Shown here one piece after another: positions 1 through 64,000 of a DNA stretch of 64,000 nt. Within the stretch, counting starts at the first letter, position 1, and each line of letters begins with the position of its first letter. The DNA is from a virus. A program made the position numbers and the translations under genes. The notes beneath the pieces were generated by a model, which saw nothing but the letters and a program-made list of their open reading frames with translations, did not search any database and was not told the origin of the DNA. The stretch is from positions 1 to 64,000 of the IMG/VR virus record IMGVR_UViG_3300045934_000106. One strand, given 5' to 3'.

Positions 1-28
1 GCGCTTCCTTCGAGCGCTTACCGCTCAT
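1..28 (-). CDS. Partial small gene at the left edge
   Basis: An ATG at 28 overlaps the stop of the gene upstream in the ATGA arrangement used throughout this operon. The visible residues are MSGKRSKEA and the frame runs off the window edge. Too little remains to suggest a function. The overlap is the only evidence that it is a gene. Confidence 0.45.
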
Positions 29-252
29 TCATCATCAGGCGTCGGATCTCCCGAAACTCCTGGCTTCTCTTCGGTGTCGCCCATCACGCGCACGACGCTG
101 CGATGATGCGTGAAGGTCGCGGTGTAGAACGGCTCGTCGCAGTCGACGCACCTCACATTCACCTCGGCCATGAACTTGCCGGAGTCGAGCAGCCGATGCA
201 CGTTCACAGCGGCGGCGAATTGCTCGTGCGCGCACTCGTGCGGTTTCTTCAT
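25..252 (-). CDS. Small CxxC protein of unknown function (75 aa)
   Basis: The chosen start (MKKPHECAHEQ) overlaps the stop of the preceding gene by ATGA; longer in-frame starts would run deep into that gene. A single CVDCDEPF motif in the middle may bind metal with the upstream His and Cys residues (HECAHE). The C-terminus is acidic and proline-rich, probably disordered. I recognise no family. It belongs to the chain of tiny overlapping early genes at 25-2,800. Confidence 0.7.
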   Translation of the reverse strand: MKKPHECAHEQFAAAVNVHRLLDSGKFMAEVNVRCVDCDEPFYTATFTHHRSVVRVMGDTEEKPGVSGDPTPDDE

Positions 253-614
253 TTGTTCACCACGACCGGCACATCGGTGCTGCCGTACGATGCCTCCGCG
301 TCCCATGCTCGACCGAGCGCCGAGAGACGCGCAAGCAGCAGATCGTCTTTGGCTATCTCGATTTCGTGCACCATCGACGCAATCGGGTCCACCACGGCCT
401 TCGTGAGGGCGTCGCTATGGATGCGCCGCAGGTCGTCGAGCATGACTTCGGCGTGGCGCTCGCAGACGATCCGGCCACCGTCACGCGCCTGAAAGTGCAG
501 GCGATAGCCGCCGTGCGAATAGTTCACGAACACGTGCAGCGTGTGACCGGTGAGCTTCTCGAACTCGGCGGCACATGCCTGCTTGGTCACGCGAGCCAGT
601 TCGGAGAGCCTCAC
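249..614 (-). CDS. Hypothetical early phage protein (121 aa)
   Basis: It starts at an ATGA overlap with the next gene and ends in another ATGA. The sequence looks like a real globular alpha/beta protein: an N-terminal helix (MRLSELARVTKQ), a short beta region around HVFVNYSHGGYRLHF, then a long helix with paired charges. There is no catalytic signature or membrane segment. The family is unknown, and the case for coding rests on position and composition. Confidence 0.75.
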   Translation of the reverse strand: MRLSELARVTKQACAAEFEKLTGHTLHVFVNYSHGGYRLHFQARDGGRIVCERHAEVMLDDLRRIHSDALTKAVVDPIASMVHEIEIAKDDLLLARLSALGRAWDAEASYGSTDVPVVVNK

Positions 615-1036
615 GCGACAACCTCCTCACACGCCCAGATGTGGCGATGGAAGCTCCAGCGTCCATACAGCCGCCTCTCCACGCCGGCCGGCGGCTCGCC
701 CGGAACGGGCTCCGTCCACCCTGGCTTGTCTGGCCACGCGAACCGACGTTGCACAATCGCGCCGTCGCGCGACCGGAACGGCACGATGAGCGTGCGGGCG
801 GCATCACGGTAGGCCGTCGATACGCGACCGCGCCACACGACCGTGCCGCGTGTGTCGAGACAGACGACCTCGCAGGTCACAGGGACCGTCACGACGGTCG
901 GCTCCTGGCCGAGGCGACCGTAGACAGTGTCCGAGACCGGCGTCGCCGTCTCCACCGGCACTTTGACGAACGGCAGCACACCGAGCGCCGCCAGGAAGGA
1001 TCGGCGCTTCATCGTCGTCGCGCGCGTGGGCTTCAT
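611..1036 (-). CDS. Exported hypothetical protein with Tat-like leader (141 aa)
   Basis: The N-terminus carries a twin-arginine type leader: MKRRSF (residues 9-14) followed by a hydrophobic stretch (LAALGVLPF). Export by the host Tat or Sec pathway is therefore likely. The mature part is rich in short beta strands and ends in a Trp/His/Arg-rich segment. Overlaps at both ends (ATGA) place it in the early operon. A cleaved exported protein there could act on the cell envelope, for example in superinfection exclusion, but this is inference. Confidence 0.7.
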   Translation of the reverse strand: MKPTRATTMKRRSFLAALGVLPFVKVPVETATPVSDTVYGRLGQEPTVVTVPVTCEVVCLDTRGTVVWRGRVSTAYRDAARTLIVPFRSRDGAIVQRRFAWPDKPGWTEPVPGEPPAGVERRLYGRWSFHRHIWACEEVVA

Positions 1037-1248
1037 TGGTTGACCTCATAACCGCGATAGATGGCGCCGACGATGCCCAGGACGAATCCGCCAGCGACCC
1101 CGCCGAGCCAGAGCGCCTCGCCGAACGTCTGCAAGGCGGAGTGCCACCAGATCGAATAGGCGACCGTCGTGACGAGCATCCCGAAGAGCGAGACGAGCAG
1201 GCCAAACAGCATCCATCCAACGAAGACATCGCTCGGCGTGTGGGTCAT
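1033..1248 (-). CDS. Small two-helix membrane protein (71 aa)
   Basis: The start at MTHTPSD gives an ATGA overlap with the gene before it; the upstream extension is arginine-rich and looks non-coding. Two hydrophobic segments are visible, roughly residues 11-32 (VGWMLFGLLVSLFGMLVTTV) and 42-65 (a Gly-rich helix). It is most likely an inner-membrane protein. It could be holin-like, but the endolysin is 25 kb away, so I do not call it a holin. Confidence 0.75.
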   Translation of the reverse strand: MTHTPSDVFVGWMLFGLLVSLFGMLVTTVAYSIWWHSALQTFGEALWLGGVAGGFVLGIVGAIYRGYEVNQ

Positions 1249-1454
1249 GGCTCTGCCTCCCTGGCGCTGACGTCCTTGGACGCGGCGTCTGCCTCGATGC
1301 AGGCGTGGCCGGCCATCGCAATCAGATCGCAGCAGTACGAGCACACCAACTTATGCCATTCCTCCACCGACAGATTGCCTTGAGAACGCGTTTCGAGCAT
1401 CTGCCCCGATGGGAACCAGATTTTGAAGTGGAACTGACCACGTTTGAGTGGCAT
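1245..1454 (-). CDS. Hypothetical protein (69 aa)
   Basis: The start codon overlaps the stop of the previous gene as TAATG. The protein has a short beta-rich N-terminus (GQFHFKIWFPSG) and a helix containing a CSYCC cluster that could bind metal. I recognise no family. The translationally coupled position supports it being a gene. Confidence 0.65.
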   Translation of the reverse strand: MPLKRGQFHFKIWFPSGQMLETRSQGNLSVEEWHKLVCSYCCDLIAMAGHACIEADAASKDVSAREAEP

Positions 1455-1606
1455 TACCGGATGCGCTCCCAGATCGCCGTTGCGCTCTTCCCTTCGACGT
1501 CGACCGTCACGAGGCGCCAGTTCCAGCCCGGGTTCGCGGTTTCGAGAAACTCGCTGAGCTTCTTCAGGTCCGTCGTTCGAGCAACGACGTAGCGTGGTTC
1601 GTTCAT
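1454..1606 (-). CDS. Small hypothetical protein (50 aa)
   Basis: A short frame beginning MNEPRYVVARTTDLKKL and ending WERIR fills the space between two coupled genes. Its stop overlaps the next start (TAATG) and its own start lies 4 nt after the upstream stop. It looks like a compact alpha/beta protein of unknown function. Length and position are the only support. Confidence 0.6.
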   Translation of the reverse strand: MNEPRYVVARTTDLKKLSEFLETANPGWNWRLVTVDVEGKSATAIWERIR

Positions 1607-1610
1607 GTGA

Positions 1611-1751
1611 TCACCTGCTCACTCTGTTAATGGCATCGCTGATGGAACATGCGTTGATGCAAAGCCCCAAATACGCCGCTGCGGCGACGTACCACAGGGC
1701 GTGCTCGATCCTTCGTAGCGCGTCGATGAGACGGTCGTGGTCGTCGCTCAC
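1611..1751 (-). CDS. Small single-span membrane protein (46 aa)
   Basis: It begins with a GTG that overlaps the upstream stop (GTGA). An amphipathic charged helix (SDDHDRLIDALRRIEHAL) leads into a hydrophobic segment (WYVAAAAYLGLCINAC). Such proteins are common in phage early operons. No function can be assigned. Confidence 0.6.
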   Translation of the reverse strand: MSDDHDRLIDALRRIEHALWYVAAAAYLGLCINACSISDAINRVSR

Positions 1752-2290
1752 TCGCAGCCTCCACCTCGGAAGATCGGGCGCTGCGCGGCGAGCTGGCGCG
1801 CGAACAGCACGAGGTTGGGTTCCCGCGACAGGCCGAGCCACACGCCGGGCGTGACGTCCTCGTATCCTGGCATCGGCTTCGTCCAGTCGATGGCCGCCGC
1901 GCGCTGCGCATCGTCGAGCCCACGATCCAGGCGCGACATCCGGACCTGTGCGGCGGCGTCCTGACGCCAGGACGCCGTGTCGCGCACGTAGACGTACTCG
2001 CACCGGTCGTACTCGAGCCCAGACGTCCACAATTCACGGACGAACCGCCAGCGGTGACCACGGAACGTCGTCACCGACGCTGCCATCGACGGCGATCCGC
2101 CGAAGTACGTCTCCTGCAAATCGACGATGTCATGGCCGTCGGGCCCGGCACCGACGTAGCGGTGCCAAAGCCCGTGGCCCTTCATCAGCCCCGGATATGC
2201 CACGCGATCGGCCATCGGTGGCGCGTCCGGGTGTTCACACACCGTCGACGGGCACGGCACACTGGCGAAACACGCTGGGCACTTCGCCAC
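1748..2290 (-). CDS. Hypothetical protein with N-terminal Cys-rich motif (180 aa)
   Basis: I start it at the GTG (read MAKCPACF) just after the preceding small gene. An N-terminal Cys cluster (KCPACFASVPCPSTVCEH) looks like a zinc knuckle. The rest is a folded domain rich in Tyr/Trp/Arg (HRWRFVRELW, YDRCEYVYVRD) with a PGVWLGLSRE segment near the end. No family is recognised. The same frame stays open upstream to a GTG at 2656, so a 302-residue version is formally possible (see findings). Confidence 0.65.
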   Translation of the reverse strand: MAKCPACFASVPCPSTVCEHPDAPPMADRVAYPGLMKGHGLWHRYVGAGPDGHDIVDLQETYFGGSPSMAASVTTFRGHRWRFVRELWTSGLEYDRCEYVYVRDTASWRQDAAAQVRMSRLDRGLDDAQRAAAIDWTKPMPGYEDVTPGVWLGLSREPNLVLFARQLAAQRPIFRGGGCE

Positions 2291-2292
2291 CG

Positions 2293-2502
2293 TCAGCACT
2301 TCTTGCCGCCCTTCTTCGAGCCCTTGCCCTTGCCTTTGCCCTTGCCGTACATGGTCACCACCTCCCTCCGATGTTCGAGAACCTCTGGCAGCAGCTGCAG
2401 CAGGGGAGGTTCCAACCTCGCGAACAGGCGTCTGAGGTAGGCCCGCCACTGCGCCGCCGTGCGCGGCCTGCTGGTGTTCGCTGTCGTCCTGACCGTCGCC
2501 AT
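2293..2502 (-). CDS. Small basic protein with Lys/Gly tail and internal start (69 aa)
   Basis: The ATG at 2502 is preceded by GGGAG at about 8 nt. The protein has a helical middle (AQWRAYLRRLFARLEPPLLQL) and ends in a Gly/Lys repeat, YGKGKGKGKGSKKGGKKC. A second in-frame ATG at 2352, just before that tail, has an even better Shine-Dalgarno sequence (GGAGG, 8 nt). A separate 19-residue Lys/Gly peptide is therefore likely to be made. The tail could bind nucleic acid; this is inference from charge alone. Confidence 0.6.
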   Translation of the reverse strand: MATVRTTANTSRPRTAAQWRAYLRRLFARLEPPLLQLLPEVLEHRREVVTMYGKGKGKGKGSKKGGKKC

Positions 2503-2652
2503 GGTCACACTCCCACTCCGTTCGCGTCTGCGGCCGGAAGAACCGCGCATTCGCCACGATCAGCCGGTCCTTCCGGTGCACGCGCACCCCGCCACACGCG
2601 CAGACGTATTCGTCGCGCTCCGGCACCCAGCGCGCCGGCACGTGCGAGCAGC

Positions 2653-2766
2653 TCACGGGCGATACCCCCGCACGGCACGCAGCCACGCGCGCACGATGTA
2701 GGCGAGCGCCCACCCAAGCCCCACGGTCGCGAACGCGTCTGGCCAGGAGGTCGGCTCAGGGCTCAC
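2653..2766 (-). CDS. Very small membrane-type protein (37 aa)
   Basis: A GTG start overlaps the upstream stop (GTGA) and its TGA overlaps another GTG at 2656. The peptide contains one hydrophobic stretch (AFATVGLGWALAYIVRAWL) with a basic C-terminus, as in single-span phage micro-proteins. Only coupling and composition support it. The GTG at 2656 opens a zinc-ribbon-like frame (SCSHVPARW, CACGG, CDHG) that has no clear end of its own. Confidence 0.5.
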   Translation of the reverse strand: MSPEPTSWPDAFATVGLGWALAYIVRAWLRAVRGYRP

Positions 2767-3395
2767 GACGTCGTTCCAGGCTCCAGCGCCGGCGGTCGAG
2801 GCACCAGCAGATTCACCGTGGGCACGTTCGGCACGATGCCCTTGATCGGGTCGTGCGCCACCAGGACGTTGACCTGATAGTTCGTGGTCACATCCCCGAT
2901 GAGCGGGTTATCACCCTCCGGCCCACGCCCGAAGGCGCCAGCCGCCCGCAGCTCAAGCCCGCGCGCCGCAATGACGATCTGGGCACTCTTCACGCTGCCG
3001 CGCATCGCCTGCGCCACGTGCTTGCGGATCATCAACTGGTAGTCGTCCTCGTTGAGCGCCTTGATGCGCTGCTGGTGCCACGCCCGAAAGCGCGGGTCGA
3101 GGCGCCATTCCCACAGCGTGAGACGGCTCATCTTGAGCTGCTTGCAGATGGCGGTGTCGCTGAACGGTTGATTGTCGAGGACGGCGGACTCGACGGCCAG
3201 GGACCAGGCGACCTGCTTCGCCGTGGGCGACCACGGGGTGGTGTCGCTTTGTGTCTCGGGACTGAGGCTAGGCGCGCTTACGAGCGCGTCCGTTGGCGCG
3301 TCGGAGCCCTTCGGCGATGTCTTGCGCGAGCGCCGGGAGCGAGGCGATCTCGGCGGCGTGCTCGCGGATTTCTTTCCCGAACGCTTCGTAGTCAT
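2763..3395 (-). CDS. Small-terminase-like HTH protein (phBC6A51-type)
   Basis: After a Lys/Arg/Ser-rich N-terminus comes a helix-turn-helix region around residues 55-100 (KQVAWSLAVESAVLDNQPFS, KQLKMSRLTLWEWRLDPRF). It resembles the homeodomain-like fold of phage small terminase subunits and phBC6A51-type proteins. A helical segment follows, then a Pro-rich tail. In such proteins the HTH binds DNA at the packaging site. The large subunit is not in the window. The start overlaps the upstream gene by 128 nt, so a later start is possible. Another DNA-binding role cannot be excluded. Confidence 0.55.
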   Translation of the reverse strand: MTTKRSGKKSASTPPRSPRSRRSRKTSPKGSDAPTDALVSAPSLSPETQSDTTPWSPTAKQVAWSLAVESAVLDNQPFSDTAICKQLKMSRLTLWEWRLDPRFRAWHQQRIKALNEDDYQLMIRKHVAQAMRGSVKSAQIVIAARGLELRAAGAFGRGPEGDNPLIGDVTTNYQVNVLVAHDPIKGIVPNVPTVNLLVPRPPALEPGTTS

Positions 3396-3816
3396 GGGGC
3401 ACCGTCCGTAACTGCGGGCGCCCATCCTCATGCAGGCGCCGTTCGCCAGTCTCCGGGTCCTCTTTACAGCGCAAGTGCTGCAACTCGTGAGAGATCAGAT
3501 GCTGCTTTTCCTTCGCATCGAACGACTCCCACAACGCCGCGTCGAGCACGATGCACCACTCGGGTTCGTCACTGCCGAGCACGGAGGCGACGAAGCGCTC
3601 GAACAGGAAGTCGTGCACATCACGCAGCGGGCCGCCGCGACTCTTCGGCTGGCAGATGAATGCCTGGCACGGGGAGCCGCGTAACATCGGCTGCTTCTGA
3701 CTGCCCACCACCACAATCCGCGCGCCCCGAAGGTGCACAAAGTCGGGGTCGATGTTCCGTAACCGCTCGACCAGCGCCTGACCTTCCGGGTGGAGCGCGT
3801 AGGTGTCAGCGAACAT
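3268..3816 (-). CDS. Putative phage metallopeptidase (HELQH motif)
   Basis: The 182-residue protein has a zinc-metalloprotease signature, HELQH (HExxH), around residues 107-111 (KEKQHLISHELQHL). It is preceded by a buried strand ending in an acidic patch (EWCIVLDAALWESFDAKEK). This matches the layout of the small putative phage metallopeptidase family, in which a distal His or Glu completes the zinc site. It is the first gene after a Rho-independent terminator, so it likely has its own promoter. The substrate is unknown. Confidence 0.7.
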   Translation of the reverse strand: MFADTYALHPEGQALVERLRNIDPDFVHLRGARIVVVGSQKQPMLRGSPCQAFICQPKSRGGPLRDVHDFLFERFVASVLGSDEPEWCIVLDAALWESFDAKEKQHLISHELQHLRCKEDPETGERRLHEDGRPQLRTVPHDYEAFGKEIREHAAEIASLPALAQDIAEGLRRANGRARKRA

Positions 3817-3860
3817 TCATGGGAACGAGGGTACAAAACCGACCCCCATACCGCCCAATC

Positions 3861-3890
3861 AAAAACGAAAAGGCGGCTCGAAGGCCGCCT
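3861..3890 (-). terminator. Rho-independent terminator
   Basis: Read on the minus strand, a 7-bp GC stem (AGGCGGC/GCCGCCT, loop of 6) is followed directly by TTTTCGTTTTT. It lies between the stop of the gene at 3895 and the start at 3816, the expected place to end the upstream early transcript. Confidence 0.8.
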
Positions 3891-3894
3891 CGGC

Positions 3895-4128
3895 TTACTT
3901 GCCTTCCTGCAGGTCCCGGATGGCCTGCGCGATGTCGCACAGGATATTCTCGCGGCGAGCCTCTCGCCAGATGTCCGCCGCGCTCGTCGCGGTCAACAGC
4001 ATCCGCCCGTCGACCGTGTGCACTTCCGTGGCGATGGCGCTGCCGAGCATACCGTCGCGCACGCTGACAATGTGCAGCGGGTTCACGGCGCTGCGGCCGC
4101 CACCCGTCAATTCAATCCAGATGAACAT
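3895..4128 (-). CDS. Small beta-rich hypothetical protein (77 aa)
   Basis: The start at MFIWIELTGG is preferred because the upstream extension has unlikely composition. The pattern is two or three beta strands, a HTVDGRML turn and a C-terminal helix with a basic-acidic face. It loosely recalls FlbD-like one-domain proteins, a weak resemblance. It is the last gene before the terminator at 3861-3890. Confidence 0.65.
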   Translation of the reverse strand: MFIWIELTGGGRSAVNPLHIVSVRDGMLGSAIATEVHTVDGRMLLTATSAADIWREARRENILCDIAQAIRDLQEGK

Positions 4129-4132
4129 GGGG

Positions 4133-4339
4133 TCAGTCCTCCAGGGATGCGTCCGGGTGAATGATCGTCGCGCCGCCGGAGCGGCACGACAGGCAGGGTT
4201 GCAGCCACCGCGGCCCGGCCAGCGAGACCAGATCGTGGTGGCAGTCGAGCGGAGCGCCACACTGCTCACAGCGCGGCGCCACGAGCGGGGGGAACACACG
4301 GTCGAGCAGACGGAGATACCAGCGTCGGATGATGCCCAT
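4133..4339 (-). CDS. Zinc-ribbon small protein (68 aa)
   Basis: Two CxxC pairs (CEQCGAPLDCHHD and CLSCRSG), spaced about 25 residues apart, form a classic treble-clef or zinc-ribbon arrangement. The N-terminus is short and basic-hydrophobic (MGIIRRWYLRLLDRVF). Several proteins of this type occur in the operon. The function is unknown; binding to nucleic acid or a host protein is plausible. Confidence 0.7.
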   Translation of the reverse strand: MGIIRRWYLRLLDRVFPPLVAPRCEQCGAPLDCHHDLVSLAGPRWLQPCLSCRSGGATIIHPDASLED

Positions 4340-4345
4340 GGGGGG

Positions 4346-7222
4346 TTAGGCCGCCTTCCGTGCGCGGTGTCCGAGGTTGGCCGCCAGCAGCGCAGCCGCG
4401 ACGTGCGGCGGCACGGAGTTGCCACACATCCGAGTCTGCGCCTTCTTCGAGAGCTTCGTGGGCACGGGCAAGCCGAGGTCAGTGACCGTGACGACGTGTT
4501 CGATTTCGTAGTCGTGCTCAACGACTAGGCGGATCAAGAGTGAGCTCGCGCTTGACGTTGGCGCGAGAGTGGACCCACCGATGGCATCGAGCACAAAGGA
4601 GCACAAGGTTGTCCAGTGCGAGGCGAAGCTCTGGGAAGGTTGCCCATCCGCCGATATGGTGCACTGCGTATCCGGGACCGCGGCGAACCCGGTCCAGGCA
4701 TCGCCGGCAACAGCCACCGTCTCGCTGGAAGACGGCGCGGCAGGCCCTGAGCCATGGCTTTGATGCGTAGAAAGCAAGCTGCTCTGGCGTACAGCCGCCC
4801 TTCCAGTTTGGCGCGCGTGGACCGGTAAAGAATGCTCGCGAGCAAGCATTCGAGCAAAATCGCCGATGTCGGTAGGTAGGGGAAACGAGACGCCCTCGGC
4901 CGCAGAACTCGCAGACGAGGGTGACTTTTCTGGACTGCGTAGCACCAGAACGTGCTGCCCGCAGTCGATACGCGCATTCACGACTACAGGTGCGACGTTG
5001 TGGGCTTGAGGCTCGGACGAGATGTGGCCGCGCGCAGACTTCGCACGGTCTCGACTCGCGAGGGTTTGGCGGCCGCCCGCCGCCTGGGTTGCGTGGTCGC
5101 GCCATACCTGAATCTCCGCCTCGGTCTTGAAACTAGGAAAACCCTGGCAGCGGAACAGCTCGCGCGGGGTCAGCATGCGCATCCCGATGTCGACGATGGC
5201 GTATTCCTCGCCGGCAATCGTGACCGTGACCAGCCCGAAGCGCTCCTTGGTGGTGAGCGTGTCCACCGGCGCGTCGAGCGGACGGCCGGAGACGTTGGTC
5301 CCGAAGTACTTGACCAGGAAGGCCGTGACGAGCGCCTTGTTCTCGCGGCAGACGATGGTGTCGACCGGGCGCTGGAGCTTCTGACCGGTGGCCTCGTGAC
5401 CGCCGTTGTGCTTCGCCAGGAACGCGGCGACGAGCCCGAAGCGGTTGGAGGTATGCAGGCTGAAGTCGATGCACTCGGCCGCCGTGCGATAGGGCTGGCG
5501 CTTCGGGCCGTGCGTGGGTTTCGGCCACACGATCGGCTGACCATCGAAGCGGACAATGACGAACAATCGCTTGCGGCGCGTCGGGGCGCCGTGCTCGTCA
5601 GCCACCAGCTCGCGATACTCCACCACGCCGCCGAGGTTCTGGAGACGCGACACCCAGCGACGGAAACTCTGCCCCTTCTTCGCGGCGTTGGGTCGCCCGT
5701 CCTTGCCGAGCGGACACCAATCGCGGAACTCTTCCACGTTCTCCATGAACAGCATGTCGGGCGGGCGTCCGGTCGCTTTCTTCAGCTCGACGACGCAGCG
5801 GACCAGCTCCCACGCGAGCCCACGAACGCGACGCGCGCGGTTGCGGTCGCGGAACGGTCGACCGCCGCGCGCCTTCGAGTGATAGGTGCAGTTGTGCACG
5901 ATGATGCCGTCCGCGACGAAGCTCTCGTCTTGGGCGACGCTCAGGTTGTAGACCGTGAACAACTCGGAGCCGGTATGGATGCGTTCGCGGATGGGCGCCC
6001 ACAGCAGGCCGTCCTCGACCGCAGTGTGCGCGTGCGATTCGGTGATGCTCTCGCGCCATTTCACCGACCAGGCTGGACGCACGTTGACGCGCCGCCCAGC
6101 GATCTCGTCGGGCTGATTGGTCCTCAGCACCACGTGCGCGGCGTGACCCAGCGAGGCGACCAGCGCCTTCAGCCCGAACGCGAGCGCCTTGGAAACGGTC
6201 GTCGCGATTGTCAGCGGCGTGCCGACGCCGTGCGCTACGCACCCGTCTCCGGACAGGTAGCCATCCAGAAACCACTGACGCGACTCGACCGACAGCCCAA
6301 GCAACCACCCAGGGATGGTTTTCTCTGCAGCACCGTGGCCGAAGTGCTCACGGAGCCATTCAACTAATCCCCGATGGCTCGTCGAGAACTGATAGGCGGT
6401 CCCTGTCTCCCGCTCAGTCCACGCCAACTCCCCTGACCGGCTGCGTGTGCCAGCGCGTGGCCACTGCGCCAGCGACTCACGGAGGTCGTCCGCCTCGTGG
6501 CGTCCGCAGGTGAGGACGAGTTCTGCGCGCACGTCTGTGAGCCGCGTCCAGCCGTCGGCGACGTAGCGACCGGCAAGCCAAAGCAGTTTGAAGTCGACCT
6601 GTAGTTCACGCTCGCGATGCACCGGCACCGCAGGCGCAGCCGCCCCTGGGAATGTCGTCGGCGACGCCCAGTACTGGCCGCGCTCAAGGCTCTTCGCAGG
6701 CGCCCAGTACGCCTGGCTCAGGCGCCTCGCCATTCCGGCGCCGCTCGTGCGGTGCTTCACGAGGAAGGGATGCTCTCCACTGACGAACAGGCCGGGGTGA
6801 CCGAGCCCACGCACCTGGAGTAGCGGGCGCTCAGTGCTCATCGTGTTCGTGACGCGGCGCCACCGTTGCTCGTGGGTCAGCACTTCCTCGCCAATTTCGA
6901 TTTCCTCGATCGGCACGTAGCCGCGTCGCGCGAGCACCATCGTGCCGGCCGGGAAACAGTCAGGCGAGAACCAGGCGAAGCGGCAGTGCTTGCCCGTGAG
7001 CAACGTGCCGTAGTCGACCGAGCGGATGTTGGTCTGCACGTGGCGCGTCTTCGGATGGTTCGCGGCGTGCATCGCGAGCGCTTCCGCGTCGTGGTTGATG
7101 GCCACGTCGGGCGAGCGGCCGGTGGCCCACTCGATCCCGACCGAGGCGCCACCACCACCCGCGAACCCGTCGATACAGCCTTCGTCGTCGTAGAGCCGGA
7201 CTTGCGGAACGCGGGGCTTCAT
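4346..7222 (-). CDS. C5 cytosine DNA methyltransferase interrupted by an intein and an HNH insertion
   Basis: All core m5C methyltransferase motifs are present: I (GFAGGGGASVG, near residue 19), IV (SPDC, residues 86-89, then CTYHSKARGG at 445), VI (MENVEE), VIII (RKRLFVIV), IX (TPRELFRCQGFP) and X (GNSVPPHVAAAL). The 958-residue frame is over twice the usual size. Residues 89-444 are an intein placed exactly before the catalytic Cys. About 206 codons between motifs IX and X contain an out-of-frame HNH gene. Without both, about 396 residues remain, a normal size. The enzyme probably methylates phage DNA against host restriction. The gene shares ATGA with its upstream neighbour. Confidence 0.93.
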   Translation of the reverse strand: MKPRVPQVRLYDDEGCIDGFAGGGGASVGIEWATGRSPDVAINHDAEALAMHAANHPKTRHVQTNIRSVDYGTLLTGKHCRFAWFSPDCFPAGTMVLARRGYVPIEEIEIGEEVLTHEQRWRRVTNTMSTERPLLQVRGLGHPGLFVSGEHPFLVKHRTSGAGMARRLSQAYWAPAKSLERGQYWASPTTFPGAAAPAVPVHRERELQVDFKLLWLAGRYVADGWTRLTDVRAELVLTCGRHEADDLRESLAQWPRAGTRSRSGELAWTERETGTAYQFSTSHRGLVEWLREHFGHGAAEKTIPGWLLGLSVESRQWFLDGYLSGDGCVAHGVGTPLTIATTVSKALAFGLKALVASLGHAAHVVLRTNQPDEIAGRRVNVRPAWSVKWRESITESHAHTAVEDGLLWAPIRERIHTGSELFTVYNLSVAQDESFVADGIIVHNCTYHSKARGGRPFRDRNRARRVRGLAWELVRCVVELKKATGRPPDMLFMENVEEFRDWCPLGKDGRPNAAKKGQSFRRWVSRLQNLGGVVEYRELVADEHGAPTRRKRLFVIVRFDGQPIVWPKPTHGPKRQPYRTAAECIDFSLHTSNRFGLVAAFLAKHNGGHEATGQKLQRPVDTIVCRENKALVTAFLVKYFGTNVSGRPLDAPVDTLTTKERFGLVTVTIAGEEYAIVDIGMRMLTPRELFRCQGFPSFKTEAEIQVWRDHATQAAGGRQTLASRDRAKSARGHISSEPQAHNVAPVVVNARIDCGQHVLVLRSPEKSPSSASSAAEGVSFPLPTDIGDFARMLAREHSLPVHARQTGRAAVRQSSLLSTHQSHGSGPAAPSSSETVAVAGDAWTGFAAVPDTQCTISADGQPSQSFASHWTTLCSFVLDAIGGSTLAPTSSASSLLIRLVVEHDYEIEHVVTVTDLGLPVPTKLSKKAQTRMCGNSVPPHVAAALLAANLGHRARKAA
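4518..5105 (-). CDS. HNH homing endonuclease nested out of frame in the methyltransferase
   Basis: This 195-residue protein is read in a different frame inside the methyltransferase gene. It has two N-terminal Cys pairs (CEVCARPHL..CSREC and CEFCGRG..CSNAC). A typical homing HNH domain follows (FQRDGGCCRRC, HHIGGWATF, LDNLVLLCARCHRWVH). The stop falls at the edge of the inserted block. It is the mobile gene that most likely carried the insertion. Whether the block is a minimal group I intron or a translated insertion is unresolved. Confidence 0.85.
   Translation of the reverse strand: MARPRNPGGGRPPNPRESRPCEVCARPHLVRASSPQRRTCSRECAYRLRAARSGATQSRKVTLVCEFCGRGRLVSPTYRHRRFCSNACSRAFFTGPRAPNWKGGCTPEQLAFYASKPWLRACRAVFQRDGGCCRRCLDRVRRGPGYAVHHIGGWATFPELRLALDNLVLLCARCHRWVHSRANVKRELTLDPPSR
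5891..6958 (-). mobile_element. Intein with LAGLIDADG endonuclease (356 residues)
   Basis: The intein begins at Cys (CFPAGTMVLARRGYVPIEEI, block A) and has block B (VSGEHPFLV). It ends with block F (VYNLSVAQDESFVADG) and block G (IIVHN), followed by Cys+1. The penultimate His and terminal Asn needed for splicing are present. Two LAGLIDADG-like helices are visible: LLWLAGRYVADGW and WFLDGYLSGDG. Splicing rejoins SPD to CTYHSK, so the +1 Cys is the methyltransferase nucleophile. The enzyme should be inactive until splicing. Activity of the endonuclease itself is inferred. Confidence 0.92.
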
Positions 7223-7674
7223 CGGACCAGCTCCTGAATCTTGTCGGCGATCCGCTCGACGTCGGTCGACGTGCTCGGGATGCCGAGGTTGGCCGATTGC
7301 ATGACGTCACCGAGGCCGGATACGAGGTCGGCACCCCATGTCGGATTGGCCGTCCCGATGTTCCAGTCGCGCCCGGCGCCGGCAGACACCTGCAGGAACC
7401 CCGGGTATTCGACCGTCGCGGTGATGCCGCGCTTCGCGAGCGCGGCGACCACGGTCTGAAGGTTGACGGATGGCGCGGGTGTGCCGGTACTGAGCACCGG
7501 TTCATCGGCCGCCACGCCCATGTGCGACGTGCCGATCACGAACGTGCACAGGTTTTCCACAGCCTTGAGTTCGGCCAGGAGTTCGGCGTGCTCGTCAGCG
7601 CCGTCCGACGTCTGAATCACGACGTGGGCCCGGCTGACGATGTCTTGCAACTGGCGGACAGTGAGCGTGTTCAT
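7219..7674 (-). CDS. Hypothetical protein (151 aa) before the methyltransferase
   Basis: Its stop overlaps the methyltransferase start (ATGA), so the two are translationally coupled. The N-terminal half is helical (LTVRQLQDIVSRAHVVIQ). The middle has a predicted beta-alpha-beta unit (AKRGITATVEYPGFLQVS), and a GLGDVMQSA segment and a helix follow. I see no catalytic motif. Coupling suggests a role related to methylation or DNA binding, but this is only context. Confidence 0.7.
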   Translation of the reverse strand: MNTLTVRQLQDIVSRAHVVIQTSDGADEHAELLAELKAVENLCTFVIGTSHMGVAADEPVLSTGTPAPSVNLQTVVAALAKRGITATVEYPGFLQVSAGAGRDWNIGTANPTWGADLVSGLGDVMQSANLGIPSTSTDVERIADKIQELVR

Positions 7675-7679
7675 GTGAT

Positions 7680-7940
7680 CTACTCCCAGCCGCGCAAGAA
7701 GCCGGCGATGTCGGGGCCCCAGACGTACCGCTGCGTGACGGTGCGACGGCGCGTGGTGAGTCCGACCTTGGCGCGTTCGAGCGGCGCTGACTCACGCACG
7801 AGCATGAGATTGACGAGCACCGGGGGGATGCCCTCGGCGATGAGCGCGTCCGGCGTATACGCCTCGCGGTGACGCGCGATGAAGGCCAGCACGTTCCGCA
7901 CGGCCGGCGTCAAGAGCGGTTGCACTTCTGAGTGTCTCAT
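7680..7940 (-). CDS. Winged-helix-like small regulator (86 aa)
   Basis: The sequence resembles a wHTH fold: LTPAVRNVLAFIARH (helix 1), YTPDALIAEGIPPVLVNLML (helices 2-3), then a basic wing (TTRRRTVTQRYVWGP). It is divergent from the XRE gene at 8024, and both promoters lie in a 60-bp operator block. No Shine-Dalgarno sequence precedes the ATG, which falls about 7 nt after a possible -10, so the mRNA may be leaderless. It is probably the first gene of the leftward operon ending at the terminator at 3861-3890. Confidence 0.7.
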   Translation of the reverse strand: MRHSEVQPLLTPAVRNVLAFIARHREAYTPDALIAEGIPPVLVNLMLVRESAPLERAKVGLTTRRRTVTQRYVWGPDIAGFLRGWE

Positions 7941-8000
7941 GTTGCCAACGGTAACACGGCAGTGTTGCCATTGTCAACTCTACCTGTTGTCATCGGCAAC
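7941..8000. promoter_or_regulatory. Triple operator block between divergent regulators
   Basis: Three 15-bp imperfect palindromes are present: GTTGCCAACGGTAAC (7941-7955), GTTGCCATTGTCAAC (7964-7978) and GTTGTCATCGGCAAC (7986-8000). Spacing is 23 and 22 bp, about two helical turns. A leftward promoter (TTGACA at 7977-7972, TACCGT at 7953-7948, 18-bp spacer) overlaps sites 1 and 2. A rightward promoter (TTGTCA 7987-7992, GAGAAT 8011-8016) overlaps site 3. The layout matches a lambda-like operator bound by the adjacent XRE protein. Confidence 0.75.
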
Positions 8001-8023
8001 TCGGGTATGAGAGAATGGCGGCT

Positions 8024-8248
8024 ATGACGCTGACGCCCTGGACTCAAGCGCAGTGGACCGCCGCCGCGAAAGCGCTCACGCCGAAACGCCTGCGGGCTCG
8101 GCGACTACAGCGCCTGCTCACCCTCGAACAGGTCGGCGACGCGATCGGGGTGAAGCGGTCCACGGTCTCACGGTGGGAAAACGGGGACCGCGACATTCCG
8201 CCCCTGGCCCTGCGGTCCCTGGTGCAGCTACTCGACATCGACATCTAG
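8024..8248 (+). CDS. XRE/Cro-like repressor (74 aa)
   Basis: The HTH_3 domain covers most of the protein: LRARRLQRLLTLEQVGDAIG (helices 1-2), then VKRSTVSRWENGDRDIPP (recognition helix region). I use ATG 8024 because it lies 7 nt after the likely -10 (a leaderless start); ATG 8015 is the alternative. It is the only plus-strand gene in the early region and should bind the three operators directly upstream. At this size it is more Cro-like than a full two-domain CI. Confidence 0.85.
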   Translation: MTLTPWTQAQWTAAAKALTPKRLRARRLQRLLTLEQVGDAIGVKRSTVSRWENGDRDIPPLALRSLVQLLDIDI

Positions 8249-8715
8249 CGTTCACACGTGCTCCCTAAGCACTCGAAGAACCTCGGCGACCCCGGGATCA
8301 CGACGCCCCGCATCACCGTGAGGTCGCCTCCGGGCGGTTCCGCGTTCAACTGTCGGCGCGGTCCGCCTGATCCGGTAATCCCACGACTCGGCCAGATCGC
8401 GTGCTCGCTGTTCTCCTTGAACGTCTTGAGGCGCACCGGCATCGGTGGACAGTCATTGCCGCAACCCACCGTCAGCGGAACGCGCATCCAGAGGTTGACT
8501 TCCTCCCCACGGTCGCCATAGAGGATGATGACCGCGTTCCCGGTGTCGCCCGTTTGGTCGATCCCGACGCGATCGATGTAGTCGACGCTCCAGCCCGGTT
8601 GCACCTCCACGCTGTTGCGGCCGGCCTGGAACGCGATGATCACGAACGCCGCGAGCGCGACCACGTCGAGAACGATGCGGACCCCTGTTGTTCTCCCTTG
8701 CGTTACCTCGTTCAT
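8245..8715 (-). CDS. Membrane-anchored hypothetical protein (156 aa)
   Basis: The start at MNEVTQGR makes an ATGA overlap with the upstream gene. One membrane segment (VRIVLDVVALAAFVIIAFQA, about residues 12-31) is followed by a soluble part. That part has a Cys pair (GCGNDCPPMP) and another near the C-terminus (FFECLGSTCER), which suggests disulphides in the periplasm. Its stop overlaps the end of the convergent XRE gene by 4 nt. The function is unknown; an envelope role is likely. Confidence 0.75.
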   Translation of the reverse strand: MNEVTQGRTTGVRIVLDVVALAAFVIIAFQAGRNSVEVQPGWSVDYIDRVGIDQTGDTGNAVIILYGDRGEEVNLWMRVPLTVGCGNDCPPMPVRLKTFKENSEHAIWPSRGITGSGGPRRQLNAEPPGGDLTVMRGVVIPGSPRFFECLGSTCER

Positions 8716-9158
8716 GACTGCTCCTGTGCGTGCTGGTTCTGTGCGTACTCCGGGTGCTTGTCCTTCATGTGCGCGGCGAGCTGCTTGAATGAGCGATGAC
8801 AGCACGGACAGACGCCGTGCGCGATGCGCTGCTCCAGACGCTGCTTAGCGGCCTTGGCTTTGCCCGCTTGGATGGCGGCACCTTTCGCGCGTGACTCGGC
8901 CCACTGCCGGCTGCTGCGCTCAGACTCGACGGCTTGGCGCTCGCGCGCGAGCTGCTGTTCTAGCTCGGCGATCCGCTTCTCTTCCTTCGTCTTGTCGAAA
9001 TAGCCCTGCGAATGCCCGCTTGGGCAGTAGAACGGCTGATGGTCTTTGCGTCGCTGGTTATCGAAGTCGTTCGGAACGGCGAATATGATCCCGCATCGAC
9101 AGCACTCCATCACCCACAGGGCCGGCATCCCGGCCACGTTCGTGATCGTCGATCCCAT
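8712..9158 (-). CDS. Double zinc-finger coiled-coil protein (148 aa)
   Basis: An N-terminal zinc ribbon (ECCRCGIIFAVP, FYCPSGHS) is followed by a charged coiled coil (EKRIAELEQQLARERQAVES). A C-terminal C2H2-type finger follows (CPCCHRSFKQLAAHMKDKH). The combination suggests nucleic-acid binding as a dimer. The start at MGSTITNV is chosen because upstream residues are arginine-rich and overlap the neighbour. The exact role is unknown. Confidence 0.75.
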   Translation of the reverse strand: MGSTITNVAGMPALWVMECCRCGIIFAVPNDFDNQRRKDHQPFYCPSGHSQGYFDKTKEEKRIAELEQQLARERQAVESERSSRQWAESRAKGAAIQAGKAKAAKQRLEQRIAHGVCPCCHRSFKQLAAHMKDKHPEYAQNQHAQEQS

Positions 9159-9162
9159 GTCC

Positions 9163-9372
9163 CTAGCCTCCAGTCTCCATTTCAAATAAGTTCTGCTGCC
9201 CCTTCGGCGGCGCGGCCGGCACGAGCACCCTGGCGCCCTGGTCGTCACGCAAGCACGGCGGGCCCGGCGAGCTACCCTCCATCCGGATCAACCCCCTGGC
9301 GAACGCTTCCATCGTCAGCTCGCCACGCAGCACGCGATCACGAAACAGGTTCACGCCCGGCTTGTGACTCAC
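9163..9372 (-). CDS. Small hypothetical protein (69 aa)
   Basis: It begins MSHKPGVNLFRDRVLRGELT, with a helix and a Pro-rich C-terminal half. It ends 4 nt before the next gene starts, consistent with the compact operon. No motif or family is recognised. Confidence 0.6.
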   Translation of the reverse strand: MSHKPGVNLFRDRVLRGELTMEAFARGLIRMEGSSPGPPCLRDDQGARVLVPAAPPKGQQNLFEMETGG

Positions 9373-9378
9373 TGTCGG

Positions 9379-9618
9379 TCACGCCCGATCCTTTCCGCAG
9401 CGCGTGCACTGCCAGCGACACCGCCGCGTGCGTGGTGGCGCCGACATCAGCGCCACGTAGTGGCCCAACGCCCGGCAGCGCCGCACCCAGGCCGGCGTCT
9501 GCCGTTCGATCTCCTCGGCCCGGCGGTGAAACTCTTCCGCCAGGGCCTCCGGGACGTGGACGGGCTCGTCTTCGTAGTCGTACGCGTCGAGCGCGACGCG
9601 GCTCCCGTGGTGACTCAT
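9379..9618 (-). CDS. Small zinc-binding hypothetical protein (79 aa)
   Basis: The start at MSHHGSRVALDAYDYEDEPV gives ATGA coupling with the previous gene. An amphipathic helix (EALAEEFHRRAEEIERQ) leads to a C-terminal metal site (CRALGH, then CRWQCTRCGK), a zinc-ribbon pattern. No function is recognised. Confidence 0.65.
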   Translation of the reverse strand: MSHHGSRVALDAYDYEDEPVHVPEALAEEFHRRAEEIERQTPAWVRRCRALGHYVALMSAPPRTRRCRWQCTRCGKDRA

Positions 9619-9959
9619 GGCTGGAACCCGCGTTTCGGGCCTTCGGTGTTCGCCCACTCGCGCCAGCTCGTGGCATCGCGCGCCACGTCTGCCGAAGGCG
9701 GATCACTGGCCAGGCGATACTCCGCCGTGACGTAGCGACCGCCGCCGAAGCCGTTACGCCCGCGCGAGCAGATATGTACCCATCCGGGCTCCGCCGTGAC
9801 CTGATACACCGCGATCGTCTCGTCCGAGCGCGGCGTGTCGGTGAGCTGGTCGAGCGCGTCCCACGTGCCGTCCTTCGCCTGCACCGCCCGTAAGAAGAAC
9901 GGGGCACGCTTGAGCAGCAGCGTCACGCCTTCGGCTGGTCCGTCCAAGAAGCGCGTCAT
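9615..9959 (-). CDS. Hypothetical protein (114 aa)
   Basis: The start at MTRFLDGPAEGVTLLLKRAP gives ATGA coupling. It looks like a small beta-rich fold: a hydrophobic strand (GVTLLLKRAPFFLRAVQ), a second strand pair (DETIAVYQVTAEPGWVHICS) and a final helix (ATSWREWAN). Small phage proteins with this pattern are of unknown function. Confidence 0.7.
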   Translation of the reverse strand: MTRFLDGPAEGVTLLLKRAPFFLRAVQAKDGTWDALDQLTDTPRSDETIAVYQVTAEPGWVHICSRGRNGFGGGRYVTAEYRLASDPPSADVARDATSWREWANTEGPKRGFQP

Positions 9960-10222
9960 TTCCGTCTGAACTCGTCGGCCGCCTGGCAGGTGGCGAAGTG
10001 CGACTCCGCGTTCGAGAAGTAGGCGATGACGCGGTTGGTGCCGGCCTCGCTCTCGCTCTTGCGCGGCACGGCGCCTTTGTCCATCGGCATGCGCTTGCCG
10101 TTCAAGGTCTCGTAGTAGTCGATCTCCGCGCCGCACTTCGTCGACTTGCAGGTGCCAGGCTCTTTGCTGTCCTCGTAGAGCCGAATGAGCACTTCCTTCT
10201 TCTGGGGGGTTGCGGTCGTCAT
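9956..10222 (-). CDS. Zinc-finger hypothetical protein (88 aa)
   Basis: The start at MTTATPQKKE gives ATGA overlaps at both ends. Metal ligands are suggested by CKSTKCGAEI and a later HFATCQ. The text between reads like a small treble-clef domain (YYETLNGKRMPMDKGAV). Unknown function; one of several such proteins here. Confidence 0.65.
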   Translation of the reverse strand: MTTATPQKKEVLIRLYEDSKEPGTCKSTKCGAEIDYYETLNGKRMPMDKGAVPRKSESEAGTNRVIAYFSNAESHFATCQAADEFRRK

Positions 10223-10380
10223 GTGAGCCTCCTCGTCACGATCCAGCCCGGCGACGAATGCCCGCAGTAGATGCACCGCAGGCAGATGTGTTCGGGTTTA
10301 AGGTGGAGCTGCTTGTAGTGCCCGCCGTTGACGAGCACGCACCAGATCCAACGCCAGCGCTCGCGAAGCCTGGCGATCAC
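10219..10380 (-). CDS. Small Cys-rich protein (53 aa)
   Basis: A GTG start (MIARLRERWRWIWCVL) overlaps the upstream stop and the stop overlaps the next start (TGA/ATG). It contains a HICLRCIYCGHS zinc-binding motif. The perfect fit between two coupled neighbours supports it despite its length. Function unknown. Confidence 0.6.
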   Translation of the reverse strand: MIARLRERWRWIWCVLVNGGHYKQLHLKPEHICLRCIYCGHSSPGWIVTRRLT

Positions 10381-11219
10381 TTCAGCAGTCCCAGCAGGGC
10401 GTCGAGCGCGGCCACCTGTTTGCGCACGTGCTGCGACTCGTCGACCATCTTCACGGCCGCTTCGCGGATCAACTGCAGACCGGCGACGGTGTCATCGATC
10501 AGGCGAATGATGTCGGTGTCGGGTTCGGGCAGCTCGGTCGTCGGCTCGACCGAGCGGAGAATCGGGGTGGCCTTCGCTGGCATGTCTGTCGTCTCCTGCG
10601 CGTCGCCGCGCTCGATGTCGAGAGCTTTCGTCAGGGTCCGTCGCACCGCCCCCGGCGAGAGCGGTGAGAAGGTGCAGAGCAGGTGTCGGTGTTTCGCCTG
10701 TTCGCGCACGTTGTGCGACAGGGCGTGTGAGAGCTGGTTCGTGAGCAGGATCGCGCCGACCTCTGCCGGCACAACGCGCGACTGGTCCGAGACCGCCCGC
10801 TCCGTGCTCGGCCAGAAGAGCAGCAGCGGATGCCGCCGCAGCTTGTCGTCAAAGGTGCCGGGCGCAGAGCCCACGATCAGGACGCGGTGCTGCTGGCGCA
10901 TCACGTCGGCCACTGCGCACGCAAACTCGTCGCTCTCGCCGTCCTCTGGGTGCCGATACTTGCCCTCATCGGCGAGGTAGGCCGCGTTCGAGTGATAGCC
11001 AGCCGGACGGCGGGTCAACTTCTCCGGCCGGCGGACGCCGGACACTAACGCCTCGCTCATCTGGGTGCCACGCCGTGGTTGATTCGCGACGGCCGCCAGC
11101 GCGCTCGTGTCGCGCGCTTCAAGAAACCGGCTCGGCGCGACAACCATAGGCGCATCGGCCGGCGGCTTCGTCATGTCGATCGTGGGCTCGTCGAACAGGC
11201 TGGGCGTGTGCTGCTTCAT
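10377..11219 (-). CDS. Hypothetical early protein (280 aa)
   Basis: The start at MKQHTPSLFDEPTID gives ATGA coupling. The central domain (residues about 80-195) has alternating strands and helices (HRVLIVGSAPGTFDDKL, VGAILLTNQLSHALSHN). It could be a Rossmann-like alpha/beta domain, although there is no Walker motif. The C-terminal part is helical (IIRLIDDTVAGLQLIREA). No family is recognised. It is the largest unknown in the small-gene cluster. Confidence 0.7.
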   Translation of the reverse strand: MKQHTPSLFDEPTIDMTKPPADAPMVVAPSRFLEARDTSALAAVANQPRRGTQMSEALVSGVRRPEKLTRRPAGYHSNAAYLADEGKYRHPEDGESDEFACAVADVMRQQHRVLIVGSAPGTFDDKLRRHPLLLFWPSTERAVSDQSRVVPAEVGAILLTNQLSHALSHNVREQAKHRHLLCTFSPLSPGAVRRTLTKALDIERGDAQETTDMPAKATPILRSVEPTTELPEPDTDIIRLIDDTVAGLQLIREAAVKMVDESQHVRKQVAALDALLGLLK

Positions 11220-11509
11220 GCCGCCGCCTTCCGTCGCCGCATCCGCTCCATGGCCAGGGTGTAGCCGTTGTGATGGCCGAGCCGGTACGCATCGCCGAGC
11301 GTCTTGCAGCTCTTGAGCGTCACGCGCAGACGTTCGATGAAGCGCTGCCGATTCGTGGCCCATCCTTTCGCGAACGCGCGGCGTGCGCCGTCAGGGTGCA
11401 TCGCGTGCCAGTGCGTCTTCGCGCACGACCGGCTGCAATACGTCTTGCGACGCATGATCTGCTTCGCTGAGAGCGGCGCGGTGCACCAGCGGCAAGCCGT
11501 GCGCGTCAT
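11216..11509 (-). CDS. Zinc-finger protein (97 aa)
   Basis: The N-terminus has two Cys pairs (CRWCTAPLS and YCSRSCAKTHWH), as seen in zinc modules next to HNH nucleases and in MYM-like fingers. A basic helical region rich in Arg follows. There is no HNH catalytic core, so it is a DNA- or RNA-binding candidate rather than a nuclease. Confidence 0.65.
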   Translation of the reverse strand: MTRTACRWCTAPLSAKQIMRRKTYCSRSCAKTHWHAMHPDGARRAFAKGWATNRQRFIERLRVTLKSCKTLGDAYRLGHHNGYTLAMERMRRRKAAA

Positions 11510-11871
11510 CCGTCCTCTCCCTGTTCGCGGTCGCGATCATTCGCCGCACGCTGCCCGTAATCGAGCGGCACGGCCGTCGTCGCTTTGGTGAGGATGTCGG
11601 TGAGTGATTGCTTCGCCAGCTCCGACACGTTCGATGTGAACGCCTTGGCCGGTGTCGGCTTGGGCACGATGGTGAGGCGCTTCGTAATCGACAGCGCGGG
11701 GAGGTTGGCCGGCGGCTCTTCGCCGAGGGCCTCGTTCGCGCACAGCGCGCAGTAGACGTGCTTGCCGTTCGACACCCACCGGAACGGTTCCCCGGCGCCG
11801 ATCGTCGTCGTGCAGACGCTGCGCTGGCACTTCAGGGGCCCGCGCGCGATGTCCCACTTGTGGGGGCTCAT
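11506..11871 (-). CDS. Zinc-binding hypothetical protein (121 aa)
   Basis: CQRSVCTTTIGAGEPFRWV followed by YCALCANEA forms a four-Cys zinc module at residues 15-45. The remainder is a low-complexity linker and a helix (VSELAKQSLTDILTKA). It overlaps both neighbours by 4 nt. A regulatory or replication accessory role is possible, since it directly follows the DUF1376 gene. Confidence 0.65.
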   Translation of the reverse strand: MSPHKWDIARGPLKCQRSVCTTTIGAGEPFRWVSNGKHVYCALCANEALGEEPPANLPALSITKRLTIVPKPTPAKAFTSNVSELAKQSLTDILTKATTAVPLDYGQRAANDRDREQGEDG

Positions 11872-12473
11872 GAGGCAAACGCCTTTCGTTGGGCTTCACG
11901 CCTCGACATGCCTTTCGCAATCAGCTCATTCATGCGGGCGGTGCGTTCCTGCTGACCCCATGGGTCAGGGTTTTGATGACGGCGCCGTCGGGAAACCCCC
12001 TTCTCTGAAGGGGGTATGGGGGTAGTACCTGATCCGCAGATCGCAGACGAAGACGAAGAGCTTTTTTTGGGTTCTGGTTTGGGTTTCGCCAAAGGAAACC
12101 CAGAAATAACGCCTGGGTTTTTCCGAGGCCGTCCACCGAGCGCCCCGTTCTTCCTTTGTTTTCTACGAAATAGCGTCTGCTTCCGTCGCTCAATTTCCAT
12201 GCGACGGTTTCTGTACTCTCCGTTGGAGTTTTCAAACTTGTGCTTAATGCGTGACCAGACGGACACCGCGAGTGCACCATCTGGGATCATCATTAGACGA
12301 GCTATAAGCTCATCGTCATCGCCAGGGAGAAAGCCGCGATCCCACTGCTGAAACAGCATGGTCCAGTAGGCGCCGCGCTCTTCCAGTGTCATCGTCAGCA
12401 TGCCCGTCAATGCGTCCTTGGCGTAGAGTTGGAACGCCGGCGGCTTCCCTTTTTTCTTCCGCTTCTTCGCCAA
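11868..12473 (-). CDS. DUF1376 (YdaU-like) replication-associated protein
   Basis: Residues 12-90 match the DUF1376 pattern: FQLYAKDALTGMLTMTLEER, GAYWTMLFQQWDRGFLPGDD, then IWSRIKHKF-like text. A GALGGRPRKNP linker, typical for this family, follows. These proteins sit in the replication-initiation region of many lambdoid phages and are thought to act like DnaD/GpO-type proteins. A basic Ser/Pro-rich tail follows. No helicase loader lies beside it. The N-terminal Lys-rich run is unusual. Confidence 0.75.
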   Translation of the reverse strand: MAKKRKKKGKPPAFQLYAKDALTGMLTMTLEERGAYWTMLFQQWDRGFLPGDDDELIARLMMIPDGALAVSVWSRIKHKFENSNGEYRNRRMEIERRKQTLFRRKQRKNGALGGRPRKNPGVISGFPLAKPKPEPKKSSSSSSAICGSGTTPIPPSEKGVSRRRRHQNPDPWGQQERTARMNELIAKGMSRREAQRKAFAS

Positions 12474-12743
12474 CGTGTGTGTCGTCCTTATGAGTTAGGT
12501 GCGACTGCCGTGAGCACGCGCCGTCGCCGCGCGTCTTACTGTCTAGTTGGCCGCCACTACCTCGAACCGGGCTCACGTCGCTGATCACGAACTCGCTTCA
12601 TCGACCCCCCACTGACCAGCGTGCAGGGGCTTCCGCCGATTACTGGCCGCCGCGCGAATCTCAATCGAGCCGGTTTCTCTCCCACCGGCAAAGTCACGCC
12701 TCGCTCGCCCGGCGTTCAGCAGCGCGCGTGGTGTCTTCTAGTA
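12474..12743. other. Intergenic stretch with no secure gene
   Basis: About 270 bp lie between the DUF1376 gene and the small acidic gene. A 46-codon minus-strand frame starting at a GTG (MTLPVGEKPARLRFARRP) is open, but it has no Shine-Dalgarno sequence or protein-like character, so I do not call it. I see no strong promoter or terminator. The stretch could be a replication origin near the replication gene, but no iterons are visible. Confidence 0.4.
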
Positions 12744-12896
12744 CTAGGTGCCGGCGCCGACCTCGGCGGCCTGCTCCTGCGTGGCGCCATCACCCTGATC
12801 GGATGTGGCCGGCGTGGCGTCGGTGGTCGCGGGCGGTGCCGTGGTGTTCTGCGGCTCGCTCGTCTCAGTGATCGTGTTGCTCTGTTCGTCGTTCAT
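12744..12896 (-). CDS. Small acidic disordered protein (50 aa)
   Basis: The frame MNDEQSNTITETSEPQ to EQAAEVGAGT is rich in Thr, Glu, Asp and Ala, with no hydrophobic core. It is probably disordered. Its start lies inside the end of the HNH gene upstream. Small acidic phage proteins can be DNA mimics, but nothing specific supports that here. Confidence 0.45.
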   Translation of the reverse strand: MNDEQSNTITETSEPQNTTAPPATTDATPATSDQGDGATQEQAAEVGAGT

Positions 12897-13338
12897 ACGG
12901 GGGCGTCCTCCGTGCTACGTCTCCGCGTTCATCGCGAAGCCGATGTTCATGTGACTGGTTGGCGTTCCCGAACCGGCGCTCCGTGTGCGAGGCGAGCGCG
13001 GTCCACTTGAACGCGAGCGGTTTATTGGCGTCGGTGCCGATGATGGCGATGCGCTTGTTCTTGAGCAGCCCATTGCAATCGCGGCACACGTGCGTCACGT
13101 TGGCCGACGTGTGCTTCACAGCGCGTTTCGCCGTCGAGCGCGGCTGCATATGGTCGTGCGTGCAGCCGCCGCCGAGTTCGCAGCGCCGGCCGCAACAGCG
13201 ACAGGTGCGCGTGCCGTCCCGCAGATCGACGACGGCGTAGGTCGCGCGCATCTCGCGGTCCTCGTCACGCTTCCGCTGCCGCTTAGTGAAGTGCAGCCGG
13301 ACCGGTTTCGGACAGGCCACACTGCCTTTGCCGGGCAT
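12865..13338 (-). CDS. HNH endonuclease-like protein (157 aa)
   Basis: The core reads CRCCGRRCELGGGCTHDHMQ, then NVTHVCRDCNGLLKNKRI. It has the two zinc Cys pairs and an HDH-type first His pair (THDHM) of the HNH/recombination nuclease fold. The HNH Asn is seen in NGLLKN. The N-terminus is basic (KPVRLHFTKRQRKRDED). It is adjacent, without a gap, to the next gene upstream. In phages such proteins act in packaging, recombination or homing; the role is undetermined. Confidence 0.7.
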   Translation of the reverse strand: MPGKGSVACPKPVRLHFTKRQRKRDEDREMRATYAVVDLRDGTRTCRCCGRRCELGGGCTHDHMQPRSTAKRAVKHTSANVTHVCRDCNGLLKNKRIAIIGTDANKPLAFKWTALASHTERRFGNANQSHEHRLRDERGDVARRTPPYERRTEQHDH

Positions 13339-13605
13339 CTACCTGGCGCCTCCCGATTCGATCGCCGCCCACTGACTGGCGGGGATCGCCTCGACGATGC
13401 AGGTCTCACACTCGTCGGCGATGATCGGGCGCACGCGGATCGTGTTGCCGCGGTTGCGCTCCCAGAGGTCGAAGTGGCCGAGGTCGCGCAGCTCGTCGTA
13501 GTGCTTGCGACAGGTCGTCTGGTCGAACACGGTCCGCCCGTGCTTCACGTAGGCGACGTAGATAAACGGGGTGTCCGGGGTGATCCGGGATTCGTCGACG
13601 GCCAT
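13339..13605 (-). CDS. Hypothetical protein (88 aa)
   Basis: It is packed end to end between the HNH gene and the coiled-coil gene. The sequence looks folded (FIYVAYVKHGRTVFDQ, LGHFDLWERNRG), with a Cys pair (ECETCIV). No known family is recognised. Confidence 0.65.
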   Translation of the reverse strand: MAVDESRITPDTPFIYVAYVKHGRTVFDQTTCRKHYDELRDLGHFDLWERNRGNTIRVRPIIADECETCIVEAIPASQWAAIESGGAR

Positions 13606-14538
13606 TTACGTCCTCCGGCCTTTGGCGCCAACGCTGCCCTCGTCGAAGAACTGCACGCCGGGGATCTTGATGGTGTCTTTGTCGGCCTTCGCCCGCGCAC
13701 GCAGATACACGTCGTGCGGCAGTAGCGCCTCGTGGCTCACCTTCCCCTCCGCGACGGCCTTAATGAGCGCCATCTTGTCGGTGACACGGAACGTCCACTT
13801 TTCCGCCCCCCGATTCTTCGTGGGGCCGGCCTCGGCGAGCGCGGACGACTGGTGATGGATGACCGGTGCCGGCGCGGTCGCGGCGTCGAGGGCGAGCTGC
13901 TGCGCCTGCGCCTGTGTCTCCTGGGCCTGCGCTTCGAGTTCGAGCGCGGCGTCGCGCGTGTCCGCGCGCATCGCCTCCGCCTCGAGTCGCGCGGCCTCCG
14001 CGGCGGCGGCCTCGGCTTCCTTCTTCAGCCGCTCGCGTTCGCGCTCCTGCGCCTCGCGTTCGAGCCGCGCCTGTTCCTCGGCGGCTTTCCGTTCCTCGGC
14101 CGTCTTGAACGCGTACCAGCGCTTCCCAAGGATCTCCAGCGCGGCCTTGATCGGATCGAGATATGACTTCCGCTTTTTTGTCAGCCCATCCCAGGCGGCG
14201 TGGGCGCGTTTGATGTCGTCCTCGAAGAACCCTTCGATGGCTTTGGCTTGCGCCTTCAGCGACGCGATGACCTCGTCCGCTTGCGCGAATGATTTGGCGT
14301 CCACGACCTGCAGCGCTTGCGCGGCAGCGACGATCCGGTCCGCCCGGTGCGCGAGTTCCTCTTCGCGCGTCTGCACGTGCGGCGTGAGTGCTGATGGCAT
14401 GTCCACCACGACCCCACTGACCACGGGTGGCGGCGGGTCGGGCGGTTCCGGCGGGTCGAGCACCGCCGTCGGGGCCGGCGGCTCGGGCGGATCCCAGGTG
14501 TTTGGATCCCAGGTTGGTTCAGGCGGCTCGAAGTTCAT
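13606..14538 (-). CDS. Coiled-coil protein of the recombination module (310 aa)
   Basis: A Pro-rich N-terminus is followed by helices and a very long, highly charged coiled coil (about residues 145-220, EERKAAEEQARLEREAQERE). A small C-terminal domain ends near IPGVQFFDEGS. Proteins of this shape usually sit beside RecT and its exonuclease in phages, as here. They may organise the recombination machinery. The exact role is unknown. Confidence 0.75.
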   Translation of the reverse strand: MNFEPPEPTWDPNTWDPPEPPAPTAVLDPPEPPDPPPPVVSGVVVDMPSALTPHVQTREEELAHRADRIVAAAQALQVVDAKSFAQADEVIASLKAQAKAIEGFFEDDIKRAHAAWDGLTKKRKSYLDPIKAALEILGKRWYAFKTAEERKAAEEQARLEREAQERERERLKKEAEAAAAEAARLEAEAMRADTRDAALELEAQAQETQAQAQQLALDAATAPAPVIHHQSSALAEAGPTKNRGAEKWTFRVTDKMALIKAVAEGKVSHEALLPHDVYLRARAKADKDTIKIPGVQFFDEGSVGAKGRRT

Positions 14539-15208
14539 GGGACCTCCAGGTGTGGCCCATCGCGGCGTGTGACCACGTCACATCCAGGGCGGCACGGAAG
14601 ATGCGGAAATCGCGCGGGTTGGTGAACTCGTGCACCGTGTAGGGAATGCGGCGCTCTGGGTGGAGCACGACAGACCACCGGCCGAGCACTTCGCTGTTGC
14701 CGGTCTCGTCGCGATAGAGATCGAGATAGCCGGCGAGCTGCAGTTCCACGCCGGTCTGGTCGCCCGTCTTGAGGTCGAGTACGACCTTGCCGCGGCGCCG
14801 GCCGAGATCGACGAGGGCGATACGATCGAGCGTGCCGGCGTACTTCAAGCGGCTGTGCACGCGCCGCTTCTCCATCTCTAGGATCTCGACCTTGCGCGCC
14901 AGCTTGAACGCGCGCCAGGCGAGCACGTAGGGCCAGATCGCCGTGCTGACGGTCGCGTCGTCCAGCGTGCCCTCGTCGTCGTAGTGCGTGGCCAGGTGGA
15001 CGGCGGTGCCGCGCTGTCGGGCGTACTCAAGGTGATCGGGCCGGACGTATTCGGTGATGTGCTGCCAGAGCCCGGTCTTGGGGTCTTGCCTCCAGCTCCG
15101 ATACCGGTTGAACTCCAGGTTCTGCGTGACCGACGGGATCACTTCGCCGTTGAAGCGATATTCGTGATTCAGCTCACCGAAGAACAGGCCGGGGGCGGTG
15201 GCGATCAT
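14519..15208 (-). CDS. PD-(D/E)XK exonuclease (RecB/Cas4-like), RecT partner
   Basis: The catalytic signature is clear: GTLDRIALV (motif II Asp), then KVVLDLKTGDQTG (the D-x-K), then ELQLAGYLDLY (the Q-x-x-x-Y motif). An upstream RQRGTAVHLATHYDDEG region gives the first helix with its His. These are the marks of RecB-like exonucleases that resect double-strand ends for RecT annealing. The start at MIATAPG gives ATGA coupling. At 229 residues it has the single-domain size. Confidence 0.85.
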   Translation of the reverse strand: MIATAPGLFFGELNHEYRFNGEVIPSVTQNLEFNRYRSWRQDPKTGLWQHITEYVRPDHLEYARQRGTAVHLATHYDDEGTLDDATVSTAIWPYVLAWRAFKLARKVEILEMEKRRVHSRLKYAGTLDRIALVDLGRRRGKVVLDLKTGDQTGVELQLAGYLDLYRDETGNSEVLGRWSVVLHPERRIPYTVHEFTNPRDFRIFRAALDVTWSHAAMGHTWRSHELRAA

Positions 15209-15300
15209 GACGCTTGTCCCCGCTTGCCGACATGGCAGATGGACCACGCGAAGGCCGCGAACGCGAGCCAGATCAGGACGGCCACGATGAGGACCCTCAC
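15205..15300 (-). CDS. Micro membrane protein (31 aa)
   Basis: A GTG start overlaps the upstream stop, and the TGA overlaps the exonuclease start. The peptide is almost entirely one hydrophobic helix (VLIVAVLIWLAFAAFAWSI) with a short basic tail. The double overlap supports translation. Function unknown. Confidence 0.55.
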   Translation of the reverse strand: MRVLIVAVLIWLAFAAFAWSICHVGKRGQAS

Positions 15301-15611
15301 CAGCCACCTCCCTGCGCTTCGTGCAAGCCCTCGCGGCGGCCGTCGGCGAACGCATCGCGCGCGTCGCGCTGCGCGCCCCGTTGCTCCTCGAACAGCTCTT
15401 TGCGGTGCCTCGCGGCCGTGACGGCGCGGTGTCTCAGCACGTAGGCGACACCGTCGAGCGCGTCGCAGAACTGCGCGAGTGTGAAGGCGCGCTCCCCGTA
15501 GGCGAAGGACGTCGCCGTCACGAGCGCGCCGAGTGACGCCATCCACTGGCAGCGCGCGCAGAGGGTGTCACCGGCCAGGATGTAGCCGCCGCAGTGCGTG
15601 CAGCGCGTCAC
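15297..15611 (-). CDS. Zinc-ribbon small protein (104 aa)
   Basis: CTHCGGYILAGDTLCARC at residues 4-21 is a zinc ribbon. A hydrophobic helix and a charged helical tail follow (RHRKELFEEQRGAQRDARD). It lies between RecT and the exonuclease with 4-nt overlaps, so it is probably co-expressed with them. The role is unknown. Confidence 0.7.
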   Translation of the reverse strand: MTRCTHCGGYILAGDTLCARCQWMASLGALVTATSFAYGERAFTLAQFCDALDGVAYVLRHRAVTAARHRKELFEEQRGAQRDARDAFADGRREGLHEAQGGGW

Positions 15612-16777
15612 AGCCGCACCAGTTCGGAGTATTCGGCCATGCCGGATCCGTCCTTCGGCTTGGCGAGGATCTCGACCGGGACCTTCTTGTCGCGGAACTC
15701 TTTCGCCTGGATGACGCGGGCGTCCACGTCATCCCAGGCGTAGTAGACGTTGTCCAAATCGTCGACGACGAGCGCGAAGTAGCGACGGCGCAGCGCATGC
15801 GCGGCAACGTACTCCTCGCTCTTGCCGCGCGTGCCATTCGACTCCATCTTCTCGACGGTCTTGATGTAGCGCGCGTTGACCGCTGGCTCGGGCGGCGTGG
15901 GCGGTTCGGGGATGCCGGCGGGCGGTTCTCCCTTACGCTGCGGCATCTGGATCTCGGCCTGCGCCTCGATCACTTCGGCGTCGTCAATCGGCGTGGCCGT
16001 CTCGGTCTCGCTGGCCAGTAAGCCCAGATCCTGCGGCAATGCCACTTCGGCGCGATCGTCGAGCGAGAGCGCCCGCTGTGTCTCGACCGACGTCGGCAGC
16101 AGCTTGCACAGCTGCTTGAGCGCCGTCTTCTTGAACATCCACTCGCGATCGGTGTCCCACGGTGACGAGCGCTTGGCCTTCACCGAAGCGGAGCGCGCCT
16201 TGATCTTCTCGACCTCGCGCGCGGTCATCACGACGATCTGGAAACTGCCGTCCTTTAACCGCGCTGCCGCCCACACGTGCGTGATCGGGCCCGGGTCTTC
16301 TTGTCCGTCGTACGGGACGTGCTCCAGCATCGGCGACGTGCCACGCGAGTAGCGGAATTGGTCCTTGGCGTGCACGACCTCGGCGTCAATCGTCGACAGG
16401 TCCCCGGAACGACGGACCAGCGTCACCAGCCCGCGATAGCCGGGGATGAACTGCACCTCTTTGCGGTCCTTCTTGCTGTTCCAGAACGGCACGAGGTACG
16501 CCTGACCGAGGACGCCATCGGGCACGAGCCCCAGCTGCGCGGCCTGGAACACGGCGCCCAAGAGCGTGATGTGGTCACACTCGAGGAGTTCTGGGTTGCG
16601 CTGCACCGCCGTGAGGACGACGCGGATCATGTAGCTGACCGGAATGCCCTGCGGCAGGGCGGTCGCCAGGCTCTTCTCGGCCTGCTGCAGGAGGGTCCGG
16701 ACGTTGGTGAACCGGTCCCTGGCCAGCGCCTGTTGAGGCTGCACCGGAACCGGCGCAGGAGTCGTTACGGTCGCCAT
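15608..16777 (-). CDS. recT: RecT single-strand annealing protein
   Basis: Strong family features are present: PVSYMIRVVLTAVQRNPEL, LLGAVFQAAQLGLVPDGVLG, AYLVPFWNSKK, EVQFIPGYRGLVTLVRRSG and WMFKKTALKQLCKLLP. RecT binds ssDNA and drives annealing-type recombination with its exonuclease partner, encoded just downstream. The C-terminal 110 residues are a less conserved extension with a Pro-rich linker, so the protein (389 aa) is longer than typical (about 270). The start at MATVTTPAP follows a GGAGG at about 8 nt. Confidence 0.95.
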   Translation of the reverse strand: MATVTTPAPVPVQPQQALARDRFTNVRTLLQQAEKSLATALPQGIPVSYMIRVVLTAVQRNPELLECDHITLLGAVFQAAQLGLVPDGVLGQAYLVPFWNSKKDRKEVQFIPGYRGLVTLVRRSGDLSTIDAEVVHAKDQFRYSRGTSPMLEHVPYDGQEDPGPITHVWAAARLKDGSFQIVVMTAREVEKIKARSASVKAKRSSPWDTDREWMFKKTALKQLCKLLPTSVETQRALSLDDRAEVALPQDLGLLASETETATPIDDAEVIEAQAEIQMPQRKGEPPAGIPEPPTPPEPAVNARYIKTVEKMESNGTRGKSEEYVAAHALRRRYFALVVDDLDNVYYAWDDVDARVIQAKEFRDKKVPVEILAKPKDGSGMAEYSELVRL

Positions 16778-16844
16778 GGCAGGACCTCCACTTGTCGGAC
16801 GTGAGTGAAATCGGGGATAATCATGGGCACTCGTCTCCATCTCA

Positions 16845-16880
16845 ACGCCTGCGGCCTAGCCACCGCAGGCGTCTGTTTTT
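16845..16880 (+). terminator. Strong hairpin with T-run, oriented to the plus strand
   Basis: A perfect 10-bp stem (ACGCCTGCGG/CCGCAGGCGT, 8-nt loop) is followed on the plus strand by CTGTTTTT. The flanking genes are all on the minus strand. It may block antisense transcription or act as a processing stem upstream of recT rather than end a gene transcript. Confidence 0.55.
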
Positions 16881-16884
16881 GGGG

Positions 16885-17616
16885 TTAGCCTTCCGCGACG
16901 GCGGTTGGCGCTTCCTTCTCACGCAGCAGGCGCGCGCGCTCTTCCGCGATCAGATTGCTGGTGGCCTCGGCCGGCGGCTCCACGGCCGGCGGCTCCGCCG
17001 CCTTGGCCGCCCGTGCGGCGTCCTCGATCAGGCGCTTTTCTTCGGCGAGCCGTGCGGCCGCTTGACCGCGCTCGATGTTCACGCGCTCCCACCGCTCGTC
17101 GCGTTGCGCGGTCGTCTCGTAATGCAGCGCGCGAATGTAGTCGACCGACCGGGTGTCCTTGCCGCAGTGCTCGCACACCGTGTCGCCCGCGATGTGATAG
17201 ACGATCTGCTCCTTCGTGGTGGCCTCGTCGATCAGATGCTCGACGATCTCGTCCTTGATGTCCGCCCACGCACAGCGGAACAGAAACTCCGCATTTGACC
17301 TCATCGCCAGGACGGCCACGTTGGTGTTCGGCAGGCGATACGTCGTGCCCGCGTACTTCCCGAAGACGACCACATCGCCGACTTCCACTTCGACCGGCAG
17401 CACCTGCCGCCGCTCGGCGTCATAGAGCCCCGGGCCAATGGCGAGGACGATGCCCATGTGGCTCACCTCCTTGGCCTCATCGGGGATCTCGATGCCGCCC
17501 GCGGTGCGGGTGGCGTCGACAAACCGGAGCACCGAGATGATGTCGTTGCGCGCCTGCCAGCGCGTCACGCGCGTCGTCGTCTGGAAATCCTTCAGGTGTT
17601 CATGGACGGAAAACAT
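16885..17616 (-). CDS. GroES-like co-chaperonin domain fused to coiled coil (243 aa)
   Basis: Residues about 30-105 resemble Cpn10: a mobile-loop region, then GIVLAIGPGLYDAERRQ, then VEVGDVVVFGKYAGTTYRL. That is the GxVxxVGPG...V.VGD.VLFGKYAG pattern. The protein continues past the usual GroES end (about 97 aa) with a Cys pair (CEHCGKD) and a charged coiled coil (ARLAEEKRLIEDAARAA). Phage GroES proteins (such as T4 gp31) work with host GroEL to fold capsid or other proteins. The extension is unusual. Confidence 0.75.
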   Translation of the reverse strand: MFSVHEHLKDFQTTTRVTRWQARNDIISVLRFVDATRTAGGIEIPDEAKEVSHMGIVLAIGPGLYDAERRQVLPVEVEVGDVVVFGKYAGTTYRLPNTNVAVLAMRSNAEFLFRCAWADIKDEIVEHLIDEATTKEQIVYHIAGDTVCEHCGKDTRSVDYIRALHYETTAQRDERWERVNIERGQAAARLAEEKRLIEDAARAAKAAEPPAVEPPAEATSNLIAEERARLLREKEAPTAVAEG

Positions 17617-17630
17617 GCGGCTCCTTTGTC

Positions 17631-18014
17631 TTAGTTGGTGCGACCGTTGGCGCTCCGCGGCAGTCGCGTGCCGTGTGGCGCGTCAATCTTGGCGGTGATG
17701 TCCCCGTTCGCCTTCTTCGCGACGGCGACGCCCAGCTGCAGCGTGACGGCGATGTCGAACACTTGCGACGCGGGGGTGACGATCAGTTGATTCTCCCGAT
17801 ACCCGTGCTCCAGCAGCGTCGCCAGGTACGAGCACGTGAGCAGGTTGCGCTGATTCTCCGAGTGCTGCAGACGCACCAGCAGCGCCTTCAGGTGATCGAG
17901 GTGTGCCATCTTCCGGCTCGTGCCGGTGACGATCGCGAGGGCCTCCTGAAACGCCTCCTGAAACGGATCCGATGGGGCGTTGGGGCTCGTGGCGGCGTTC
18001 TGATCCTGATCCAT
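17631..18014 (-). CDS. Hypothetical helical early protein (127 aa)
   Basis: An acidic disordered N-terminus (MDQDQNAATSPNAPSDP) is followed by helices (LDHLKALLVRLQHSENQRNL) and a beta-rich end (NQLIVTPASQVFDIAVTL). It lies 14 nt upstream of the GroES-like gene. No family is recognised. Confidence 0.65.
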   Translation of the reverse strand: MDQDQNAATSPNAPSDPFQEAFQEALAIVTGTSRKMAHLDHLKALLVRLQHSENQRNLLTCSYLATLLEHGYRENQLIVTPASQVFDIAVTLQLGVAVAKKANGDITAKIDAPHGTRLPRSANGRTN

Positions 18015-18351
18015 GGGTACGTCCTCGTCGCTTCCTCACGCCGGCCAGCCGGCCAATTTTCTGCACCGTGCTCTTACTCAGCTGGTGCCGCCGAATCACG
18101 AACACTTGCGTTTCCGTCTGCAGGTCGCGCACGATCGCGGCCCACCGCTCGGGGCTCATCGACTTGACGATGCTGTACGGCCGTGGCACCGATGTCGCCA
18201 CACGCGCCGTCGACTTCACTCCCTGCACCCCTGGCGTCCACACGTCGGTGTGGATCACCACGTCGCGTCGCTGCGCTTGCAACGCCGCGGCCTCGTCTAA
18301 CGTCGCCACCCGGCGACTGCAGCCATCTGGAAAGACGGCCAGGATGACCAC
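17683..18351 (-). CDS. Hypothetical HTH-like protein; C-terminal half doubtful
   Basis: The first 115 residues look like a real protein: a short beta start (MVILAVFPDGCSRRVATLDE), a helix, then a region like an HTH (RWAAIVRDLQTETQVFVIRR, KSTVQKIGRLAGVRKRR). The remaining frame overlaps the next gene (17631-18014) for 330 nt and is Arg/Gly-rich, so it reads like a shadow. Either the stop was lost by a frameshift or the genes truly overlap. The start abuts the end of the gene upstream. Confidence 0.5.
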   Translation of the reverse strand: MVILAVFPDGCSRRVATLDEAAALQAQRRDVVIHTDVWTPGVQGVKSTARVATSVPRPYSIVKSMSPERWAAIVRDLQTETQVFVIRRHQLSKSTVQKIGRLAGVRKRRGRTHGSGSERRHEPQRPIGSVSGGVSGGPRDRHRHEPEDGTPRSPEGAAGASAALGESAQPAHVLVPGDAAGARVSGESTDRHPRVASVRHRRHAAAGRRRREEGERGHHRQD

Positions 18352-18750
18352 CTACGCCCGCCTCCGCTCCGCCGCGACACTGCGCAGCGCCGCCTTCGCC
18401 GCCCGCGATCGAACCGCTCGCAAGCGCATCGTCGCGACCACGCGCTTCACCGCCACGAGCACGTCCGCATCAATCTCCGCCGCGGAGATGAACCGCACGC
18501 GAAACCCGCGCGCCCGTCCGTAGCGCCGGAGGAAGTTCTTGAGCAGGTCGTCGTCGAGCGCATCGAGCCGATCGACACCGAACGCCTGTGACCCTCCCCG
18601 CATCTTCGAGAGCGTCTGTTCACTCACGCCGAGGTCGATCGCGACGACCTTCGCTTGTCCGTGCTGCGCCAGGGCGTCGTCCAGGCACCGCAACGCGACC
18701 GAGTTGCCGTTAGTTGCCGCCGCCTGGTTCGACTTGCTGTCCGTTGCCAT
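18352..18750 (-). CDS. HTH regulator, CII/YdaS-like (132 aa)
   Basis: It has a lambdoid-type HTH near residues 25-60: LDDALAQHGQAKVVAIDLGV (helix, turn), then SEQTLSKMRGGSQAFGVDRL. The C-terminus is Arg/Ala-rich helix. It is the first gene of the leftward early operon, where CII- or YdaS-like activators normally sit. The start MATDSKSN is chosen to avoid overlap with the promoter region upstream. Confidence 0.7.
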   Translation of the reverse strand: MATDSKSNQAAATNGNSVALRCLDDALAQHGQAKVVAIDLGVSEQTLSKMRGGSQAFGVDRLDALDDDLLKNFLRRYGRARGFRVRFISAAEIDADVLVAVKRVVATMRLRAVRSRAAKAALRSVAAERRRA

Positions 18751-18808
18751 CGCCCCACCTATCTGCACGTCAGGGGAAACGTGAGGAAACGCATTTCCGT
18801 GGTCTTGC

Positions 18809-19243
18809 CTACGCACTCCGTTCGAGACTGTCGACATGTCGACACACGCGCATGTCTTGCGTGACGCGCACGCCGAATACCTTGCCGCCGTCGATCACGA
18901 GGTCGACGTGTTGGCGACGCACGAGCCATCGCCGGCCGGTCCAACCACGGGGGAGTCCATGACGTTTCACGAACTTGCGCGCCGCTTCGGTGGCGCGTTG
19001 GCCGCGAAAGCGCAGCAGCGCCGCGAGGTCCGCCGAGCACAGATAGACCCCCGCGTGGAGCTGCAGTTGCGTTTGCGTCAGGTGCGTCGGCTCGAGACCC
19101 GCTTGCGCGCGGCGACGGCGGCGCTCCACGGTTTGGCGGAGCCGCGCCGGGTCCGTCAGATCGGCCGCCTGCAGTGGCGGCTTCGGCGGGCGCTGGCGGC
19201 CGCTGAGGGCGTGACGAGTCGGCTGTACGAGTGAGCGCGCCAT
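18809..19243 (-). CDS. Excisionase/AlpA-type HTH protein (144 aa)
   Basis: A helix-turn-helix with wing is visible near the C-terminus: CSADLAALLRFRGQRATEAA, then KFVKRHGLPRGWTGRRWLVR, then RQHVDLVI. This is the MerR-like wHTH pattern of excisionases and AlpA-like regulators. The N-terminal half is basic. Its position between the immunity regulators and integrase side suits an excisionase. Its start codon overlaps that of a rightward frame at 19242, and the true start may be further downstream. A rightward frame over the same DNA was rejected. Confidence 0.6.
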   Translation of the reverse strand: MARSLVQPTRHALSGRQRPPKPPLQAADLTDPARLRQTVERRRRRAQAGLEPTHLTQTQLQLHAGVYLCSADLAALLRFRGQRATEAARKFVKRHGLPRGWTGRRWLVRRQHVDLVIDGGKVFGVRVTQDMRVCRHVDSLERSA

Positions 19244-19439
19244 GTCAGACACCCGTTGTCCTGATCCGAGGTGCCACACGGTGCTCGACGCGATTGTGTT
19301 GAGCGAGGACCTGCGCGACGCGCCGATCCCGCCCCGCATCACGGCGGCCGCGCAGCGCGTGCGCGCGGCACGTGTGGCCCTGATTGAGGCCATCCGCGAG
19401 TTGCGCGCGGCGTGTCACGACGGGACCACCTCGTCGTGA
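19242..19439 (+). CDS. Small hypothetical protein (65 aa), uncertain
   Basis: The frame begins MSDTRCPDPRCHTVLDAIV, with a Cys/His cluster, and continues as a helix (AAAQRVRAARVALIEAIREL). It would overlap the end of the convergent XRE gene and share bases with the start of the HTH gene. Composition favours coding, but the arrangement is awkward and no Shine-Dalgarno sequence is seen. Confidence 0.4.
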   Translation: MSDTRCPDPRCHTVLDAIVLSEDLRDAPIPPRITAAAQRVRAARVALIEAIRELRAACHDGTTSS

Positions 19440-19636
19440 GTCGTCGCTTCGATGGCTGCGGCGATGTCGTCGCTGCCAACGTTGAGCGCCCGCGCCAGCG
19501 CCCGAACGGTGATGTAGGTGGGCTTACGGATCTTGCCGAGTTCGAGCTGGCTGATGGTGGTCTGCTCGATGTCGGCGAGCCGAGCCAGCCGGACCTGACT
19601 GAGCCCAGCGGCTTCGCGAAGTTGGCGTAATGTCAC
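19415..19636 (-). CDS. XRE-family repressor (73 aa)
   Basis: It is a compact HTH_3 protein: the first residues (GTG-encoded M, then TLRQLREAAGLSQVRLARL) form helices 1-2, and DIEQTTISQLELGKIRKPTY holds the recognition helix. I reject an upstream ATG at 19696 because that extension covers the promoter and the inverted repeat. The GTG lies 7 nt after the -10, so the mRNA is probably leaderless, like lambda cI from PRM. It is divergent from the regulator at 19766 and likely autoregulated. Confidence 0.85.
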   Translation of the reverse strand: MTLRQLREAAGLSQVRLARLADIEQTTISQLELGKIRKPTYITVRALARALNVGSDDIAAAIEATTHDEVVPS

Positions 19637-19642
19637 GCGCCC

Positions 19643-19671
19643 AATATAGAAATAAACTCCACGCCAGTCAA
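19643..19671 (-). promoter_or_regulatory. Sigma-70 promoter of the XRE repressor
   Basis: Read on the minus strand: TTGACT (19671-19666), a 17-bp spacer, then TATATT (19648-19643). This is the best promoter match in the window. Transcription would begin about 6-7 nt downstream, at the GTG start codon. Confidence 0.8.
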
Positions 19672-19688
19672 GGACAAAATTTCTATAT
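19644..19688. promoter_or_regulatory. Inverted-repeat operator in the immunity region
   Basis: A perfect 10-bp inverted repeat, ATATAGAAAT (19644-19653) and ATTTCTATAT (19679-19688), has centres 35 bp apart. One arm covers the -10 of the repressor promoter and the other lies just upstream of the -35. The AT-rich sequence stands out from the GC-rich surroundings. Confidence 0.7.
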
Positions 19689-19765
19689 GTGGACAAATGG
19701 TCGGTAAATGATTGGGTAGGCTAAAGTTGCGTGCTCAGCAAGGAGTTATTCCCTACAATGCCGAC

Positions 19766-20170
19766 GTGACGCCAACTGAACTTTGGCGCTCAGTCGGAGA
19801 GATCCTGGCGGGGCACCGGATACGCCGCGAGTGGAATCACAGCGATGTCGAACGACATGGCGGGCCGACGTACAAGACGGTGCAGCAGATCGAGCGGGGC
19901 AAGATCGGGACCGTGACCAACCTCGCGAGGCACTGCGAGGCAATGGGGTTGTCGGTGGTCGACGTGCTGCGCGCGGCCCTGGATCGCACCGCGCAACCGC
20001 TCAGCCCGGAGGCCGTGCAGGTCGTGCGGAAGTTCGAGCGGACCACAGTGGAGGGGCGGCAGGCACTGCTCTTCCTGGCGCGGGCGTTGCCGGAGGCGAA
20101 GCCAGAGCCGTCAACGCCGCATCCACCGCCTGACGTCCTTCCGGGGAAAGGGCCTCGTAACACGCGATAA
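19766..20170 (+). CDS. XRE-like regulator with extended C-terminus (134 aa)
   Basis: The HTH lies near residues 10-60 (WRSVGEILAGHRIRREWNHS, YKTVQQIERGKIGTVTNLAR), followed by VVDVLRAALD. A C-terminal part rich in Pro could be an effector or dimer region. I use the GTG at 19766 (MTPTELWR), with AAGGAG about 20 nt upstream. A TTG at 19712 would extend it by 18 residues. It is divergent from the other XRE gene, giving a two-regulator switch. Confidence 0.7.
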   Translation: MTPTELWRSVGEILAGHRIRREWNHSDVERHGGPTYKTVQQIERGKIGTVTNLARHCEAMGLSVVDVLRAALDRTAQPLSPEAVQVVRKFERTTVEGRQALLFLARALPEAKPEPSTPHPPPDVLPGKGPRNTR

Positions 20171-20318
20171 GCCACTGTTGTTTCTGGATCGAGATGGGGG
20201 AGCGACGGCGGTAGGTCATACGAGTTGCGATGGAACGAAACGGATGAGTTGTAAGAAGTTTACACTACTCCGGGTAGGGTAATTTTCGTACAACGCGCGG
20301 CGCGCGACAAAAAAACAC

Positions 20319-20765
20319 ATGGGCCGACTCGCACGGTCTACTTGTCGACACTTCTGCACGCTGGCGATGGTCGCCGCGCTCGCGTCGACGGTGCGTGCGC
20401 AGATCCAGGAAGTCCCCCCGCCCGCCAAGGTCTATCTCTGGCTCGACCATGGCGACGCCCCCGCGGCGGTCGAGGTGGTGCGGGTCGCGCAAGACGCGCT
20501 CCGCCGCTCGCGTCAGGCGCCGCTCGTCCGGACGCGGGACGAGAGTGACCTGATCGCGACGATCGTGGCGACGACACGCGGCGACGGTGGGGTCCTCCTG
20601 GCGGTCGCCTTTGTCGTCAACACGACGCCCTTGCCTGCGTTCGTGGACCTCCTAGTGGTCGACGTCGCCCCGGACGAGATCGCCGCGCGCGGGCGGTATC
20701 TCGCCGAGGAGACCGAGGCCGTCGTCCGCGAGTTTCACGCCCTCATCCGCACGCGCCGGCGGTGA
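20319..20765 (+). CDS. Secreted hypothetical protein, possible lysogenic moron (148 aa)
   Basis: The N-terminus has a basic start, a hydrophobic core and an Ala-x-Ala type end (CTLAMVAALASTVRAQ), consistent with a Sec signal peptide. The mature part is an alpha/beta domain (VYLWLDHGDAPAAVEVVRVA, FVDLLVVDVAPDEIA). Only weak promoter-like sequence (TTTACA, TAATTT, 15-bp spacer) lies upstream. It sits between immunity genes and integrase, where lysogenic conversion genes are often found. Its stop overlaps the integrase start. Confidence 0.6.
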   Translation: MGRLARSTCRHFCTLAMVAALASTVRAQIQEVPPPAKVYLWLDHGDAPAAVEVVRVAQDALRRSRQAPLVRTRDESDLIATIVATTRGDGGVLLAVAFVVNTTPLPAFVDLLVVDVAPDEIAARGRYLAEETEAVVREFHALIRTRRR

Positions 20766-21833
20766 TCTACGAACGGCCCGACTCACCCTTCTGGTGGATG
20801 CTGCTCGAGCGTCCCGGCCGGAAGCCGCTCCGTCGCTCGACGAAGGTGCTCGTGCTCGCGTCCTCTCCGGAACAGACCAAGGAGAATCGCCGGCTGGCGC
20901 ACGCCGCGTACGACGCCGAGATGGGCGATCTCGCGCGACGGCGGTTCAAGCTGCCCAGCACGCAGGGGCGCACGTTCGCCGCACAGGCCGAGTGGTATCT
21001 GACGCATCACACGGCGACGCACCGCGGCGCGTTTCAAGAGCGCTCCCGCATCGTGCAGCTCGTCGCCGCCTTCGGCGAGGAGGACGTCGCGGAGATTACG
21101 CCCACCCGCTGGGCCGAGTATCGCGCCGCGCGTCTCGAGGCCGGCGTCAGTGAGAGCACGATCGGCAACGATCTCACCGTCGCCAAATTGATTCTGGCGT
21201 CCGCCGTGCCGGCCTACCTCGATGTGTCCGGCCTGGCCACGGTGAAGCGCAAGACGGTGCGCGTCCCGGAGAAGCGGATCATCGCGCGCGCCGACGAGCC
21301 CGCGTTTCTCAAGGCGCTACTCGCGCTCAATCGCGAGCTCCACGACCTCTACCTCGTGGGCGTGGGCACGCTGCTGCGACAAGAGAACTTGCTGGAGCTG
21401 CAACGTCGCGCGCATCTCGGCGACCCGCTTGACCCTCCTCACGAAGACCGGCGCTCACACGGTGCCGCTCACCGGGCCGACACCGCTCCAGCGACGCGCC
21501 GCGAAGGTGCTGCGCGCCCGTCTGCCGAAGAAACCTCGCGACTACTTTTTTCCGGAGTGGCAGGCGCACTTCGCGCGGTTCACGTATGACCGTGGATCCG
21601 GCCGGCGCTATTTCCTCCGCCTGGTGCGGCGGGCGGCGCGTGATGCCGACATTCCGTGGGGCCTCGCCAATGGCGGGATCGTGTGGCACACGGCGACACG
21701 CGCGACCGGCGCGACGCGGATGATCCGCGAGTACCAGGTGGACGTGCGCACCGTGCAGCGCATCGGCGGGTGGGCGTCGTTGGACCAGATGATGGCCTAT
21801 CTGGGCGTGGAAACGACGAAATCAATCACGTGA
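20762..21833 (+). pseudogene. Tyrosine integrase split by a frameshift near 21,410-21,430
   Basis: The first frame (20762-21589) holds the N-terminal arm-binding part, a SAM-like core-binding domain (TFAAQAEWYLTHHTATHRGA) and the first catalytic Arg (GTLLRQENLLEL). The second frame (from 21429) continues with the catalytic Lys (TLLTKTGAHTVPL), an HxxR-like box (WHTATRATGATRM), GGW and the Tyr nucleophile (MMAYLGV). Together they make about 355 residues, a normal integrase size. One base change near the join would restore it. It could be an assembly error, a real mutation or programmed frameshifting. It starts at GTG, coupled to the gene before. Confidence 0.85.
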
Positions 21834-21844
21834 CAATCACGTGG
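21822..21844 (+). repeat. Arm-type repeat, left copy
   Basis: This 23-bp sequence is identical to 22021-22043. It is built from two tandem 11-bp units (CAATCACGTGA, CAATCACGTGG). It overlaps the integrase stop codon and lies 52 bp from the tRNA-derived core. It is probably an integrase arm-binding site. Confidence 0.75.
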
Positions 21845-21866
21845 GATTACGATGCGGCGATAACAG

Positions 21867-21880
21867 GCTGACAGGTCAGC
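21867..21880. promoter_or_regulatory. Short palindrome beside the att core
   Basis: GCTGAC-AG-GTCAGC is a perfect 6-bp inverted repeat with a 2-nt spacer, between the left arm repeat and the core. It may be an excisionase or host-factor site. It is short, so chance occurrence is possible. Confidence 0.35.
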
Positions 21881-21896
21881 AACTTGCACGGAAATG

Positions 21897-21946
21897 CCCT
21901 CGGCCTTCTAAGCCGAGGGTCGCAGGTTCGAGTCCTGCCGGGCGCG
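21897..21946 (+). other. attP core: 3' half of a tRNA-Arg(TCT) gene
   Basis: The sequence has a full anticodon arm (CCCTCGGC, loop CTTCTAA with anticodon TCT, GCCGAGGG). The T-arm follows (GCAGG TTCGAGT CCTGC), then the 3' acceptor strand CGGGCGC. The matching 5' acceptor and D-arm are absent upstream, so this is not a complete tRNA. Phages that integrate into tRNA genes carry exactly this 3' segment so the host tRNA is rebuilt. It lies directly after the integrase. Confidence 0.88.
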
Positions 21947-22020
21947 CTTCACTTTCATAGAGGAAAACGCCACAAACCGGCCAGCCCGGCCGCCCCGTAC
22001 ACCCCCGTACGCCCCCTCTG

Positions 22021-22043
22021 TCAATCACGTGACAATCACGTGG
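22021..22043 (+). repeat. Arm-type repeat, right copy
   Basis: An exact second copy of the 23-bp repeat lies 74 bp beyond the core in the same orientation. A degenerate third unit (CCTCACGTGG) follows. Copies on both sides of the core match the P and P' arm design of tyrosine-integrase att sites. Confidence 0.75.
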
Positions 22044-22245
22044 CCTCACGTGGCCCGAAGCACGGTTTGGCGAACCGGACCCCGCCGCGTGGGTGCTCGG
22101 ACCGACCGTCCCAGCGCTCCGAGCCGCACACGGGACAGCGCTGATGATGGGGGAGTGGCGCCGGATCGCGTGGGATCTCCGTCTCGCCGCGCTGGTGCGC
22201 CAGCCACAGCGCCGTCAGGGCGCCGAGACCGTTACCTGGGATCAC
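22036..22245 (-). CDS. Small CxxC protein at the end of the late operon (69 aa)
   Basis: The frame has one zinc-type motif (RCPVCGSERWDG) and otherwise little structure. It starts by ATGA overlap with the lipoprotein gene upstream and ends inside the right arm repeat. That unusual position leaves some doubt about its last codons. Confidence 0.5.
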   Translation of the reverse strand: MIPGNGLGALTALWLAHQRGETEIPRDPAPLPHHQRCPVCGSERWDGRSEHPRGGVRFAKPCFGPREAT

Positions 22246-22505
22246 TCGTCCACGCGCACGATGATCGTGACGTGCTGGCCACGGAGTTGACGCAGGCGCA
22301 GCCAGCCGGCGGAGTCGGGCTTGACCATGATCGCGCTCGCTTGCCCGACCGCGAACATCCCGTCCGCTAGTTCGTGGTCGCTTGAGGTGAGCTGGCCCAT
22401 GCTGACCGTGTAGGACTCGCCGAACGCCGCCGCGGGCGCCCCGCAGGCGCGCAGCCCCGTGATCGCCACAATGAGCACGAACAGCCAGAGGCCCGCACGG
22501 CTCAT
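22242..22505 (-). CDS. Putative lipoprotein (87 aa)
   Basis: The N-terminus (MSRAGLWLFVLIVAITGLRA, then Cys-Gly) has a hydrophobic signal ending in a lipobox-like LRAC, so lipidation is plausible. The mature part is beta-rich (SYTVSMGQLTSSDHELADGM, GQHVTIIVRVDE). It is coupled to both neighbours and belongs with the lysis and envelope enzymes. The role is unknown. Confidence 0.65.
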   Translation of the reverse strand: MSRAGLWLFVLIVAITGLRACGAPAAAFGESYTVSMGQLTSSDHELADGMFAVGQASAIMVKPDSAGWLRLRQLRGQHVTIIVRVDE

Positions 22506-22753
22506 TTACTCCACGTCGCCGTGACGCGCCAATTCGCGCTCTTCTGATCGCGGAGCTTCTCGAGCTCGCCGGAGAACATCCACGTGCCGACCTTCGTATC
22601 GAAGGCGGCCGTGCCGGTCACGCTGATGCCGCTTTGGTTCGCCACGGCGATCACGGCGACCGTCTTGCCTTGCTGCTGAAGGATGCGCGCTTCGCGCTCC
22701 GCCAGCTCCAGGCCGGACCGGAGAATCCCGGGCGGGCTAGTACTGAATTCCAT
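22502..22753 (-). CDS. Hypothetical protein (83 aa)
   Basis: A helical N-terminus (LRSGLELAEREARILQQQGK) is followed by a beta-sheet part (TVAVIAVANQSGISVTGTAA, WRVTATWSK). It overlaps the hydrolase gene by 17 nt. It could be a small accessory to the enzymes around it. No family is known to me. Confidence 0.65.
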   Translation of the reverse strand: MEFSTSPPGILRSGLELAEREARILQQQGKTVAVIAVANQSGISVTGTAAFDTKVGTWMFSGELEKLRDQKSANWRVTATWSK

Positions 22754-23381
22754 GGTGCTTCCTGATGGTGTCGAGGATCCAGCTCCACGGCGCGAACCAT
22801 TTCGCGTCGTGCAGCACGCCGCTATGGCCGGCGTCCGGCAAATGGTGATTGCAGCCCGCGCTGCCGACGAGGGGATGCGGCCGGCGCACGCCGAAGAACC
22901 CATCACCGAGGCCGCCGAGCCACTGCATAGAATCGCTGCCGTCGCTGTGCAGGTGAATCCAGTAGCCGATGTTTTTGCGCGCCGCCTCGCCGTACTCCTG
23001 GATGATGTCCGCGCGCACGGGCCCACAGATGTCGACCAGCGTGTGAATGTACAGGCCGTTGGCGGCGGCAATCAGCGCCGGCTGGAGGCCGTGCGAATGC
23101 GTAATGACATGCGTCCACAAGGGCGGGATCCGCATCGTGGGCGCCCGTGGCGGCACAATCCGATCGCGCAGGTGCAGGCCGGCGGCGTGCCATGTCGCCC
23201 GCTTACGCCAGGGCCAGAAGCCATCGAGGTTCGTCGACCAGATGAACGTGTCGACGTCGAACCCCTCGGAATCCATCAGGGCCCGCCAGGGCGATCCCTC
23301 CTGATACCACTGCGCTTTGAGATCCTTGGGCGCCCAGCCGTGGGTACCCGGGACGACCGTCACGGGGATGCGTTCGTTCAC
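22737..23381 (-). CDS. Alpha/beta-hydrolase-like esterase (214 aa)
   Basis: It begins with a strand and oxyanion-type loop (IPVTVVPGTHGWAP). The nucleophile elbow is THSHG (HVITHSHGLQPALIAAA), a GxSxG variant with Thr at the first place. A candidate acid (DICGPV) and His residues (NHHLPDAGHSGVLHDA) lie downstream. The protein is probably an esterase or lipase acting on host surface polymers or lipids. It sits next to a glycosidase, a metalloprotease and a muramidase. Confidence 0.7.
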   Translation of the reverse strand: MNERIPVTVVPGTHGWAPKDLKAQWYQEGSPWRALMDSEGFDVDTFIWSTNLDGFWPWRKRATWHAAGLHLRDRIVPPRAPTMRIPPLWTHVITHSHGLQPALIAAANGLYIHTLVDICGPVRADIIQEYGEAARKNIGYWIHLHSDGSDSMQWLGGLGDGFFGVRRPHPLVGSAGCNHHLPDAGHSGVLHDAKWFAPWSWILDTIRKHHGIQY

Positions 23382-23392
23382 TCAGCACCTGG

Positions 23393-24799
23393 CTATCTGA
23401 CCTGTCCCATCACGACACTGCCAATCCGCCCGCTGTAGACCGTCTCGACGTGCGCCGCGCGCTCCGCCGGCAAGGACGGGACGCCGCGCTCGCCGTAGAG
23501 CACGTAGACAAACCGCCCGTCGCGGTGTTGCACGCCGTCACAGCGCTCGTGATCGTTCGCCACGAAGACGCGCGTCCCGCGCCAGCGCTCGCCGGAGTGG
23601 TGAATCGTGTGCCAGCGCATCAGATCGAACGGCAGCGACTCGACCAGGGAGACCGTTTCGTGAAACCCGGGCTGCTCCTCGATCGGGCTGTCCCAGAACA
23701 CGCCCGGCGACGACATATAGGTGTAGGCTTGGCCCGCGACGAGGCTGATCGCCGCCAGCAGGGCAAGCATCTCGGGGTCGTTCTCCTGGCCCACCGTGAC
23801 GCCGCTCCCTGGTCCGATGGGCTCCGTCATCCATCCGGGCTTACCGATCGCTTGGCACGCGCCGTAGCCGTCGGTGAAGTAGTGCTCGAGCATCCGCTTG
23901 CGGTTGCGGTCACGCAGCGGATGGATCGTGACGACGGTCGCCGGGTGCTGCGACCACGCCCGCAGCGGTTCGAGTTCTTCCTGTTCGGCGGGTGCGGAGA
24001 GCCCACGAATCGCCGGCAGGCCGCCGGCGCCCTGCTCGAACGCGTGCAGCATGCCGATCGCCTCGTCCGGCGTGTCCACGCCGTTCTGCCAGGACTCATT
24101 ACAGGCCCACAGGCCGGCCAGGACGTCGTGTCCCATCGCGCCGAGACTCTTATAGAGCGCGCCCACGTCGCGCAGGTGGGCGCGCTTCTGGGAGATCGAC
24201 CACGAATTGAGGTCGCCGCGGTCATGCATCACTTTCAACTGGCGGTCGTGGCAGGCGTGCAGGAACGCCGCGAGGTGGTCGTAATACGAGGGGGTCGCCG
24301 GCACGTGCGCGTTGGCGCGCGACGGAAACGCAATCGGCGTCACCTCGCGGCCGCGCCACGCGGCATCGTAGTAGCCGAGCACGTCCCAGAAGCGGATCCC
24401 GTGATACCCGCCGTTCGCAATCGCGTCGAGCTGTCGCCGGACGTCATCCGGCCGGCGCACGAACGCCGAGAACGCTTCGCCGAAGTGGCAGAAAAGCGGG
24501 AGCACGGGGCCGCTGTTGTCGACGTAGACGCGTCCCTCGAGCCGCAGCGGGCCAATGAGTGGCCCCGGGTGCGCCTGCGGGGTGTCAGGGTCTGTCGTCA
24601 GGCCGAGCGCGCGATCCAGCTCGCGCAGGTGCTTCGCGCGGGCCGCCTCTAGTGACATCCCGTCCTTGATGTCGTTGCACATCCGGATCGGCCAGATCGG
24701 ATACAGGTGATCGGGCTCACGCCCCGCGCGCGCGTAGCGCTCGCGCACCGTGTCGAGGACGGGGTACCAGAAGTCAGGTTCAGAGGGATACGGGATCAT
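23393..24799 (-). CDS. Clan-A-like glycoside hydrolase (468 aa)
   Basis: The sequence has a TIM-barrel character: PLFCHFGEAFSAFVRRPDDV, GYHGIRFWDVLGYYDAAWRG, QLKVMHDRGDL. ACNESWQNG matches the acid/base Glu after Asn of clan GH-A. A second candidate Glu is in WMTEPIGPGSG. A beta-type C-terminal region follows (VYVLYGERG). It could degrade capsule or peptidoglycan-linked glycan. No signal peptide is seen, so it may be a virion enzyme or released at lysis. Confidence 0.7.
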   Translation of the reverse strand: MIPYPSEPDFWYPVLDTVRERYARAGREPDHLYPIWPIRMCNDIKDGMSLEAARAKHLRELDRALGLTTDPDTPQAHPGPLIGPLRLEGRVYVDNSGPVLPLFCHFGEAFSAFVRRPDDVRRQLDAIANGGYHGIRFWDVLGYYDAAWRGREVTPIAFPSRANAHVPATPSYYDHLAAFLHACHDRQLKVMHDRGDLNSWSISQKRAHLRDVGALYKSLGAMGHDVLAGLWACNESWQNGVDTPDEAIGMLHAFEQGAGGLPAIRGLSAPAEQEELEPLRAWSQHPATVVTIHPLRDRNRKRMLEHYFTDGYGACQAIGKPGWMTEPIGPGSGVTVGQENDPEMLALLAAISLVAGQAYTYMSSPGVFWDSPIEEQPGFHETVSLVESLPFDLMRWHTIHHSGERWRGTRVFVANDHERCDGVQHRDGRFVYVLYGERGVPSLPAERAAHVETVYSGRIGSVVMGQVR

Positions 24800-25341
24800 G
24801 GCGTCCGCCATTCCGGCAGAGGGATCTGCCCGGTGAGTGCCTTCACGGCGCGATCGATGTCGCGCCGCATCCACTTGTAGGCCGGGAACGTGTATTTCAT
24901 TTGCGCCAGGTACGGCGCCGCCACGCGTTCGGCCGTCTTCGAGTGATAGAACTTCTGCACGCCCACGCCGACCATCTCGGCGAAGAGCTGCCCGAACATC
25001 TTGGTTTGCTCGTCAATCGTGGGCGGCTGCAGGAAATGCCCGGCTTCGTGCGCGAGCACTTCGAAGCGGGCATTGACCGAGAGCCAGGGCTGCAGGTAGA
25101 TGGTGCGCGTGTGCGCTTCCGCATAGCCCAGATACGAGACCTTGGGATGGAGGTCCACGAGCCGGACTCCCCACGCCTTTAGCCGCTGCTCGAGGTCCGC
25201 GAGCCCGGCGGCCATCTCGTCGCCCGGTGTCGGCTCATACTTCGCGCCGAAGTGTGAGATCTCTTCGGCGAGGCGCAGCGTCGTTGGCGCACACGCCACC
25301 ATCGAGAGAGCGACCACGCACAGCACCGCGCGCATTCCCAC
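24796..25341 (-). CDS. Lipoprotein metalloprotease-like protein (HEAGH)
   Basis: The N-terminus (MRAVLCVVALSMVAC) is a lipoprotein signal with Cys at the lipobox. VLAHEAGHFLQPP (HExxH) is the zinc-binding helix of a gluzincin/metzincin-like protease. A downstream Glu (FAEMVGVGVQKFYHSKTAER) could be the third ligand. It would be anchored on the periplasmic face of the envelope. Encoded between glycosidase and endolysin, it may help break down the envelope or adjust the cell surface. Confidence 0.75.
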   Translation of the reverse strand: MGMRAVLCVVALSMVACAPTTLRLAEEISHFGAKYEPTPGDEMAAGLADLEQRLKAWGVRLVDLHPKVSYLGYAEAHTRTIYLQPWLSVNARFEVLAHEAGHFLQPPTIDEQTKMFGQLFAEMVGVGVQKFYHSKTAERVAAPYLAQMKYTFPAYKWMRRDIDRAVKALTGQIPLPEWRTP

Positions 25342-25352
25342 CGCCTTTCGTC

Positions 25353-25895
25353 CTACACCGTCCGGATGTCTCGTCCGGGCTCCAGCTCCAGCAACGTCGT
25401 CGTCCGTGCGATCCAGCCTTCGAGGTGTTCGAGTTGTGATGGGTGCTGGGCGACGACCTTCGCGAGAAACCGCTGGCGATACGCGATCATGTCGCGCCGG
25501 ATCTGCTCCGGGTCCGCCGTGTTCGCTGCGCGCGCCGTGATCGGACCGAGCACGCCGTCATAGGGCGGGCCCGGCAGCGCCGCATACTGCAGGCTGCGCA
25601 CGCCCCGCGCCGCCCCGGAGTGGATCGCGAAGTCAATCGCGCACAGCCGCACGAGGCGATCGAACACGTGATAGAACTTCGGTTTGAAACAGAACTCGCT
25701 ATGCAGCACGTCGATCGCGAGATCGAGCGTGAGTGCCTTCATCTCGTCCTTCGTCACCGGCCGCCCCATGAACGCACTCAGCAGCGCCTGCGTCACGCCG
25801 TAGCGCGTGGGTCCGCCGCGGTCGTTCGGACGATCGGTGTAGCGATGCCCTTCGAAATGGTCGATGATGAACCGGCAGAGGTCCCGGTCCGTCAT
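25353..25895 (-). CDS. Endolysin, GH108 N-acetylmuramidase (TtsA-like)
   Basis: The GH108 signature is clear: FIIDHFEGHRYTDRPNDRGG, then PTRYGVTQ, with the catalytic Glu in FEG. The second half has the peptidoglycan-binding 3-like pattern (GVLGPITARAANTADPEQIR, YRQRFLAKV). It has 180 residues, typical for the family. The enzyme cleaves the glycan backbone. There is no signal peptide, so it needs a holin or an SAR-independent route. The coupled upstream gene encodes a membrane protein. Confidence 0.92.
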   Translation of the reverse strand: MTDRDLCRFIIDHFEGHRYTDRPNDRGGPTRYGVTQALLSAFMGRPVTKDEMKALTLDLAIDVLHSEFCFKPKFYHVFDRLVRLCAIDFAIHSGAARGVRSLQYAALPGPPYDGVLGPITARAANTADPEQIRRDMIAYRQRFLAKVVAQHPSQLEHLEGWIARTTTLLELEPGRDIRTV

Positions 25896-26290
25896 CCGCG
25901 AAACCCCTTCTCGAACAGCAGCCAGATCAGCCCGACGCCAATCCCGCCACCGAGCAAGCCCCAGATCACTTTGCCGAAGCGCACGGCGCCCCGCACGTCG
26001 CGTGCGAGGTCGACGAGCTCTTTGACTTCGGCTTCGTTGCTGGCGGGTGTCTTGGCGCGCTGGTGCTTCAGATCGCGCATTTCGCGATCGAGCGAGTCGA
26101 GCCGTGGACCAAACGCGGCGCTGATCGTGGCGTTGCGAGCGGTCTGCGTGCGCAGGTCGCGCACCTCCCCCCGCAGTTCCGACAGCTCGGTCCGTGATTC
26201 CGTCCGGTGCTCAGCCAGCTCGCCGTCTATCCGCGTGAGTAGACGGTGCACTTCTCCAAGCGTGGGCTCGGAGTTCGGGATCTCCCCCAT
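25892..26290 (-). CDS. Coiled-coil membrane protein, holin- or spanin-like (132 aa)
   Basis: Long coiled-coil helices (HRLLTRIDGELAEHRTESRT, SLDREMRDLKHQRAKT) are followed by one C-terminal membrane segment (VIWGLLGGGIGVGLIWLLF) and a basic end. Phage proteins with this tail-anchored layout often lie beside endolysins and are annotated as holins or lysis regulators. It is coupled to the endolysin (ATGA). I cannot separate the options by sequence. Confidence 0.75.
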   Translation of the reverse strand: MGEIPNSEPTLGEVHRLLTRIDGELAEHRTESRTELSELRGEVRDLRTQTARNATISAAFGPRLDSLDREMRDLKHQRAKTPASNEAEVKELVDLARDVRGAVRFGKVIWGLLGGGIGVGLIWLLFEKGFRG

Positions 26291-26302
26291 TCGGAGTGCC
26301 TA

Positions 26303-26318
26303 CCTTTTTGGCCCGGCT
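26303..26318 (-). repeat. 16-bp repeat upstream of the membrane lysis gene
   Basis: The plus-strand sequence CCTTTTTGGCCCGGCT also occurs at 54591-54606. Both copies lie in untranslated DNA 10-15 nt before a minus-strand start codon. A shared regulatory role is possible. Confidence 0.4.
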
Positions 26319-26347
26319 GGCATCTCTGTTGTAGCAAAAGCACTGGA

Positions 26348-29300
26348 CTACCGCCCAACGGGCAAGCGATGGCGCGGCATGCCCTGCAGGCCGGCCTTCC
26401 CGGTCGCGAGGCGCGCGGTGTGCACCAACTCCTCGAGCGCCCGATCGAGGGCGGCGCGTTTCTGCTCCGGCGTCATCGCCTCCGGCGACGCGGCGTAAAT
26501 CTCATCGATCCCGTCCCGAATCTCGTCAATCCGCCGCTTGCCGGCCCGGAGCCGATTGGCGCGGTCCCCGGTAAAGCCGGCGACGCCCCGCTGCCGGGTA
26601 TCCGCCCGTTCGCCCCAGCGGCCCAGGTCCTGGTGCTCGGCCGCCAGCTCGCGGCCGCGGGTGGCATCATTCACCCTGGCCGCACGGCGCATCGCCTGCT
26701 CGGCGCCCGTCATCTCGGTATAGGCGTCGTAGAACGCCTCGATCGAGACCGACTGCGACGAGAACGCCGCATCACGATGGAAGACATCGGCCAGCGGTTT
26801 CACCACGAACGGTACGTCGTGGCGGTCCCGCGGCGCCCGTTCCTTGACCGCCGGCAGCAGCCCCAGCTTGCCCAGCACCGGATCGGCGATGTAGATGACC
26901 GCGATCCGGCCCATGCCGGCCGTGTAGCCGTAGAACAGGTGTTCAATCTTGGCCGGCGACCACTTCATCAGGCGTCCGAGCGCCTTCGCCGTCTCGCTGG
27001 TGAAGTCGTTATGCTGGTCCTCCTCGGGCAGGTCCAGGTCGAACGGTGACACGATATTCCGGTCGCGGAACGTGCTGTAGTTCGCCATCACTTCGAGAAT
27101 CGGCAGCACCACGGTCGGCATCACCGAGACGACCGTTTGTCCCATGTCCGAGTCGCTCGGCCGCAGCCGCTTCCAGTGCTCGGCGTTCCCCATCACCTCG
27201 TGTGCCGCGGCCTCGGCGAGGTCCGCCGCATAGCCCCACTCGAACGGTTTCGGGATGCGGATGAAGTAGTCGGCGCCGTGGAATCTCAGGTGCCAGTAGG
27301 TGCGCTTCTCCCACGCCGGCAGTTCTTGATACTCGTCGTCGTCGTGGTTCCACCAGGCGAGGATGGCGGAGAACAGCATCATCGCGGCGACCTTCTCAAG
27401 CGTGCCGACCGGATCCCGGGCCACCGTCTCACCGATGCGGACGTAGCCCTGCACCCGCGCATTGAAGAACGCCGAATAGCGGTTCAACTCCCGGGTCCAC
27501 CGGCCGCCGCGGCTGAAGTCCGTCGTGACATCCCGTGCCGCGAGCGCCGCCCGGGTCAGCGTTTCCTCGTTGATCGTGAACTGCTTGGCGCCGAACAGCC
27601 GTTTCAGGACGCCCTGCTCCACGCCGCCGGCTTCGAGCGCCAGCTTGAACTCGCCCATGCGCGTCGCCATCTCCAGCTGTGAGGACACCATTTGCATGAA
27701 CTGCAGCGGGTGCATCGGCCAGTAGCGCAGCAGCGCCTTGGCGTCCTGGCGGTTCAACCGGCCGAGGGTTTCGCGGATGCGTTGGCGGTCCTGGCCCACC
27801 ATCGCCGTCTGATCGATGCCGGAGGCGAAGAACTGTTTGGCCACCTCTGTGCCGCGCACCAGCTCAATGAGCCCGCGGGCGGTGTCATAGCCCGGGATGA
27901 ACCCGTAGCGCGACTGCAGGAAGGCGACGAGCGCATCACGGGCCGGGTTGCGCGCGATGAAGTGTGGCGTGAGCGTGGCGCCCGCCCGCAGCACGCGCGT
28001 GAACGGCTCGACGAACGTCGCCAGCACGCTGCTCTTCAGGTTCGCCCCAATGCGCGTGATCGCCTCGTAGAGCTCGGGATTGTGGACGTCGTAGAACTCG
28101 CGGCGGCCGTCCCGGATCACCGTCACGAGGGTCTGGCCGGGCGTGACGAACGTGGCCGGCGTGAACAGCGTCACCAGATCCCGATCGGTCAGGCCGGTCG
28201 CCTGGATAAAGTCCGCGATCGCGGGGTCCTGGCCGGCGAACGCCTCGAGGATCGCCATCACGTTCACCGTGTCGGGGATCTGCGGGGCGGGGATCTTCTC
28301 CAGTCCGCCGAGCCGCGAGGACGCTTTCGAGCGGTCCGCCTGGTTGGCGAGCGCCATCATCGCGCGGTTCTTCTCGACCATATCGACGATGGCGTGCGTG
28401 TTGACGATGATCGACTCGAACGGGTTGACGATGTCGAGCCCGGATCCTTTGATCCGCTTCACGGGCACGGTGCGGTTGCCGATGCGCATCGCGCCGCTCA
28501 TGCGCGCCTCGACCTCCTCCATCACCCGCTTGAACGGGATGTAGAACTCGTTCAGCTTCTTGATCTTGGCGATCTGCTCGTCGCTCATCGCGCCGTACTG
28601 GCGCGCGTACTCGAGCAGCGCATCCTGATAGGCGTAGACCGCGTCCCGGGCCTGCTCGAACGCGGTGAAGTCGGCCCGTTGCTTGGTGACCTTGATCGTC
28701 TCGATCGCCTCGGTGAGCGAGATGCCGGTTTCGACCGGCAGCGTGCGCTTCTTGGTGTCCTTCAGCTCCACCACGCGCAGCGCGACGAGGTAATTGCCGA
28801 ATTTCTTCAACGTCTCGTCGTTCTTGGAGACAGGCTTGAGGGCGTCGGCGAGACTGCCGCTGATGAACTTCCCATTGCGCGCCCGCACGCCCCATTCGAG
28901 GAAGGCTTGGGCTTTGCCGGCCGCCCCACGCGCCAGGCGCGCGAGCACGTAGGCGTTCTGGCGGAAGGCCACCGCGGCGCCGTCACGCATCGCGTCGACC
29001 GCGCGCTTGATCGGCTGCAGGTCGTCGACGAGGTTCGTGGCCGCGTGGCGCAGCGCCGCCTTCGGGTCGGTCGCGGCGAGCCGGAGCCCGGTCGCCGGGC
29101 CCTTACCGGTGTAGTCGATCCGCGCTTCGAGCCGCTCCGGGTAGGACATGCCGAGATAGCCCTGCACGTTCGTACGGGCCTCGTGCAGCGCCTGCTCGAG
29201 ATCGGGCTTGGTCGCGAGCTGCTTCGTGAACTCGGCGAAATAGTTCGGCGCGGCCGCCTGCACCGCCGAGGGGTCTAGTAGCCACTCGCGGAAGAAGTTC

Positions 29301-32300
29301 GCGGCGCCCTCCCGGCGCACCTCGCCGGCCGTATAGGACGGGCGGGACGTGGGCACACCCAGCGCATGCAGTTCCGCTTTCCACCGTTTGTCGTTGCGCT
29401 TAATGCCGAGGATGGAGATGTCGAGCCCGTGGCCAGCCTCGTGGAAGATGGTCATCAGGTCGTTGGCGACCTTCACGCGGATCGACTCGACGTCGTCTTT
29501 GTAGATGCCGCGCGCGCGCTGGCGGAAGTGCTTTTCGCGCACCGGCACACCGCCCAACGCCTGGCGGATCTGGTTCACGATCGCGCTCGGGCGGAGGTTG
29601 GCCGAGACGGGGAGCCCGGAGCCCTTCGGCGGCGGCATTGGTATTGGGCGCGGCGGCACACTGACCGGCAGGGACGAGACGGATCCGGACGGCGTGTCGT
29701 CGTCGCTGTCCTCGTCGGTGTCCGCGGCCGCCGGCGCCGGCTCGGGTGCGGGCTGCAGCGCCGTCATCCGCTCGCGCACGCGCGATTCGAGGTCCCGCTT
29801 TTTCACCGCCTCCCAGAGGTCGTCTTGTCCCGTGCCAAGATCGGCCGCGCTCAGTAGGCGCCGGGCGTAAATCTCGACGGCCTTGTCATCGCTGGCGGAC
29901 TCGGCGCGCTCCATGCCGAGCTCGGCGCGCAGTTGGAACAGTTCCGCTTCCTTCGCTTCGAGTTCGGCCAGCTGCTTAAATGGCGCGTCCAGTAACTTGC
30001 GATTGGTCTCGACCTCCTGCTGGTAGCGCTCGGTCCACTTCTCGCTGTCGGCGATCTCGCTGGCCAGTCGCTGCACCCCGAAGTACGCGTCGAGACTGCG
30101 CGTGTAGCTCGGGATCGTGCCCTGCAGCTTGGAGTGCGGCGAATAGCCGGGCGACGTGCCAACGGGGTCCTTCTCCAGGCGCACGGAGATTGCGGGCGTG
30201 TAGAACTGGACCCCCTCATCGTTGTGCGCCTGCGTCCCGCGCGTGTACTCCAGCGTGAACGGCCCGGCGGTCCCCATCGCCATCTCGTCGGCGCCGACAT
30301 ATGCGGCGTCGAGCTTCATCACGGCCTCGACGTCGGCCTGGAATTGCTTGCGCGCCTCCGGATCTTTCCAGTCGTAGGTGCGCGGCTCGGAGCGCTGGAT
30401 GGAGTCCATCCCCCACTGCTTGCCGGCCTTCACTGTCAGCGTGACGGTGGGCTTCTCGTGCCACGCCTTCAGTTCTTCGAGCTTCGCCTTCAGCTTCTCA
30501 ATGCGCGGATGCGCGCGACCGAGGAACTCGACGGTCCGATCGATCTCGCCCTGCGCCGCCTGGCGCTTGCGCGACCAGTTCGTATACCGCGCCCGAAGCC
30601 CCTTCAGGTCGCGCTCGATATTGAGCATCTTGAGCGTGCGCGGATCGCCGCTGGCGAGCGCGGCGGCCACCTCCATGTCGAGCTGCGACGGGTCGACGTC
30701 GTCCATCTTGTTCACTTCGCCACGGAGCATCTTGTAGATGAATCCCTGCTTGATGGCGAGCAGCGACCAGCGGTATTCGTCGAACGAGCCTTCGGTGACG
30801 TAGCGCAGGACCTCGATTTCCTCGTTCGTGTTGCCCTGGCGACGGATGCGTCCCTCGCGTTGCTCCATGTCGGCCGGGCGCCACGGCACGTCGAGATGGT
30901 GGAGTGCCACGAGCCGCTTCTGCACGTTCATGCCGACGCCACCCTTGGCGGTGGAGGCGATCATGATGCGTACGCGCCCGTCGTTCATCGCAGCAAAGAG
31001 GCGGCCCTGTTCTCCTGGCGTCTGCGCCTGCTGAATGAACGCGATCTCGTCGGCCGGGATCTTGTGCTCTCTCACGAGGACGCGCTTCAGCTCCTCATAG
31101 AGGTTGCGCATGTGGCCAGCGGCGGCGATGTCCCGCATCGCTTCGTCGAACTCGGCCTCTTCGTCAACGATGTCGTCTTTGGCCTCGTCGTCCGTTTCGT
31201 CGTCAGCGGCCGCCTCCTCCTGGACCGGCGCCGCGGCGGCCTGCCCGCCCACGACTGACGGCGGGAGCGGGGGCATTTCCTTGGCCGGCGGCACGCCCAC
31301 GTCGAGGAACACGAGCTGTGTGCCCTTGGTGGCGGCGTGCTCGGTGTAGCGCTTCGCCAGTTCGCGGGCGGCGGTGCGAATACGCCCGTTCGGATCGTCT
31401 TCGGCCTCTGGCTTCACGAGCCGCATATCGATCGCGGCGAGGCCCGCCTGCGTCGTGATCAGGAGGTGGTTGTCGTCCTTCGGATCGACGCGGCCCGTTT
31501 TCAGCGCCTCAATGCGGTCGTCGAGTTCGTGCATGAACTTGGGCATCAGCGGGTGCGGCTTGAGTGCGACAACTGTTGGGCGCCCGCCTTTGAGCTTCGG
31601 CAGCTTCAGCACGCCGCTCTGCTCGAGGTCATCGGTCGTCAGCACGTCGGTGAAGCGGCGGAACAGTTTCGACAGTTCGCGCAAGTTGCTCCACTCGCGC
31701 AGCCGGATCCGTTCCTTGTAGCCGGTGCCCGCGGCCTTCTCCATGGCCGGCGACGCCTCGGCGTAGCCACTCATCCACGAGTCGAAGCCAGCCATGCCGA
31801 ACCGGTCTAGCGTGTGCTGCGCCAGATACCGGAACATCGTGTAGAGCTCGGAAATAGCGTTACTGACTGGCGTGCCGGTCGCGAACATCAGGTTGCGGTA
31901 GTTGCTGGCCTGATTGATCAGCCGCGCCTTCAGGAACATATCCATCGCGCGGTCGGAGTCTGATCCGCGCAGCCCGACGATCTTGTTGTGGCGGCTGGAG
32001 AAATAGAGATTCTTGAACAGGTGCGCTTCGTCGATCAGGAGCGCATCGACGCCGAGCTTCTCGAACTCGACCGGCGCGTCTTTCGCTTGCTGGTCGAGCC
32101 GCTTCTGCATGCGCGTGCGCAGGCGAATGAGCGCCCGGACAATATCCTTCGTGCTCTCCTCGACGCCGCGGCCCATCACGCGCTGCTTCGCTCGCTTGTC
32201 TCCGTCGGCGGCCTCGGTGACGGCTTGGTCGAACTCCTCGACCGTCATATCGAGGCTGTCGGCACCCTCAGCCAGAAGCTGCGCCTCCTGCTCCTCGACG

Positions 32301-35300
32301 AACGCCCTAAGCGTGTCGAGCGTGACGCCGACGCGCACGTACTGCGACATCGGGAGGATCACGGCGTCCCAATCGTTGTTCGCAATGCGCGCGATGAGTC
32401 GCTGACGGTTCTTCTTCTCGAAGTCGGCTTTCGCCGGCACGATCACGCGGGCGCCGGGATAGAACAGCAGATAATCGCGCCGCCACTGTTCGATCAGGTG
32501 GTTCGGCACCACGATCATGGGCTTGCGCGCCAGGCCGAGACGCTTCATCTCGCCGGACGTCGCGATCATCGCGAACGTCTTGCCGGCGCCGACGGCGTGC
32601 GCCAGGAGCGTATTGCCAGCTTGCAGGGCCCGCCACACGGCATTCTTCTGCCAGGGCCGCAGCTGGATCTCAGGGTTGCTGTTCGGGATGATCAGCTTCG
32701 ACCCGTCGAATTGCCGTGGCGCCTCGCGGTTAAACTGCGCGTTATAGAGCTTGGTGAGCTGGTCCGCGACCTGCGCATCCGCGCGCCACCACGTGCTCCA
32801 CTCTTCGCGCAGCTGCTTCAGCGACTGCCGGTACTGCTCGGTGGCCTGCGTGTCGACGTAGGTCGACCCGTCCGGGTTCTCACGCTTCACCGTCGGCAGT
32901 TTGCCGTTGAGAGCCTCCGCCAACCACTCGGAGTACACGAGGTTGGGCGGCATGAGGTCGTCGCGGCCCCACCCTGTGACGTAGTACTGCACCCGGTGCG
33001 CGTTGTTCACGAGCTTGATGTCGAGGTCGCTGTTGGCGCCGCGCGACTTGAAGAACTTATCGAATGCCGTGATCGGCACCCACGTTGCGCCGAACGGTGC
33101 GTCGAAGTCTTCGGGCGTGAGCGGCGCCGGCTGCACCTTGTTCAGCGCTTCGACGTTCCGCCGGTAGGTGTGATCCTGCAGCGCGGCGGCTTCCGCCGCG
33201 GCGAGCTTCGTGACGACGTCACCGGACAGATACTCCTCGGTCGTCACCCATCCCTTCGTCGCCGGATCGCGGTAGACCTCGGCGCCGAGTTCCTCGGTCA
33301 GCTGCTCAGCGGTCTTGCCCGTGAGCTGCGTCATGTAGGGCAGGTCGACCTGCCCCTTCCATGCGAGGCTCTGCACGAGCGCGTCCTGCGCGCTGGCGGC
33401 GGTCGTCGGCTCTTCGACCGGCTGAATCGTGCGCTTGGTGAAGAACGGCGCCAACCCCTTGAACTGCAGGACGGCGGGCTTGCCCTTCGTCTCCTTGATA
33501 AACTCGACATCTTCGAGCGCCAGGATGCGCGCCCCGTTGGGATCGAGGTTGATGACGCGCGCGTTCTCGCGCGTGTTGACGTGGCCGAGCGCCGACACGA
33601 AGCGGTCGTAGTGCTTCCGTAGATCCGCCTGGGCGGCGGCGAGGGCCTCATCCGAGGCGCGCGATACCATCGCGTCGAGCACCTGCTGATAGGCGTCGCG
33701 GAGTGGGACGAAATACTTGGCGCGGTCGAGCGCCTTGCCCTTCAGCTCGAGCGGCTTCATCGTGCCCTTGTCAAACACGTAGGCTTTGCCCTTGTCGATC
33801 AGGAGGGTGCCTTGTTTGGCATCGGCCGGCGCGTCCTTCGCCACCTTGCGCGGCGGCGTCTTCGACGGCTTATAGGCGCCGGTCTCGAACTGCGCGACCG
33901 CGGACGCAAGGCGCTCCGGCGTCAGGTCCCCGACGACGTTGTATTGCGCGTCGCGCGTGCGTTGCATCTTGCCGGATCCGTCCGCCGTGCCCAGCACCAT
34001 CTCGGGATGCTTCGCGAAATACTGATTGACCGGGAACTTCACCTTGTCCTTCGCCCAGAACTCCCCCTTGGTGGCTTTCTTGGCATCCCGCACGACCTGA
34101 ATGGTCTCGGTGTAGAGCCACTGTTGTGCGGCAACGCCCTTGACGTTCGGATCTTTGCGTCGCAACACGATCACGTCCGTTACCACTTCGGTGCCGGCGG
34201 TGGACTGGAAGGATGTGTCCGGCAGGCGGAACGCGCCGAGGAAGTCCGCGCGTGCGTCGAGATACTTGCGCACCACGTCACTCTGGCTGTCCATGGTGTA
34301 GCGCGACGTGACGAACACGACGAGCCCGCCCGGACGAACCAGATCGAGCGCCTTGCCAAAGAAGTAGTTATGCAGCGACCGCGACATCACCTGCTTCTCG
34401 GAACCGCTGAACGCCGGGTCAAAGACCGGGAGCCTCCCGAACGGCACATTCGAGATGACGAGGTCGAAATAGTGCTCCGGCAATCGCGCTTCCTGCAGGG
34501 GCGACGTCTGGATATGGGCGCCTTGATAGAGCTGACGCGCAATGGCCGAGGCAATCGGCTCCATGTCGACGCCGTAGAGCGTCGTGCGCGTGTTGGTGCG
34601 GATGCTGGCCGGCATCGTGCCGAAGAAGTGGCCCGTGCCGATGGCCGGCTCGAGGATCGATCCGCCCTTGAACCCCAGACGCTCGACCAGATTCCACATC
34701 GCGCGCGGCAGCTCGTTGAAGGAATAGTGCGCGTTGACGGTGGAGTCTCCCATCGCGCTCAGTTCCGCCTTCGTGAGGAGGCGATCCAGCTCCTGGCGCG
34801 CGAGCTTGTGCCGAGGATCTGTGACGTGGTCGACGCCACGCGGGTCAACGACGGGCGCCAGGTTGGTGTGCCCCCAGCCGATATAGCGCGCGAGCACGGC
34901 CTGCTCCGCATCGGTGGCCATGCGGTTGTTCTCGGCCCGCAGCGCTTTCAGCAGGCGCAACGCCGCCATGTTGTCGTCGAGTTTCTTCGTCCATCCGCCT
35001 TCGGTGAGGACCTCGGCGTTGTCGATGACGAAGTGTCGCGGGGCTTGCCCGCGCGCGTGACCGGCCGCTACTTCGGGGTCTGTGGCACTGTCGGCGGTGT
35101 CCACATGAGCGGGGCTGCTTGCTCCCGCGCTTCGTGGAGCGGGAGCCCCTGAGCCCTCAACAGCAGCTCGTGCTCGTGTGCCGCGTTGACCGCGTTTCTG
35201 ACCGCCTGTTCGACGTCCCTCGGGTTGGCTCGGTGTGCTCGTCTGGTCGGCGGGCTGTGCTCCAGCCACACCCGCAGCACCTCCGTCTCGATCCCCTCCA

Positions 35301-38300
35301 GCGGCGTCTTCGTCACGGGCTCCGACGGCGTCCCCACGACGTGTATCGTCTTGTCCATCGGCCGTCTCCTGAGTGGTATTCTGCGCCTCTTCCGGCAGGT
35401 CTGCAACTCGGCGGTCTTCGTTCCGCAACCGGCGCCAGGCAATCTCAAAATGCCGCTGGAGCAGGGCCGCCAGCGGTGGGTAGTCCTCCTTGAACGTCAG
35501 CCACGCCAACTTGAATTCGACGACGCCATCATCAATGTAGGTGCGGACGATCCCCACCATATCGACGACATCCTGCGGATCGATGCCGGCGGTGAGCGTG
35601 GTGCCGTGGCGGGCGGCGAGTTTCTTCGCCAGCTCGTCGCGCTTCGCCTTGTTGGCCGCCTTGCGCGCGTCGAGCTCGGCGCGTTGCGTGTCGACGACGG
35701 GCGCCGATGGCTTCGCGTGCGGCGCCGTGACGAACGACGGCAGCACGTACTTCCATTCGGGCTCGACCTGCGGTGTCTTCGGCTTCACCGGCACGCCCGG
35801 CAACTCCACCGGAGGCGCCGGTTTCTCTGCCTTCGGTCCGATCTTCCGCTTCAGGACGATCTTCTCTGCGTCGGCGATGGCCTGATTCTTCTGAGGGTGT
35901 AGTGACTCCAGACGCGCCGCCGTGGGTACCGGCGACAAGACCTGAACTCTGACGGCCCACCGTTTACCGATGCCCGTATCTTCGAGGTCGACGGTGACCC
36001 TCACCTCTTCCCCGTTGGGGGTCCAGCCCTTGAAGCCTCCGACCGTATCAAGGTCGCGCTCGAATTGCGTAGTGTGCTCGCCGCCCGCGGTGAGTGGTGC
36101 CAGTCGCACGCGATCAACCGGGATCCACTTCGACAGCTCGCCGTTCGGTTCGAGTGCGATCTTGACGTTGCGTGTCGCGCCGTCGAACGCATGCACGGTG
36201 CCCATGCCTTCGTCGGCGATGACGCGTTCACCCACTTTGATGCCATTGGCGCTCGTCGACATCGCCTCGCCACGGCCCATCGGCTCTGAGCTGTCGGCCT
36301 TCGGCGTGACGGGCAGATCCGGCGGCTTCGCCTGTTGAGCACCGAAGTCCAGTGACGGCAGCGTCATGCCGGCCTTGGTGCCGTGCCGCGTCATGAACGC
36401 CTTGATGGGCGCCATCGTCGCTTGCACCTGTTCGACGGTGGCCGTGGGCAACTGCGGATACGCACCCATCCCCGCGCGCAGGTGTCCGTGGATGAGGCCC
36501 TGGAGCTTGCCGGCCGCCTGCCCTGGCGCCTTCCAATACGGCCATCCGTCGCTATGGCTGTCGACTTCCTGCTGGAACGCTTGCAGGAAGCGCGACGCCG
36601 GACCGAGGACGGAATGCCGATCGAAGCGCGAGACCGCCTCCTCAATCTCGCTTCGGTTCATCCACACGGACGGCGCATCGGCCGGCTTGTCAGCCGCCGC
36701 GGGTGTCGCTTTCTGCTCCGCCTTTGCCGGGCCCAGCCCAGGATTGATGGTGCGCGCGTCGACAAACGTGACGGTCTCGTCGCCTTCCCACTGCACGCGG
36801 AGGTAATCACCCTTCGGCCCGGGCTCCTGTGCCGGCGACGCGACGTGGCCGATCTTCCACTCCATCGGATCGACGCTACGTTGGTCTGTGACCTGCTGGC
36901 CGGCGGTGTAACGCGCAGCCGCTGCGCCCATGCTTTCGATCACCTCGACCTTTGGCCCGGCGGCCGGTGTCGGCTTCTTCTCCTGCACTGGCGGTGCGGT
37001 TTTCTTCGAGGCGGCTGCCTTCGGCGCAGGCGCCGCGGCCTCTGGTGCGTGGGCGACGACGTCCATGCCCTTGAGCATGAGACTGTCGTTGGGGACCGTC
37101 CCTTCGCTGGTGGCGGTCTTGCCTTTGCCCTTGTTCGCGATCTTGAGTAGGCTCCACTTGTTGGCGCCGATCTTCGTGGCGGCCCAGGCGCCGGATTGGC
37201 GGCGCGTGCCGATGGGATCGTCTTGTGGAAGTGATTTTTGACTTCCACGTTTCACTTCCACCGCCGGAGGTTGACTTCCAGCCGCCGCCTGCTCCGCTTC
37301 GTATTCCTTGAGGATCTCTGCGGCCAGTTCCTCGTCGGACATCTCCGCGGCGGCCTTCGGTGTCGCGGCGACAGGCGGTGGCGCCTTCTCCTCCGCCTTC
37401 GGCGTGACCGGTGCCGATCGCTTCGGCACGCGGAACTTCATCTCACTGGCGGTCGTCGTGCGTTTCTTCGGGTTGCGCACGTGCATCGTGACTTCGTAGT
37501 CGATGGTGACGACGTCGCCGTCGCGCGTGACGCGAGTCACCTTAAACGTCGAGTCTTTCTCCTGCGGACTGTCTTGGATCCCAAGGATGTTCTTCGCGGC
37601 GGTGCGGCGCCGCGCGTCGTTCATCGACTCCCATTCGCCGCGGCCCATCGACGCCTTGATGTGCACCTCCGTCGCGTCCATGACCGCGTCGTAGGCTTTG
37701 CGCGTGATCGGGTCGGCTTTCTCGGCGATGTTCTCGGCGAAGCGGGGTGCGGCTGGCGTGTCCGCGAGCGCCGCGTCCGCTGCCGCGAGCACGGATTCAG
37801 GTGTCGGCGCGGTACCGCCCAACGGGATCTCAACCTGCTCGCCGTTGCGGTCGGAGAACACGAGCCGATCGAGCGTGACGGACTGTCCAGCGATCGACGT
37901 GTCGCCGTCGTACTTCTTGCCCAAGCCAGGCTTGACGTACGCCACGGTCGCATGCGGCTTGTAGTCGGGATGCGTGTCGGTGTGCGGCAGCGCATCGGCG
38001 ATCTTCTTGTTCAGTCGATGCAGGTCGTCGGAGTCGATGTCGACCTTGACGGCGTCGGCGGTGCCGTCCTCTACGTCCGGGAAGTGCGACGTCTTGCCGA
38101 ACGTGACGCGGATCGGTGGCTCATCCGCCAGCAACGCGCGCACTTCATCGACGTAGTCGCCGTGCAGACCATACTTGACCGTGATATGCGGCTGCTCTTC
38201 GCGGCCGTGCTCAGGCGCCAGGTCCTCGTCGGGGATCTTCGCGGAGAGCGTACTGATCTGTTTCGCCGCATCCGGCGGCAGGTTCGCCTGCGTCGACGCG

Positions 38301-40444
38301 AACTTGTATTTGGTCTCGCGCTCCGGCTCTTCCTCGACGTCCTCCTCGACGTCGGCCATCGGATCGGGGAACGTCTCGCCGCGCTCTTTGGCGGCCGTCT
38401 CGCGGGACGTCTCGAGCTGAGACTGCTGCTCGCCCATCGCCCGCAGTTCCTTCGATCCGAGTTCTTCGCCGCGCGCGAGCTTCTCGCGGATGCGGGTATA
38501 CGCCGCGTCCTGTTCCGGCGTGCTGATGCGATCCGCGCCTCGACGCTCTGGGCCGGTGTACAGGGTCCGGACGGGCGCCCGGTCCCGGCCCCCTGTACGG
38601 GCTGGGGGCGTCTCCGCCAGCGCGGCATCGACCGCCGCCAGCATCTCCTCCGGCGTTCGTTCGAGCGTCACGCCGCGCGCGTCAAGGATCGACTGCCAGT
38701 GTCGGACGTTCGCCTCGGCCTGCTGTAGCACCTCCGGCGAGGCACGCATGCCGCCCTTCTTCTTCGTGAGCTGGTCGAGCGTGCCCTGTGCGTGCAGCAG
38801 CTCCATCCGGATCTGATCGTCCGGCCACGCGGCGACATCGGCCGGCAGCTCGTCGCCCGGCTGCATGTCCTCCGGCGTCGGCACCGACAGCGTCGCGTCA
38901 ATCTGCGCGAGCAGGTCTTCGGCCGCCGGGGCCTCAAGCGGGAGGTCCTGTCCGGTCTGTCCGGTCTGTCCGATCGCGGTCTGTCCGGCCGGATCGACGC
39001 GGGCGGCGGCCTGTGCGGGCGTCATGCCCGCCATCTCCGCCTCGGAGAGGCCGAGCGCTTCGAGCGGCCCGCGCATCTGTTGCGCGAGCTGGGACGGCGT
39101 CACCGTCTCCGGCGGTGGCGGCGGGACCGGCGGACGACCGAGCTGTGACACCGCGCCCGCGCCCCCGCCCATCACGGCGCCCGCGAACGCGCCCAGCACC
39201 GCGGCATCGTCGACGTTCTCGTGAAGCGGCCGGCCCGTGGCGAGGTTCTGCGCCACCTGCTCTTGTACGGACTGCGGCAGTTCTTCGAGGACCCCTTCGT
39301 TGAACGCCGCGAAGCCGACCTCAAGGACAGCCCGCGTGAAGCCTTTACGGGCGTTCGGGTTGAGCGCGGCGGCGGCCAGCAACGTATCGACGTCGGCGAC
39401 CCCCAGCGTCTCGGCGACCTTGCCGCCGACGAACCCCAGCATCCCCGTCAACGCGCCGGACGAGATGGCGATCCCCGCTTGGCCAGGGCCGAGCACGCCG
39501 CCGGAGTCGTGCCGGATCTGTTCGGCGGTCTGCCCGCCCGCCACGGCACCCTCGCCGATGGCACCCGCGGTGACCGGCGACAGTGCTGGCGCCGCTTTGA
39601 GCAGCGGACGCGCCACGCCGAGCCCGCCCATCATCGACGGGGCGGATTCGAGCGCGGTATGGCCGATCACCGATGGATTCGACAGCGCCGCCATCGCCTT
39701 GTCGAGGAACCCGGAGGCGTCCTGCACGGTGGCGAACGCCTGTTTCTGCGGGTCCGAGTAGTAGCGCGACAGGATCTCCTTGGCGAGCGCCGGCTGATAC
39801 CCCGCGGCTTCGGCCGCGCGCATGAACGCGCCGCCTTCGTAGCCGAGATCGCCCGGTCCGGCAGCATCCACCGCGCCGAGATACGCGGCCACGACGGCAT
39901 CGGCCAGCCCAATCCCGGCTTCCGGCAGACCCACGACCCCCTTCGCGAGCGAGATGGCGGGGTCCTGTGCGTAGCGTTCAAACGGCGTGGCCGGTGAGAA
40001 CGGCGCCGGCGGTGCCGGTGGCGGCGGCGACGGGAGCGCCTGCCCACTCAGGTTGACGACAGGACGGCCGATCCCCGCGCGCTGCTCGCCCGCGGACGGC
40101 GAGATCGGCACATGACTGCGCGCCATCGTCGCCCCGGTCGCTTGACGCTTCGCGGCCTGGACTTGCGCCACGGATGGCCCTGGCTGCATCGAAGCGGCCC
40201 CTGGCTGCATCAAACCTGGCCCCGGCTGCATACGTGCCCGGCTCGACATCGGTGCCAAGGGCGCCATCGTGGTTGACAGGGCGGGCACCGTAGGCGGCGT
40301 CGAGTCATCCGCCAGCGTAGAGTCGATGTCGGCGAGCAACGACGACAGGTCCGGCGTCTTCGTCCGGATGGTCTGGGACTCTTGCAGCGTCGCGTCGATG
40401 TCGGCCAGCAGCGACTGGAGGGAAGAACCGGGCTGCTGTGCCAC
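26348..40444 (-). CDS. Giant polyvalent protein (4,698 aa), DarB-like antirestriction/ejection protein
   Basis: Parts in order: disordered start with MQPG repeats (1-150); Ala/Gly-rich hydrophobic region (about 170-440); 2H phosphoesterase/2'-5' RNA-ligase-like domain (HITVKYG near 755, HATVAYV near 833); Lys/Pro-rich linkers; N6-adenine methyltransferase (LEPAIGTGHFFG near 1935, SNVPFG near 1997); SNF2-like helicase (HAVGAGKTFAM near 2618, LLIDEAHLF near 2805, ATGTPVSN near 2855, RRQGNTNEEIE near 3205); a HEAGH metallopeptidase-like site (near 3669); LPD38-like C-terminus (NPARDALVAFLQSRYGF near 4170). P1 DarB-type proteins are packaged, injected and shield DNA from type I restriction. Following three internal-virion genes supports packaging. 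The multi-enzyme content is known of polyvalent proteins; the ejection is inferred. Confidence 0.95.
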   Translation of the reverse strand: MAQQPGSSLQSLLADIDATLQESQTIRTKTPDLSSLLADIDSTLADDSTPPTVPALSTTMAPLAPMSSRARMQPGPGLMQPGAASMQPGPSVAQVQAAKRQATGATMARSHVPISPSAGEQRAGIGRPVVNLSGQALPSPPPPAPPAPFSPATPFERYAQDPAISLAKGVVGLPEAGIGLADAVVAAYLGAVDAAGPGDLGYEGGAFMRAAEAAGYQPALAKEILSRYYSDPQKQAFATVQDASGFLDKAMAALSNPSVIGHTALESAPSMMGGLGVARPLLKAAPALSPVTAGAIGEGAVAGGQTAEQIRHDSGGVLGPGQAGIAISSGALTGMLGFVGGKVAETLGVADVDTLLAAAALNPNARKGFTRAVLEVGFAAFNEGVLEELPQSVQEQVAQNLATGRPLHENVDDAAVLGAFAGAVMGGGAGAVSQLGRPPVPPPPPETVTPSQLAQQMRGPLEALGLSEAEMAGMTPAQAAARVDPAGQTAIGQTGQTGQDLPLEAPAAEDLLAQIDATLSVPTPEDMQPGDELPADVAAWPDDQIRMELLHAQGTLDQLTKKKGGMRASPEVLQQAEANVRHWQSILDARGVTLERTPEEMLAAVDAALAETPPARTGGRDRAPVRTLYTGPERRGADRISTPEQDAAYTRIREKLARGEELGSKELRAMGEQQSQLETSRETAAKERGETFPDPMADVEEDVEEEPERETKYKFASTQANLPPDAAKQISTLSAKIPDEDLAPEHGREEQPHITVKYGLHGDYVDEVRALLADEPPIRVTFGKTSHFPDVEDGTADAVKVDIDSDDLHRLNKKIADALPHTDTHPDYKPHATVAYVKPGLGKKYDGDTSIAGQSVTLDRLVFSDRNGEQVEIPLGGTAPTPESVLAAADAALADTPAAPRFAENIAEKADPITRKAYDAVMDATEVHIKASMGRGEWESMNDARRRTAAKNILGIQDSPQEKDSTFKVTRVTRDGDVVTIDYEVTMHVRNPKKRTTTASEMKFRVPKRSAPVTPKAEEKAPPPVAATPKAAAEMSDEELAAEILKEYEAEQAAAGSQPPAVEVKRGSQKSLPQDDPIGTRRQSGAWAATKIGANKWSLLKIANKGKGKTATSEGTVPNDSLMLKGMDVVAHAPEAAAPAPKAAASKKTAPPVQEKKPTPAAGPKVEVIESMGAAAARYTAGQQVTDQRSVDPMEWKIGHVASPAQEPGPKGDYLRVQWEGDETVTFVDARTINPGLGPAKAEQKATPAAADKPADAPSVWMNRSEIEEAVSRFDRHSVLGPASRFLQAFQQEVDSHSDGWPYWKAPGQAAGKLQGLIHGHLRAGMGAYPQLPTATVEQVQATMAPIKAFMTRHGTKAGMTLPSLDFGAQQAKPPDLPVTPKADSSEPMGRGEAMSTSANGIKVGERVIADEGMGTVHAFDGATRNVKIALEPNGELSKWIPVDRVRLAPLTAGGEHTTQFERDLDTVGGFKGWTPNGEEVRVTVDLEDTGIGKRWAVRVQVLSPVPTAARLESLHPQKNQAIADAEKIVLKRKIGPKAEKPAPPVELPGVPVKPKTPQVEPEWKYVLPSFVTAPHAKPSAPVVDTQRAELDARKAANKAKRDELAKKLAARHGTTLTAGIDPQDVVDMVGIVRTYIDDGVVEFKLAWLTFKEDYPPLAALLQRHFEIAWRRLRNEDRRVADLPEEAQNTTQETADGQDDTRRGDAVGARDEDAAGGDRDGGAAGVAGAQPADQTSTPSQPEGRRTGGQKRGQRGTRARAAVEGSGAPAPRSAGASSPAHVDTADSATDPEVAAGHARGQAPRHFVIDNAEVLTEGGWTKKLDDNMAALRLLKALRAENNRMATDAEQAVLARYIGWGHTNLAPVVDPRGVDHVTDPRHKLARQELDRLLTKAELSAMGDSTVNAHYSFNELPRAMWNLVERLGFKGGSILEPAIGTGHFFGTMPASIRTNTRTTLYGVDMEPIASAIARQLYQGAHIQTSPLQEARLPEHYFDLVISNVPFGRLPVFDPAFSGSEKQVMSRSLHNYFFGKALDLVRPGGLVVFVTSRYTMDSQSDVVRKYLDARADFLGAFRLPDTSFQSTAGTEVVTDVIVLRRKDPNVKGVAAQQWLYTETIQVVRDAKKATKGEFWAKDKVKFPVNQYFAKHPEMVLGTADGSGKMQRTRDAQYNVVGDLTPERLASAVAQFETGAYKPSKTPPRKVAKDAPADAKQGTLLIDKGKAYVFDKGTMKPLELKGKALDRAKYFVPLRDAYQQVLDAMVSRASDEALAAAQADLRKHYDRFVSALGHVNTRENARVINLDPNGARILALEDVEFIKETKGKPAVLQFKGLAPFFTKRTIQPVEEPTTAASAQDALVQSLAWKGQVDLPYMTQLTGKTAEQLTEELGAEVYRDPATKGWVTTEEYLSGDVVTKLAAAEAAALQDHTYRRNVEALNKVQPAPLTPEDFDAPFGATWVPITAFDKFFKSRGANSDLDIKLVNNAHRVQYYVTGWGRDDLMPPNLVYSEWLAEALNGKLPTVKRENPDGSTYVDTQATEQYRQSLKQLREEWSTWWRADAQVADQLTKLYNAQFNREAPRQFDGSKLIIPNSNPEIQLRPWQKNAVWRALQAGNTLLAHAVGAGKTFAMIATSGEMKRLGLARKPMIVVPNHLIEQWRRDYLLFYPGARVIVPAKADFEKKNRQRLIARIANNDWDAVILPMSQYVRVGVTLDTLRAFVEEQEAQLLAEGADSLDMTVEEFDQAVTEAADGDKRAKQRVMGRGVEESTKDIVRALIRLRTRMQKRLDQQAKDAPVEFEKLGVDALLIDEAHLFKNLYFSSRHNKIVGLRGSDSDRAMDMFLKARLINQASNYRNLMFATGTPVSNAISELYTMFRYLAQHTLDRFGMAGFDSWMSGYAEASPAMEKAAGTGYKERIRLREWSNLRELSKLFRRFTDVLTTDDLEQSGVLKLPKLKGGRPTVVALKPHPLMPKFMHELDDRIEALKTGRVDPKDDNHLLITTQAGLAAIDMRLVKPEAEDDPNGRIRTAARELAKRYTEHAATKGTQLVFLDVGVPPAKEMPPLPPSVVGGQAAAAPVQEEAAADDETDDEAKDDIVDEEAEFDEAMRDIAAAGHMRNLYEELKRVLVREHKIPADEIAFIQQAQTPGEQGRLFAAMNDGRVRIMIASTAKGGVGMNVQKRLVALHHLDVPWRPADMEQREGRIRRQGNTNEEIEVLRYVTEGSFDEYRWSLLAIKQGFIYKMLRGEVNKMDDVDPSQLDMEVAAALASGDPRTLKMLNIERDLKGLRARYTNWSRKRQAAQGEIDRTVEFLGRAHPRIEKLKAKLEELKAWHEKPTVTLTVKAGKQWGMDSIQRSEPRTYDWKDPEARKQFQADVEAVMKLDAAYVGADEMAMGTAGPFTLEYTRGTQAHNDEGVQFYTPAISVRLEKDPVGTSPGYSPHSKLQGTIPSYTRSLDAYFGVQRLASEIADSEKWTERYQQEVETNRKLLDAPFKQLAELEAKEAELFQLRAELGMERAESASDDKAVEIYARRLLSAADLGTGQDDLWEAVKKRDLESRVRERMTALQPAPEPAPAAADTDEDSDDDTPSGSVSSLPVSVPPRPIPMPPPKGSGLPVSANLRPSAIVNQIRQALGGVPVREKHFRQRARGIYKDDVESIRVKVANDLMTIFHEAGHGLDISILGIKRNDKRWKAELHALGVPTSRPSYTAGEVRREGAANFFREWLLDPSAVQAAAPNYFAEFTKQLATKPDLEQALHEARTNVQGYLGMSYPERLEARIDYTGKGPATGLRLAATDPKAALRHAATNLVDDLQPIKRAVDAMRDGAAVAFRQNAYVLARLARGAAGKAQAFLEWGVRARNGKFISGSLADALKPVSKNDETLKKFGNYLVALRVVELKDTKKRTLPVETGISLTEAIETIKVTKQRADFTAFEQARDAVYAYQDALLEYARQYGAMSDEQIAKIKKLNEFYIPFKRVMEEVEARMSGAMRIGNRTVPVKRIKGSGLDIVNPFESIIVNTHAIVDMVEKNRAMMALANQADRSKASSRLGGLEKIPAPQIPDTVNVMAILEAFAGQDPAIADFIQATGLTDRDLVTLFTPATFVTPGQTLVTVIRDGRREFYDVHNPELYEAITRIGANLKSSVLATFVEPFTRVLRAGATLTPHFIARNPARDALVAFLQSRYGFIPGYDTARGLIELVRGTEVAKQFFASGIDQTAMVGQDRQRIRETLGRLNRQDAKALLRYWPMHPLQFMQMVSSQLEMATRMGEFKLALEAGGVEQGVLKRLFGAKQFTINEETLTRAALAARDVTTDFSRGGRWTRELNRYSAFFNARVQGYVRIGETVARDPVGTLEKVAAMMLFSAILAWWNHDDDEYQELPAWEKRTYWHLRFHGADYFIRIPKPFEWGYAADLAEAAAHEVMGNAEHWKRLRPSDSDMGQTVVSVMPTVVLPILEVMANYSTFRDRNIVSPFDLDLPEEDQHNDFTSETAKALGRLMKWSPAKIEHLFYGYTAGMGRIAVIYIADPVLGKLGLLPAVKERAPRDRHDVPFVVKPLADVFHRDAAFSSQSVSIEAFYDAYTEMTGAEQAMRRAARVNDATRGRELAAEHQDLGRWGERADTRQRGVAGFTGDRANRLRAGKRRIDEIRDGIDEIYAASPEAMTPEQKRAALDRALEELVHTARLATGKAGLQGMPRHRLPVGR

Positions 40445-41371
40445 TTAGATCCCGCCTGCGGGCTTGACGCCCCCTGTAGCCTTCTCGACTTCCTTTCGGA
40501 GACGGAGCAGTTCCTGTCGCGCCGCTTCCTGGGCGGCCGGCGTCGTGGCGTCGCGATAGCGCTTCGTCGCCGCGGCCACCTTCGACGCGAGCTGGGTCAG
40601 CTTGTCGTCGGCCGCCTCAGGCGAGGCGGGCGTGTCCGGGTCCACCGGATCGTTGACGATCTCGGTCTGCGGCGGCACCTGCGGCCGCGGGGCGCCGGTC
40701 CTGACGTCCTGCGTCGCGTTGGGTTCAGCCGGGGGCGGCTCGCCGGCCTGCGGGTTCTCGAGGAAGTTCACGGCGCCCATGCGGTTATTGCGATCCGCCT
40801 CGATCCGTTCGCGGCTCTGTCGGTTCTCTGCGGCCGTCTGGGCGGCGGTGCGTTGGCCTTGCCGGACCGTCTCCTGACTGAGGTTGAAGCGGGTATTGCG
40901 GCCCTGCTCGCCGATGGTGAACCGGTTCTGGCGACCCTGCTCGAGGAATTGCTGGATCGTCTGTCGCGCCGCATTGTTGGCGTCCGCGACGCGCTCGACG
41001 GAGCTGCGCGTGTGCAGCGTGTTCCCCGATGGCCGGTTCCAACGGTAGTTCTGGCCTTCCTGCCCGATGATGGCGCGATCGGTGGCGCCCGTCTGGTTGA
41101 TGACGGCGACGTCTTCGCGCGTCTGATTCGTCGCCGCGGTGCGGCGGTCCTGGCCTTCCTGTTGGGCGGTGGTATTGCCCGACGGGCGATCGTAGCGGGC
41201 ATCCCGCATGGATTCGAGCAAGATGCGCACTTCGCTCTGCAGGCGGGCGATCTCTTCGCGCGCGTCGATGCCTTCGCGCGCCACACGGGTGCGCTCGTTC
41301 TCACGCAGCCCATGCGCGAGGCCCGTAAGGGCTCCCCCGATGGCGCTGACGGCGGCTTGTCCACGTCCCAT
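40445..41371 (-). CDS. Internal virion protein-like, coiled coil (308 aa)
   Basis: A short amphipathic N-terminus (AVSAIGGALTGLAHGL) is followed by a Gln/Arg/Glu-rich helical region with repeating units (FTIGEQGRNTRFNLSQETVR). The C-terminal helix is charged (LTQLASKVAAATKRYRDA). It directly abuts the giant gene. The pattern suits a protein packaged inside the head and released on infection. No homologue is recognised by name. Confidence 0.7.
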   Translation of the reverse strand: MGRGQAAVSAIGGALTGLAHGLRENERTRVAREGIDAREEIARLQSEVRILLESMRDARYDRPSGNTTAQQEGQDRRTAATNQTREDVAVINQTGATDRAIIGQEGQNYRWNRPSGNTLHTRSSVERVADANNAARQTIQQFLEQGRQNRFTIGEQGRNTRFNLSQETVRQGQRTAAQTAAENRQSRERIEADRNNRMGAVNFLENPQAGEPPPAEPNATQDVRTGAPRPQVPPQTEIVNDPVDPDTPASPEAADDKLTQLASKVAAATKRYRDATTPAAQEAARQELLRLRKEVEKATGGVKPAGGI

Positions 41372-41380
41372 TGAGTCCCC

Positions 41381-43327
41381 TTACAGGCGCACGCGCCACG
41401 GCGAGCGTGTCGGCGGCGGCCCGCTCTGCCCCGGCGGATTGATGCCGATCCCCGGTGCCGTGCGGTCCTCGATCTGCTGTCCCGACCCCGGCACGGTGGT
41501 CCGCGTGTTGCGCTCGGGAATCGTGTAGGGATAGCCGCCACCGCCCGGATAGCTGAATCCCCCCATGCCCGCCGTCTCGCGCCGGAACTCGAGGTCGGCG
41601 AGGAACTGGTCGTCTTCCTGCGACAGCGTTTCGTAGAAGCGCTCTTGCAGGGCCCGCAGTTCTTCCATCCGGAAGGCGAGCTCCTCGTTGAACTCGCGTG
41701 ACTGCTGTGACAGCTTCTTGAGATCGATGTCCGCGCCAACGTCGATCCCGTAGCGGTCGGTGAGGTCGTTCATCAGACCGAGCGTGTATTGCAGCTGGAG
41801 CTGATCGCCCTGCAGGCCGAGTTCGGCCGCCTTGGCGTTGACCTGCTCGCGCAGCGCGTAGCGGTCGCCCTTGAGCGCGGCGCCCCGCAGCCCGACATCT
41901 GCTGCAAGCGCGACGGCCTCTTTGCGCATCCCCGCCTCTTGCAAGGCGAGCGTGCGCTGCTGGCCGGCGACTCCGGCGCCGAGCTCCGCCGCCGCGCGAC
42001 GGTCCTGCATGTTCGTCGAGGCCGCGGCGATGTCGATGTCGCGTTCCGACTGAATGGTGTTGCGCTTGCGCTGTTCCCGCAGTCCCATGCGCTCGCTGGC
42101 GAGCCAGTTCGAGTCGGCGACGCCGGTATTGTGCGCGAAGCGCATCAGCTCTTGATCGTCGAACTGCCCCATCTCCGCCAGGGTGTCCGCCTCGCGCGAC
42201 TTCATCAGTTCCACGGTCCGCGGATCCATGGACTCCGGATTCTGGAGAATCCGCATCACGAGATCCTGCGTCGCGTTGTCGACGGCGCCCGGACCGTTCG
42301 GGAGCGGTCCGATCCGGCCCAGGATGCTGTCCATGGACGAGAACTGATCGAGGTCCTCGGTCCCAATCTCGCCCGGGGTGTAGGTCGGGCCCATGCGTGA
42401 CCACGCGGGCGCCTGTGGCGTCGGTCGTCCGGTCGGTCCCGGGGCGCCCTGGCCCCCGCCACCGCCCGAACCGCTGCCGTACTGCCGGAACGCGGCGTCG
42501 AGCGCGGCATTCATCATGTCCCCGTAGACCGGAGAGTTGTCGTCGAGGCCACCGGTAAAGCCCACGGTCTGCGCGACCCAATTCAGCTCCGCCTCGTTGA
42601 GCGTGCGACCGATGCCGCGCTGCATTTCGCTTTGCAGGTGCTGCAAGGCTTCCGCGCGCGTCCCGACACGCGAGGGGTCGACGTAGTTCGGGGTGTAGGA
42701 CGCCTGCGGGGCGGGGGCGTCCTGCGCGGTGCCCATCGTCAGCGACGACGTGCCGCCGCCCTGGCGTGTATCCCCGGCGGCGCCGGCCAGCGTGTACGGC
42801 CGGCCGTCGATGACGATCTGATCGCCCTGCCACTTCACGTCGTGGCCATCGGCCTGCAGGCTGCTGTAGATGTTGCGCGCGAGACGATCCTGCTCAATCG
42901 CTTGCACCTGCGGATCGGTCGAACTCCGCATCCGGTTGAGCGAGTCGCGCCACTGCTGGACGGTCGCTTGCGCGTTGGCGTTGCCCTGCTGGACCCCGCC
43001 CTTCGGCATCGGGATCGCGTTCGGACGGTCCGTGATCGGCCCGTACCGTATCTGCTCCAGTGAATCGCCGCCACCGGTCACGCCGGGGAACTGCCCCATC
43101 GTGTTCGCGCCGTACTCCATCGGCGAGGACACCGCCGGCGGCGTCGCCGGGGTCGGGGCCGGGCCGGTGAGGGATGGCAGCTCGAGCCCGGCGGGCGGCT
43201 TCATCGCCCCGCCCGACCGGGTCAGCGCGTTCGAGGTGCGCGAAATGGACGATCCGTACGTAGGACGCGTCTGTGCCGCGTCTTCCATCGGATCGAGCGA
43301 GGACCACGAGAATTGTCCAAGAGCCAT
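41381..43327 (-). CDS. Internal virion protein-like (648 aa)
   Basis: The first 300 residues are Pro/Gly-rich with one folded segment (GIGRTLNEAELNWVAQTVGF). The second half is almost all helix with heptad-like repeats (ADIDLKKLSQQSREFNEELA, RMEELRALQERFYETLSQED). In short-tailed phages the genes before the large ejection protein encode such coiled-coil core proteins. The function is inferred from position and shape. Confidence 0.7.
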   Translation of the reverse strand: MALGQFSWSSLDPMEDAAQTRPTYGSSISRTSNALTRSGGAMKPPAGLELPSLTGPAPTPATPPAVSSPMEYGANTMGQFPGVTGGGDSLEQIRYGPITDRPNAIPMPKGGVQQGNANAQATVQQWRDSLNRMRSSTDPQVQAIEQDRLARNIYSSLQADGHDVKWQGDQIVIDGRPYTLAGAAGDTRQGGGTSSLTMGTAQDAPAPQASYTPNYVDPSRVGTRAEALQHLQSEMQRGIGRTLNEAELNWVAQTVGFTGGLDDNSPVYGDMMNAALDAAFRQYGSGSGGGGGQGAPGPTGRPTPQAPAWSRMGPTYTPGEIGTEDLDQFSSMDSILGRIGPLPNGPGAVDNATQDLVMRILQNPESMDPRTVELMKSREADTLAEMGQFDDQELMRFAHNTGVADSNWLASERMGLREQRKRNTIQSERDIDIAAASTNMQDRRAAAELGAGVAGQQRTLALQEAGMRKEAVALAADVGLRGAALKGDRYALREQVNAKAAELGLQGDQLQLQYTLGLMNDLTDRYGIDVGADIDLKKLSQQSREFNEELAFRMEELRALQERFYETLSQEDDQFLADLEFRRETAGMGGFSYPGGGGYPYTIPERNTRTTVPGSGQQIEDRTAPGIGINPPGQSGPPPTRSPWRVRL

Positions 43328-44787
43328 TACCCTCCGTACGACAGCGACATCGGACTCCGCGCCGCCAGCCGTCGACGATTCCGGTTCCGTGAGGCGCCGG
43401 TCTGGAGACGGTCCGCCTCGGGTCCTAACGCCGCACTCATCAGTGGATCTGGTTGCAGGCCCTGACCCATCGAGCTACTCCGGTTGCGCGTCATCGCCGC
43501 ACGGTCGTTCATGGATGGCATCGCCATCGGATCCGCGGGCTCCACAAACGGGCCTCCCGGTGCCGGCGGCGGCATCATGGGACTGCTCGGCGGCGCTCCC
43601 GGGATCGGCCGTCCCCAGGGCGACGTGGTCGACCGGGCGCCGCCCACCGGACCGAGGTTGCCGGCTACGGCCGAGGGATCACTGCCGATGGCGGAGAGCA
43701 GATCGATCGCCGTAAACCGTGGCGCGCTCGGATCGGTCGCGGTCGGGTTGACCGCGCGTCCACTGGCAATCTGATCGCGCATGGTGCCGGCAGCGGAGCG
43801 CATCTCCGGCGTGTAGGCGCCGGGCGTCTCCCGCTGATAGCGCGTGCCGGCGGCCACGGTGCGCGGCCCGCCGTTGATAATCCGGTCCAGTAGCGCCATC
43901 GCCTGCATCTGCGCCATGACGTGGCTGTACGGGTCGCGGCCGCCTTCTTCGGTCAACGTGTCGAGCAGCGCGAGGTCGCGTTCCCGCGCGTCGCGGCTCT
44001 GCTCAATCTCCAGACTGTGCTCGCGGTTGGCGTCGCCTTCGCGGGCATTCGACCACGCGTTCAACCCGAAGCCCGCGGCCTCGAGCGCCGGCATCACCCA
44101 GGGCGATGACAACATTCCCCCTCCTGTCGCACTTCCTGCGGCGGTCGTGCCGGCCGCAGCGCCACCGCCCGCCGCCGACGTGCCAAACGTCGGGCCCAGC
44201 CCGCGGCTCACATTCGAGGCCAGCACCGGAGAGATGCCGGCACCGCCCGCCACTGCGCCACCTCCGGCTGCGGCCGCGCCGGGCACCAGGCCGGAGGCCA
44301 CGGGAGCGGCATAGCCCGCCATCGGGGCCGTCCATCCGGTGGAGGCGAGGAGTCCGGTGCCGCCCGCTGCGGCGCCGCCGCCACCCGCCGCGCCGCCGGC
44401 CGCCGCGCCACCCGCCGCGCCACCGCCGCCACCACTGAAGGCACTCATCAGGGCCGGCCCGCCAAAGTACGCGCCCGCGCCGATCGCGGCCCCGATGCCG
44501 ATGTTGCGGAGCAAGGTGTTGTGCTGGTTGATGTTCCCGGCGCCGTCGATGTGCATGCCGTCCGGCAAGCGGATGCCTTGACTGCCGAGCCACCGTTCAA
44601 ATTCCGCCTGGTGCCGATCGGACATGCGGATCCCGCGCCCGGTGTCGACCATGCCGCGCTGCGCCTTCCATTCCTGCACCTGCGGCAGAGACCCCAGCCA
44701 GCGATTGAACTGATCGAGCTGTCGTTCATCCGTGTCCCGGTCGGGCACCTGGCGGCCGTCCGGGGTGTAGTACCGCTGTCTCGGCAT
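43327..44787 (-). CDS. Internal virion protein-like, Ala/Gly-rich (486 aa)
   Basis: An N-terminal domain is seen twice in related form (LDQFNRWLGSLPQVQEWKAQ and HQAEFERWLGSQGIRLPDGM). It is followed by a hydrophobic Ala/Gly-rich stretch (residues about 95-220) that may enter membranes. A helical domain and a Met/Pro-rich tail follow. T7- and P22-type ejection proteins also combine a membrane-active stretch with helices. It overlaps the next gene by one base. Confidence 0.7.
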   Translation of the reverse strand: MPRQRYYTPDGRQVPDRDTDERQLDQFNRWLGSLPQVQEWKAQRGMVDTGRGIRMSDRHQAEFERWLGSQGIRLPDGMHIDGAGNINQHNTLLRNIGIGAAIGAGAYFGGPALMSAFSGGGGGAAGGAAAGGAAGGGGAAAGGTGLLASTGWTAPMAGYAAPVASGLVPGAAAAGGGAVAGGAGISPVLASNVSRGLGPTFGTSAAGGGAAAGTTAAGSATGGGMLSSPWVMPALEAAGFGLNAWSNAREGDANREHSLEIEQSRDARERDLALLDTLTEEGGRDPYSHVMAQMQAMALLDRIINGGPRTVAAGTRYQRETPGAYTPEMRSAAGTMRDQIASGRAVNPTATDPSAPRFTAIDLLSAIGSDPSAVAGNLGPVGGARSTTSPWGRPIPGAPPSSPMMPPPAPGGPFVEPADPMAMPSMNDRAAMTRNRSSSMGQGLQPDPLMSAALGPEADRLQTGASRNRNRRRLAARSPMSLSYGG

Positions 44788-45066
44788 TTACCCTCCCGCC
44801 TGTTCCGCTTCCACCGTTTCGAGCGCTTCGCGCATGGTCGTCATTTGCGCGTCGCCGCTGACGTTGCGCGGATCGTTGGCCGTCCGCCACGCGGCTTGGG
44901 TCCGCACGTTCAGCCGATCCGCCCATTTCGTCATTGCGATCGCGACTTCGGACATCCCGCCCGCCGTGAGGACCTGCGTCGCCGTCAGGCCCCGCGAAGC
45001 GGCATACTCCTCGAGCGCGAGCTGCTGGTTGACGGTGAGCACAAAGTTGACTGCGGTGGTCGCCAT
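44788..45066 (-). CDS. Small virion-region protein (92 aa)
   Basis: The start MATTAVNFVLTVNQQLALEE is chosen over one in the neighbour. The protein is helical and ends with the acidic segment TMREALETVEAEQAGG. It abuts the next gene. It may be an assembly factor or small virion part. No family is recognised. Confidence 0.65.
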   Translation of the reverse strand: MATTAVNFVLTVNQQLALEEYAASRGLTATQVLTAGGMSEVAIAMTKWADRLNVRTQAAWRTANDPRNVSGDAQMTTMREALETVEAEQAGG

Positions 45067-45076
45067 GAGTCGTCCT

Positions 45077-45976
45077 TTACGGCGCAAACGTGTCCGACGT
45101 GAGGCAGATGTGAATGGTGTAGCCGCCGCCGCTGGAGACGCTGCACCCGGTGCCGCGCTGCGTGCCGAGATACCGGATGACCACGCAGCCCGTCATGCCA
45201 TTCCCGCCGGCGCCGGTTCCGCCACCGCCGCCGCCACCGGCCCCGCACAGCGTCGCATTGCCGCCCGCGGCGTTGGCGCCCGATCCGCCCGTGCCGGCCC
45301 CTGTCCCGCCCGCGCCGCCCACGACGACGCCCGACCCCCCGCCGCCGCTGCCGTAGACGAACGTCGCGCCCGCGTAATCATTACTGTCGCCTTCGGCCCC
45401 GGCGCCACCCGTGCCGCCGCCCGCGGTCGTGCCATTGCTGCCCGTGCCGTTCGCGCCGCCCCCGCCACCGCCCGCGCTGTCTGCGCCCGCCGTGGAGACA
45501 CCGTTGCCGCCGTTGTGGCCGTCGTCGCCCACGCCACCAGTTACCGTGCCGCCGCCCGCGTCGCGCGAGCCACCGCCACCACCACCCGCCCCGCCGTCGC
45601 CGCCGCCCGCGCTATTCGCCGTGCCGCCGCGTCCGCCGAACCCGCCACCATCGGCCGTGACGCTGATGGTGCCGCCGATGAGCGTCGTGTCAGCGCCGGC
45701 CGTGCCGCTATTCCCACTGCTCCCGCCCGCGCCAGCCGCCCCAATCGTGACGGTCAGGGCCGCGCCGCCGCGCACGACCGTGGAGCTCCCGGTCAGCGCC
45801 TCGCCACCGCCCCCGCCACCGCCGGTCGCCGTGACGCCGTCGGTCGAATTGCCGCCGCCGCCGCCCGCACCCACCACGAGGTACTCGATGACGTACGTCT
45901 TGTTCACGCCGAGCAGGCGCATCAGTTGCGCCTCGCTCGAGGTCAGCGTCAGCGCGAGAAGCAGGAGCCAGCGCAT
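45077..45976 (-). CDS. Glycine-rich tail adhesin with Sec signal peptide (299 aa)
   Basis: A signal peptide (MRWLLLLALTLTSSEAQ) is followed by a linker ending VIEYLVVGAGGGGG. More than 200 residues of Gly-rich motifs then follow, with short strands (TVTIGAAGAGG, FVYGSGGGGSG). The end has Cys residues (GTGCSVSSGGGYTIHICLT). Polyglycine-rich domains form receptor-binding tips in phage adhesins such as T-even gp38. The signal peptide is not expected on a virion protein. It abuts the fibre gene upstream. Confidence 0.75.
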   Translation of the reverse strand: MRWLLLLALTLTSSEAQLMRLLGVNKTYVIEYLVVGAGGGGGNSTDGVTATGGGGGGGEALTGSSTVVRGGAALTVTIGAAGAGGSSGNSGTAGADTTLIGGTISVTADGGGFGGRGGTANSAGGGDGGAGGGGGGSRDAGGGTVTGGVGDDGHNGGNGVSTAGADSAGGGGGGANGTGSNGTTAGGGTGGAGAEGDSNDYAGATFVYGSGGGGSGVVVGGAGGTGAGTGGSGANAAGGNATLCGAGGGGGGGTGAGGNGMTGCVVIRYLGTQRGTGCSVSSGGGYTIHICLTSDTFAP

Positions 45977-46966
45977 TTAGAAGTTCTGCCCCGCCGTGAA
46001 GCAATACCAGTTCGTCCCGGCGTTGTAGGTAAGGCAGGTGAAGAAGTCCTTTTTGCCGTTGGTGCTCGTCATTGTCGGTGCGGCCGCGCCCGCCCACGCG
46101 ACGCTCGCTGGCCAGGTGACCGTCCGCAGCGTGCCATCCGCCGTGAAGACCAGCGTGAACGAGCCCGCCTTCCCGGTCGTCGGCGCGTTCGAAATCGTCA
46201 GCGTCGTGATGTTCGCGGTGAGCGCGACATCGAAGTGCGTCGCCGTCGACAGGTCCAGCGTCAGGGCATTCGCGCTGATCGTCGGCGCCGTGCGCGTTTC
46301 GGTGTAGGTCAGCAGGTCGTTGCGCGCGGTGAACGCGTTGGCCGTGCCGAGCATCGCCACGCCCGTGAGGTTCGTGCCCGACAGTGACGCGAAGTAGGTC
46401 GAGCTGATGGCGGGAATCTGGCCGGTGGCGCTGACAATACCGACGTTGCCGGAGCCGGCGTTGATGCCGCCCGCCACATCGAGCGCGTTGATGCCGGCGC
46501 CGAAGATGTTGGCCGTGGACCCCACGAAGAGGTCGGTGTTCGTGGCAATCGCGCCGGAGGCGTTGAAGGACCCCGCCACCACCGTGTTCCCGGTCGCCGC
46601 GGCGATCGTGACGTTCCCGCTGCCGATGTTGACGTCGCCGGCAATATCCACGGTCGAACCCGCGGTGAGTGCCCCTGAGAAATTGCCGAGGACGCTGTAG
46701 AAGGCCGCCCAGCGTGTTCCGCTGGCGCCCAGATCGCGCGTGTTGTTGCCGTCGGCGACGATGGCCCGGGTCGTCAGGGTGCCGGTCATGGTGCCGCCCG
46801 TGCGGTTCAGGGCGTTCGCGTAGACGGCATTGACGATGGTGTTCACCTCGTCGGGCGAAATAATCGTGCCGGCCGTGAAGGTGAACGGTGGGGAGCCGAG
46901 CTGCGCCGAGGCGACTCCGGTCGCCAGCAGCAGCGCAAGAGCGATTCCGAGCAGTCGGTTACGCAT
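45977..46966 (-). CDS. Tail fibre protein with Sec signal peptide (329 aa)
   Basis: The start at MRNRLLGIALALLLATGVAS gives a strong signal peptide ending at ASAQ. The rest has tail-fibre features: LNRTGGTMTGTL, NTRDLGASGTRWAAFYS and repeated beta strands of Gly/Thr/Asn type (INAGSGNVGIVSATG). The start overlaps the preceding gene by 8 nt. Fibre-like proteins bind host receptors; the signal peptide argues for export of at least part of the protein. Confidence 0.75.
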   Translation of the reverse strand: MRNRLLGIALALLLATGVASAQLGSPPFTFTAGTIISPDEVNTIVNAVYANALNRTGGTMTGTLTTRAIVADGNNTRDLGASGTRWAAFYSVLGNFSGALTAGSTVDIAGDVNIGSGNVTIAAATGNTVVAGSFNASGAIATNTDLFVGSTANIFGAGINALDVAGGINAGSGNVGIVSATGQIPAISSTYFASLSGTNLTGVAMLGTANAFTARNDLLTYTETRTAPTISANALTLDLSTATHFDVALTANITTLTISNAPTTGKAGSFTLVFTADGTLRTVTWPASVAWAGAAAPTMTSTNGKKDFFTCLTYNAGTNWYCFTAGQNF

Positions 46967-47276
46967 CGACGGTGTTCTCCCTGGCGGTGACGAAGACGAG
47001 GAGGGCACGCGTCCCATTCGCGCTCGCCAGCAGATAGGCGACGTCCTTCGTCCACAGATTCCCGACGGGCGTGTAGACGATGCCGCCCACTTGACTCAAT
47101 ACAACCATGCCGATGGGTATTTCGCCCATACCGTGGGCCACGTCGACGACCGTGCTGTTCGAGGGGAAGTACACCTCGAAGATCTTTGAACACGCCGCGA
47201 ACGGCCATTCAAAGGGCTGTCGGCGGTCCACCGCCACCAGGGCATCGGACGTCGGACGATCAACGGGCCGCGGCAT
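46959..47276 (-). CDS. Tail-fibre-associated protein (105 aa)
   Basis: A hydrophobic beta-rich body (STVVDVAHGMGEIPIGMVVL, GGIVYTPVGNLWTKDVAYLL) fits a small domain common near phage fibre genes, often with an HGMG turn. There is no signal peptide. It lies between the fibre and the large tail protein. It may be a fibre connector. Confidence 0.7.
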   Translation of the reverse strand: MPRPVDRPTSDALVAVDRRQPFEWPFAACSKIFEVYFPSNSTVVDVAHGMGEIPIGMVVLSQVGGIVYTPVGNLWTKDVAYLLASANGTRALLVFVTARENTVDA

Positions 47277-47279
47277 TCG

Positions 47280-49394
47280 TTACCCGTTCACGCTCGGGAC
47301 GAGCCGCTTCGAGAGCGGATCGCAGGTGACGCCGAACTGCTTGAGTCGCACTTCGGACGAGGGATAGAAGTTCCAGAACTGGATCTGGAGCGTCACGAAC
47401 GTGCGTTCAAACCGCTGTTTCTTCAGGGACTGCCCCGGCCCGCCGGACCATTCCGACTCGCCCCAGATGGCTTGACCCCAGATCGCGCCGGCCTGCTCGA
47501 TCGGGAACGCGAGATCGTTGATGGCGGTGACGTGCCCGTCGTCATCGTTGAACCGGATGCGCGCGAACAGGCTCTGGTCGTCGGCGCTGGAGCTTGCCGC
47601 CACGAACAGGAAGCGCGATTGCTTCGCGTGCGTCGGGACCTTGAAATCGAGGAACGAGGTATTCCAGAACCACCGGATCCCGCCGACGATCACCTCCCAG
47701 CCGTCGCCGGACGGCACGGGCGACAGCTCCGGCCCGTTGGTCGTGTCCAGGGTGATCACCGTGCCGGTATTTGAGGCCGCCCGGACCCACTGCCAGATGC
47801 CGGCCGGACTTTTCACGGCAATGGGCATGCCCGCCAGCCCGCCGCCGGTCGTGTAGAACGTCGCCCCGCTCGCGGTAATCGTGCTGACCGTGGCGCCCGT
47901 GATGGTCTCTTCCGTCGTGCCACTCGGCGGCCCGTCGTGCGCGCCGTCGAACATCTGGTAGACGCGGCCCCAATGGTCGCCCATATACAGGCCGAGATCG
48001 CCGTTGGTGTCGGTGAACTGCGCGAACGATCCGTACTCGTGCCCGGTGATCGGGGGAAGCCAGGCACCGAGCAGGTAGTGATACGCGAGCAGCGTCCGCA
48101 CGCGCGTCGTCGACGTGGTCGGGACGCTCCAGATCACGAGGTTGTTGACTTCGTCGTGGACGCAGCGAATGAGCGCGAGCGCTTGTTTGTTGACCGTCGC
48201 GATGAAATTCGAGATCCGGCTGTTGCCAATCGACCGCCACGCCGAGAGGTTCGTCACATACGGGCCGCGAATCCGGTCCCAGCCGTACAGTTCGCTGTCC
48301 ACCTCGACGCACGACTCGGCGCTGACGTTGCCGTACGTCTGGTGGAGGCGCTTCGGCTTGAACGGTACCCGGTCGCCCACGAGCTCCCACGTCGCATGGG
48401 CCGTGCCGATGATGCGCCGCTCCGAGAACTCGAGGCCCCACGTCAGCGCGTCGCCCGTGGCGCGCGAGATCGGGAAGTTATCGCGCGGATGCCAGCTTTG
48501 CAGGTCGCCGAGCTTGCTGATGTCGACGGCGTCGGTGTTCGCGCGGATGCCGAACCCGTAGCCGTTCATTTCAAACAGGTGGATGAAGTTCCCCGGCGGC
48601 GGATCGTTCACGCTCGTCTTGTCGGCGATCTGGTTCGCCCGGCGCGTCGTGTCGGTGACGGTCTCGGTGGCGCTGCCCGTGGCGACGGTCCAACTCCCGG
48701 CGAGGTAGTAATTCAGCTCGTTCGTATCGGTGCGTCGCACCCACGCGCGCCAGTGGGTCGCCGCAGACGGAACGCTGCCACCGGGTTTGGTGTGCGTCCG
48801 GCCCTGCGCCGCCAGGGCCTGCGTAGCCGTCGCATCGGAGATGGAACTGTCGTGGTCCATCGCCGAGTCGTACCAGGTATAGACGGCCTCATAGGTGCCG
48901 GTGAGCGTGCCGGCGCCCGCCGACATATTCGTGACCGACGACGGCCGCGCGAAGCCGATGTCATAGAGCGCCGAGCCGTCATAGCGCTTCTGCGCCGAGC
49001 CATCGTAGATGAACGCGTTGCTCTTGAACGGCGTCATCCGGGCCTGATTCCCCGCCGTGCCGAACGCGCTGCCGATGGTCGACGTGGACCCATTGACCGG
49101 GTCCACTTCGGAGAGCTGGCCGTTGCACATCGCGAGCAGCTCGGCCGCCGCGGCCGGCCGACGGAAATCAAACAGGCCGTCGACGCGCTTCGCTGACGCC
49201 ATCACCGTCGGGTTGATCAGCCGGACGCCCGGACGGACCCCCATTTCGCACTGCCGCGAATCGAGGTTCGCTTCGTAGAGAAAGGCGTTGGCCGCGTCGG
49301 GCGTCGCGAACGGCGGCAGCGTGCTCGGGGTGTCGAGGAAGCCGGCCGAGAAGTTATCCACCCAGATGTCGGAGATCGGTTGCTGGGCACTCAT
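47280..49394 (-). CDS. Head-completion/tail hub protein, P22 gp10-like (704 aa)
   Basis: The protein starts with ISDIWVDNFSAGFLDTPSTL and is made of repeated beta-blade segments (GYGFGIRANTDAVDISKLGD, RIIGTAHATWELVGDRVPFK, GPYVTNLSAWRSIGN). Such beta-propeller proteins seal the portal in P22-like phages (gp10, DNA stabilisation). The gene follows the adaptor-like gene in transcription order (ATGA), as in P22 (gp4 then gp10). Assignment is by architecture and order. Confidence 0.7.
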   Translation of the reverse strand: MSAQQPISDIWVDNFSAGFLDTPSTLPPFATPDAANAFLYEANLDSRQCEMGVRPGVRLINPTVMASAKRVDGLFDFRRPAAAAELLAMCNGQLSEVDPVNGSTSTIGSAFGTAGNQARMTPFKSNAFIYDGSAQKRYDGSALYDIGFARPSSVTNMSAGAGTLTGTYEAVYTWYDSAMDHDSSISDATATQALAAQGRTHTKPGGSVPSAATHWRAWVRRTDTNELNYYLAGSWTVATGSATETVTDTTRRANQIADKTSVNDPPPGNFIHLFEMNGYGFGIRANTDAVDISKLGDLQSWHPRDNFPISRATGDALTWGLEFSERRIIGTAHATWELVGDRVPFKPKRLHQTYGNVSAESCVEVDSELYGWDRIRGPYVTNLSAWRSIGNSRISNFIATVNKQALALIRCVHDEVNNLVIWSVPTTSTTRVRTLLAYHYLLGAWLPPITGHEYGSFAQFTDTNGDLGLYMGDHWGRVYQMFDGAHDGPPSGTTEETITGATVSTITASGATFYTTGGGLAGMPIAVKSPAGIWQWVRAASNTGTVITLDTTNGPELSPVPSGDGWEVIVGGIRWFWNTSFLDFKVPTHAKQSRFLFVAASSSADDQSLFARIRFNDDDGHVTAINDLAFPIEQAGAIWGQAIWGESEWSGGPGQSLKKQRFERTFVTLQIQFWNFYPSSEVRLKQFGVTCDPLSKRLVPSVNG

Positions 49395-50353
49395 CCCATG
49401 AACGGCCGAATCCGCGGCCGTGCCGGTTGAATCGTGTTGTCGTGACCGACCAGCGCGATGAGCGACGCGTTCGATCCCTGATCGACGTCAGTCAGCTCGC
49501 CGCGATTGACCTTGAAGTAATTCCCCATGCGCTCGAGGAGCGCAGAGACCCAGAACTGCGGCACCGTATCGGCGTCATAGAGCAGGCGTTTCGGCAGACG
49601 GAGACACGGCACGCCGATGATCTGGCCCGCCGTGATCGGCTTCGGGTGCAACACGATCGTCGGAATCTCCACCTGACTCTGTTCCGGTAAGAGTTTCTGG
49701 AGCGTCGCGCCGGCGGAGTCCAGGCGCAGCGTCACCGTGCCGCGCGAGCTGGTGTGCTCGGTGTCCGGGGTGTCCGCCTCGGTGTACGCCTTCGTGAACC
49801 CGGTGATCGGCGGGAACCACGTGCCGGCCGCGACCGGCGTCGTGCCATTGAGCGTCAGCTGCGCCTCGTCGACGACGCCGTCACTGTTGATGCCCTGCAC
49901 GACGACGGCAATATCGGTGTCGCTGGCGTGGGACGAGACCAGTTCGAGCGCTTGGCCCGCCGTGTCCGGCTGCGTCGTCACCGCCGACACGCCGCCGAGC
50001 GAGTACCGCTCTGGCACGCTGGCCACTTCGAGGTCCGTGCCCGCCTCCGGAAACTCCATCCACAACGCGTCAAGGTCGTAGGGCACGAGATCGCGCCCGG
50101 TCGTGAGGTTCCGCACCCGCAGGTGCGGCGGAATGCGCCCGAAATACGGCGGGAGCGCATAGGTGCGCTGGTCCGCGACGGTCGTGACCTGCACGGGATC
50201 GGGCATCCGGTGATCTTTGAACGGATGGCGCAGCCAGATGTCGAGATAGGAGACGTTCAGGAGCCGTTCGGCGAGATCGCGCGACCGGGTATCGCCGTAC
50301 TCGCCGTGCATGTGCAGAAACGTGTCGAGCAGCTCGCGGCGTGAGTTGTTCAT
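49391..50353 (-). CDS. Head-to-tail adaptor protein, P22 gp4-like (320 aa)
   Basis: The N-terminal part (MNNSRRELLDTFLHMHGEYG, RLLNVSYLDIWLRHPFKDHR) is a helical adaptor-like region found in tail accessory proteins of podoviruses. A beta-rich domain (YALPPYFGRIPPHLRVRNL) and a C-terminal helix (VPQFWVSALLERMGNYFKV) follow. Proteins like this join portal to tail. Direct coupling to the propeller protein supports it. Confidence 0.75.
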   Translation of the reverse strand: MNNSRRELLDTFLHMHGEYGDTRSRDLAERLLNVSYLDIWLRHPFKDHRMPDPVQVTTVADQRTYALPPYFGRIPPHLRVRNLTTGRDLVPYDLDALWMEFPEAGTDLEVASVPERYSLGGVSAVTTQPDTAGQALELVSSHASDTDIAVVVQGINSDGVVDEAQLTLNGTTPVAAGTWFPPITGFTKAYTEADTPDTEHTSSRGTVTLRLDSAGATLQKLLPEQSQVEIPTIVLHPKPITAGQIIGVPCLRLPKRLLYDADTVPQFWVSALLERMGNYFKVNRGELTDVDQGSNASLIALVGHDNTIQPARPRIRPFMG

Positions 50354-50523
50354 TGACAGGTGATCCGGTACTTCTGCTGCAAGGGCGGCGACGCGCAGAT
50401 CACGTCAATCGTCACCGCCTTGACGAACTCGAACTCTTGGGCATGGCGATACGCCAGGGCCGCGAGGCCGAGCACGAGCAGCCCCGCGAGCGTGCCGCCG
50501 AAGGCCAGGGCGAACGTCCGCAT
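50350..50523 (-). CDS. Small membrane protein (57 aa)
   Basis: The start at MRTFALAFGGTLAGLLVLGL gives a single hydrophobic helix with a soluble tail containing Cys (VICASPPLQQKYRITCQ). It is coupled to the adaptor gene (ATGA) and shares one base with the tailspike gene. It could be a signal-anchored protein. Function unknown. Confidence 0.6.
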   Translation of the reverse strand: MRTFALAFGGTLAGLLVLGLAALAYRHAQEFEFVKAVTIDVICASPPLQQKYRITCQ

Positions 50524-52667
50524 CACTTCAACAACAGCCGGAGCAGGGGCTTCAGGTAGCTGATGATTTCCGGCGGCAGCTCTGGCTCGGTGCGGGGATC
50601 GGGAAACTCGCTCGGGGTGTAGTAGAGGACCCACGCCGAACCGTTCCAGCGATAGAGCTGGCCATCAGGCGTCGCGCCGTTCGTGGTGTTCCACTCGCCG
50701 ACATCCGTCGCCCAGAAGGCGACATTGACGAGCGTCGGCGTGATGGTGTTCATCTGCGCGAAGGTGCCGACGCCGACCCCATGGCCCGACTGCGCCGCGG
50801 CGGCGCTCCCGTCGAACCCGGCGGAGGCGTGGCCGTGCGGGTAGCCGTCGTGATCGAACTTATGCGTCCCAGAGCGGACCGGGTGATTCTGATTGTGCGT
50901 CCCGCCCCACGGCAGATTGGTGTTGTTGACGCCGACTGTGTTCAACCACTGGTAGCACCCTTCGACCACCTGATCGTACGGAATGACCGGGACGTGATCG
51001 CTCTGTGCATTGTTCGCCGTGCCGGTGTAGTTCGGCCGGTGGAGGTTGAACGAGAAATTGTTCGCCGTCGGCGCCGGGTCCGCGAGGATGTCATACGTGC
51101 CTTCGATGTCCCCCTTGGTCGAGCCGAGGTGAATGTAGTCGTCCGCGTCCAACCCGTGATTGGTCCGCGTGGCCGTCACGAGGCTGTTGGTGTAGCTGTA
51201 GTTGAACGTGCGCGACGAAATCCGCGTGCCCTGACCGGCGCACGAGTTATCGAAGAGCTGATTCACGCGGTTGATCTCGACGACGAGGGGCGGATCGTTG
51301 TCCGTGAACCGGTGCGGCTCGTTCGCCTGTTCCGCGGCGAGGTCGACGGTCAGCACGCCGATCCCATCCGTGACGCCGTTATTCGACCGGATGCGCCCAT
51401 GGCACATCGGCGACGCCGGGACGGTGGATCCGTTCCCGCCGTTGGAAAAGCACCCCTGGACCTTCAGCACCATGTCGACGTAGTCGTCTTCGATCCACGT
51501 CACATTGCCCGCTGTCGTGATTTCCCATTCGTGCCCGTTCGCGTGCGGTGTGATGGTGCCAATCGTGAACACTTTGAACGGATTGCCGGCGTCGTTGAGG
51601 TCCCAGATGCACTCGCCATCGGCGGAACAGAAATGCCGCCCCTCGTGTGAGTCCCAGCGGTTCGTCTCGAACTGGCCGACGCTATCGTTGTTGGCGAGGT
51701 CCTCGTAGTCGTTCATGAACGCGATCCAGGACCCAGAGCGGAGCTGCCCCTGGTTGCTCACGCCGACGAAGGTGTTGCCGTAGTATTCGCCGCACCGGCT
51801 GCCACGGAGACGCCCGCCGCTCTCGGTGCCGTGCGCGTTGATGTTGCCGTTCTGGACGTAGTTATACCGAAACACGTAGCTCGTGCCGCCCCACGAGTCG
51901 GTGACCGGAATGCCGCTCGTCAACGAACCCGTCTTGACGATGTAGTTCGACTCCATGAGGACGGTCGTCGTGGTCCCGCGTGGACACGGATCCGCCCACC
52001 TCTGATCGGGATAGGCAAAGCTGTTCGCGGTCGTCCCGACGTTCTGCATAAAGTCGGTGCCGGAGGTGCGCGAGAAATAGTTGTGGTCAATGAGGCCGTT
52101 CCCCGTGAACGGCTCGAAGAACTGATCCGGGTCACTGGTGGTCGTGAAGCGGATATGGTCGTACCGGAACATCCGATCATCGAGCGGATCGCCCGTGGTC
52201 TGTCCGTTGACTTGCAGCAACCCGGCGCCCGTGCCGAGGTTCGTCGCGCCATCGAGAAAGGCGACATGCGCGAGACGCGCCGTGGTGCCGGTCGCCGTCG
52301 TGATCACAAACAGCGACGACGTGCTGCCGGCTGGGAGGTCGTTCGTGATGATCGTGGTGCACGCTGACGGGATGCCTTCGATGCCGCCCATCGTCTCGAG
52401 CGTGCAATCCTCCTCGCCCCGGACGGTGATGTCGTGGGCCTGCGGCTGCAACGTGACCTGCGCCGTCCACGAGCACGAGCCCGTCTTGATATAGACCGTG
52501 TCAATTTCGCCGGCCGAGGCTTCCGCCTCGTCGATCACTTTCTGCACGTCTCCCTCTTCGCACGAGGCCGACGTGACCGAGTCGCGCAGGGTGAGCGTCT
52601 TCAGTTCTCCGGCGGTGGTGACGATCAGAATGATGATGGATGTCGCAACGCTGGCGGCTAACTTCAT
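50523..52667 (-). CDS. Tailspike-like beta-helix protein with signal peptide (714 aa)
   Basis: After a signal-like N-terminus (MKLAASVATSIIILIVTTAG) the protein has a right-handed beta-helix pattern: VQKVIDEAEASAGEIDTVYI, IDHNYFSRTSG, SNYIVKTGSL, RYNYVQNGNINAHG, GEYYGNTFVG. Pectate-lyase-like tailspikes of this type degrade capsule or bind surface glycans. The C-terminus holds Trp/Tyr-rich strands (YRWNGSAWVLYY). Catalytic residues cannot be assigned by eye. Confidence 0.8.
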   Translation of the reverse strand: MKLAASVATSIIILIVTTAGELKTLTLRDSVTSASCEEGDVQKVIDEAEASAGEIDTVYIKTGSCSWTAQVTLQPQAHDITVRGEEDCTLETMGGIEGIPSACTTIITNDLPAGSTSSLFVITTATGTTARLAHVAFLDGATNLGTGAGLLQVNGQTTGDPLDDRMFRYDHIRFTTTSDPDQFFEPFTGNGLIDHNYFSRTSGTDFMQNVGTTANSFAYPDQRWADPCPRGTTTTVLMESNYIVKTGSLTSGIPVTDSWGGTSYVFRYNYVQNGNINAHGTESGGRLRGSRCGEYYGNTFVGVSNQGQLRSGSWIAFMNDYEDLANNDSVGQFETNRWDSHEGRHFCSADGECIWDLNDAGNPFKVFTIGTITPHANGHEWEITTAGNVTWIEDDYVDMVLKVQGCFSNGGNGSTVPASPMCHGRIRSNNGVTDGIGVLTVDLAAEQANEPHRFTDNDPPLVVEINRVNQLFDNSCAGQGTRISSRTFNYSYTNSLVTATRTNHGLDADDYIHLGSTKGDIEGTYDILADPAPTANNFSFNLHRPNYTGTANNAQSDHVPVIPYDQVVEGCYQWLNTVGVNNTNLPWGGTHNQNHPVRSGTHKFDHDGYPHGHASAGFDGSAAAAQSGHGVGVGTFAQMNTITPTLVNVAFWATDVGEWNTTNGATPDGQLYRWNGSAWVLYYTPSEFPDPRTEPELPPEIISYLKPLLRLLLK

Positions 52668-53494
52668 TCCCCTCCTTGGTTCCGCAAGTGCTCGAAGAAC
52701 TCACCGACGTGGAGCAACAGGCCACGTCCGGTCGACGTGGCGGTATCAGCCGCCGCGATCTCGGCCGCGAGACCGGCCGTGTTCACGCTCGACGCGGCAT
52801 CGCAGACCACGCTCGTGTCGTTGTCGGTCCGGTACGAGAGCTGAAACCCGCGCGTGGGCGACGTGCCCGTGTTGTCATCCAGCTCGGTAAAGCCCGTCTC
52901 GTCGTTGAAGAGCGTGCCGGCCTGCGCGCCGCAGAACTTCACCGCCCCGTTGAACGCCGAGCTAAAGGCCGAGAGCGAAATGGTCACATTCGACGGCGTG
53001 TCTGCCGAGTTCCCATTCGACTGCACAACGGCACCCGCGCCATTCGTCCCCGTCGTGACCACGCCGGTGAACTCGATCATGTTGATCGTCACCGCGGAGG
53101 TCGTCTCACCGAAGTTGACCGTATACGTGCCCGATCCGGGCGCCGCGTTCAGGCACCGAAAGAGCGTGACGCGGAACGTCGGCGAGGCTTCGGTGTTGAA
53201 TTGCCGGGAGACGACGGGATCCCAGGTGCACGTCAAACTGCCGTTGGACGAGGCCGTTGGCGTGGCCGGGGTGCCCGAATCGCGGGCACTCAGCACCGCC
53301 AAGAGCACGAGCGCGTTCGCGGTGGGAGACGCCGACGAGGCACTCGTGAAACTCGTGTTGTCTGCGTTGGTTTCCAGCGCACCGTTCGTGACGAGCGCCG
53401 CCGCCAGCGCGCGCCGCGCCTCGATCTGCACGACGTGCCACGGCAGCAGCGAGAGGAGCGCCAGGACGATCAGCCAGATCGGCGGTCGGCGCAT
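52664..53494 (-). CDS. Exported virion-region protein (276 aa)
   Basis: The N-terminus (PPIWLIVLALLSLLPWHVVQ) is a signal peptide or membrane anchor. The rest is a beta-sandwich-like protein with Ser/Thr-rich strands (ALVLLAVLSARDSGTP, AVTINMIEFTGVVTTGTNGA) and four spaced Cys residues that could form disulphides. It is coupled to the tailspike gene. The domain resembles extracellular adhesin-type modules in general form only. Confidence 0.65.
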   Translation of the reverse strand: MRRPPIWLIVLALLSLLPWHVVQIEARRALAAALVTNGALETNADNTSFTSASSASPTANALVLLAVLSARDSGTPATPTASSNGSLTCTWDPVVSRQFNTEASPTFRVTLFRCLNAAPGSGTYTVNFGETTSAVTINMIEFTGVVTTGTNGAGAVVQSNGNSADTPSNVTISLSAFSSAFNGAVKFCGAQAGTLFNDETGFTELDDNTGTSPTRGFQLSYRTDNDTSVVCDAASSVNTAGLAAEIAAADTATSTGRGLLLHVGEFFEHLRNQGGE

Positions 53495-54580
53495 TTACTG
53501 CTCGGTAATGACGCCGTAGATCCCCACGGCAGCATTCGTGTTATCCGTGCTCGTCGGACCGCCCGTGATGCAATAGCCCAGGCCCGTGCCGAACGCGATG
53601 CCCTTCGTCCCGAACGAGAACGCAAAGCCAGCGCCCGATGTGCTCGCCGGAATCGCGAGCGAGAAGGTGAACCCGGTCGCGGAGCTGCACGTCGGCGACG
53701 TCGCGAGGTTGTAGAACCGGATGTAATAGATCGTCGAGGTCGTGTTGACCAAATAGACGCCCATCAACCGGCCGGCTTGGTTGTTCAGCAGCGTCGCGTT
53801 GTTCGATGCCGCGCTCACGACGGGGTTGCCCTGCGATCCGGTGTGTAGCGGATCGTCCGTCGACGTCACGACGCGCGTGGTCGTGCTATCGATGACGCCC
53901 GCGCCCGCCGAGCTCGTGCTGATGGCATTGCCCGACGCGTCATAGACGGTGACGCGCAAGCTGTTCGCCGTGGTGTTCGTGATCGCGTCACCGCCCGCGG
54001 CATCCTTCAACACGCCGTCGTAGGGCAGATCGTCGTTGACGACCTCGCTGCCGGTGGAGTCGACGAGCATCACGCGCAGCGCATCGGCGCCGGCCTGCGT
54101 GACCGCATCGCCCCCTGGCGCATCCTGCAAGACGCCGTCAAAGGACGCGGCCGCCGCGACGCTCGACGCACCGCCCGCCGGACTGCCGCGCAGGAATACC
54201 TCAACCTCGCCGGTCGACCATCCCGACGAGATCACGCGAATCGCGTTCTTCCCCGCCGTCGGACAGTCCCAAATCCCGTTGGCAGACGATCCGGTGACGG
54301 TGACGGTCTCGTCCGGCGCGAGACAGTTCACGGTCTGATAGTTTTCGAGGTCGATCGAGACCTGAAACTCCAGCGTGCCCGTCCACGTCCCGGTCAGCTG
54401 CACGCCGACGGTCGCCCAGCCGCCGGTCGGCAAACCGATACCGCCGGTCAGTAGCTGGACGGGTTCGTCGACGGCGTCGATCGTGCCCGTCGGCACAATC
54501 TGCGCGTCGACCCGTGACGGCGCCAGGAGAGCACCCGCCGCCAGGACGGCGCTCAGCCACCGACACATCCACATCTTCAT
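53495..54580 (-). CDS. Exported beta-rich protein of the tail region (361 aa)
   Basis: A signal peptide (MCRWLSAVLAAGALLAPSRV, then DAQ) is followed by beta repeats. One related unit occurs twice: DGVLQDAPGGDAVTQAGADA and DGVLKDAAGGDAITNTTANS. The C-terminal domain (RLMGVYLVNTTSTIYYIRFY) looks like a jelly-roll. The start is after GAGAG. It lies between receptor-binding and capsid genes and may be part of the adsorption apparatus. The signal peptide is again unusual. Confidence 0.65.
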   Translation of the reverse strand: MKMWMCRWLSAVLAAGALLAPSRVDAQIVPTGTIDAVDEPVQLLTGGIGLPTGGWATVGVQLTGTWTGTLEFQVSIDLENYQTVNCLAPDETVTVTGSSANGIWDCPTAGKNAIRVISSGWSTGEVEVFLRGSPAGGASSVAAAASFDGVLQDAPGGDAVTQAGADALRVMLVDSTGSEVVNDDLPYDGVLKDAAGGDAITNTTANSLRVTVYDASGNAISTSSAGAGVIDSTTTRVVTSTDDPLHTGSQGNPVVSAASNNATLLNNQAGRLMGVYLVNTTSTIYYIRFYNLATSPTCSSATGFTFSLAIPASTSGAGFAFSFGTKGIAFGTGLGYCITGGPTSTDNTNAAVGIYGVITEQ

Positions 54581-54590
54581 TGCTCTCTCG

Positions 54591-54606
54591 CCTTTTTGGC
54601 CCGGCT
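54591..54606 (-). repeat. Second copy of the 16-bp upstream repeat
   Basis: Identical to 26303-26318, this copy starts 11 nt upstream of the start codon of the exported protein ending at 53495. It could be a shared regulatory or promoter element. It could also be chance. Confidence 0.4.
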
Positions 54607-54646
54607 TCGGAGCAGGTGAATCTCGACGCACGGCGGGTGGATCAAC

Positions 54647-54775
54647 TCAATCCCTGCCCCGCCGTACGCCGTGGGTGCTTACGCTTCCTTCGCCCAGGTG
54701 CCGACGATGAACTCGATGCGCCAGGCCGAGGTCCTCGAGGAAGCGCGCCAGCGGTTCGTTGGTGAGATAGGACAT
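54647..54775 (-). CDS. Tiny uncertain gene, possible frameshift (42 aa)
   Basis: It begins MSYLTNEPLARFLEDLG and then turns Arg/His-rich. In the neighbouring frame the same place reads AWRIEFIVGTWAKEA followed by a stop at 54679, which looks more natural. A one-base shift would give a 33-residue protein. Real coding is uncertain. Confidence 0.35.
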   Translation of the reverse strand: MSYLTNEPLARFLEDLGLAHRVHRRHLGEGSVSTHGVRRGRD

Positions 54776-54820
54776 TCAGGATCTCCCTTTGTCGAAAATG
54801 AGTCACACGGACTCGGTTGC

Positions 54821-55204
54821 TTACGTGGCCACCGTGTAGGTGTGACCGACCGCAAGACCGACCACGAGCCACTTGTAGGTGGTGTCGGCCGTGCGAATAC
54901 ACGTCGCCCGGATGAGCGCGCCGATCTTCTGGCCAGAGGTCGATGCCGCGAGCGAGTTCGCCGCCGCATCGTTGAACGTGACGACGTCGCCCGCTGTCGC
55001 GCCGGCCACGACGATGTTCTGATCGGCCACGCCGAGGAACTCGTAGCGGTCGCCGAGGTAGCTGATGTTCGGGGTCGGCAACGTGAACGTCACCGATCCG
55101 GAGGCGCCGCGGTTGGTAAAGAGCGTGCCGCTGCGATCGGCCATGCGGGTCACGCTGTAGGCGGCCGTCTTGTCGACGACACGCTGTTTCGGAACGAGTG
55201 GCAT
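54821..55204 (-). CDS. Beta-rich virion protein, decoration-like (127 aa)
   Basis: The sequence has short regular strands (GSVTFTLPTPNISYLGDRYE, QNIVVAGATAGDVVTFN) and a hydrophobic C-terminus (YKWLVVGLAVGHTYTV). Proteins of this size near major capsid genes often decorate the head or cap fibres. No signal peptide is seen. Family assignment is uncertain. Confidence 0.65.
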   Translation of the reverse strand: MPLVPKQRVVDKTAAYSVTRMADRSGTLFTNRGASGSVTFTLPTPNISYLGDRYEFLGVADQNIVVAGATAGDVVTFNDAAANSLAASTSGQKIGALIRATCIRTADTTYKWLVVGLAVGHTYTVAT

Positions 55205-55219
55205 TGAGGATCTCCCCCT

Positions 55220-55696
55220 TTACGCGGTCGGCATGCCGGCGTTCGAGATCCGCGAGCCCGCCAGCCGTTCCAGCGGGTCATACGCGTCGACCGCAATGTC
55301 TCGATACAGCCCTCGGCGGCGGCGCCGTCGCGACTCGTGCGCCCACGCCTCTTCGTACTCGAGTTCGTCCGAGAGCTTCGCCGCCCCTCGCACGAACAGG
55401 TCTTCGCCTTCCTCACGCAACTCGCGGAGGATGTTCCACGGCCGCGTCAACCATTGCCAATGCACGATCGACACGTGGATGTAGCCGTCCCGCGCCTGGA
55501 TATGCAGATCGGAGTGATCGCCGAGGCCCGCGTTGCACGCCGGCACGCGCCGCGCGCGCCGCTCGAGCACGTAGTAGCCGTCGCGCTCCGCGCTCTTGCG
55601 CAGCCGCAGCGCGGGGTCGGCCAGGGCGAGGTACTCCGGCACATGCGCGGCCCACGGGTCGAGCCGCAGATGTGGAGGCACCGGGACATGGATCAT
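55220..55696 (-). CDS. Hypothetical protein of the head gene cluster (158 aa)
   Basis: A folded N-terminal half (HLRLDPWAAHVPEYLALADP) and a beta segment (DLHIQARDGYIHVSIVHWQW) are followed by a charged helix rich in Arg (AWAHESRRRRRRGLYRDIAV). It may be a head-tail connector component by position. No catalytic motif is seen. Confidence 0.65.
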   Translation of the reverse strand: MIHVPVPPHLRLDPWAAHVPEYLALADPALRLRKSAERDGYYVLERRARRVPACNAGLGDHSDLHIQARDGYIHVSIVHWQWLTRPWNILRELREEGEDLFVRGAAKLSDELEYEEAWAHESRRRRRRGLYRDIAVDAYDPLERLAGSRISNAGMPTA

Positions 55697-55704
55697 CGGG
55701 TCGC

Positions 55705-56385
55705 TTACCTCCGACGGCTCGTGCGACGGATTTCGTCCGGCGTGGGGGCGCTATGCACCGTCAGGTCCGCCTCCTGCGGTTTCTCCCAGCCTGCCGCTTC
55801 GTTGCGCGCGAATTCGGCTTTAGCGTCACTGCCCTCGACCGGTGCGAGCGCCGCTGCAACGGCGTTGTCACTGCCGATCACCTGCTGCTGCGGCTTGGCG
55901 ATGCCACCGCTCGGCGCCAGGCCGAGACCAGGCAACCCGCGGGCGAGATCGCCCGTGCGGCGGATCTGCACGTCGCGATCGACCGGCGAGAGCCCTTCAC
56001 GGTTGAGGCCCTCCGACTTCCCGGCATACCGATCGAGAAAGTCTTCGTCGAACGGCACACACTGATCGTCCGGGTCGACGCCGCGAATGCCGATCCAGCT
56101 CACGAACTGCGGGACCGAGGCGTCATACGGGTTCGGGTTGCGCGTGCCGGGCACGATCAACCGCTTCTGGAGGTGCTGCGCCGTCGCGTACGAGACCTGG
56201 AAGACCGCGCTGGGCGGCACCACGTACGGATCGGCGTTGTGCATGTCCCGCAGCTCGAACGGCCCGCGGTTGATACAAAACACGGGCGTCTCCGGCGAGA
56301 GTTCCTGCTTCTGCTTGTGCGCCGGCAGCAACGTGATGACCTGCGAGAGGTCGATGTCCGTCGGCGGCGTATAGGTGCGTGCCAT
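55705..56385 (-). CDS. Head-associated protein next to the capsid gene (226 aa)
   Basis: The start MARTYTPPTDIDLSQVITLL follows a plausible ribosome binding site (GGAG). The first 110 residues look globular (ETPVFCINRGPFELRDMHNA, VFQVSYATAQHLQKRLIVPG). The rest is linker-like with Pro and Ala. It lies directly after the capsid gene and is probably a minor head protein or connector. The family is unknown to me. Confidence 0.65.
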   Translation of the reverse strand: MARTYTPPTDIDLSQVITLLPAHKQKQELSPETPVFCINRGPFELRDMHNADPYVVPPSAVFQVSYATAQHLQKRLIVPGTRNPNPYDASVPQFVSWIGIRGVDPDDQCVPFDEDFLDRYAGKSEGLNREGLSPVDRDVQIRRTGDLARGLPGLGLAPSGGIAKPQQQVIGSDNAVAAALAPVEGSDAKAEFARNEAAGWEKPQEADLTVHSAPTPDEIRRTSRRR

Positions 56386-56483
56386 GGGTCGAAAGCTCCT
56401 CACTGCCGCGTGCCACGAGCGCGGGTGATGGTGATGCATCACCCGCGCTATACGCGGCTCCGCGTGCTCTGGTCAGACGGGGC

Positions 56484-57827
56484 TTAGGCCGCCTTCACCG
56501 CGAGCTGGTTGACGTCGATCCCTTCCCCGCGCGCGTTCACGTTCGGACGCTGGCAGTGGAAGTTGTCCTGAATGAGGTAGTAAGCGGTGAACTCGTCGTA
56601 CTCCGCCACCCACTTCAGGACGTGACCCTCATCGGCCGCCCACTCGCCTTCGTTCTCGACGTAGCGGGTCCACGAGGCTTTGTTGATGCCGAAGAGCATG
56701 CGATAGGGCGCATCGCGGTCCACGAAGAGCGGGATGTCGCCGTAGGTGATGGCGCGGCCCGCGGGCTTCTTGGCCGCGACGGTGCCGCCGTCCGGACGCG
56801 AGAGATCCGCGCCCGTGTAGCGCCGGTCGGCCTCGAGCAACGTCAGATAGGCGCGGCGGACGGCATGCTCACACGCGAACATGTCGAACTGCTTGCCCGT
56901 CTTGATGTTGACCGCATCGACCATCTGCTGGATGGCGTCCAGCGAGAGCGCGCCGATGCTGGTGGCGACGTAGGCGTTGAGAATGGGATAGGTCGTGCGG
57001 CTCAACCCGTGGTAGGTCGCGACGTAGGTGCCGTCGTCGATCCCCGCGAGCAAGCCTTCCGGCTCCTGGTTGAGCGAGGTCTGCGTGGCCGACTGCGCGA
57101 TGACGATCTTCGCGTTGTCGTCGCAGGTGATCGCTGTGTCGACCGTCACGGACGTCAGGGCGGTGGCGACCGCGGTAACGGTGGCGGTGCCCTGAATGTT
57201 GTTCGACGAGTCGAGGAACGCGAGGAACATGCCCGACGTCGCGTCGCCGTCGATGAAGCGCGCGCCGCCGGCCGAGCCCGCCACGTTGGCCGGGGAGTCG
57301 ACTTCAATGGTGGTGTCGGCGGTCTGCGCGCCGTTGACCAGCGCGAGAATGCCCGACCCATAGCCCCACACGACGCGATTGCGATGGAACGCCATCGCCT
57401 CGGTGAGCGCTTCCATTTCCGCCGGGATGACCTGCTGCCAAGACCCCTTCTTGTTGCGCGACTGTGCGATGACGTTCCGCTCGAACCCGACGCGCCCATA
57501 CGTGTTGCGCATCGGAACTTCGAAGTTCTCGTACACCGAACGGCCGGCCTGCGGCAGACGGCCGCGATTCGGGATCGAGCCAATCGACCGGTTGCGGCCG
57601 ATCATGATCGGGACCACCTTCTGGCGGCCGACCCATGAATCGTCCTTGACCTCTGACTCCATCCACTTCGTCATGAGGTTCTCTTCGTTCACTTGGCTGT
57701 GGATCACGGGACCGTAGTCGTCTTTGAACAACGGATCCCACTGCGTGGTGTCGGACCCCGGCATCCACTGACGGTCATGCAGGCCGTCGAATCGAAGGTC
57801 CGAGCACGCGTGAAAACTGAATTTCAT
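56484..57827 (-). CDS. Major capsid protein (447 aa)
   Basis: The start MKFSFHACSDLRF follows the scaffold gene. The protein has a long N-terminal arm (HDRQWMPGSDTTQWDPLF), a region like the capsid spine helix (WQQVIPAEMEALTEAMAFHR), an inserted beta domain (TTIEVDSPANVAGSAGG) and a final A-domain-like part (KQFDMFACEHAVRRAYLTLL). Size, position after scaffold and this layout fit the HK97-fold coat of short-tailed phages. Direct evidence of the fold is not visible by eye. Confidence 0.85.
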   Translation of the reverse strand: MKFSFHACSDLRFDGLHDRQWMPGSDTTQWDPLFKDDYGPVIHSQVNEENLMTKWMESEVKDDSWVGRQKVVPIMIGRNRSIGSIPNRGRLPQAGRSVYENFEVPMRNTYGRVGFERNVIAQSRNKKGSWQQVIPAEMEALTEAMAFHRNRVVWGYGSGILALVNGAQTADTTIEVDSPANVAGSAGGARFIDGDATSGMFLAFLDSSNNIQGTATVTAVATALTSVTVDTAITCDDNAKIVIAQSATQTSLNQEPEGLLAGIDDGTYVATYHGLSRTTYPILNAYVATSIGALSLDAIQQMVDAVNIKTGKQFDMFACEHAVRRAYLTLLEADRRYTGADLSRPDGGTVAAKKPAGRAITYGDIPLFVDRDAPYRMLFGINKASWTRYVENEGEWAADEGHVLKWVAEYDEFTAYYLIQDNFHCQRPNVNARGEGIDVNQLAVKAA

Positions 57828-57846
57828 TCGCGAGACTCCTGCCCCC

Positions 57847-58908
57847 CTAGCCGATCTGGCGAATGCGGCGCGACACGTCCGCGACCGTGCGTTCTTTCGT
57901 CGCACGGGCGGGCGTGGGCGCACCGGGACCGCCAGCCTGATGCCGGGGGAGCGATTGATTGCGTTGGGCCATACGCTGCGCAGCAGCTCCGGCGGCAATG
58001 CGTTGCGTGGTCGGGTTCACACCCGCCTTCTTCAGGTAGTGCTTGATGGTGGCGTTCGGATCGAGGGTCTTCCCGTTCATCCGGGCGTAGTGGTAGCTGC
58101 CCTTGACACTGTCGAGAAACAGGTCGCGGATGTTCGGGTCCTTGATCTGCTTGGCGGCAGCGTCGATGCCCGCCGCCCAGCGTGATTCGATCGCGGACTG
58201 GCGATCGCGCTGCACGCCACCTTCAAGCGAATCGATCCGTTTCAACGCCCGTTGGTGATCCGCGAGCATGGTGCGAAGCTGGCCCCGAAGTTGATGGACC
58301 GTGCGCGCCTGCTCGAGGAAGTACTTGCCGGATTCGTCCGCTGTGTTCCAGGGGACCTGTTCGTTGAACGGCTCGTCCTGCTGCGGGACTGCCGGGCGAC
58401 GTGTCGTGGCGGGGGTGCCGCCGTCCTCGTCATCCGCGTCGTCGCGCCCCTCGATGAGGAGGCGCCGCAACCTGGCATTGTTCTGGAGACGCTGTTGAAG
58501 CGCCTGATATTGACTGGCCGCGTGCATCAGACCGTCGAGATCGACGCCCTTCAATCGCGCGTTCACGGCGACGTTCTTGGCAACCTTGCGCTTCAGGCGT
58601 CTGTTGTCCTTCAGCAGCTTGCGAAACGTCTTTTCGTCGAGCGGGCGTGTGTCGTCGTCGTCGTCGTCGTCCCTGCCTGCGACAAGGTCTACGTCGTCGT
58701 CCTCGCCCTCTCCCTCGGATCCGGCGTGACGCTCAGCGGCGTCATCGCCTGCCTCACCGAGGGCAGGGTCGTCGGTGCCGTCGTCCAATCCGGGCTCATA
58801 GCCGGGATCGCCTGCGTCGGCGCCTTCTCCGCCAGCGCCGGCCGCGCCATCTTCTGGAGCCAGAAGGGGCATGGCGACCGTGCTGCGGAACATGCGAAAG
58901 AGGTGCAT
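57847..58908 (-). CDS. Scaffolding protein (353 aa)
   Basis: The first 100 residues are extremely acidic (GEGEDDDVDLVAGRDDDDDD). A basic helical part follows (FRKLLKDNRRLKRKVAKNVA), then long helices (LRGQLRTMLADHQRALKRID) and a basic C-terminus (HYLKKAGVNPTTQRIAAG). That layout, just before the coat gene, is typical of scaffold proteins that bind the coat through a basic C-terminal end. An in-frame upstream ATG at 58956 is less likely. Confidence 0.8.
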   Translation of the reverse strand: MHLFRMFRSTVAMPLLAPEDGAAGAGGEGADAGDPGYEPGLDDGTDDPALGEAGDDAAERHAGSEGEGEDDDVDLVAGRDDDDDDDTRPLDEKTFRKLLKDNRRLKRKVAKNVAVNARLKGVDLDGLMHAASQYQALQQRLQNNARLRRLLIEGRDDADDEDGGTPATTRRPAVPQQDEPFNEQVPWNTADESGKYFLEQARTVHQLRGQLRTMLADHQRALKRIDSLEGGVQRDRQSAIESRWAAGIDAAAKQIKDPNIRDLFLDSVKGSYHYARMNGKTLDPNATIKHYLKKAGVNPTTQRIAAGAAAQRMAQRNQSLPRHQAGGPGAPTPARATKERTVADVSRRIRQIG

Positions 58909-58936
58909 GGTCTGCTCTCCTCGAAAATGAGCGGGC

Positions 58937-58996
58937 AAATGAAAAGGGCGGAACACCGACGCAGCGCTTGCGGCGCTGTCGCGTCAGGTCCCGCCC
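58937..58996 (-). terminator. Terminator-like stem-loop before the scaffold gene
   Basis: On the minus strand, an outer GGGCGG/CCGCCC stem encloses an inner stem (AGCGC/GCGCT, GACGC/GCGTC). TTTTCATTT follows. It lies only 29 nt before the scaffold start. It could be an attenuator or an RNase III-type processing stem that sets capsid-gene expression. Confidence 0.6.
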
Positions 58997-59023
58997 TCGG
59001 AACTCACCCGCCCTTGTTGATCG

Positions 59024-59074
59024 CTGAACAGCGTGCGGTGGGCTACCGCAGGCCCGTCGGCCTGTGCTGTTCAG
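59024..59074 (-). ncRNA. Perfect three-way-junction RNA element
   Basis: A 9-bp closing stem (CTGAACAGC/GCTGTTCAG) encloses two 5-bp hairpins: GCGGT/ACCGC with a 5-nt loop and AGGCC/GGCCT with a 4-nt loop. Two unpaired bases flank each side. All stems are perfect. It is in the untranslated region upstream of scaffold and capsid. I know no RNA family that it matches. The strand is taken from the surrounding genes. Confidence 0.6.
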
Positions 59075-59437
59075 ACGTGCCGTGACGCGCGTACCGCGTC
59101 ACTCTTGGTTGCGGGTCGCTGAGTCGAACAGCGCTGTGAGAGGTAATGAGCCTCTCTAGGACCCACGCCCACCCGCGACAACTCTTGTCGTTCTTCAGCG
59201 TGCACGAAGCACGGTCAAACCGCCCATACCCCCGTCAGGTTGTGCGACCGGGCCCGTCGTCCGCTGGCACCGTCGACCGACGGTGGAGACGCCCTCCGCA
59301 GATAACAGCCCGGTCGGCACCTTGTGCACGATCGCGAGAAGGACCCCGGTCCACCGAGCGGACGGCCGGGCCAATTCGAACGTCGCGAGCTGGGGTGTGA
59401 CAGCTCTGCACCCGGGTCCGAGATCCTTCACGTGACC

Positions 59438-61894
59438 TCACATCGGCGGCGGCGGTGGTTCCTCCTCCCTCACCGGCCGCAGCATGCCGGCCTCCAACAG
59501 GTCATCGACCGACGGGCCCTGCATCGGCGTCGGCACGCCTGGCGACAACACCCCAGCCGAGACCGCTCCGTCGAGCGCTTGCGGCGGCTGTTCCTGTGCC
59601 GGCTGCAGCGCCCCCGACTCGATCGCGCCTTCGAGCGCGCCGCCGGATCCGGGCGGTGGGGCCTCTTCCTTCGCCGGCGGCTGCGGACCAGCGGCGACCG
59701 CGGCCTGCTGCATCTGCTTCATCACCAGCGTCTGTTCGAGCATCTTCACGCTCTGCACCATGGCCATATAGACCGGCGCGTTCGCCGTGCGCATCTCTTC
59801 GGCCTCCTCGGTCTTGAGGAACTGCTTTTTGAGGTAGATGTGAACGGGCAACTCGATCATCTCGGGGTCGGGCGCTGCGGCCAGGACCTCGTCCGGCGTG
59901 CGGGCGGCCTTCCACCGATCCAGCTCGCGCGCCACCTGCTTGCGGTCGTTGTCGAGCGACTTCTTGAAGTGCGCCAGGTTCATCTCGACGAGCAACTTGC
60001 CACTCACTTCGGGATCCATCTGCGGCATCAGCACGCCCATCGACACGGCTTCCTTCAGCCGGAGCTGCTGCATCAGCGGGGACTTCGGCCAGGCGCTGGC
60101 GCGGTCGACCTGAATGTCAATCTGGCCGGAGAGGTCGGCGGCGGCGAACTGCTTGATCTCCCATTGCTGGTTTTCGCCCCGGATGCGGCGGAAGCGCGGC
60201 GACCACGCGCACTGCCGAGCGATGTCGAGCAGCATGAACGACAGATCGATCTCGAACTGGATCAACCCGTCGAGCGGGTTACGGAACTTCGCTTGCCCGC
60301 GCTCCTCGAGGATCTGCACTTCGCCCAGCGTCGGATCGCCCTCCGGCCGCGAGCCGGCCAGCACAGAGTTGAGCCCGCTGACCTCCTGCATGTTGGCCTT
60401 GATGCGATCGAGGTAGTTGAACAGCGCCTCCGGCGGATTGATGCCGCGCGTCTCGGTGGGCTTCTGGCCGTCCATTGAGCGGTAGCGCACGTGCTGGCCC
60501 GGGACGCCGGTCGGCTCGTCGATGAACGTGACCGTTTCGGGCACGTAGGTCGTCGGCGCCGAGTTGTGCATGATGATCAACTGCACCAGCGCGTCGACCA
60601 TGTTGTAGCTCACCTGCAACGGCGCGAGGTCGTCGGCCGGCGGATGGCCGAACTGTGTCGCCATGCCTTCGGTCCACGAGCGGATGAGGATGTTCTTGTA
60701 GCGCCGGCCCTCGGAATCCTGGAACGGCAGCGGGCCTGGCGTCTGGGCCGTCTGGTCCTCGATCAGCTGCTCGCCGATCATCACGCCGTAGAACCCGTCC
60801 GGAAAGTAGAACTCCCCGTCATCGATCGGGTCGTGCTGCAGGCGATAGACGACCACGCCATCGAACTCGCCACTGCCGCCGGACTGACTGGTGGCGTTAC
60901 CGGATTGCGGGCTCGCGAGCGACTGGAGCTGGTCCGCATAGGCGCGGGTGAGCGCGCCGTCCGCCTTGGCGCCTTTGTCCTTCACGAGGTCACGCGCCGA
61001 CGGCCACATCCGGACGATGTCCTCGGGCGCCATGCGCGTGTGCGTGAGCACCCACGGCGTGGCCTTCGCGTTCGCCCGCCGGCAGGAGGACGGCAGCGAG
61101 TATTCGACGCTGGGGATCGGCTGCGCGCAGATCCGGCCAATCGGCAGGTTCACCGACATGGGCGCCGGCACGCCGAGCTCGTCCGCCTGCGTCGCCAGCT
61201 CGAACGCCTCGGTGTCCGTGTTCTCGCACTCCGGGTTCGGACACTTGCCGAGTTCGTCGATCTCAACCGGCGTGGCCATCTCGCCGCACACGGTGCACGT
61301 GTAGACGTCGACGGGCGCCTCGCCGTACTTCGGATCGTTGTCGTAGTAGAGGCAGTAGGCGACGCCGTTGGTGAGCGCCGAGAGACGATTCAACAGGTGA
61401 CGATGCCCCTGGCTGTCATAGCCGCACTCTTCGCGGAGCACCGGGACCGCATCAATCGCCACTTCGGACGTGGCGCGGTCCTCGTCGGCGTCGGTCTTCG
61501 GGGCGAAGAGCTGCGCGGGCTCTGCCTGGTCGAGGATGGCGGTGATCCCGTCGATGTGCGCCGTAAAGAGGTTCGTGACTGGCCGTGGCACCCACTCGGG
61601 CAGGCCGCCCTTGTCCGGGTCGCTCCCGCGCTCGACGTAGCGCTGCGCGGACGGATCCCAGATCGACCAATGGTTCGCTTGGCCGCCGCGATCGAGCTTG
61701 TGATGCCAGATGTCCGCCCGATCGCGCAGCAGGCGGGCGGTGTGGCTCTTGGCGTCGCGAACGCAGCGCTCCATGAGCATCTTGCCCTGGCCCTGGTAGT
61801 CGACCGTGCGGGCCTCCGGCTCGGCGCCCGCGGCGTCCGGCAGGGGGACAGCGGCATCCTGTGCCGCGGGATCATCAGGAGGCGGTACGTGCAC
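59438..61894 (-). CDS. Portal protein with inserted zinc ribbon (818 aa)
   Basis: Portal hallmarks include YFPDGFYGVMIGEQLI, then ALVQLIIMHNSAPTTYVPET, and the helix-rich wing and stem (LDRIKANMQEVSGLNSVLAG, GEVQILEERGQAKFRNPL). In addition, residues near 205-235 form a zinc-ribbon-like insert (TCTVCGEMATPVEI, KCPNPECENTD). The C-terminus is a Pro/Gln-rich barrel-like tail (MKQMQQAAVAAGPQPPAKEE). The 12-mer portal is the DNA gate and terminase docking site. At 818 aa it is in the size range of P22-like portals. Confidence 0.88.
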   Translation of the reverse strand: MHVPPPDDPAAQDAAVPLPDAAGAEPEARTVDYQGQGKMLMERCVRDAKSHTARLLRDRADIWHHKLDRGGQANHWSIWDPSAQRYVERGSDPDKGGLPEWVPRPVTNLFTAHIDGITAILDQAEPAQLFAPKTDADEDRATSEVAIDAVPVLREECGYDSQGHRHLLNRLSALTNGVAYCLYYDNDPKYGEAPVDVYTCTVCGEMATPVEIDELGKCPNPECENTDTEAFELATQADELGVPAPMSVNLPIGRICAQPIPSVEYSLPSSCRRANAKATPWVLTHTRMAPEDIVRMWPSARDLVKDKGAKADGALTRAYADQLQSLASPQSGNATSQSGGSGEFDGVVVYRLQHDPIDDGEFYFPDGFYGVMIGEQLIEDQTAQTPGPLPFQDSEGRRYKNILIRSWTEGMATQFGHPPADDLAPLQVSYNMVDALVQLIIMHNSAPTTYVPETVTFIDEPTGVPGQHVRYRSMDGQKPTETRGINPPEALFNYLDRIKANMQEVSGLNSVLAGSRPEGDPTLGEVQILEERGQAKFRNPLDGLIQFEIDLSFMLLDIARQCAWSPRFRRIRGENQQWEIKQFAAADLSGQIDIQVDRASAWPKSPLMQQLRLKEAVSMGVLMPQMDPEVSGKLLVEMNLAHFKKSLDNDRKQVARELDRWKAARTPDEVLAAAPDPEMIELPVHIYLKKQFLKTEEAEEMRTANAPVYMAMVQSVKMLEQTLVMKQMQQAAVAAGPQPPAKEEAPPPGSGGALEGAIESGALQPAQEQPPQALDGAVSAGVLSPGVPTPMQGPSVDDLLEAGMLRPVREEEPPPPPM

Positions 61895-62189
61895 TCGTCA
61901 TCGCTTCCTGGCCCGGCGGCGGTGACGGCATCTCGGTCATTTGCATCGCGCGGAAGGCGCGATGAATAGCGGGTTCGGAGGCCGAACGTGGGGCGGTGGC
62001 TACTCCGGAGACTTGTTTGACTTCGAGCAGACGGTCGAGGGTGCGTTCTTCGCGCTCACGCCAGTACTGCGCCTCGTATTTCAGGTTCGCCACGTCGCGC
62101 TCGAGGACCTCGCAGCGTGCGCACGGCGGCGGCGACGCGACGCCGCGCAAGAGACGCCAGGCGAGCGAGAGGCGCGCGACCCACGTCAT
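61875..62189 (-). CDS. Small coiled-coil protein before the portal (104 aa)
   Basis: A hydrophobic N-terminus (WVARLSLAWRLLRGV) and a Cys pair (CARC) precede a helix (EVLERDVANLKYEAQYWRER). The tail is Pro/Ala-rich. It overlaps the portal start by 20 nt. It may be a small accessory of packaging or portal assembly. The family is unknown. Confidence 0.6.
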   Translation of the reverse strand: MTWVARLSLAWRLLRGVASPPPCARCEVLERDVANLKYEAQYWREREERTLDRLLEVKQVSGVATAPRSASEPAIHRAFRAMQMTEMPSPPPGQEAMTSARTAS

Positions 62190-62386
62190 CGCGGGGTCAG
62201 CACCTTGTCGATGAGCACGTTACCGTCACGGAACAGCGAGGCCACGAGGATGCGACGCTGGCCGCCGGCCGTGCGGACGTATTCGACCTTGTTGTCATCG
62301 AGCCACTTGTACATCGTGCGACGGCACACCCCGGCGATGACGCAGGCTTGATTGATGTTCACGTGCTGACGCCGCTCGTCCATCAC
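62186..62386 (-). CDS. Excisionase/MerR-like HTH protein (66 aa)
   Basis: A clear winged HTH covers the whole protein: NINQACVIAGVCRRTMYKWL (helix-turn-helix), then VEYVRTAGGQRRILVASLFR (wing and basic strand). This is the excisionase-like domain of many phage regulators. It lies inside the late structural operon, far from the integrase, so a late-gene regulator is as likely as an excisionase. Confidence 0.75.
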   Translation of the reverse strand: MMDERRQHVNINQACVIAGVCRRTMYKWLDDNKVEYVRTAGGQRRILVASLFRDGNVLIDKVLTPR

Positions 62387-62425
62387 AGACTCCGTTGTAG
62401 CACTCCGACCGCGAAACCGCCCAGA

Positions 62426-62926
62426 TCAGGCCGGGTCGGGGATGAACTCGTTGCCCCGGACCTGTCCGGACAACTGTCCGGTCTGGTTGATGCTCGAGAT
62501 GCGCAGGTGCACCGGCCCGCCGTCACGCGGCACCTGAACGACGGTCGGCAGCTTCATCGGGGTCGCCGAGCTCGCGAGGGCACGCAGGAACATTTCGAGG
62601 CGTGGGGCGTACGACAGTTCCGGCAGCTTCGGCTCGGGGTTCGGTGCGGGCGCGTCGACGAGCGGGGTATAGCCGCTCTCGAACGCCTCGGCCGGACTGA
62701 ACGACAAATAGCCGTCCGCGTAGGCCACGAAGTAGCCGCCCGGTTGCGGCGTGTGCTTCTTCATGTAGGCGGCGTCGACGTCGGCCTGGAAGGCGATTTC
62801 TGCCGCCCCGATCGGCGCGAGCGTGAGGCGCCCGGCGCCGTCCTGCTCGATCACCTCGACCGCCACGATCTTCGCGGCGTGGACGACCTTGTGTGACTGG
62901 TACTGCGGTAACAGCTTGACGTTCAT
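62426..62926 (-). CDS. Conserved-type phage hypothetical protein (166 aa)
   Basis: The chosen start gives MNVKLLPQYQSHKVVHAAKI. The N-terminal half is alpha/beta (VEVIEQDGAGRLTLAP, AYMKKHTPQPGGYFVAYADG, YLSFSPAEAFESGYTPL). Similar HTPQPGGYFVxYxDGYxSxSP text occurs in many temperate-phage proteins of unknown function. It is coupled to the lipoprotein gene upstream (ATGA). Confidence 0.7.
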   Translation of the reverse strand: MNVKLLPQYQSHKVVHAAKIVAVEVIEQDGAGRLTLAPIGAAEIAFQADVDAAYMKKHTPQPGGYFVAYADGYLSFSPAEAFESGYTPLVDAPAPNPEPKLPELSYAPRLEMFLRALASSATPMKLPTVVQVPRDGGPVHLRISSINQTGQLSGQVRGNEFIPDPA

Positions 62927-63219
62927 CTCGGCGGCGGCTCCTTGGCCGGCGGCGGTGGCGCGGGCTTTGGTGCAGGTGGCGGCGCGGGCGTCGCGGCGAT
63001 CACCGTGCGCGCGTTGTCGCACACCGCCCGATCCAGCGTGATACGAGACTGCGCGTTGTCCTTGTAGACGAGGCGCAGATAGCACGTGCCCGCTTCATCG
63101 TAGAGCACGGCCGTTTGCAGGTAGGCATTGAGGCTCGTCGTCGACGGCCGTGTGTAGTAGCCGACACTGGCGCAGCCACACAGCGACGCCGTCGCGATGA
63201 GCAGGGCCATCGTCTTCAC
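62923..63219 (-). CDS. Proline-rich lipoprotein (98 aa)
   Basis: The GTG start at 63219 leads to KTMALLIATASLCGCAS, a lipoprotein signal with a lipobox Cys. The mature part is small and folded (VLYDEAGTCYLRLVYKDNAQ). The C-terminus is strongly Pro-rich (TPAPPPAPKPAPPPPAK). Outer-membrane spanins (Rz1) are Pro-rich lipoproteins, but this one is far from the lysis genes, so that link is weak. It is more likely a cell-envelope protein expressed late. Confidence 0.65.
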   Translation of the reverse strand: MKTMALLIATASLCGCASVGYYTRPSTTSLNAYLQTAVLYDEAGTCYLRLVYKDNAQSRITLDRAVCDNARTVIAATPAPPPAPKPAPPPPAKEPPPR

Positions 63220-63220
63220 G

Positions 63221-63445
63221 TTAGAACTGGCCCTTGAGCGCAATCGAGCCGTTGGCGATGTGCACGCACTCGCGCAGCTTGCGCACGGCGACGGTCTGGT
63301 CCGCAGACTGCGGCGTGTTCGCGACGAGGATCTTCGCAAACACTTTGGCGCCCGCGCGAATGGCCTCGTATTTCGGGATCTGGTCCGGTGTCGGAGCGTG
63401 ATACGTGAACAGGTCCTCAATCGCGTCGTCGTCGAGCTTCTTCAT
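63221..63445 (-). CDS. Acb2-like anti-CBASS cyclic-nucleotide sponge (74 aa)
   Basis: The sequence fits the Acb2 pattern from memory: DLFTYHAPTPDQIPKYEAIR, then AGAKVFAKILVANTPQS, then VRKLRECVHIANGSIAL. It has the conserved YH.P near the start, the YE.IR..AK.FA helix and a final L.E.V..AN.SIA helix. Acb2 proteins form hexamers that bind cyclic dinucleotides or trinucleotides and so silence CBASS defence. At 74 residues it has the family size. It is coupled to the next gene (ATGA) in the late operon. Confidence 0.75.
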   Translation of the reverse strand: MKKLDDDAIEDLFTYHAPTPDQIPKYEAIRAGAKVFAKILVANTPQSADQTVAVRKLRECVHIANGSIALKGQF

Positions 63446-63639
63446 TGGCTCCTTTCACGCTTGCACTCAGGGCAAGCGATCTCGCCGTCGCCGTGCATGC
63501 ACTCGCCTGCGCCGCGACACATATCGTCGATGCAGACGACGATGAAGCCCGCGCCCATGCAGGCGTTACAGCCGTCGTCGTATGGGTATTCGTCGTCGTG
63601 GCCGTACTCGTCTTCGTCGAAGTCGCCGCGCATAGTCAT
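63442..63639 (-). CDS. Acidic Cys-rich zinc protein (65 aa)
   Basis: An acidic Tyr/Asp-rich start (FDEDEYGHDDEYPYDDG) is followed by three CxxC-type pairs (CNACMGAG, CIDDMCRGAGEC, CPECKR), resembling a DnaJ-type Cys-rich zinc domain. It may bind nucleic acid or protein. It is coupled to the Acb2-like gene. Function unknown. Confidence 0.65.
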   Translation of the reverse strand: MTMRGDFDEDEYGHDDEYPYDDGCNACMGAGFIVVCIDDMCRGAGECMHGDGEIACPECKRERSQ

Positions 63640-63651
63640 CGACCTTTCGTC

Positions 63652-63933
63652 TTACGCCAGGTTCGCCAGTACTGACGGTGCTCGGCGCCGCGGCTGGCGC
63701 CCGAAATAGGTCTCGAAGCCATACCGGCGTTCGGTGCCGCAGACCTCGCAGACCGCGAGGTCATGGCCGGAGGCGCGATGGGGCGTGTGCTGCAACGCGC
63801 GCAGGCGCACGACGAGATCGTCCGGCACTGGGTAGACCGTGGCCACGGACGATTCATGCTCGCGATACTCGGTGACGGCCGCGTCGACGTCAGCGACCCT
63901 CGGGTTACACCGTCCTTCGCAGATCAGCTCCAT
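63652..63933 (-). CDS. Small hypothetical protein with zinc-type motifs (93 aa)
   Basis: A CEGRC motif near the start and CEVCGTERRYGFETYFGRQP near the end suggest metal binding. The region between is helical (ADVDAAVTEYREHESSVATV, DDLVVRLRALQHTPH). It lies upstream of the Cys-rich gene. No known family. Confidence 0.6.
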   Translation of the reverse strand: MELICEGRCNPRVADVDAAVTEYREHESSVATVYPVPDDLVVRLRALQHTPHRASGHDLAVCEVCGTERRYGFETYFGRQPRRRAPSVLANLA

Positions 63934-63948
63934 CGTGGCTCCAAGGAT

Positions 63949-64000
63949 TTACTTCGGCCATCCGAACAGGGCCCACCGCAGGCGGCGGACGAACGACATC
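63949..64000 (-). CDS. Partial gene at the right edge
   Basis: Only the C-terminal end is visible: SFVRRLRWALFGWPK followed by TAA. Short phage proteins with such a Trp/Arg-rich end are common, and an ATG at the edge would make a 16-residue peptide. The rest lies outside the window. Confidence 0.4.
   Translation of the reverse strand, partial: MSFVRRLRWALFGWPK

Follow-up and report, generated by a model that had tools for sequence, protein, structure and literature searches.

The window analysed here, a 64,000-nucleotide stretch of an IMG/VR virus record (IMGVR_UViG_3300045934_000106; 67,918 bases, 67.9 kb; GC 66%), contains a gene for a 4,698-aa protein that is by sequence a DarB-type polyvalent protein and carries a 2H phosphoesterase in its N-terminal part. 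The account we favour, which in our judgement stands about an even chance of being right, is that this protein is a particle-borne restriction shield combined with an entry-time 2H phosphodiesterase, most likely directed against cyclic-nucleotide immune signals. We infer that the giant protein would be packaged in the virion and delivered along with the phage DNA. Its methyltransferase-helicase core would travel on the incoming DNA, modifying or occupying it in cis, and by analogy with the P1 DarB family, as described in PMC5512222, would shield that DNA from restriction; protection from type I restriction in particular is carried over from P1 DarB. The N-terminal 2H domain, predicted to be a live, metal-independent phosphodiesterase, would most likely become free or accessible in the cytoplasm as the phage enters, where it may cleave cyclic-oligonucleotide (CBASS-type) signals, as Acb1 does, and a zincin with an HExxH..E motif may separate the functional parts of the chain by cleaving it. 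The computed basis of this account consists of the architecture of the protein, a 2H active site that is intact and under selection, the position of the gene and the repeated fusion of 2H domains to virion proteins.

A single minus-strand frame encodes the giant protein

The gene occupies 26348..40444 on the minus strand as one open frame of 4,698 codons, with a GTG start directly after the TAA of the upstream gene. A sequence-only reading of the same DNA had placed the frame and its length exactly without naming the strand; on the plus strand, the interval 26348-40444 is broken by stop codons. The codon-position GC of the frame is 68/46/85%, and an ortholog in another phage genome (L021) aligns with the giant protein nearly full length, from the first residues to the LPD38 end; the frame is thus a real gene and not a by-product of the 66% GC. 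We also asked whether high GC had produced an artefact of strand or frame; the codon-position GC, homologs that cover almost all of the protein and the intact motifs led us to reject this. Identical DNA (100% in the tested parts) is present on three other contigs. A DNA-level search for a close named relative gave a single 79-base match, and a search for a plasmid match to the 2H-bearing stretch gave none.

Several other genes of this phage caught our attention. On the minus strand at 4346-7222, a C5-cytosine methyltransferase is split at its apparent catalytic Cys by an intein (residues 89-444, junctions ...WFSPD|CFPAGT...IIVHN|CTYHS...) with Hint, LAGLIDADG and intein C-terminal matches. Further along the record (L002 4566-7127; record 64565-67126, minus strand), the 854-aa terminase large subunit has matches split between residues 45-290 and ~493-803, and its residues 492-562 match phrog_36001, which is also matched by the methyltransferase intein, so this is probably a second intein. 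A 243-aa phage protein (16885-17616, minus strand) matches GroES-like co-chaperonins in its N-terminal part. An integrase-like gene (phrog_1) lies on the opposite, plus strand at 20762-21589 with exonucleases nearby, and RecT is encoded at 15608-16840; together, the integrase-like gene, RecT and the exonucleases suggest that the phage is temperate or formerly temperate.

Domain architecture of the giant protein

The features described here are all encoded on the minus strand. Residues 186-440 (39125..39889) match phrog_30335 and are common to a phage 8P protein, the DarB-like protein of vB_PalP_Y7 and L021 (phmmer E 2e-44 to 5e-50). These are followed by the 2H phosphoesterase (residues 712-877, 37814..38311) and, after linker regions of low similarity, by a part comprising LPD36-like helices and an adenine methyltransferase (residues 1820-2220, 33785..34987; motif I LEPAIGTGHF), to which a SWI2/SNF2-type helicase is fused C-terminally (residues 2560-3300, 30545..32767). 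A zincin-like region (residues 3590-3800, 29045..29677) and an LPD38 domain (residues 4369-4516, 26897..27340; Pfam 4e-33), the latter also present in the L021 genome, complete the chain. The best PHROG, 'DarB-like antirestriction', spans residues 1688-3523 with 1350 bits, and Pfam recognises ResIII/SNF2 at residues 2593-2680 (E 4e-8) and Helicase_C at residues 3131-3204 (E 8e-6). These Pfam and PHROG matches bear out the earlier proposal of a DarB-like polyvalent protein with a SNF2-type helicase and an LPD38-like end, and we class the giant protein by its sequence as a DarB-type polyvalent protein. Matches of PADLOC and NCBIfam models to DISARM, BREX and similar helicases were put down to generic SNF2 similarity, the NCBIfam scores being far under their curated cut-offs.

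All helicase motifs (GAGKT, DEAH, GTPVSN, QREGRIRRQG) and the SAM-binding motif I are intact. The LPD36 helix domain is defined in PMC5512222 by the signature GxG[G/A/S]; the giant protein has GWGH at the corresponding place and L021 has GWGG. The Pfam Eco57I-type methyltransferase match (residues 1991-2061, E 0.002) falls below cut-off. Motif IV (34436..34450) reads NVPFG, with the Asn, the second Pro and the Phe retained, where L021 and most relatives have the canonical NPPFG; the same variant occurs in three further relatives (L026, L050, L085). The N6-adenine methyltransferase of the sequence-only reading is upheld at motif I and departs from the canonical form at motif IV, which makes the predicted methylation activity less certain.

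For the HEAGH site, the proposed peptidase-like part stands at the level of motifs: HEAGHGLD at residue 3668 and the Glu of a downstream REGAANFF (~3712) are both kept in L021. The phage-type MPTase motif of polyvalent proteins, given by Iyer et al. 2017 (PMC5512222) as HExxH with a downstream Glu and an Asp three residues after HExxH, is found in HEAGHGLD/REGAANFF. The structure model of the region, made from an alignment of two sequences only, is unconfident (pLDDT 59). A search with the zincin region alone returned identical copies only.

The 2H domain has an intact and invariant active site

Pfam assigns residues 723-838 to 2_5_RNA_ligase2 (E 5e-12), the AlphaFold2 model of the 2H domain has a mean pLDDT of 94.1, and Foldseek aligns this model with 2H enzymes at a probability of 1.00; all 31 PDB matches with E <0.001 are 2H-type enzymes. 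The two catalytic HxT motifs, H753-I-T755 (38180..38188) and H831-A-T833 (37946..37954), align residue for residue with H44/T46 and H113/T115 of T4 Acb1. Conservation was assessed in 63 aligned members, among which only five columns are invariant (H48, T50, G54, H126 and T128 in alignment numbering), with the HxT/HxT tetrad kept in 63/63. Between the giant protein and L021, the 2H domain is the best-conserved segment, at 62% compared with 27-53% elsewhere. The pair HITVKYG/HATVAYV, whose failure to fold as a 2H enzyme had been named as a ground for rejecting the original idea, forms, by sequence and model, a true 2H active site; of the earlier label, which joined 2H phosphoesterase and 2'-5' RNA-ligase-like, the 2H phosphoesterase holds and the RNA ligase does not.

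A pattern-based search built on a seven-member alignment located the 2H family in 189 viral stretches, whereas the 84,980 species genomes of bacteria and archaea gave 4 matches, each on a metagenome-assembled contig; these counts are incomplete because the search was pattern-based. The family is virus-enriched.

Likeness to Acb1 and the choice of substrate

In a profile search against PDB sequences, the top two matches were both Acb1 (9q2g, E 3e-8; 9q2y, 3e-6), followed by the plant cyclic phosphodiesterase (2e-5) and FBB1 Acb1 (1.5e-4). The Pfam Acb1 family (PF23474) matches 60/63 members; the window domain itself scores 24.0 bits, under the curated cut-off of 27, and the relative L011 passes it at 29.6. 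For the window domain, the Pfam 2'-5' RNA ligase family scores above Acb1. Among the PDB hits in the Foldseek comparison, FBB1 Acb1 has the highest target-normalised TM-score (0.75) and the lowest rmsd (3.4). In T4 Acb1, Y12, W74, F107 and W147 stack on bases, E141 reads adenine and the C-terminal part forms a lid (PMC9117128). The position of W74 is Phe in the window domain and in 62/63 members, and that of F107 is His in the window domain and His, Phe, Tyr or Trp in 61/63 members; Y12, E141 and the lid residue W147 are not alignable with the family. Related viral 2H enzymes of avian poxviruses degrade cGAMP (PMC11410667). Given this likeness to Acb1 in profile, fold and residues, and the degradation of cGAMP by the poxvirus enzymes, a cyclic-nucleotide immune signal is the leading choice of substrate and the most likely one. 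The counter-CBASS activity suggested before any database search is plausible, and stronger than was then known because the nearest solved profile relatives are Acb1, with the substrate itself still a matter of inference.

The domain might instead act on RNA, either by opening the 2',3'-cyclic phosphate ends that host defences leave when they cut tRNA, or by trimming RNA in the manner of Usb1; we regard this as a serious rival, though the less likely reading. Fold comparison speaks for such a role, with the best Foldseek E-value going to the Deinococcus cyclic phosphodiesterase (drCPDase), with Usb1 also above Acb1 and with LigT among the matches, as do the matches of Pfam LigT to 49/63 members; moreover, a Usb1-like RNase is one of the two options put forward by Iyer et al. 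2017 (PMC5512222). By sequence profile, however, Acb1 ranks above the RNA enzymes, the match to TIGR02258 (RNA 2',3'-cyclic phosphodiesterase) is weak at 19.9 against a cut-off of 65.7, and a profile search of the record, with a positive control, found no PF09414 RNA ligase that could serve as an RNA-repair partner. Action on another nucleotide strikes us as improbable, whether this is a linear 2'-5' oligoadenylate-type molecule or, following the Appr>p chemistry known from the plant cyclic phosphodiesterase, a cyclic phosphate of ADP-ribose: degradation of 2'-5' oligoadenylate is the second option in the same paper, and weaker fold matches include the 2'-5' oligoadenylate phosphodiesterases rotavirus VP3 and MHV ns2 and the Arabidopsis Appr>p phosphodiesterase, but the sequence profile places these candidates behind Acb1, and the 2'-5' phosphodiesterases come low in the fold comparison (E 0.001-0.03).

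A different kind of alternative is that the giant protein serves essentially for ejection or structure and that its enzymatic domains matter little. Giant internal virion proteins are common among podovirus-like phages, JC1 providing an example, and the non-canonical NVPFG would suit a protein of this kind. Against this, the helicase keeps Walker A, DEAH and motif VI, the methyltransferase keeps SAM motif I and the 2H domain keeps both HxT motifs; the tetrad is invariant among the 63 relatives, and the 2H domain ranks as the best-conserved segment of the ortholog pair. We hold this alternative to be very improbable. A packaged enzyme whose 2H domain most likely acts on cyclic-nucleotide signals remains the reading we prefer.

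The 2H module has been swapped among virion-type proteins

We compared 70 loci encoding a 2H domain, a few near-duplicates among them. The domain lies in a frame of at least 1,000 aa at 41/70 loci and in a frame of less than 300 aa at only 7. Its fusion partners are portal proteins with or without MuF, transglycosylase, peptidase M15, Strawberry-notch helicase, topoisomerase IB, ART-PolyVal, PBECR1 and Zeta toxin. Nine other contigs encode the DarB core and the 2H domain in one frame, the 2H domain being N-terminal every time. On the 2H tree, the DarB label requires 9 changes for its 10 members, compared with a mean of 9.5 for shuffled labels, a count to be read knowing that some frames labelled 'other' end at the edge of the fetched DNA and may be wrongly labelled; well-supported branches force at least 4 of these changes, the bootstrap not yet having settled. 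Relatives occur in portal proteins, in proteins bearing peptidoglycan-cutting domains and in nine further DarB-type giants, whose positions on the 2H tree are scattered; we conclude that virion-type proteins have exchanged the module repeatedly.

Some individual viral frames have unusual compositions. Two are portal proteins that carry enzymes: in L066 (528-4337) the portal and 2H parts are joined to a Zeta toxin/AAA_33 kinase, and in L053 (8657-12004) to topoisomerase IB. A third frame has ART-PolyVal, 2H and topoisomerase IB (L015 5981-11512).

Gene position points to packaging

In the record, portal and major head protein genes lie upstream of the giant gene and an endolysin downstream, and the protein is, as expected of polyvalent proteins, a large multidomain protein with an LPD domain encoded beside virion genes. 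Directly past the giant gene is a gene with no assigned function (25892-26290, minus strand), and then the endolysin (25353-25895, minus strand), the DarB-then-endolysin order also seen in SopranoGao and PEp14. The succession of virion genes, DarB-like gene and lysis genes is common to SopranoGao, BcepIL02 and PEp14. Immediately upstream, 40445..44787 on the minus strand holds three genes for proteins of 308, 648 and 486 aa; the first two have syntenic homologs in the genome of the L021 phage. These had been called internal-virion genes; none of the three has a match among Pfam or PHROG profiles, including those of internal virion proteins, and the name is suggested by position and synteny only.

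The phage 8P homolog is annotated as a 'structural protein'. More directly, mass spectrometry of virions purified with CsCl identified the 4,515-aa gp69 of phage JC1, encoded at the same gene position, by 51 unique peptides and with a score second only to that of the major capsid protein (PMC9144972). As the gene order matches that of Bcep22-like phages and JC1 gp69 is present in virions, it is likely by analogy that the giant protein is packaged as well, in agreement with the packaging proposed earlier from gene order.

Significance and relation to known systems

Known anti-CBASS enzymes, such as Acb1, have been characterised as phage-encoded proteins inside infected cells. If the 2H domain is packaged and injected, the phage would have counter-signal activity from time zero, and the same chain would also protect its DNA. 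More broadly, and tentatively, since we put the chance somewhat short of even, the 2H family, which is widespread, virus-specific and exchanged between portal, ejection and DarB-type virion proteins, may represent a particle-borne enzyme that destroys cyclic-nucleotide alarms from entry, before phage gene expression. The prediction made in 2017 that polyvalent 2H domains act against nucleotide signals is now testable on one small, confidently modelled domain (residues ~710-880).

The kind of protein is already known, because JC1 gp69 is proven in virions and 2H polyvalent proteins were described by Iyer et al. 2017; DarB-like giants of about this size (4,698 aa) are well known. According to that study (PMC5512222), 2H domains occur in phage polyvalent, MuF and portal proteins, with an RNase activity or 2'-5' oligoadenylate-type degradation proposed for them. 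What is new is the tie of the polyvalent 2H domain to Acb1, the recurrent 2H and DarB architecture and the swapping of the 2H module; a literature search found no paper joining polyvalent 2H proteins with anti-CBASS.

The 2H section of Iyer et al. 2017 treats such domains in portal, MuF and polyvalent proteins, and ours belongs to the same domain class with the same fusion partners; the fusion of 2H to the methylase-helicase dyad goes unmentioned in that text, as does Acb1, which was described in 2022. With P1 DarB and the methylase-helicase dyad of the same study, the giant protein shares the order LPD36-methyltransferase-SWI2/SNF2, the zincin motif and LPD38, but it has GWGH for GxG[G/A/S] and NVPFG for NPP[FY] of the dyad definition. 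The DarB-like giants of Bcep22-like and related phages (JC1 gp69, BcepIL02 gp70, PEp14 gp27, SopranoGao gp06) have, as here, ~4,400-4,900 aa; the gene likewise lies between virion and lysis genes, and the methyltransferase-helicase core is ~35% identical to that of the window protein over 92-98% of the core. In contrast to the window protein, the nine cultured DarB-like proteins examined, JC1 not being among them, have no 2H domain. Finally, Acb1 (T4 gp57B, FBB1, BCSR5) and the window domain have in common the 2H fold and the HxT/HxT tetrad, with Phe of the window domain aligned to W74 and His to F107; E141 and the lid residue W147 of Acb1 are not alignable, and the window domain stays below the Pfam Acb1 cut-off; and while T4 Acb1 is a separate protein of 152 aa, the 2H domain of the window is one module of a virion-type giant.
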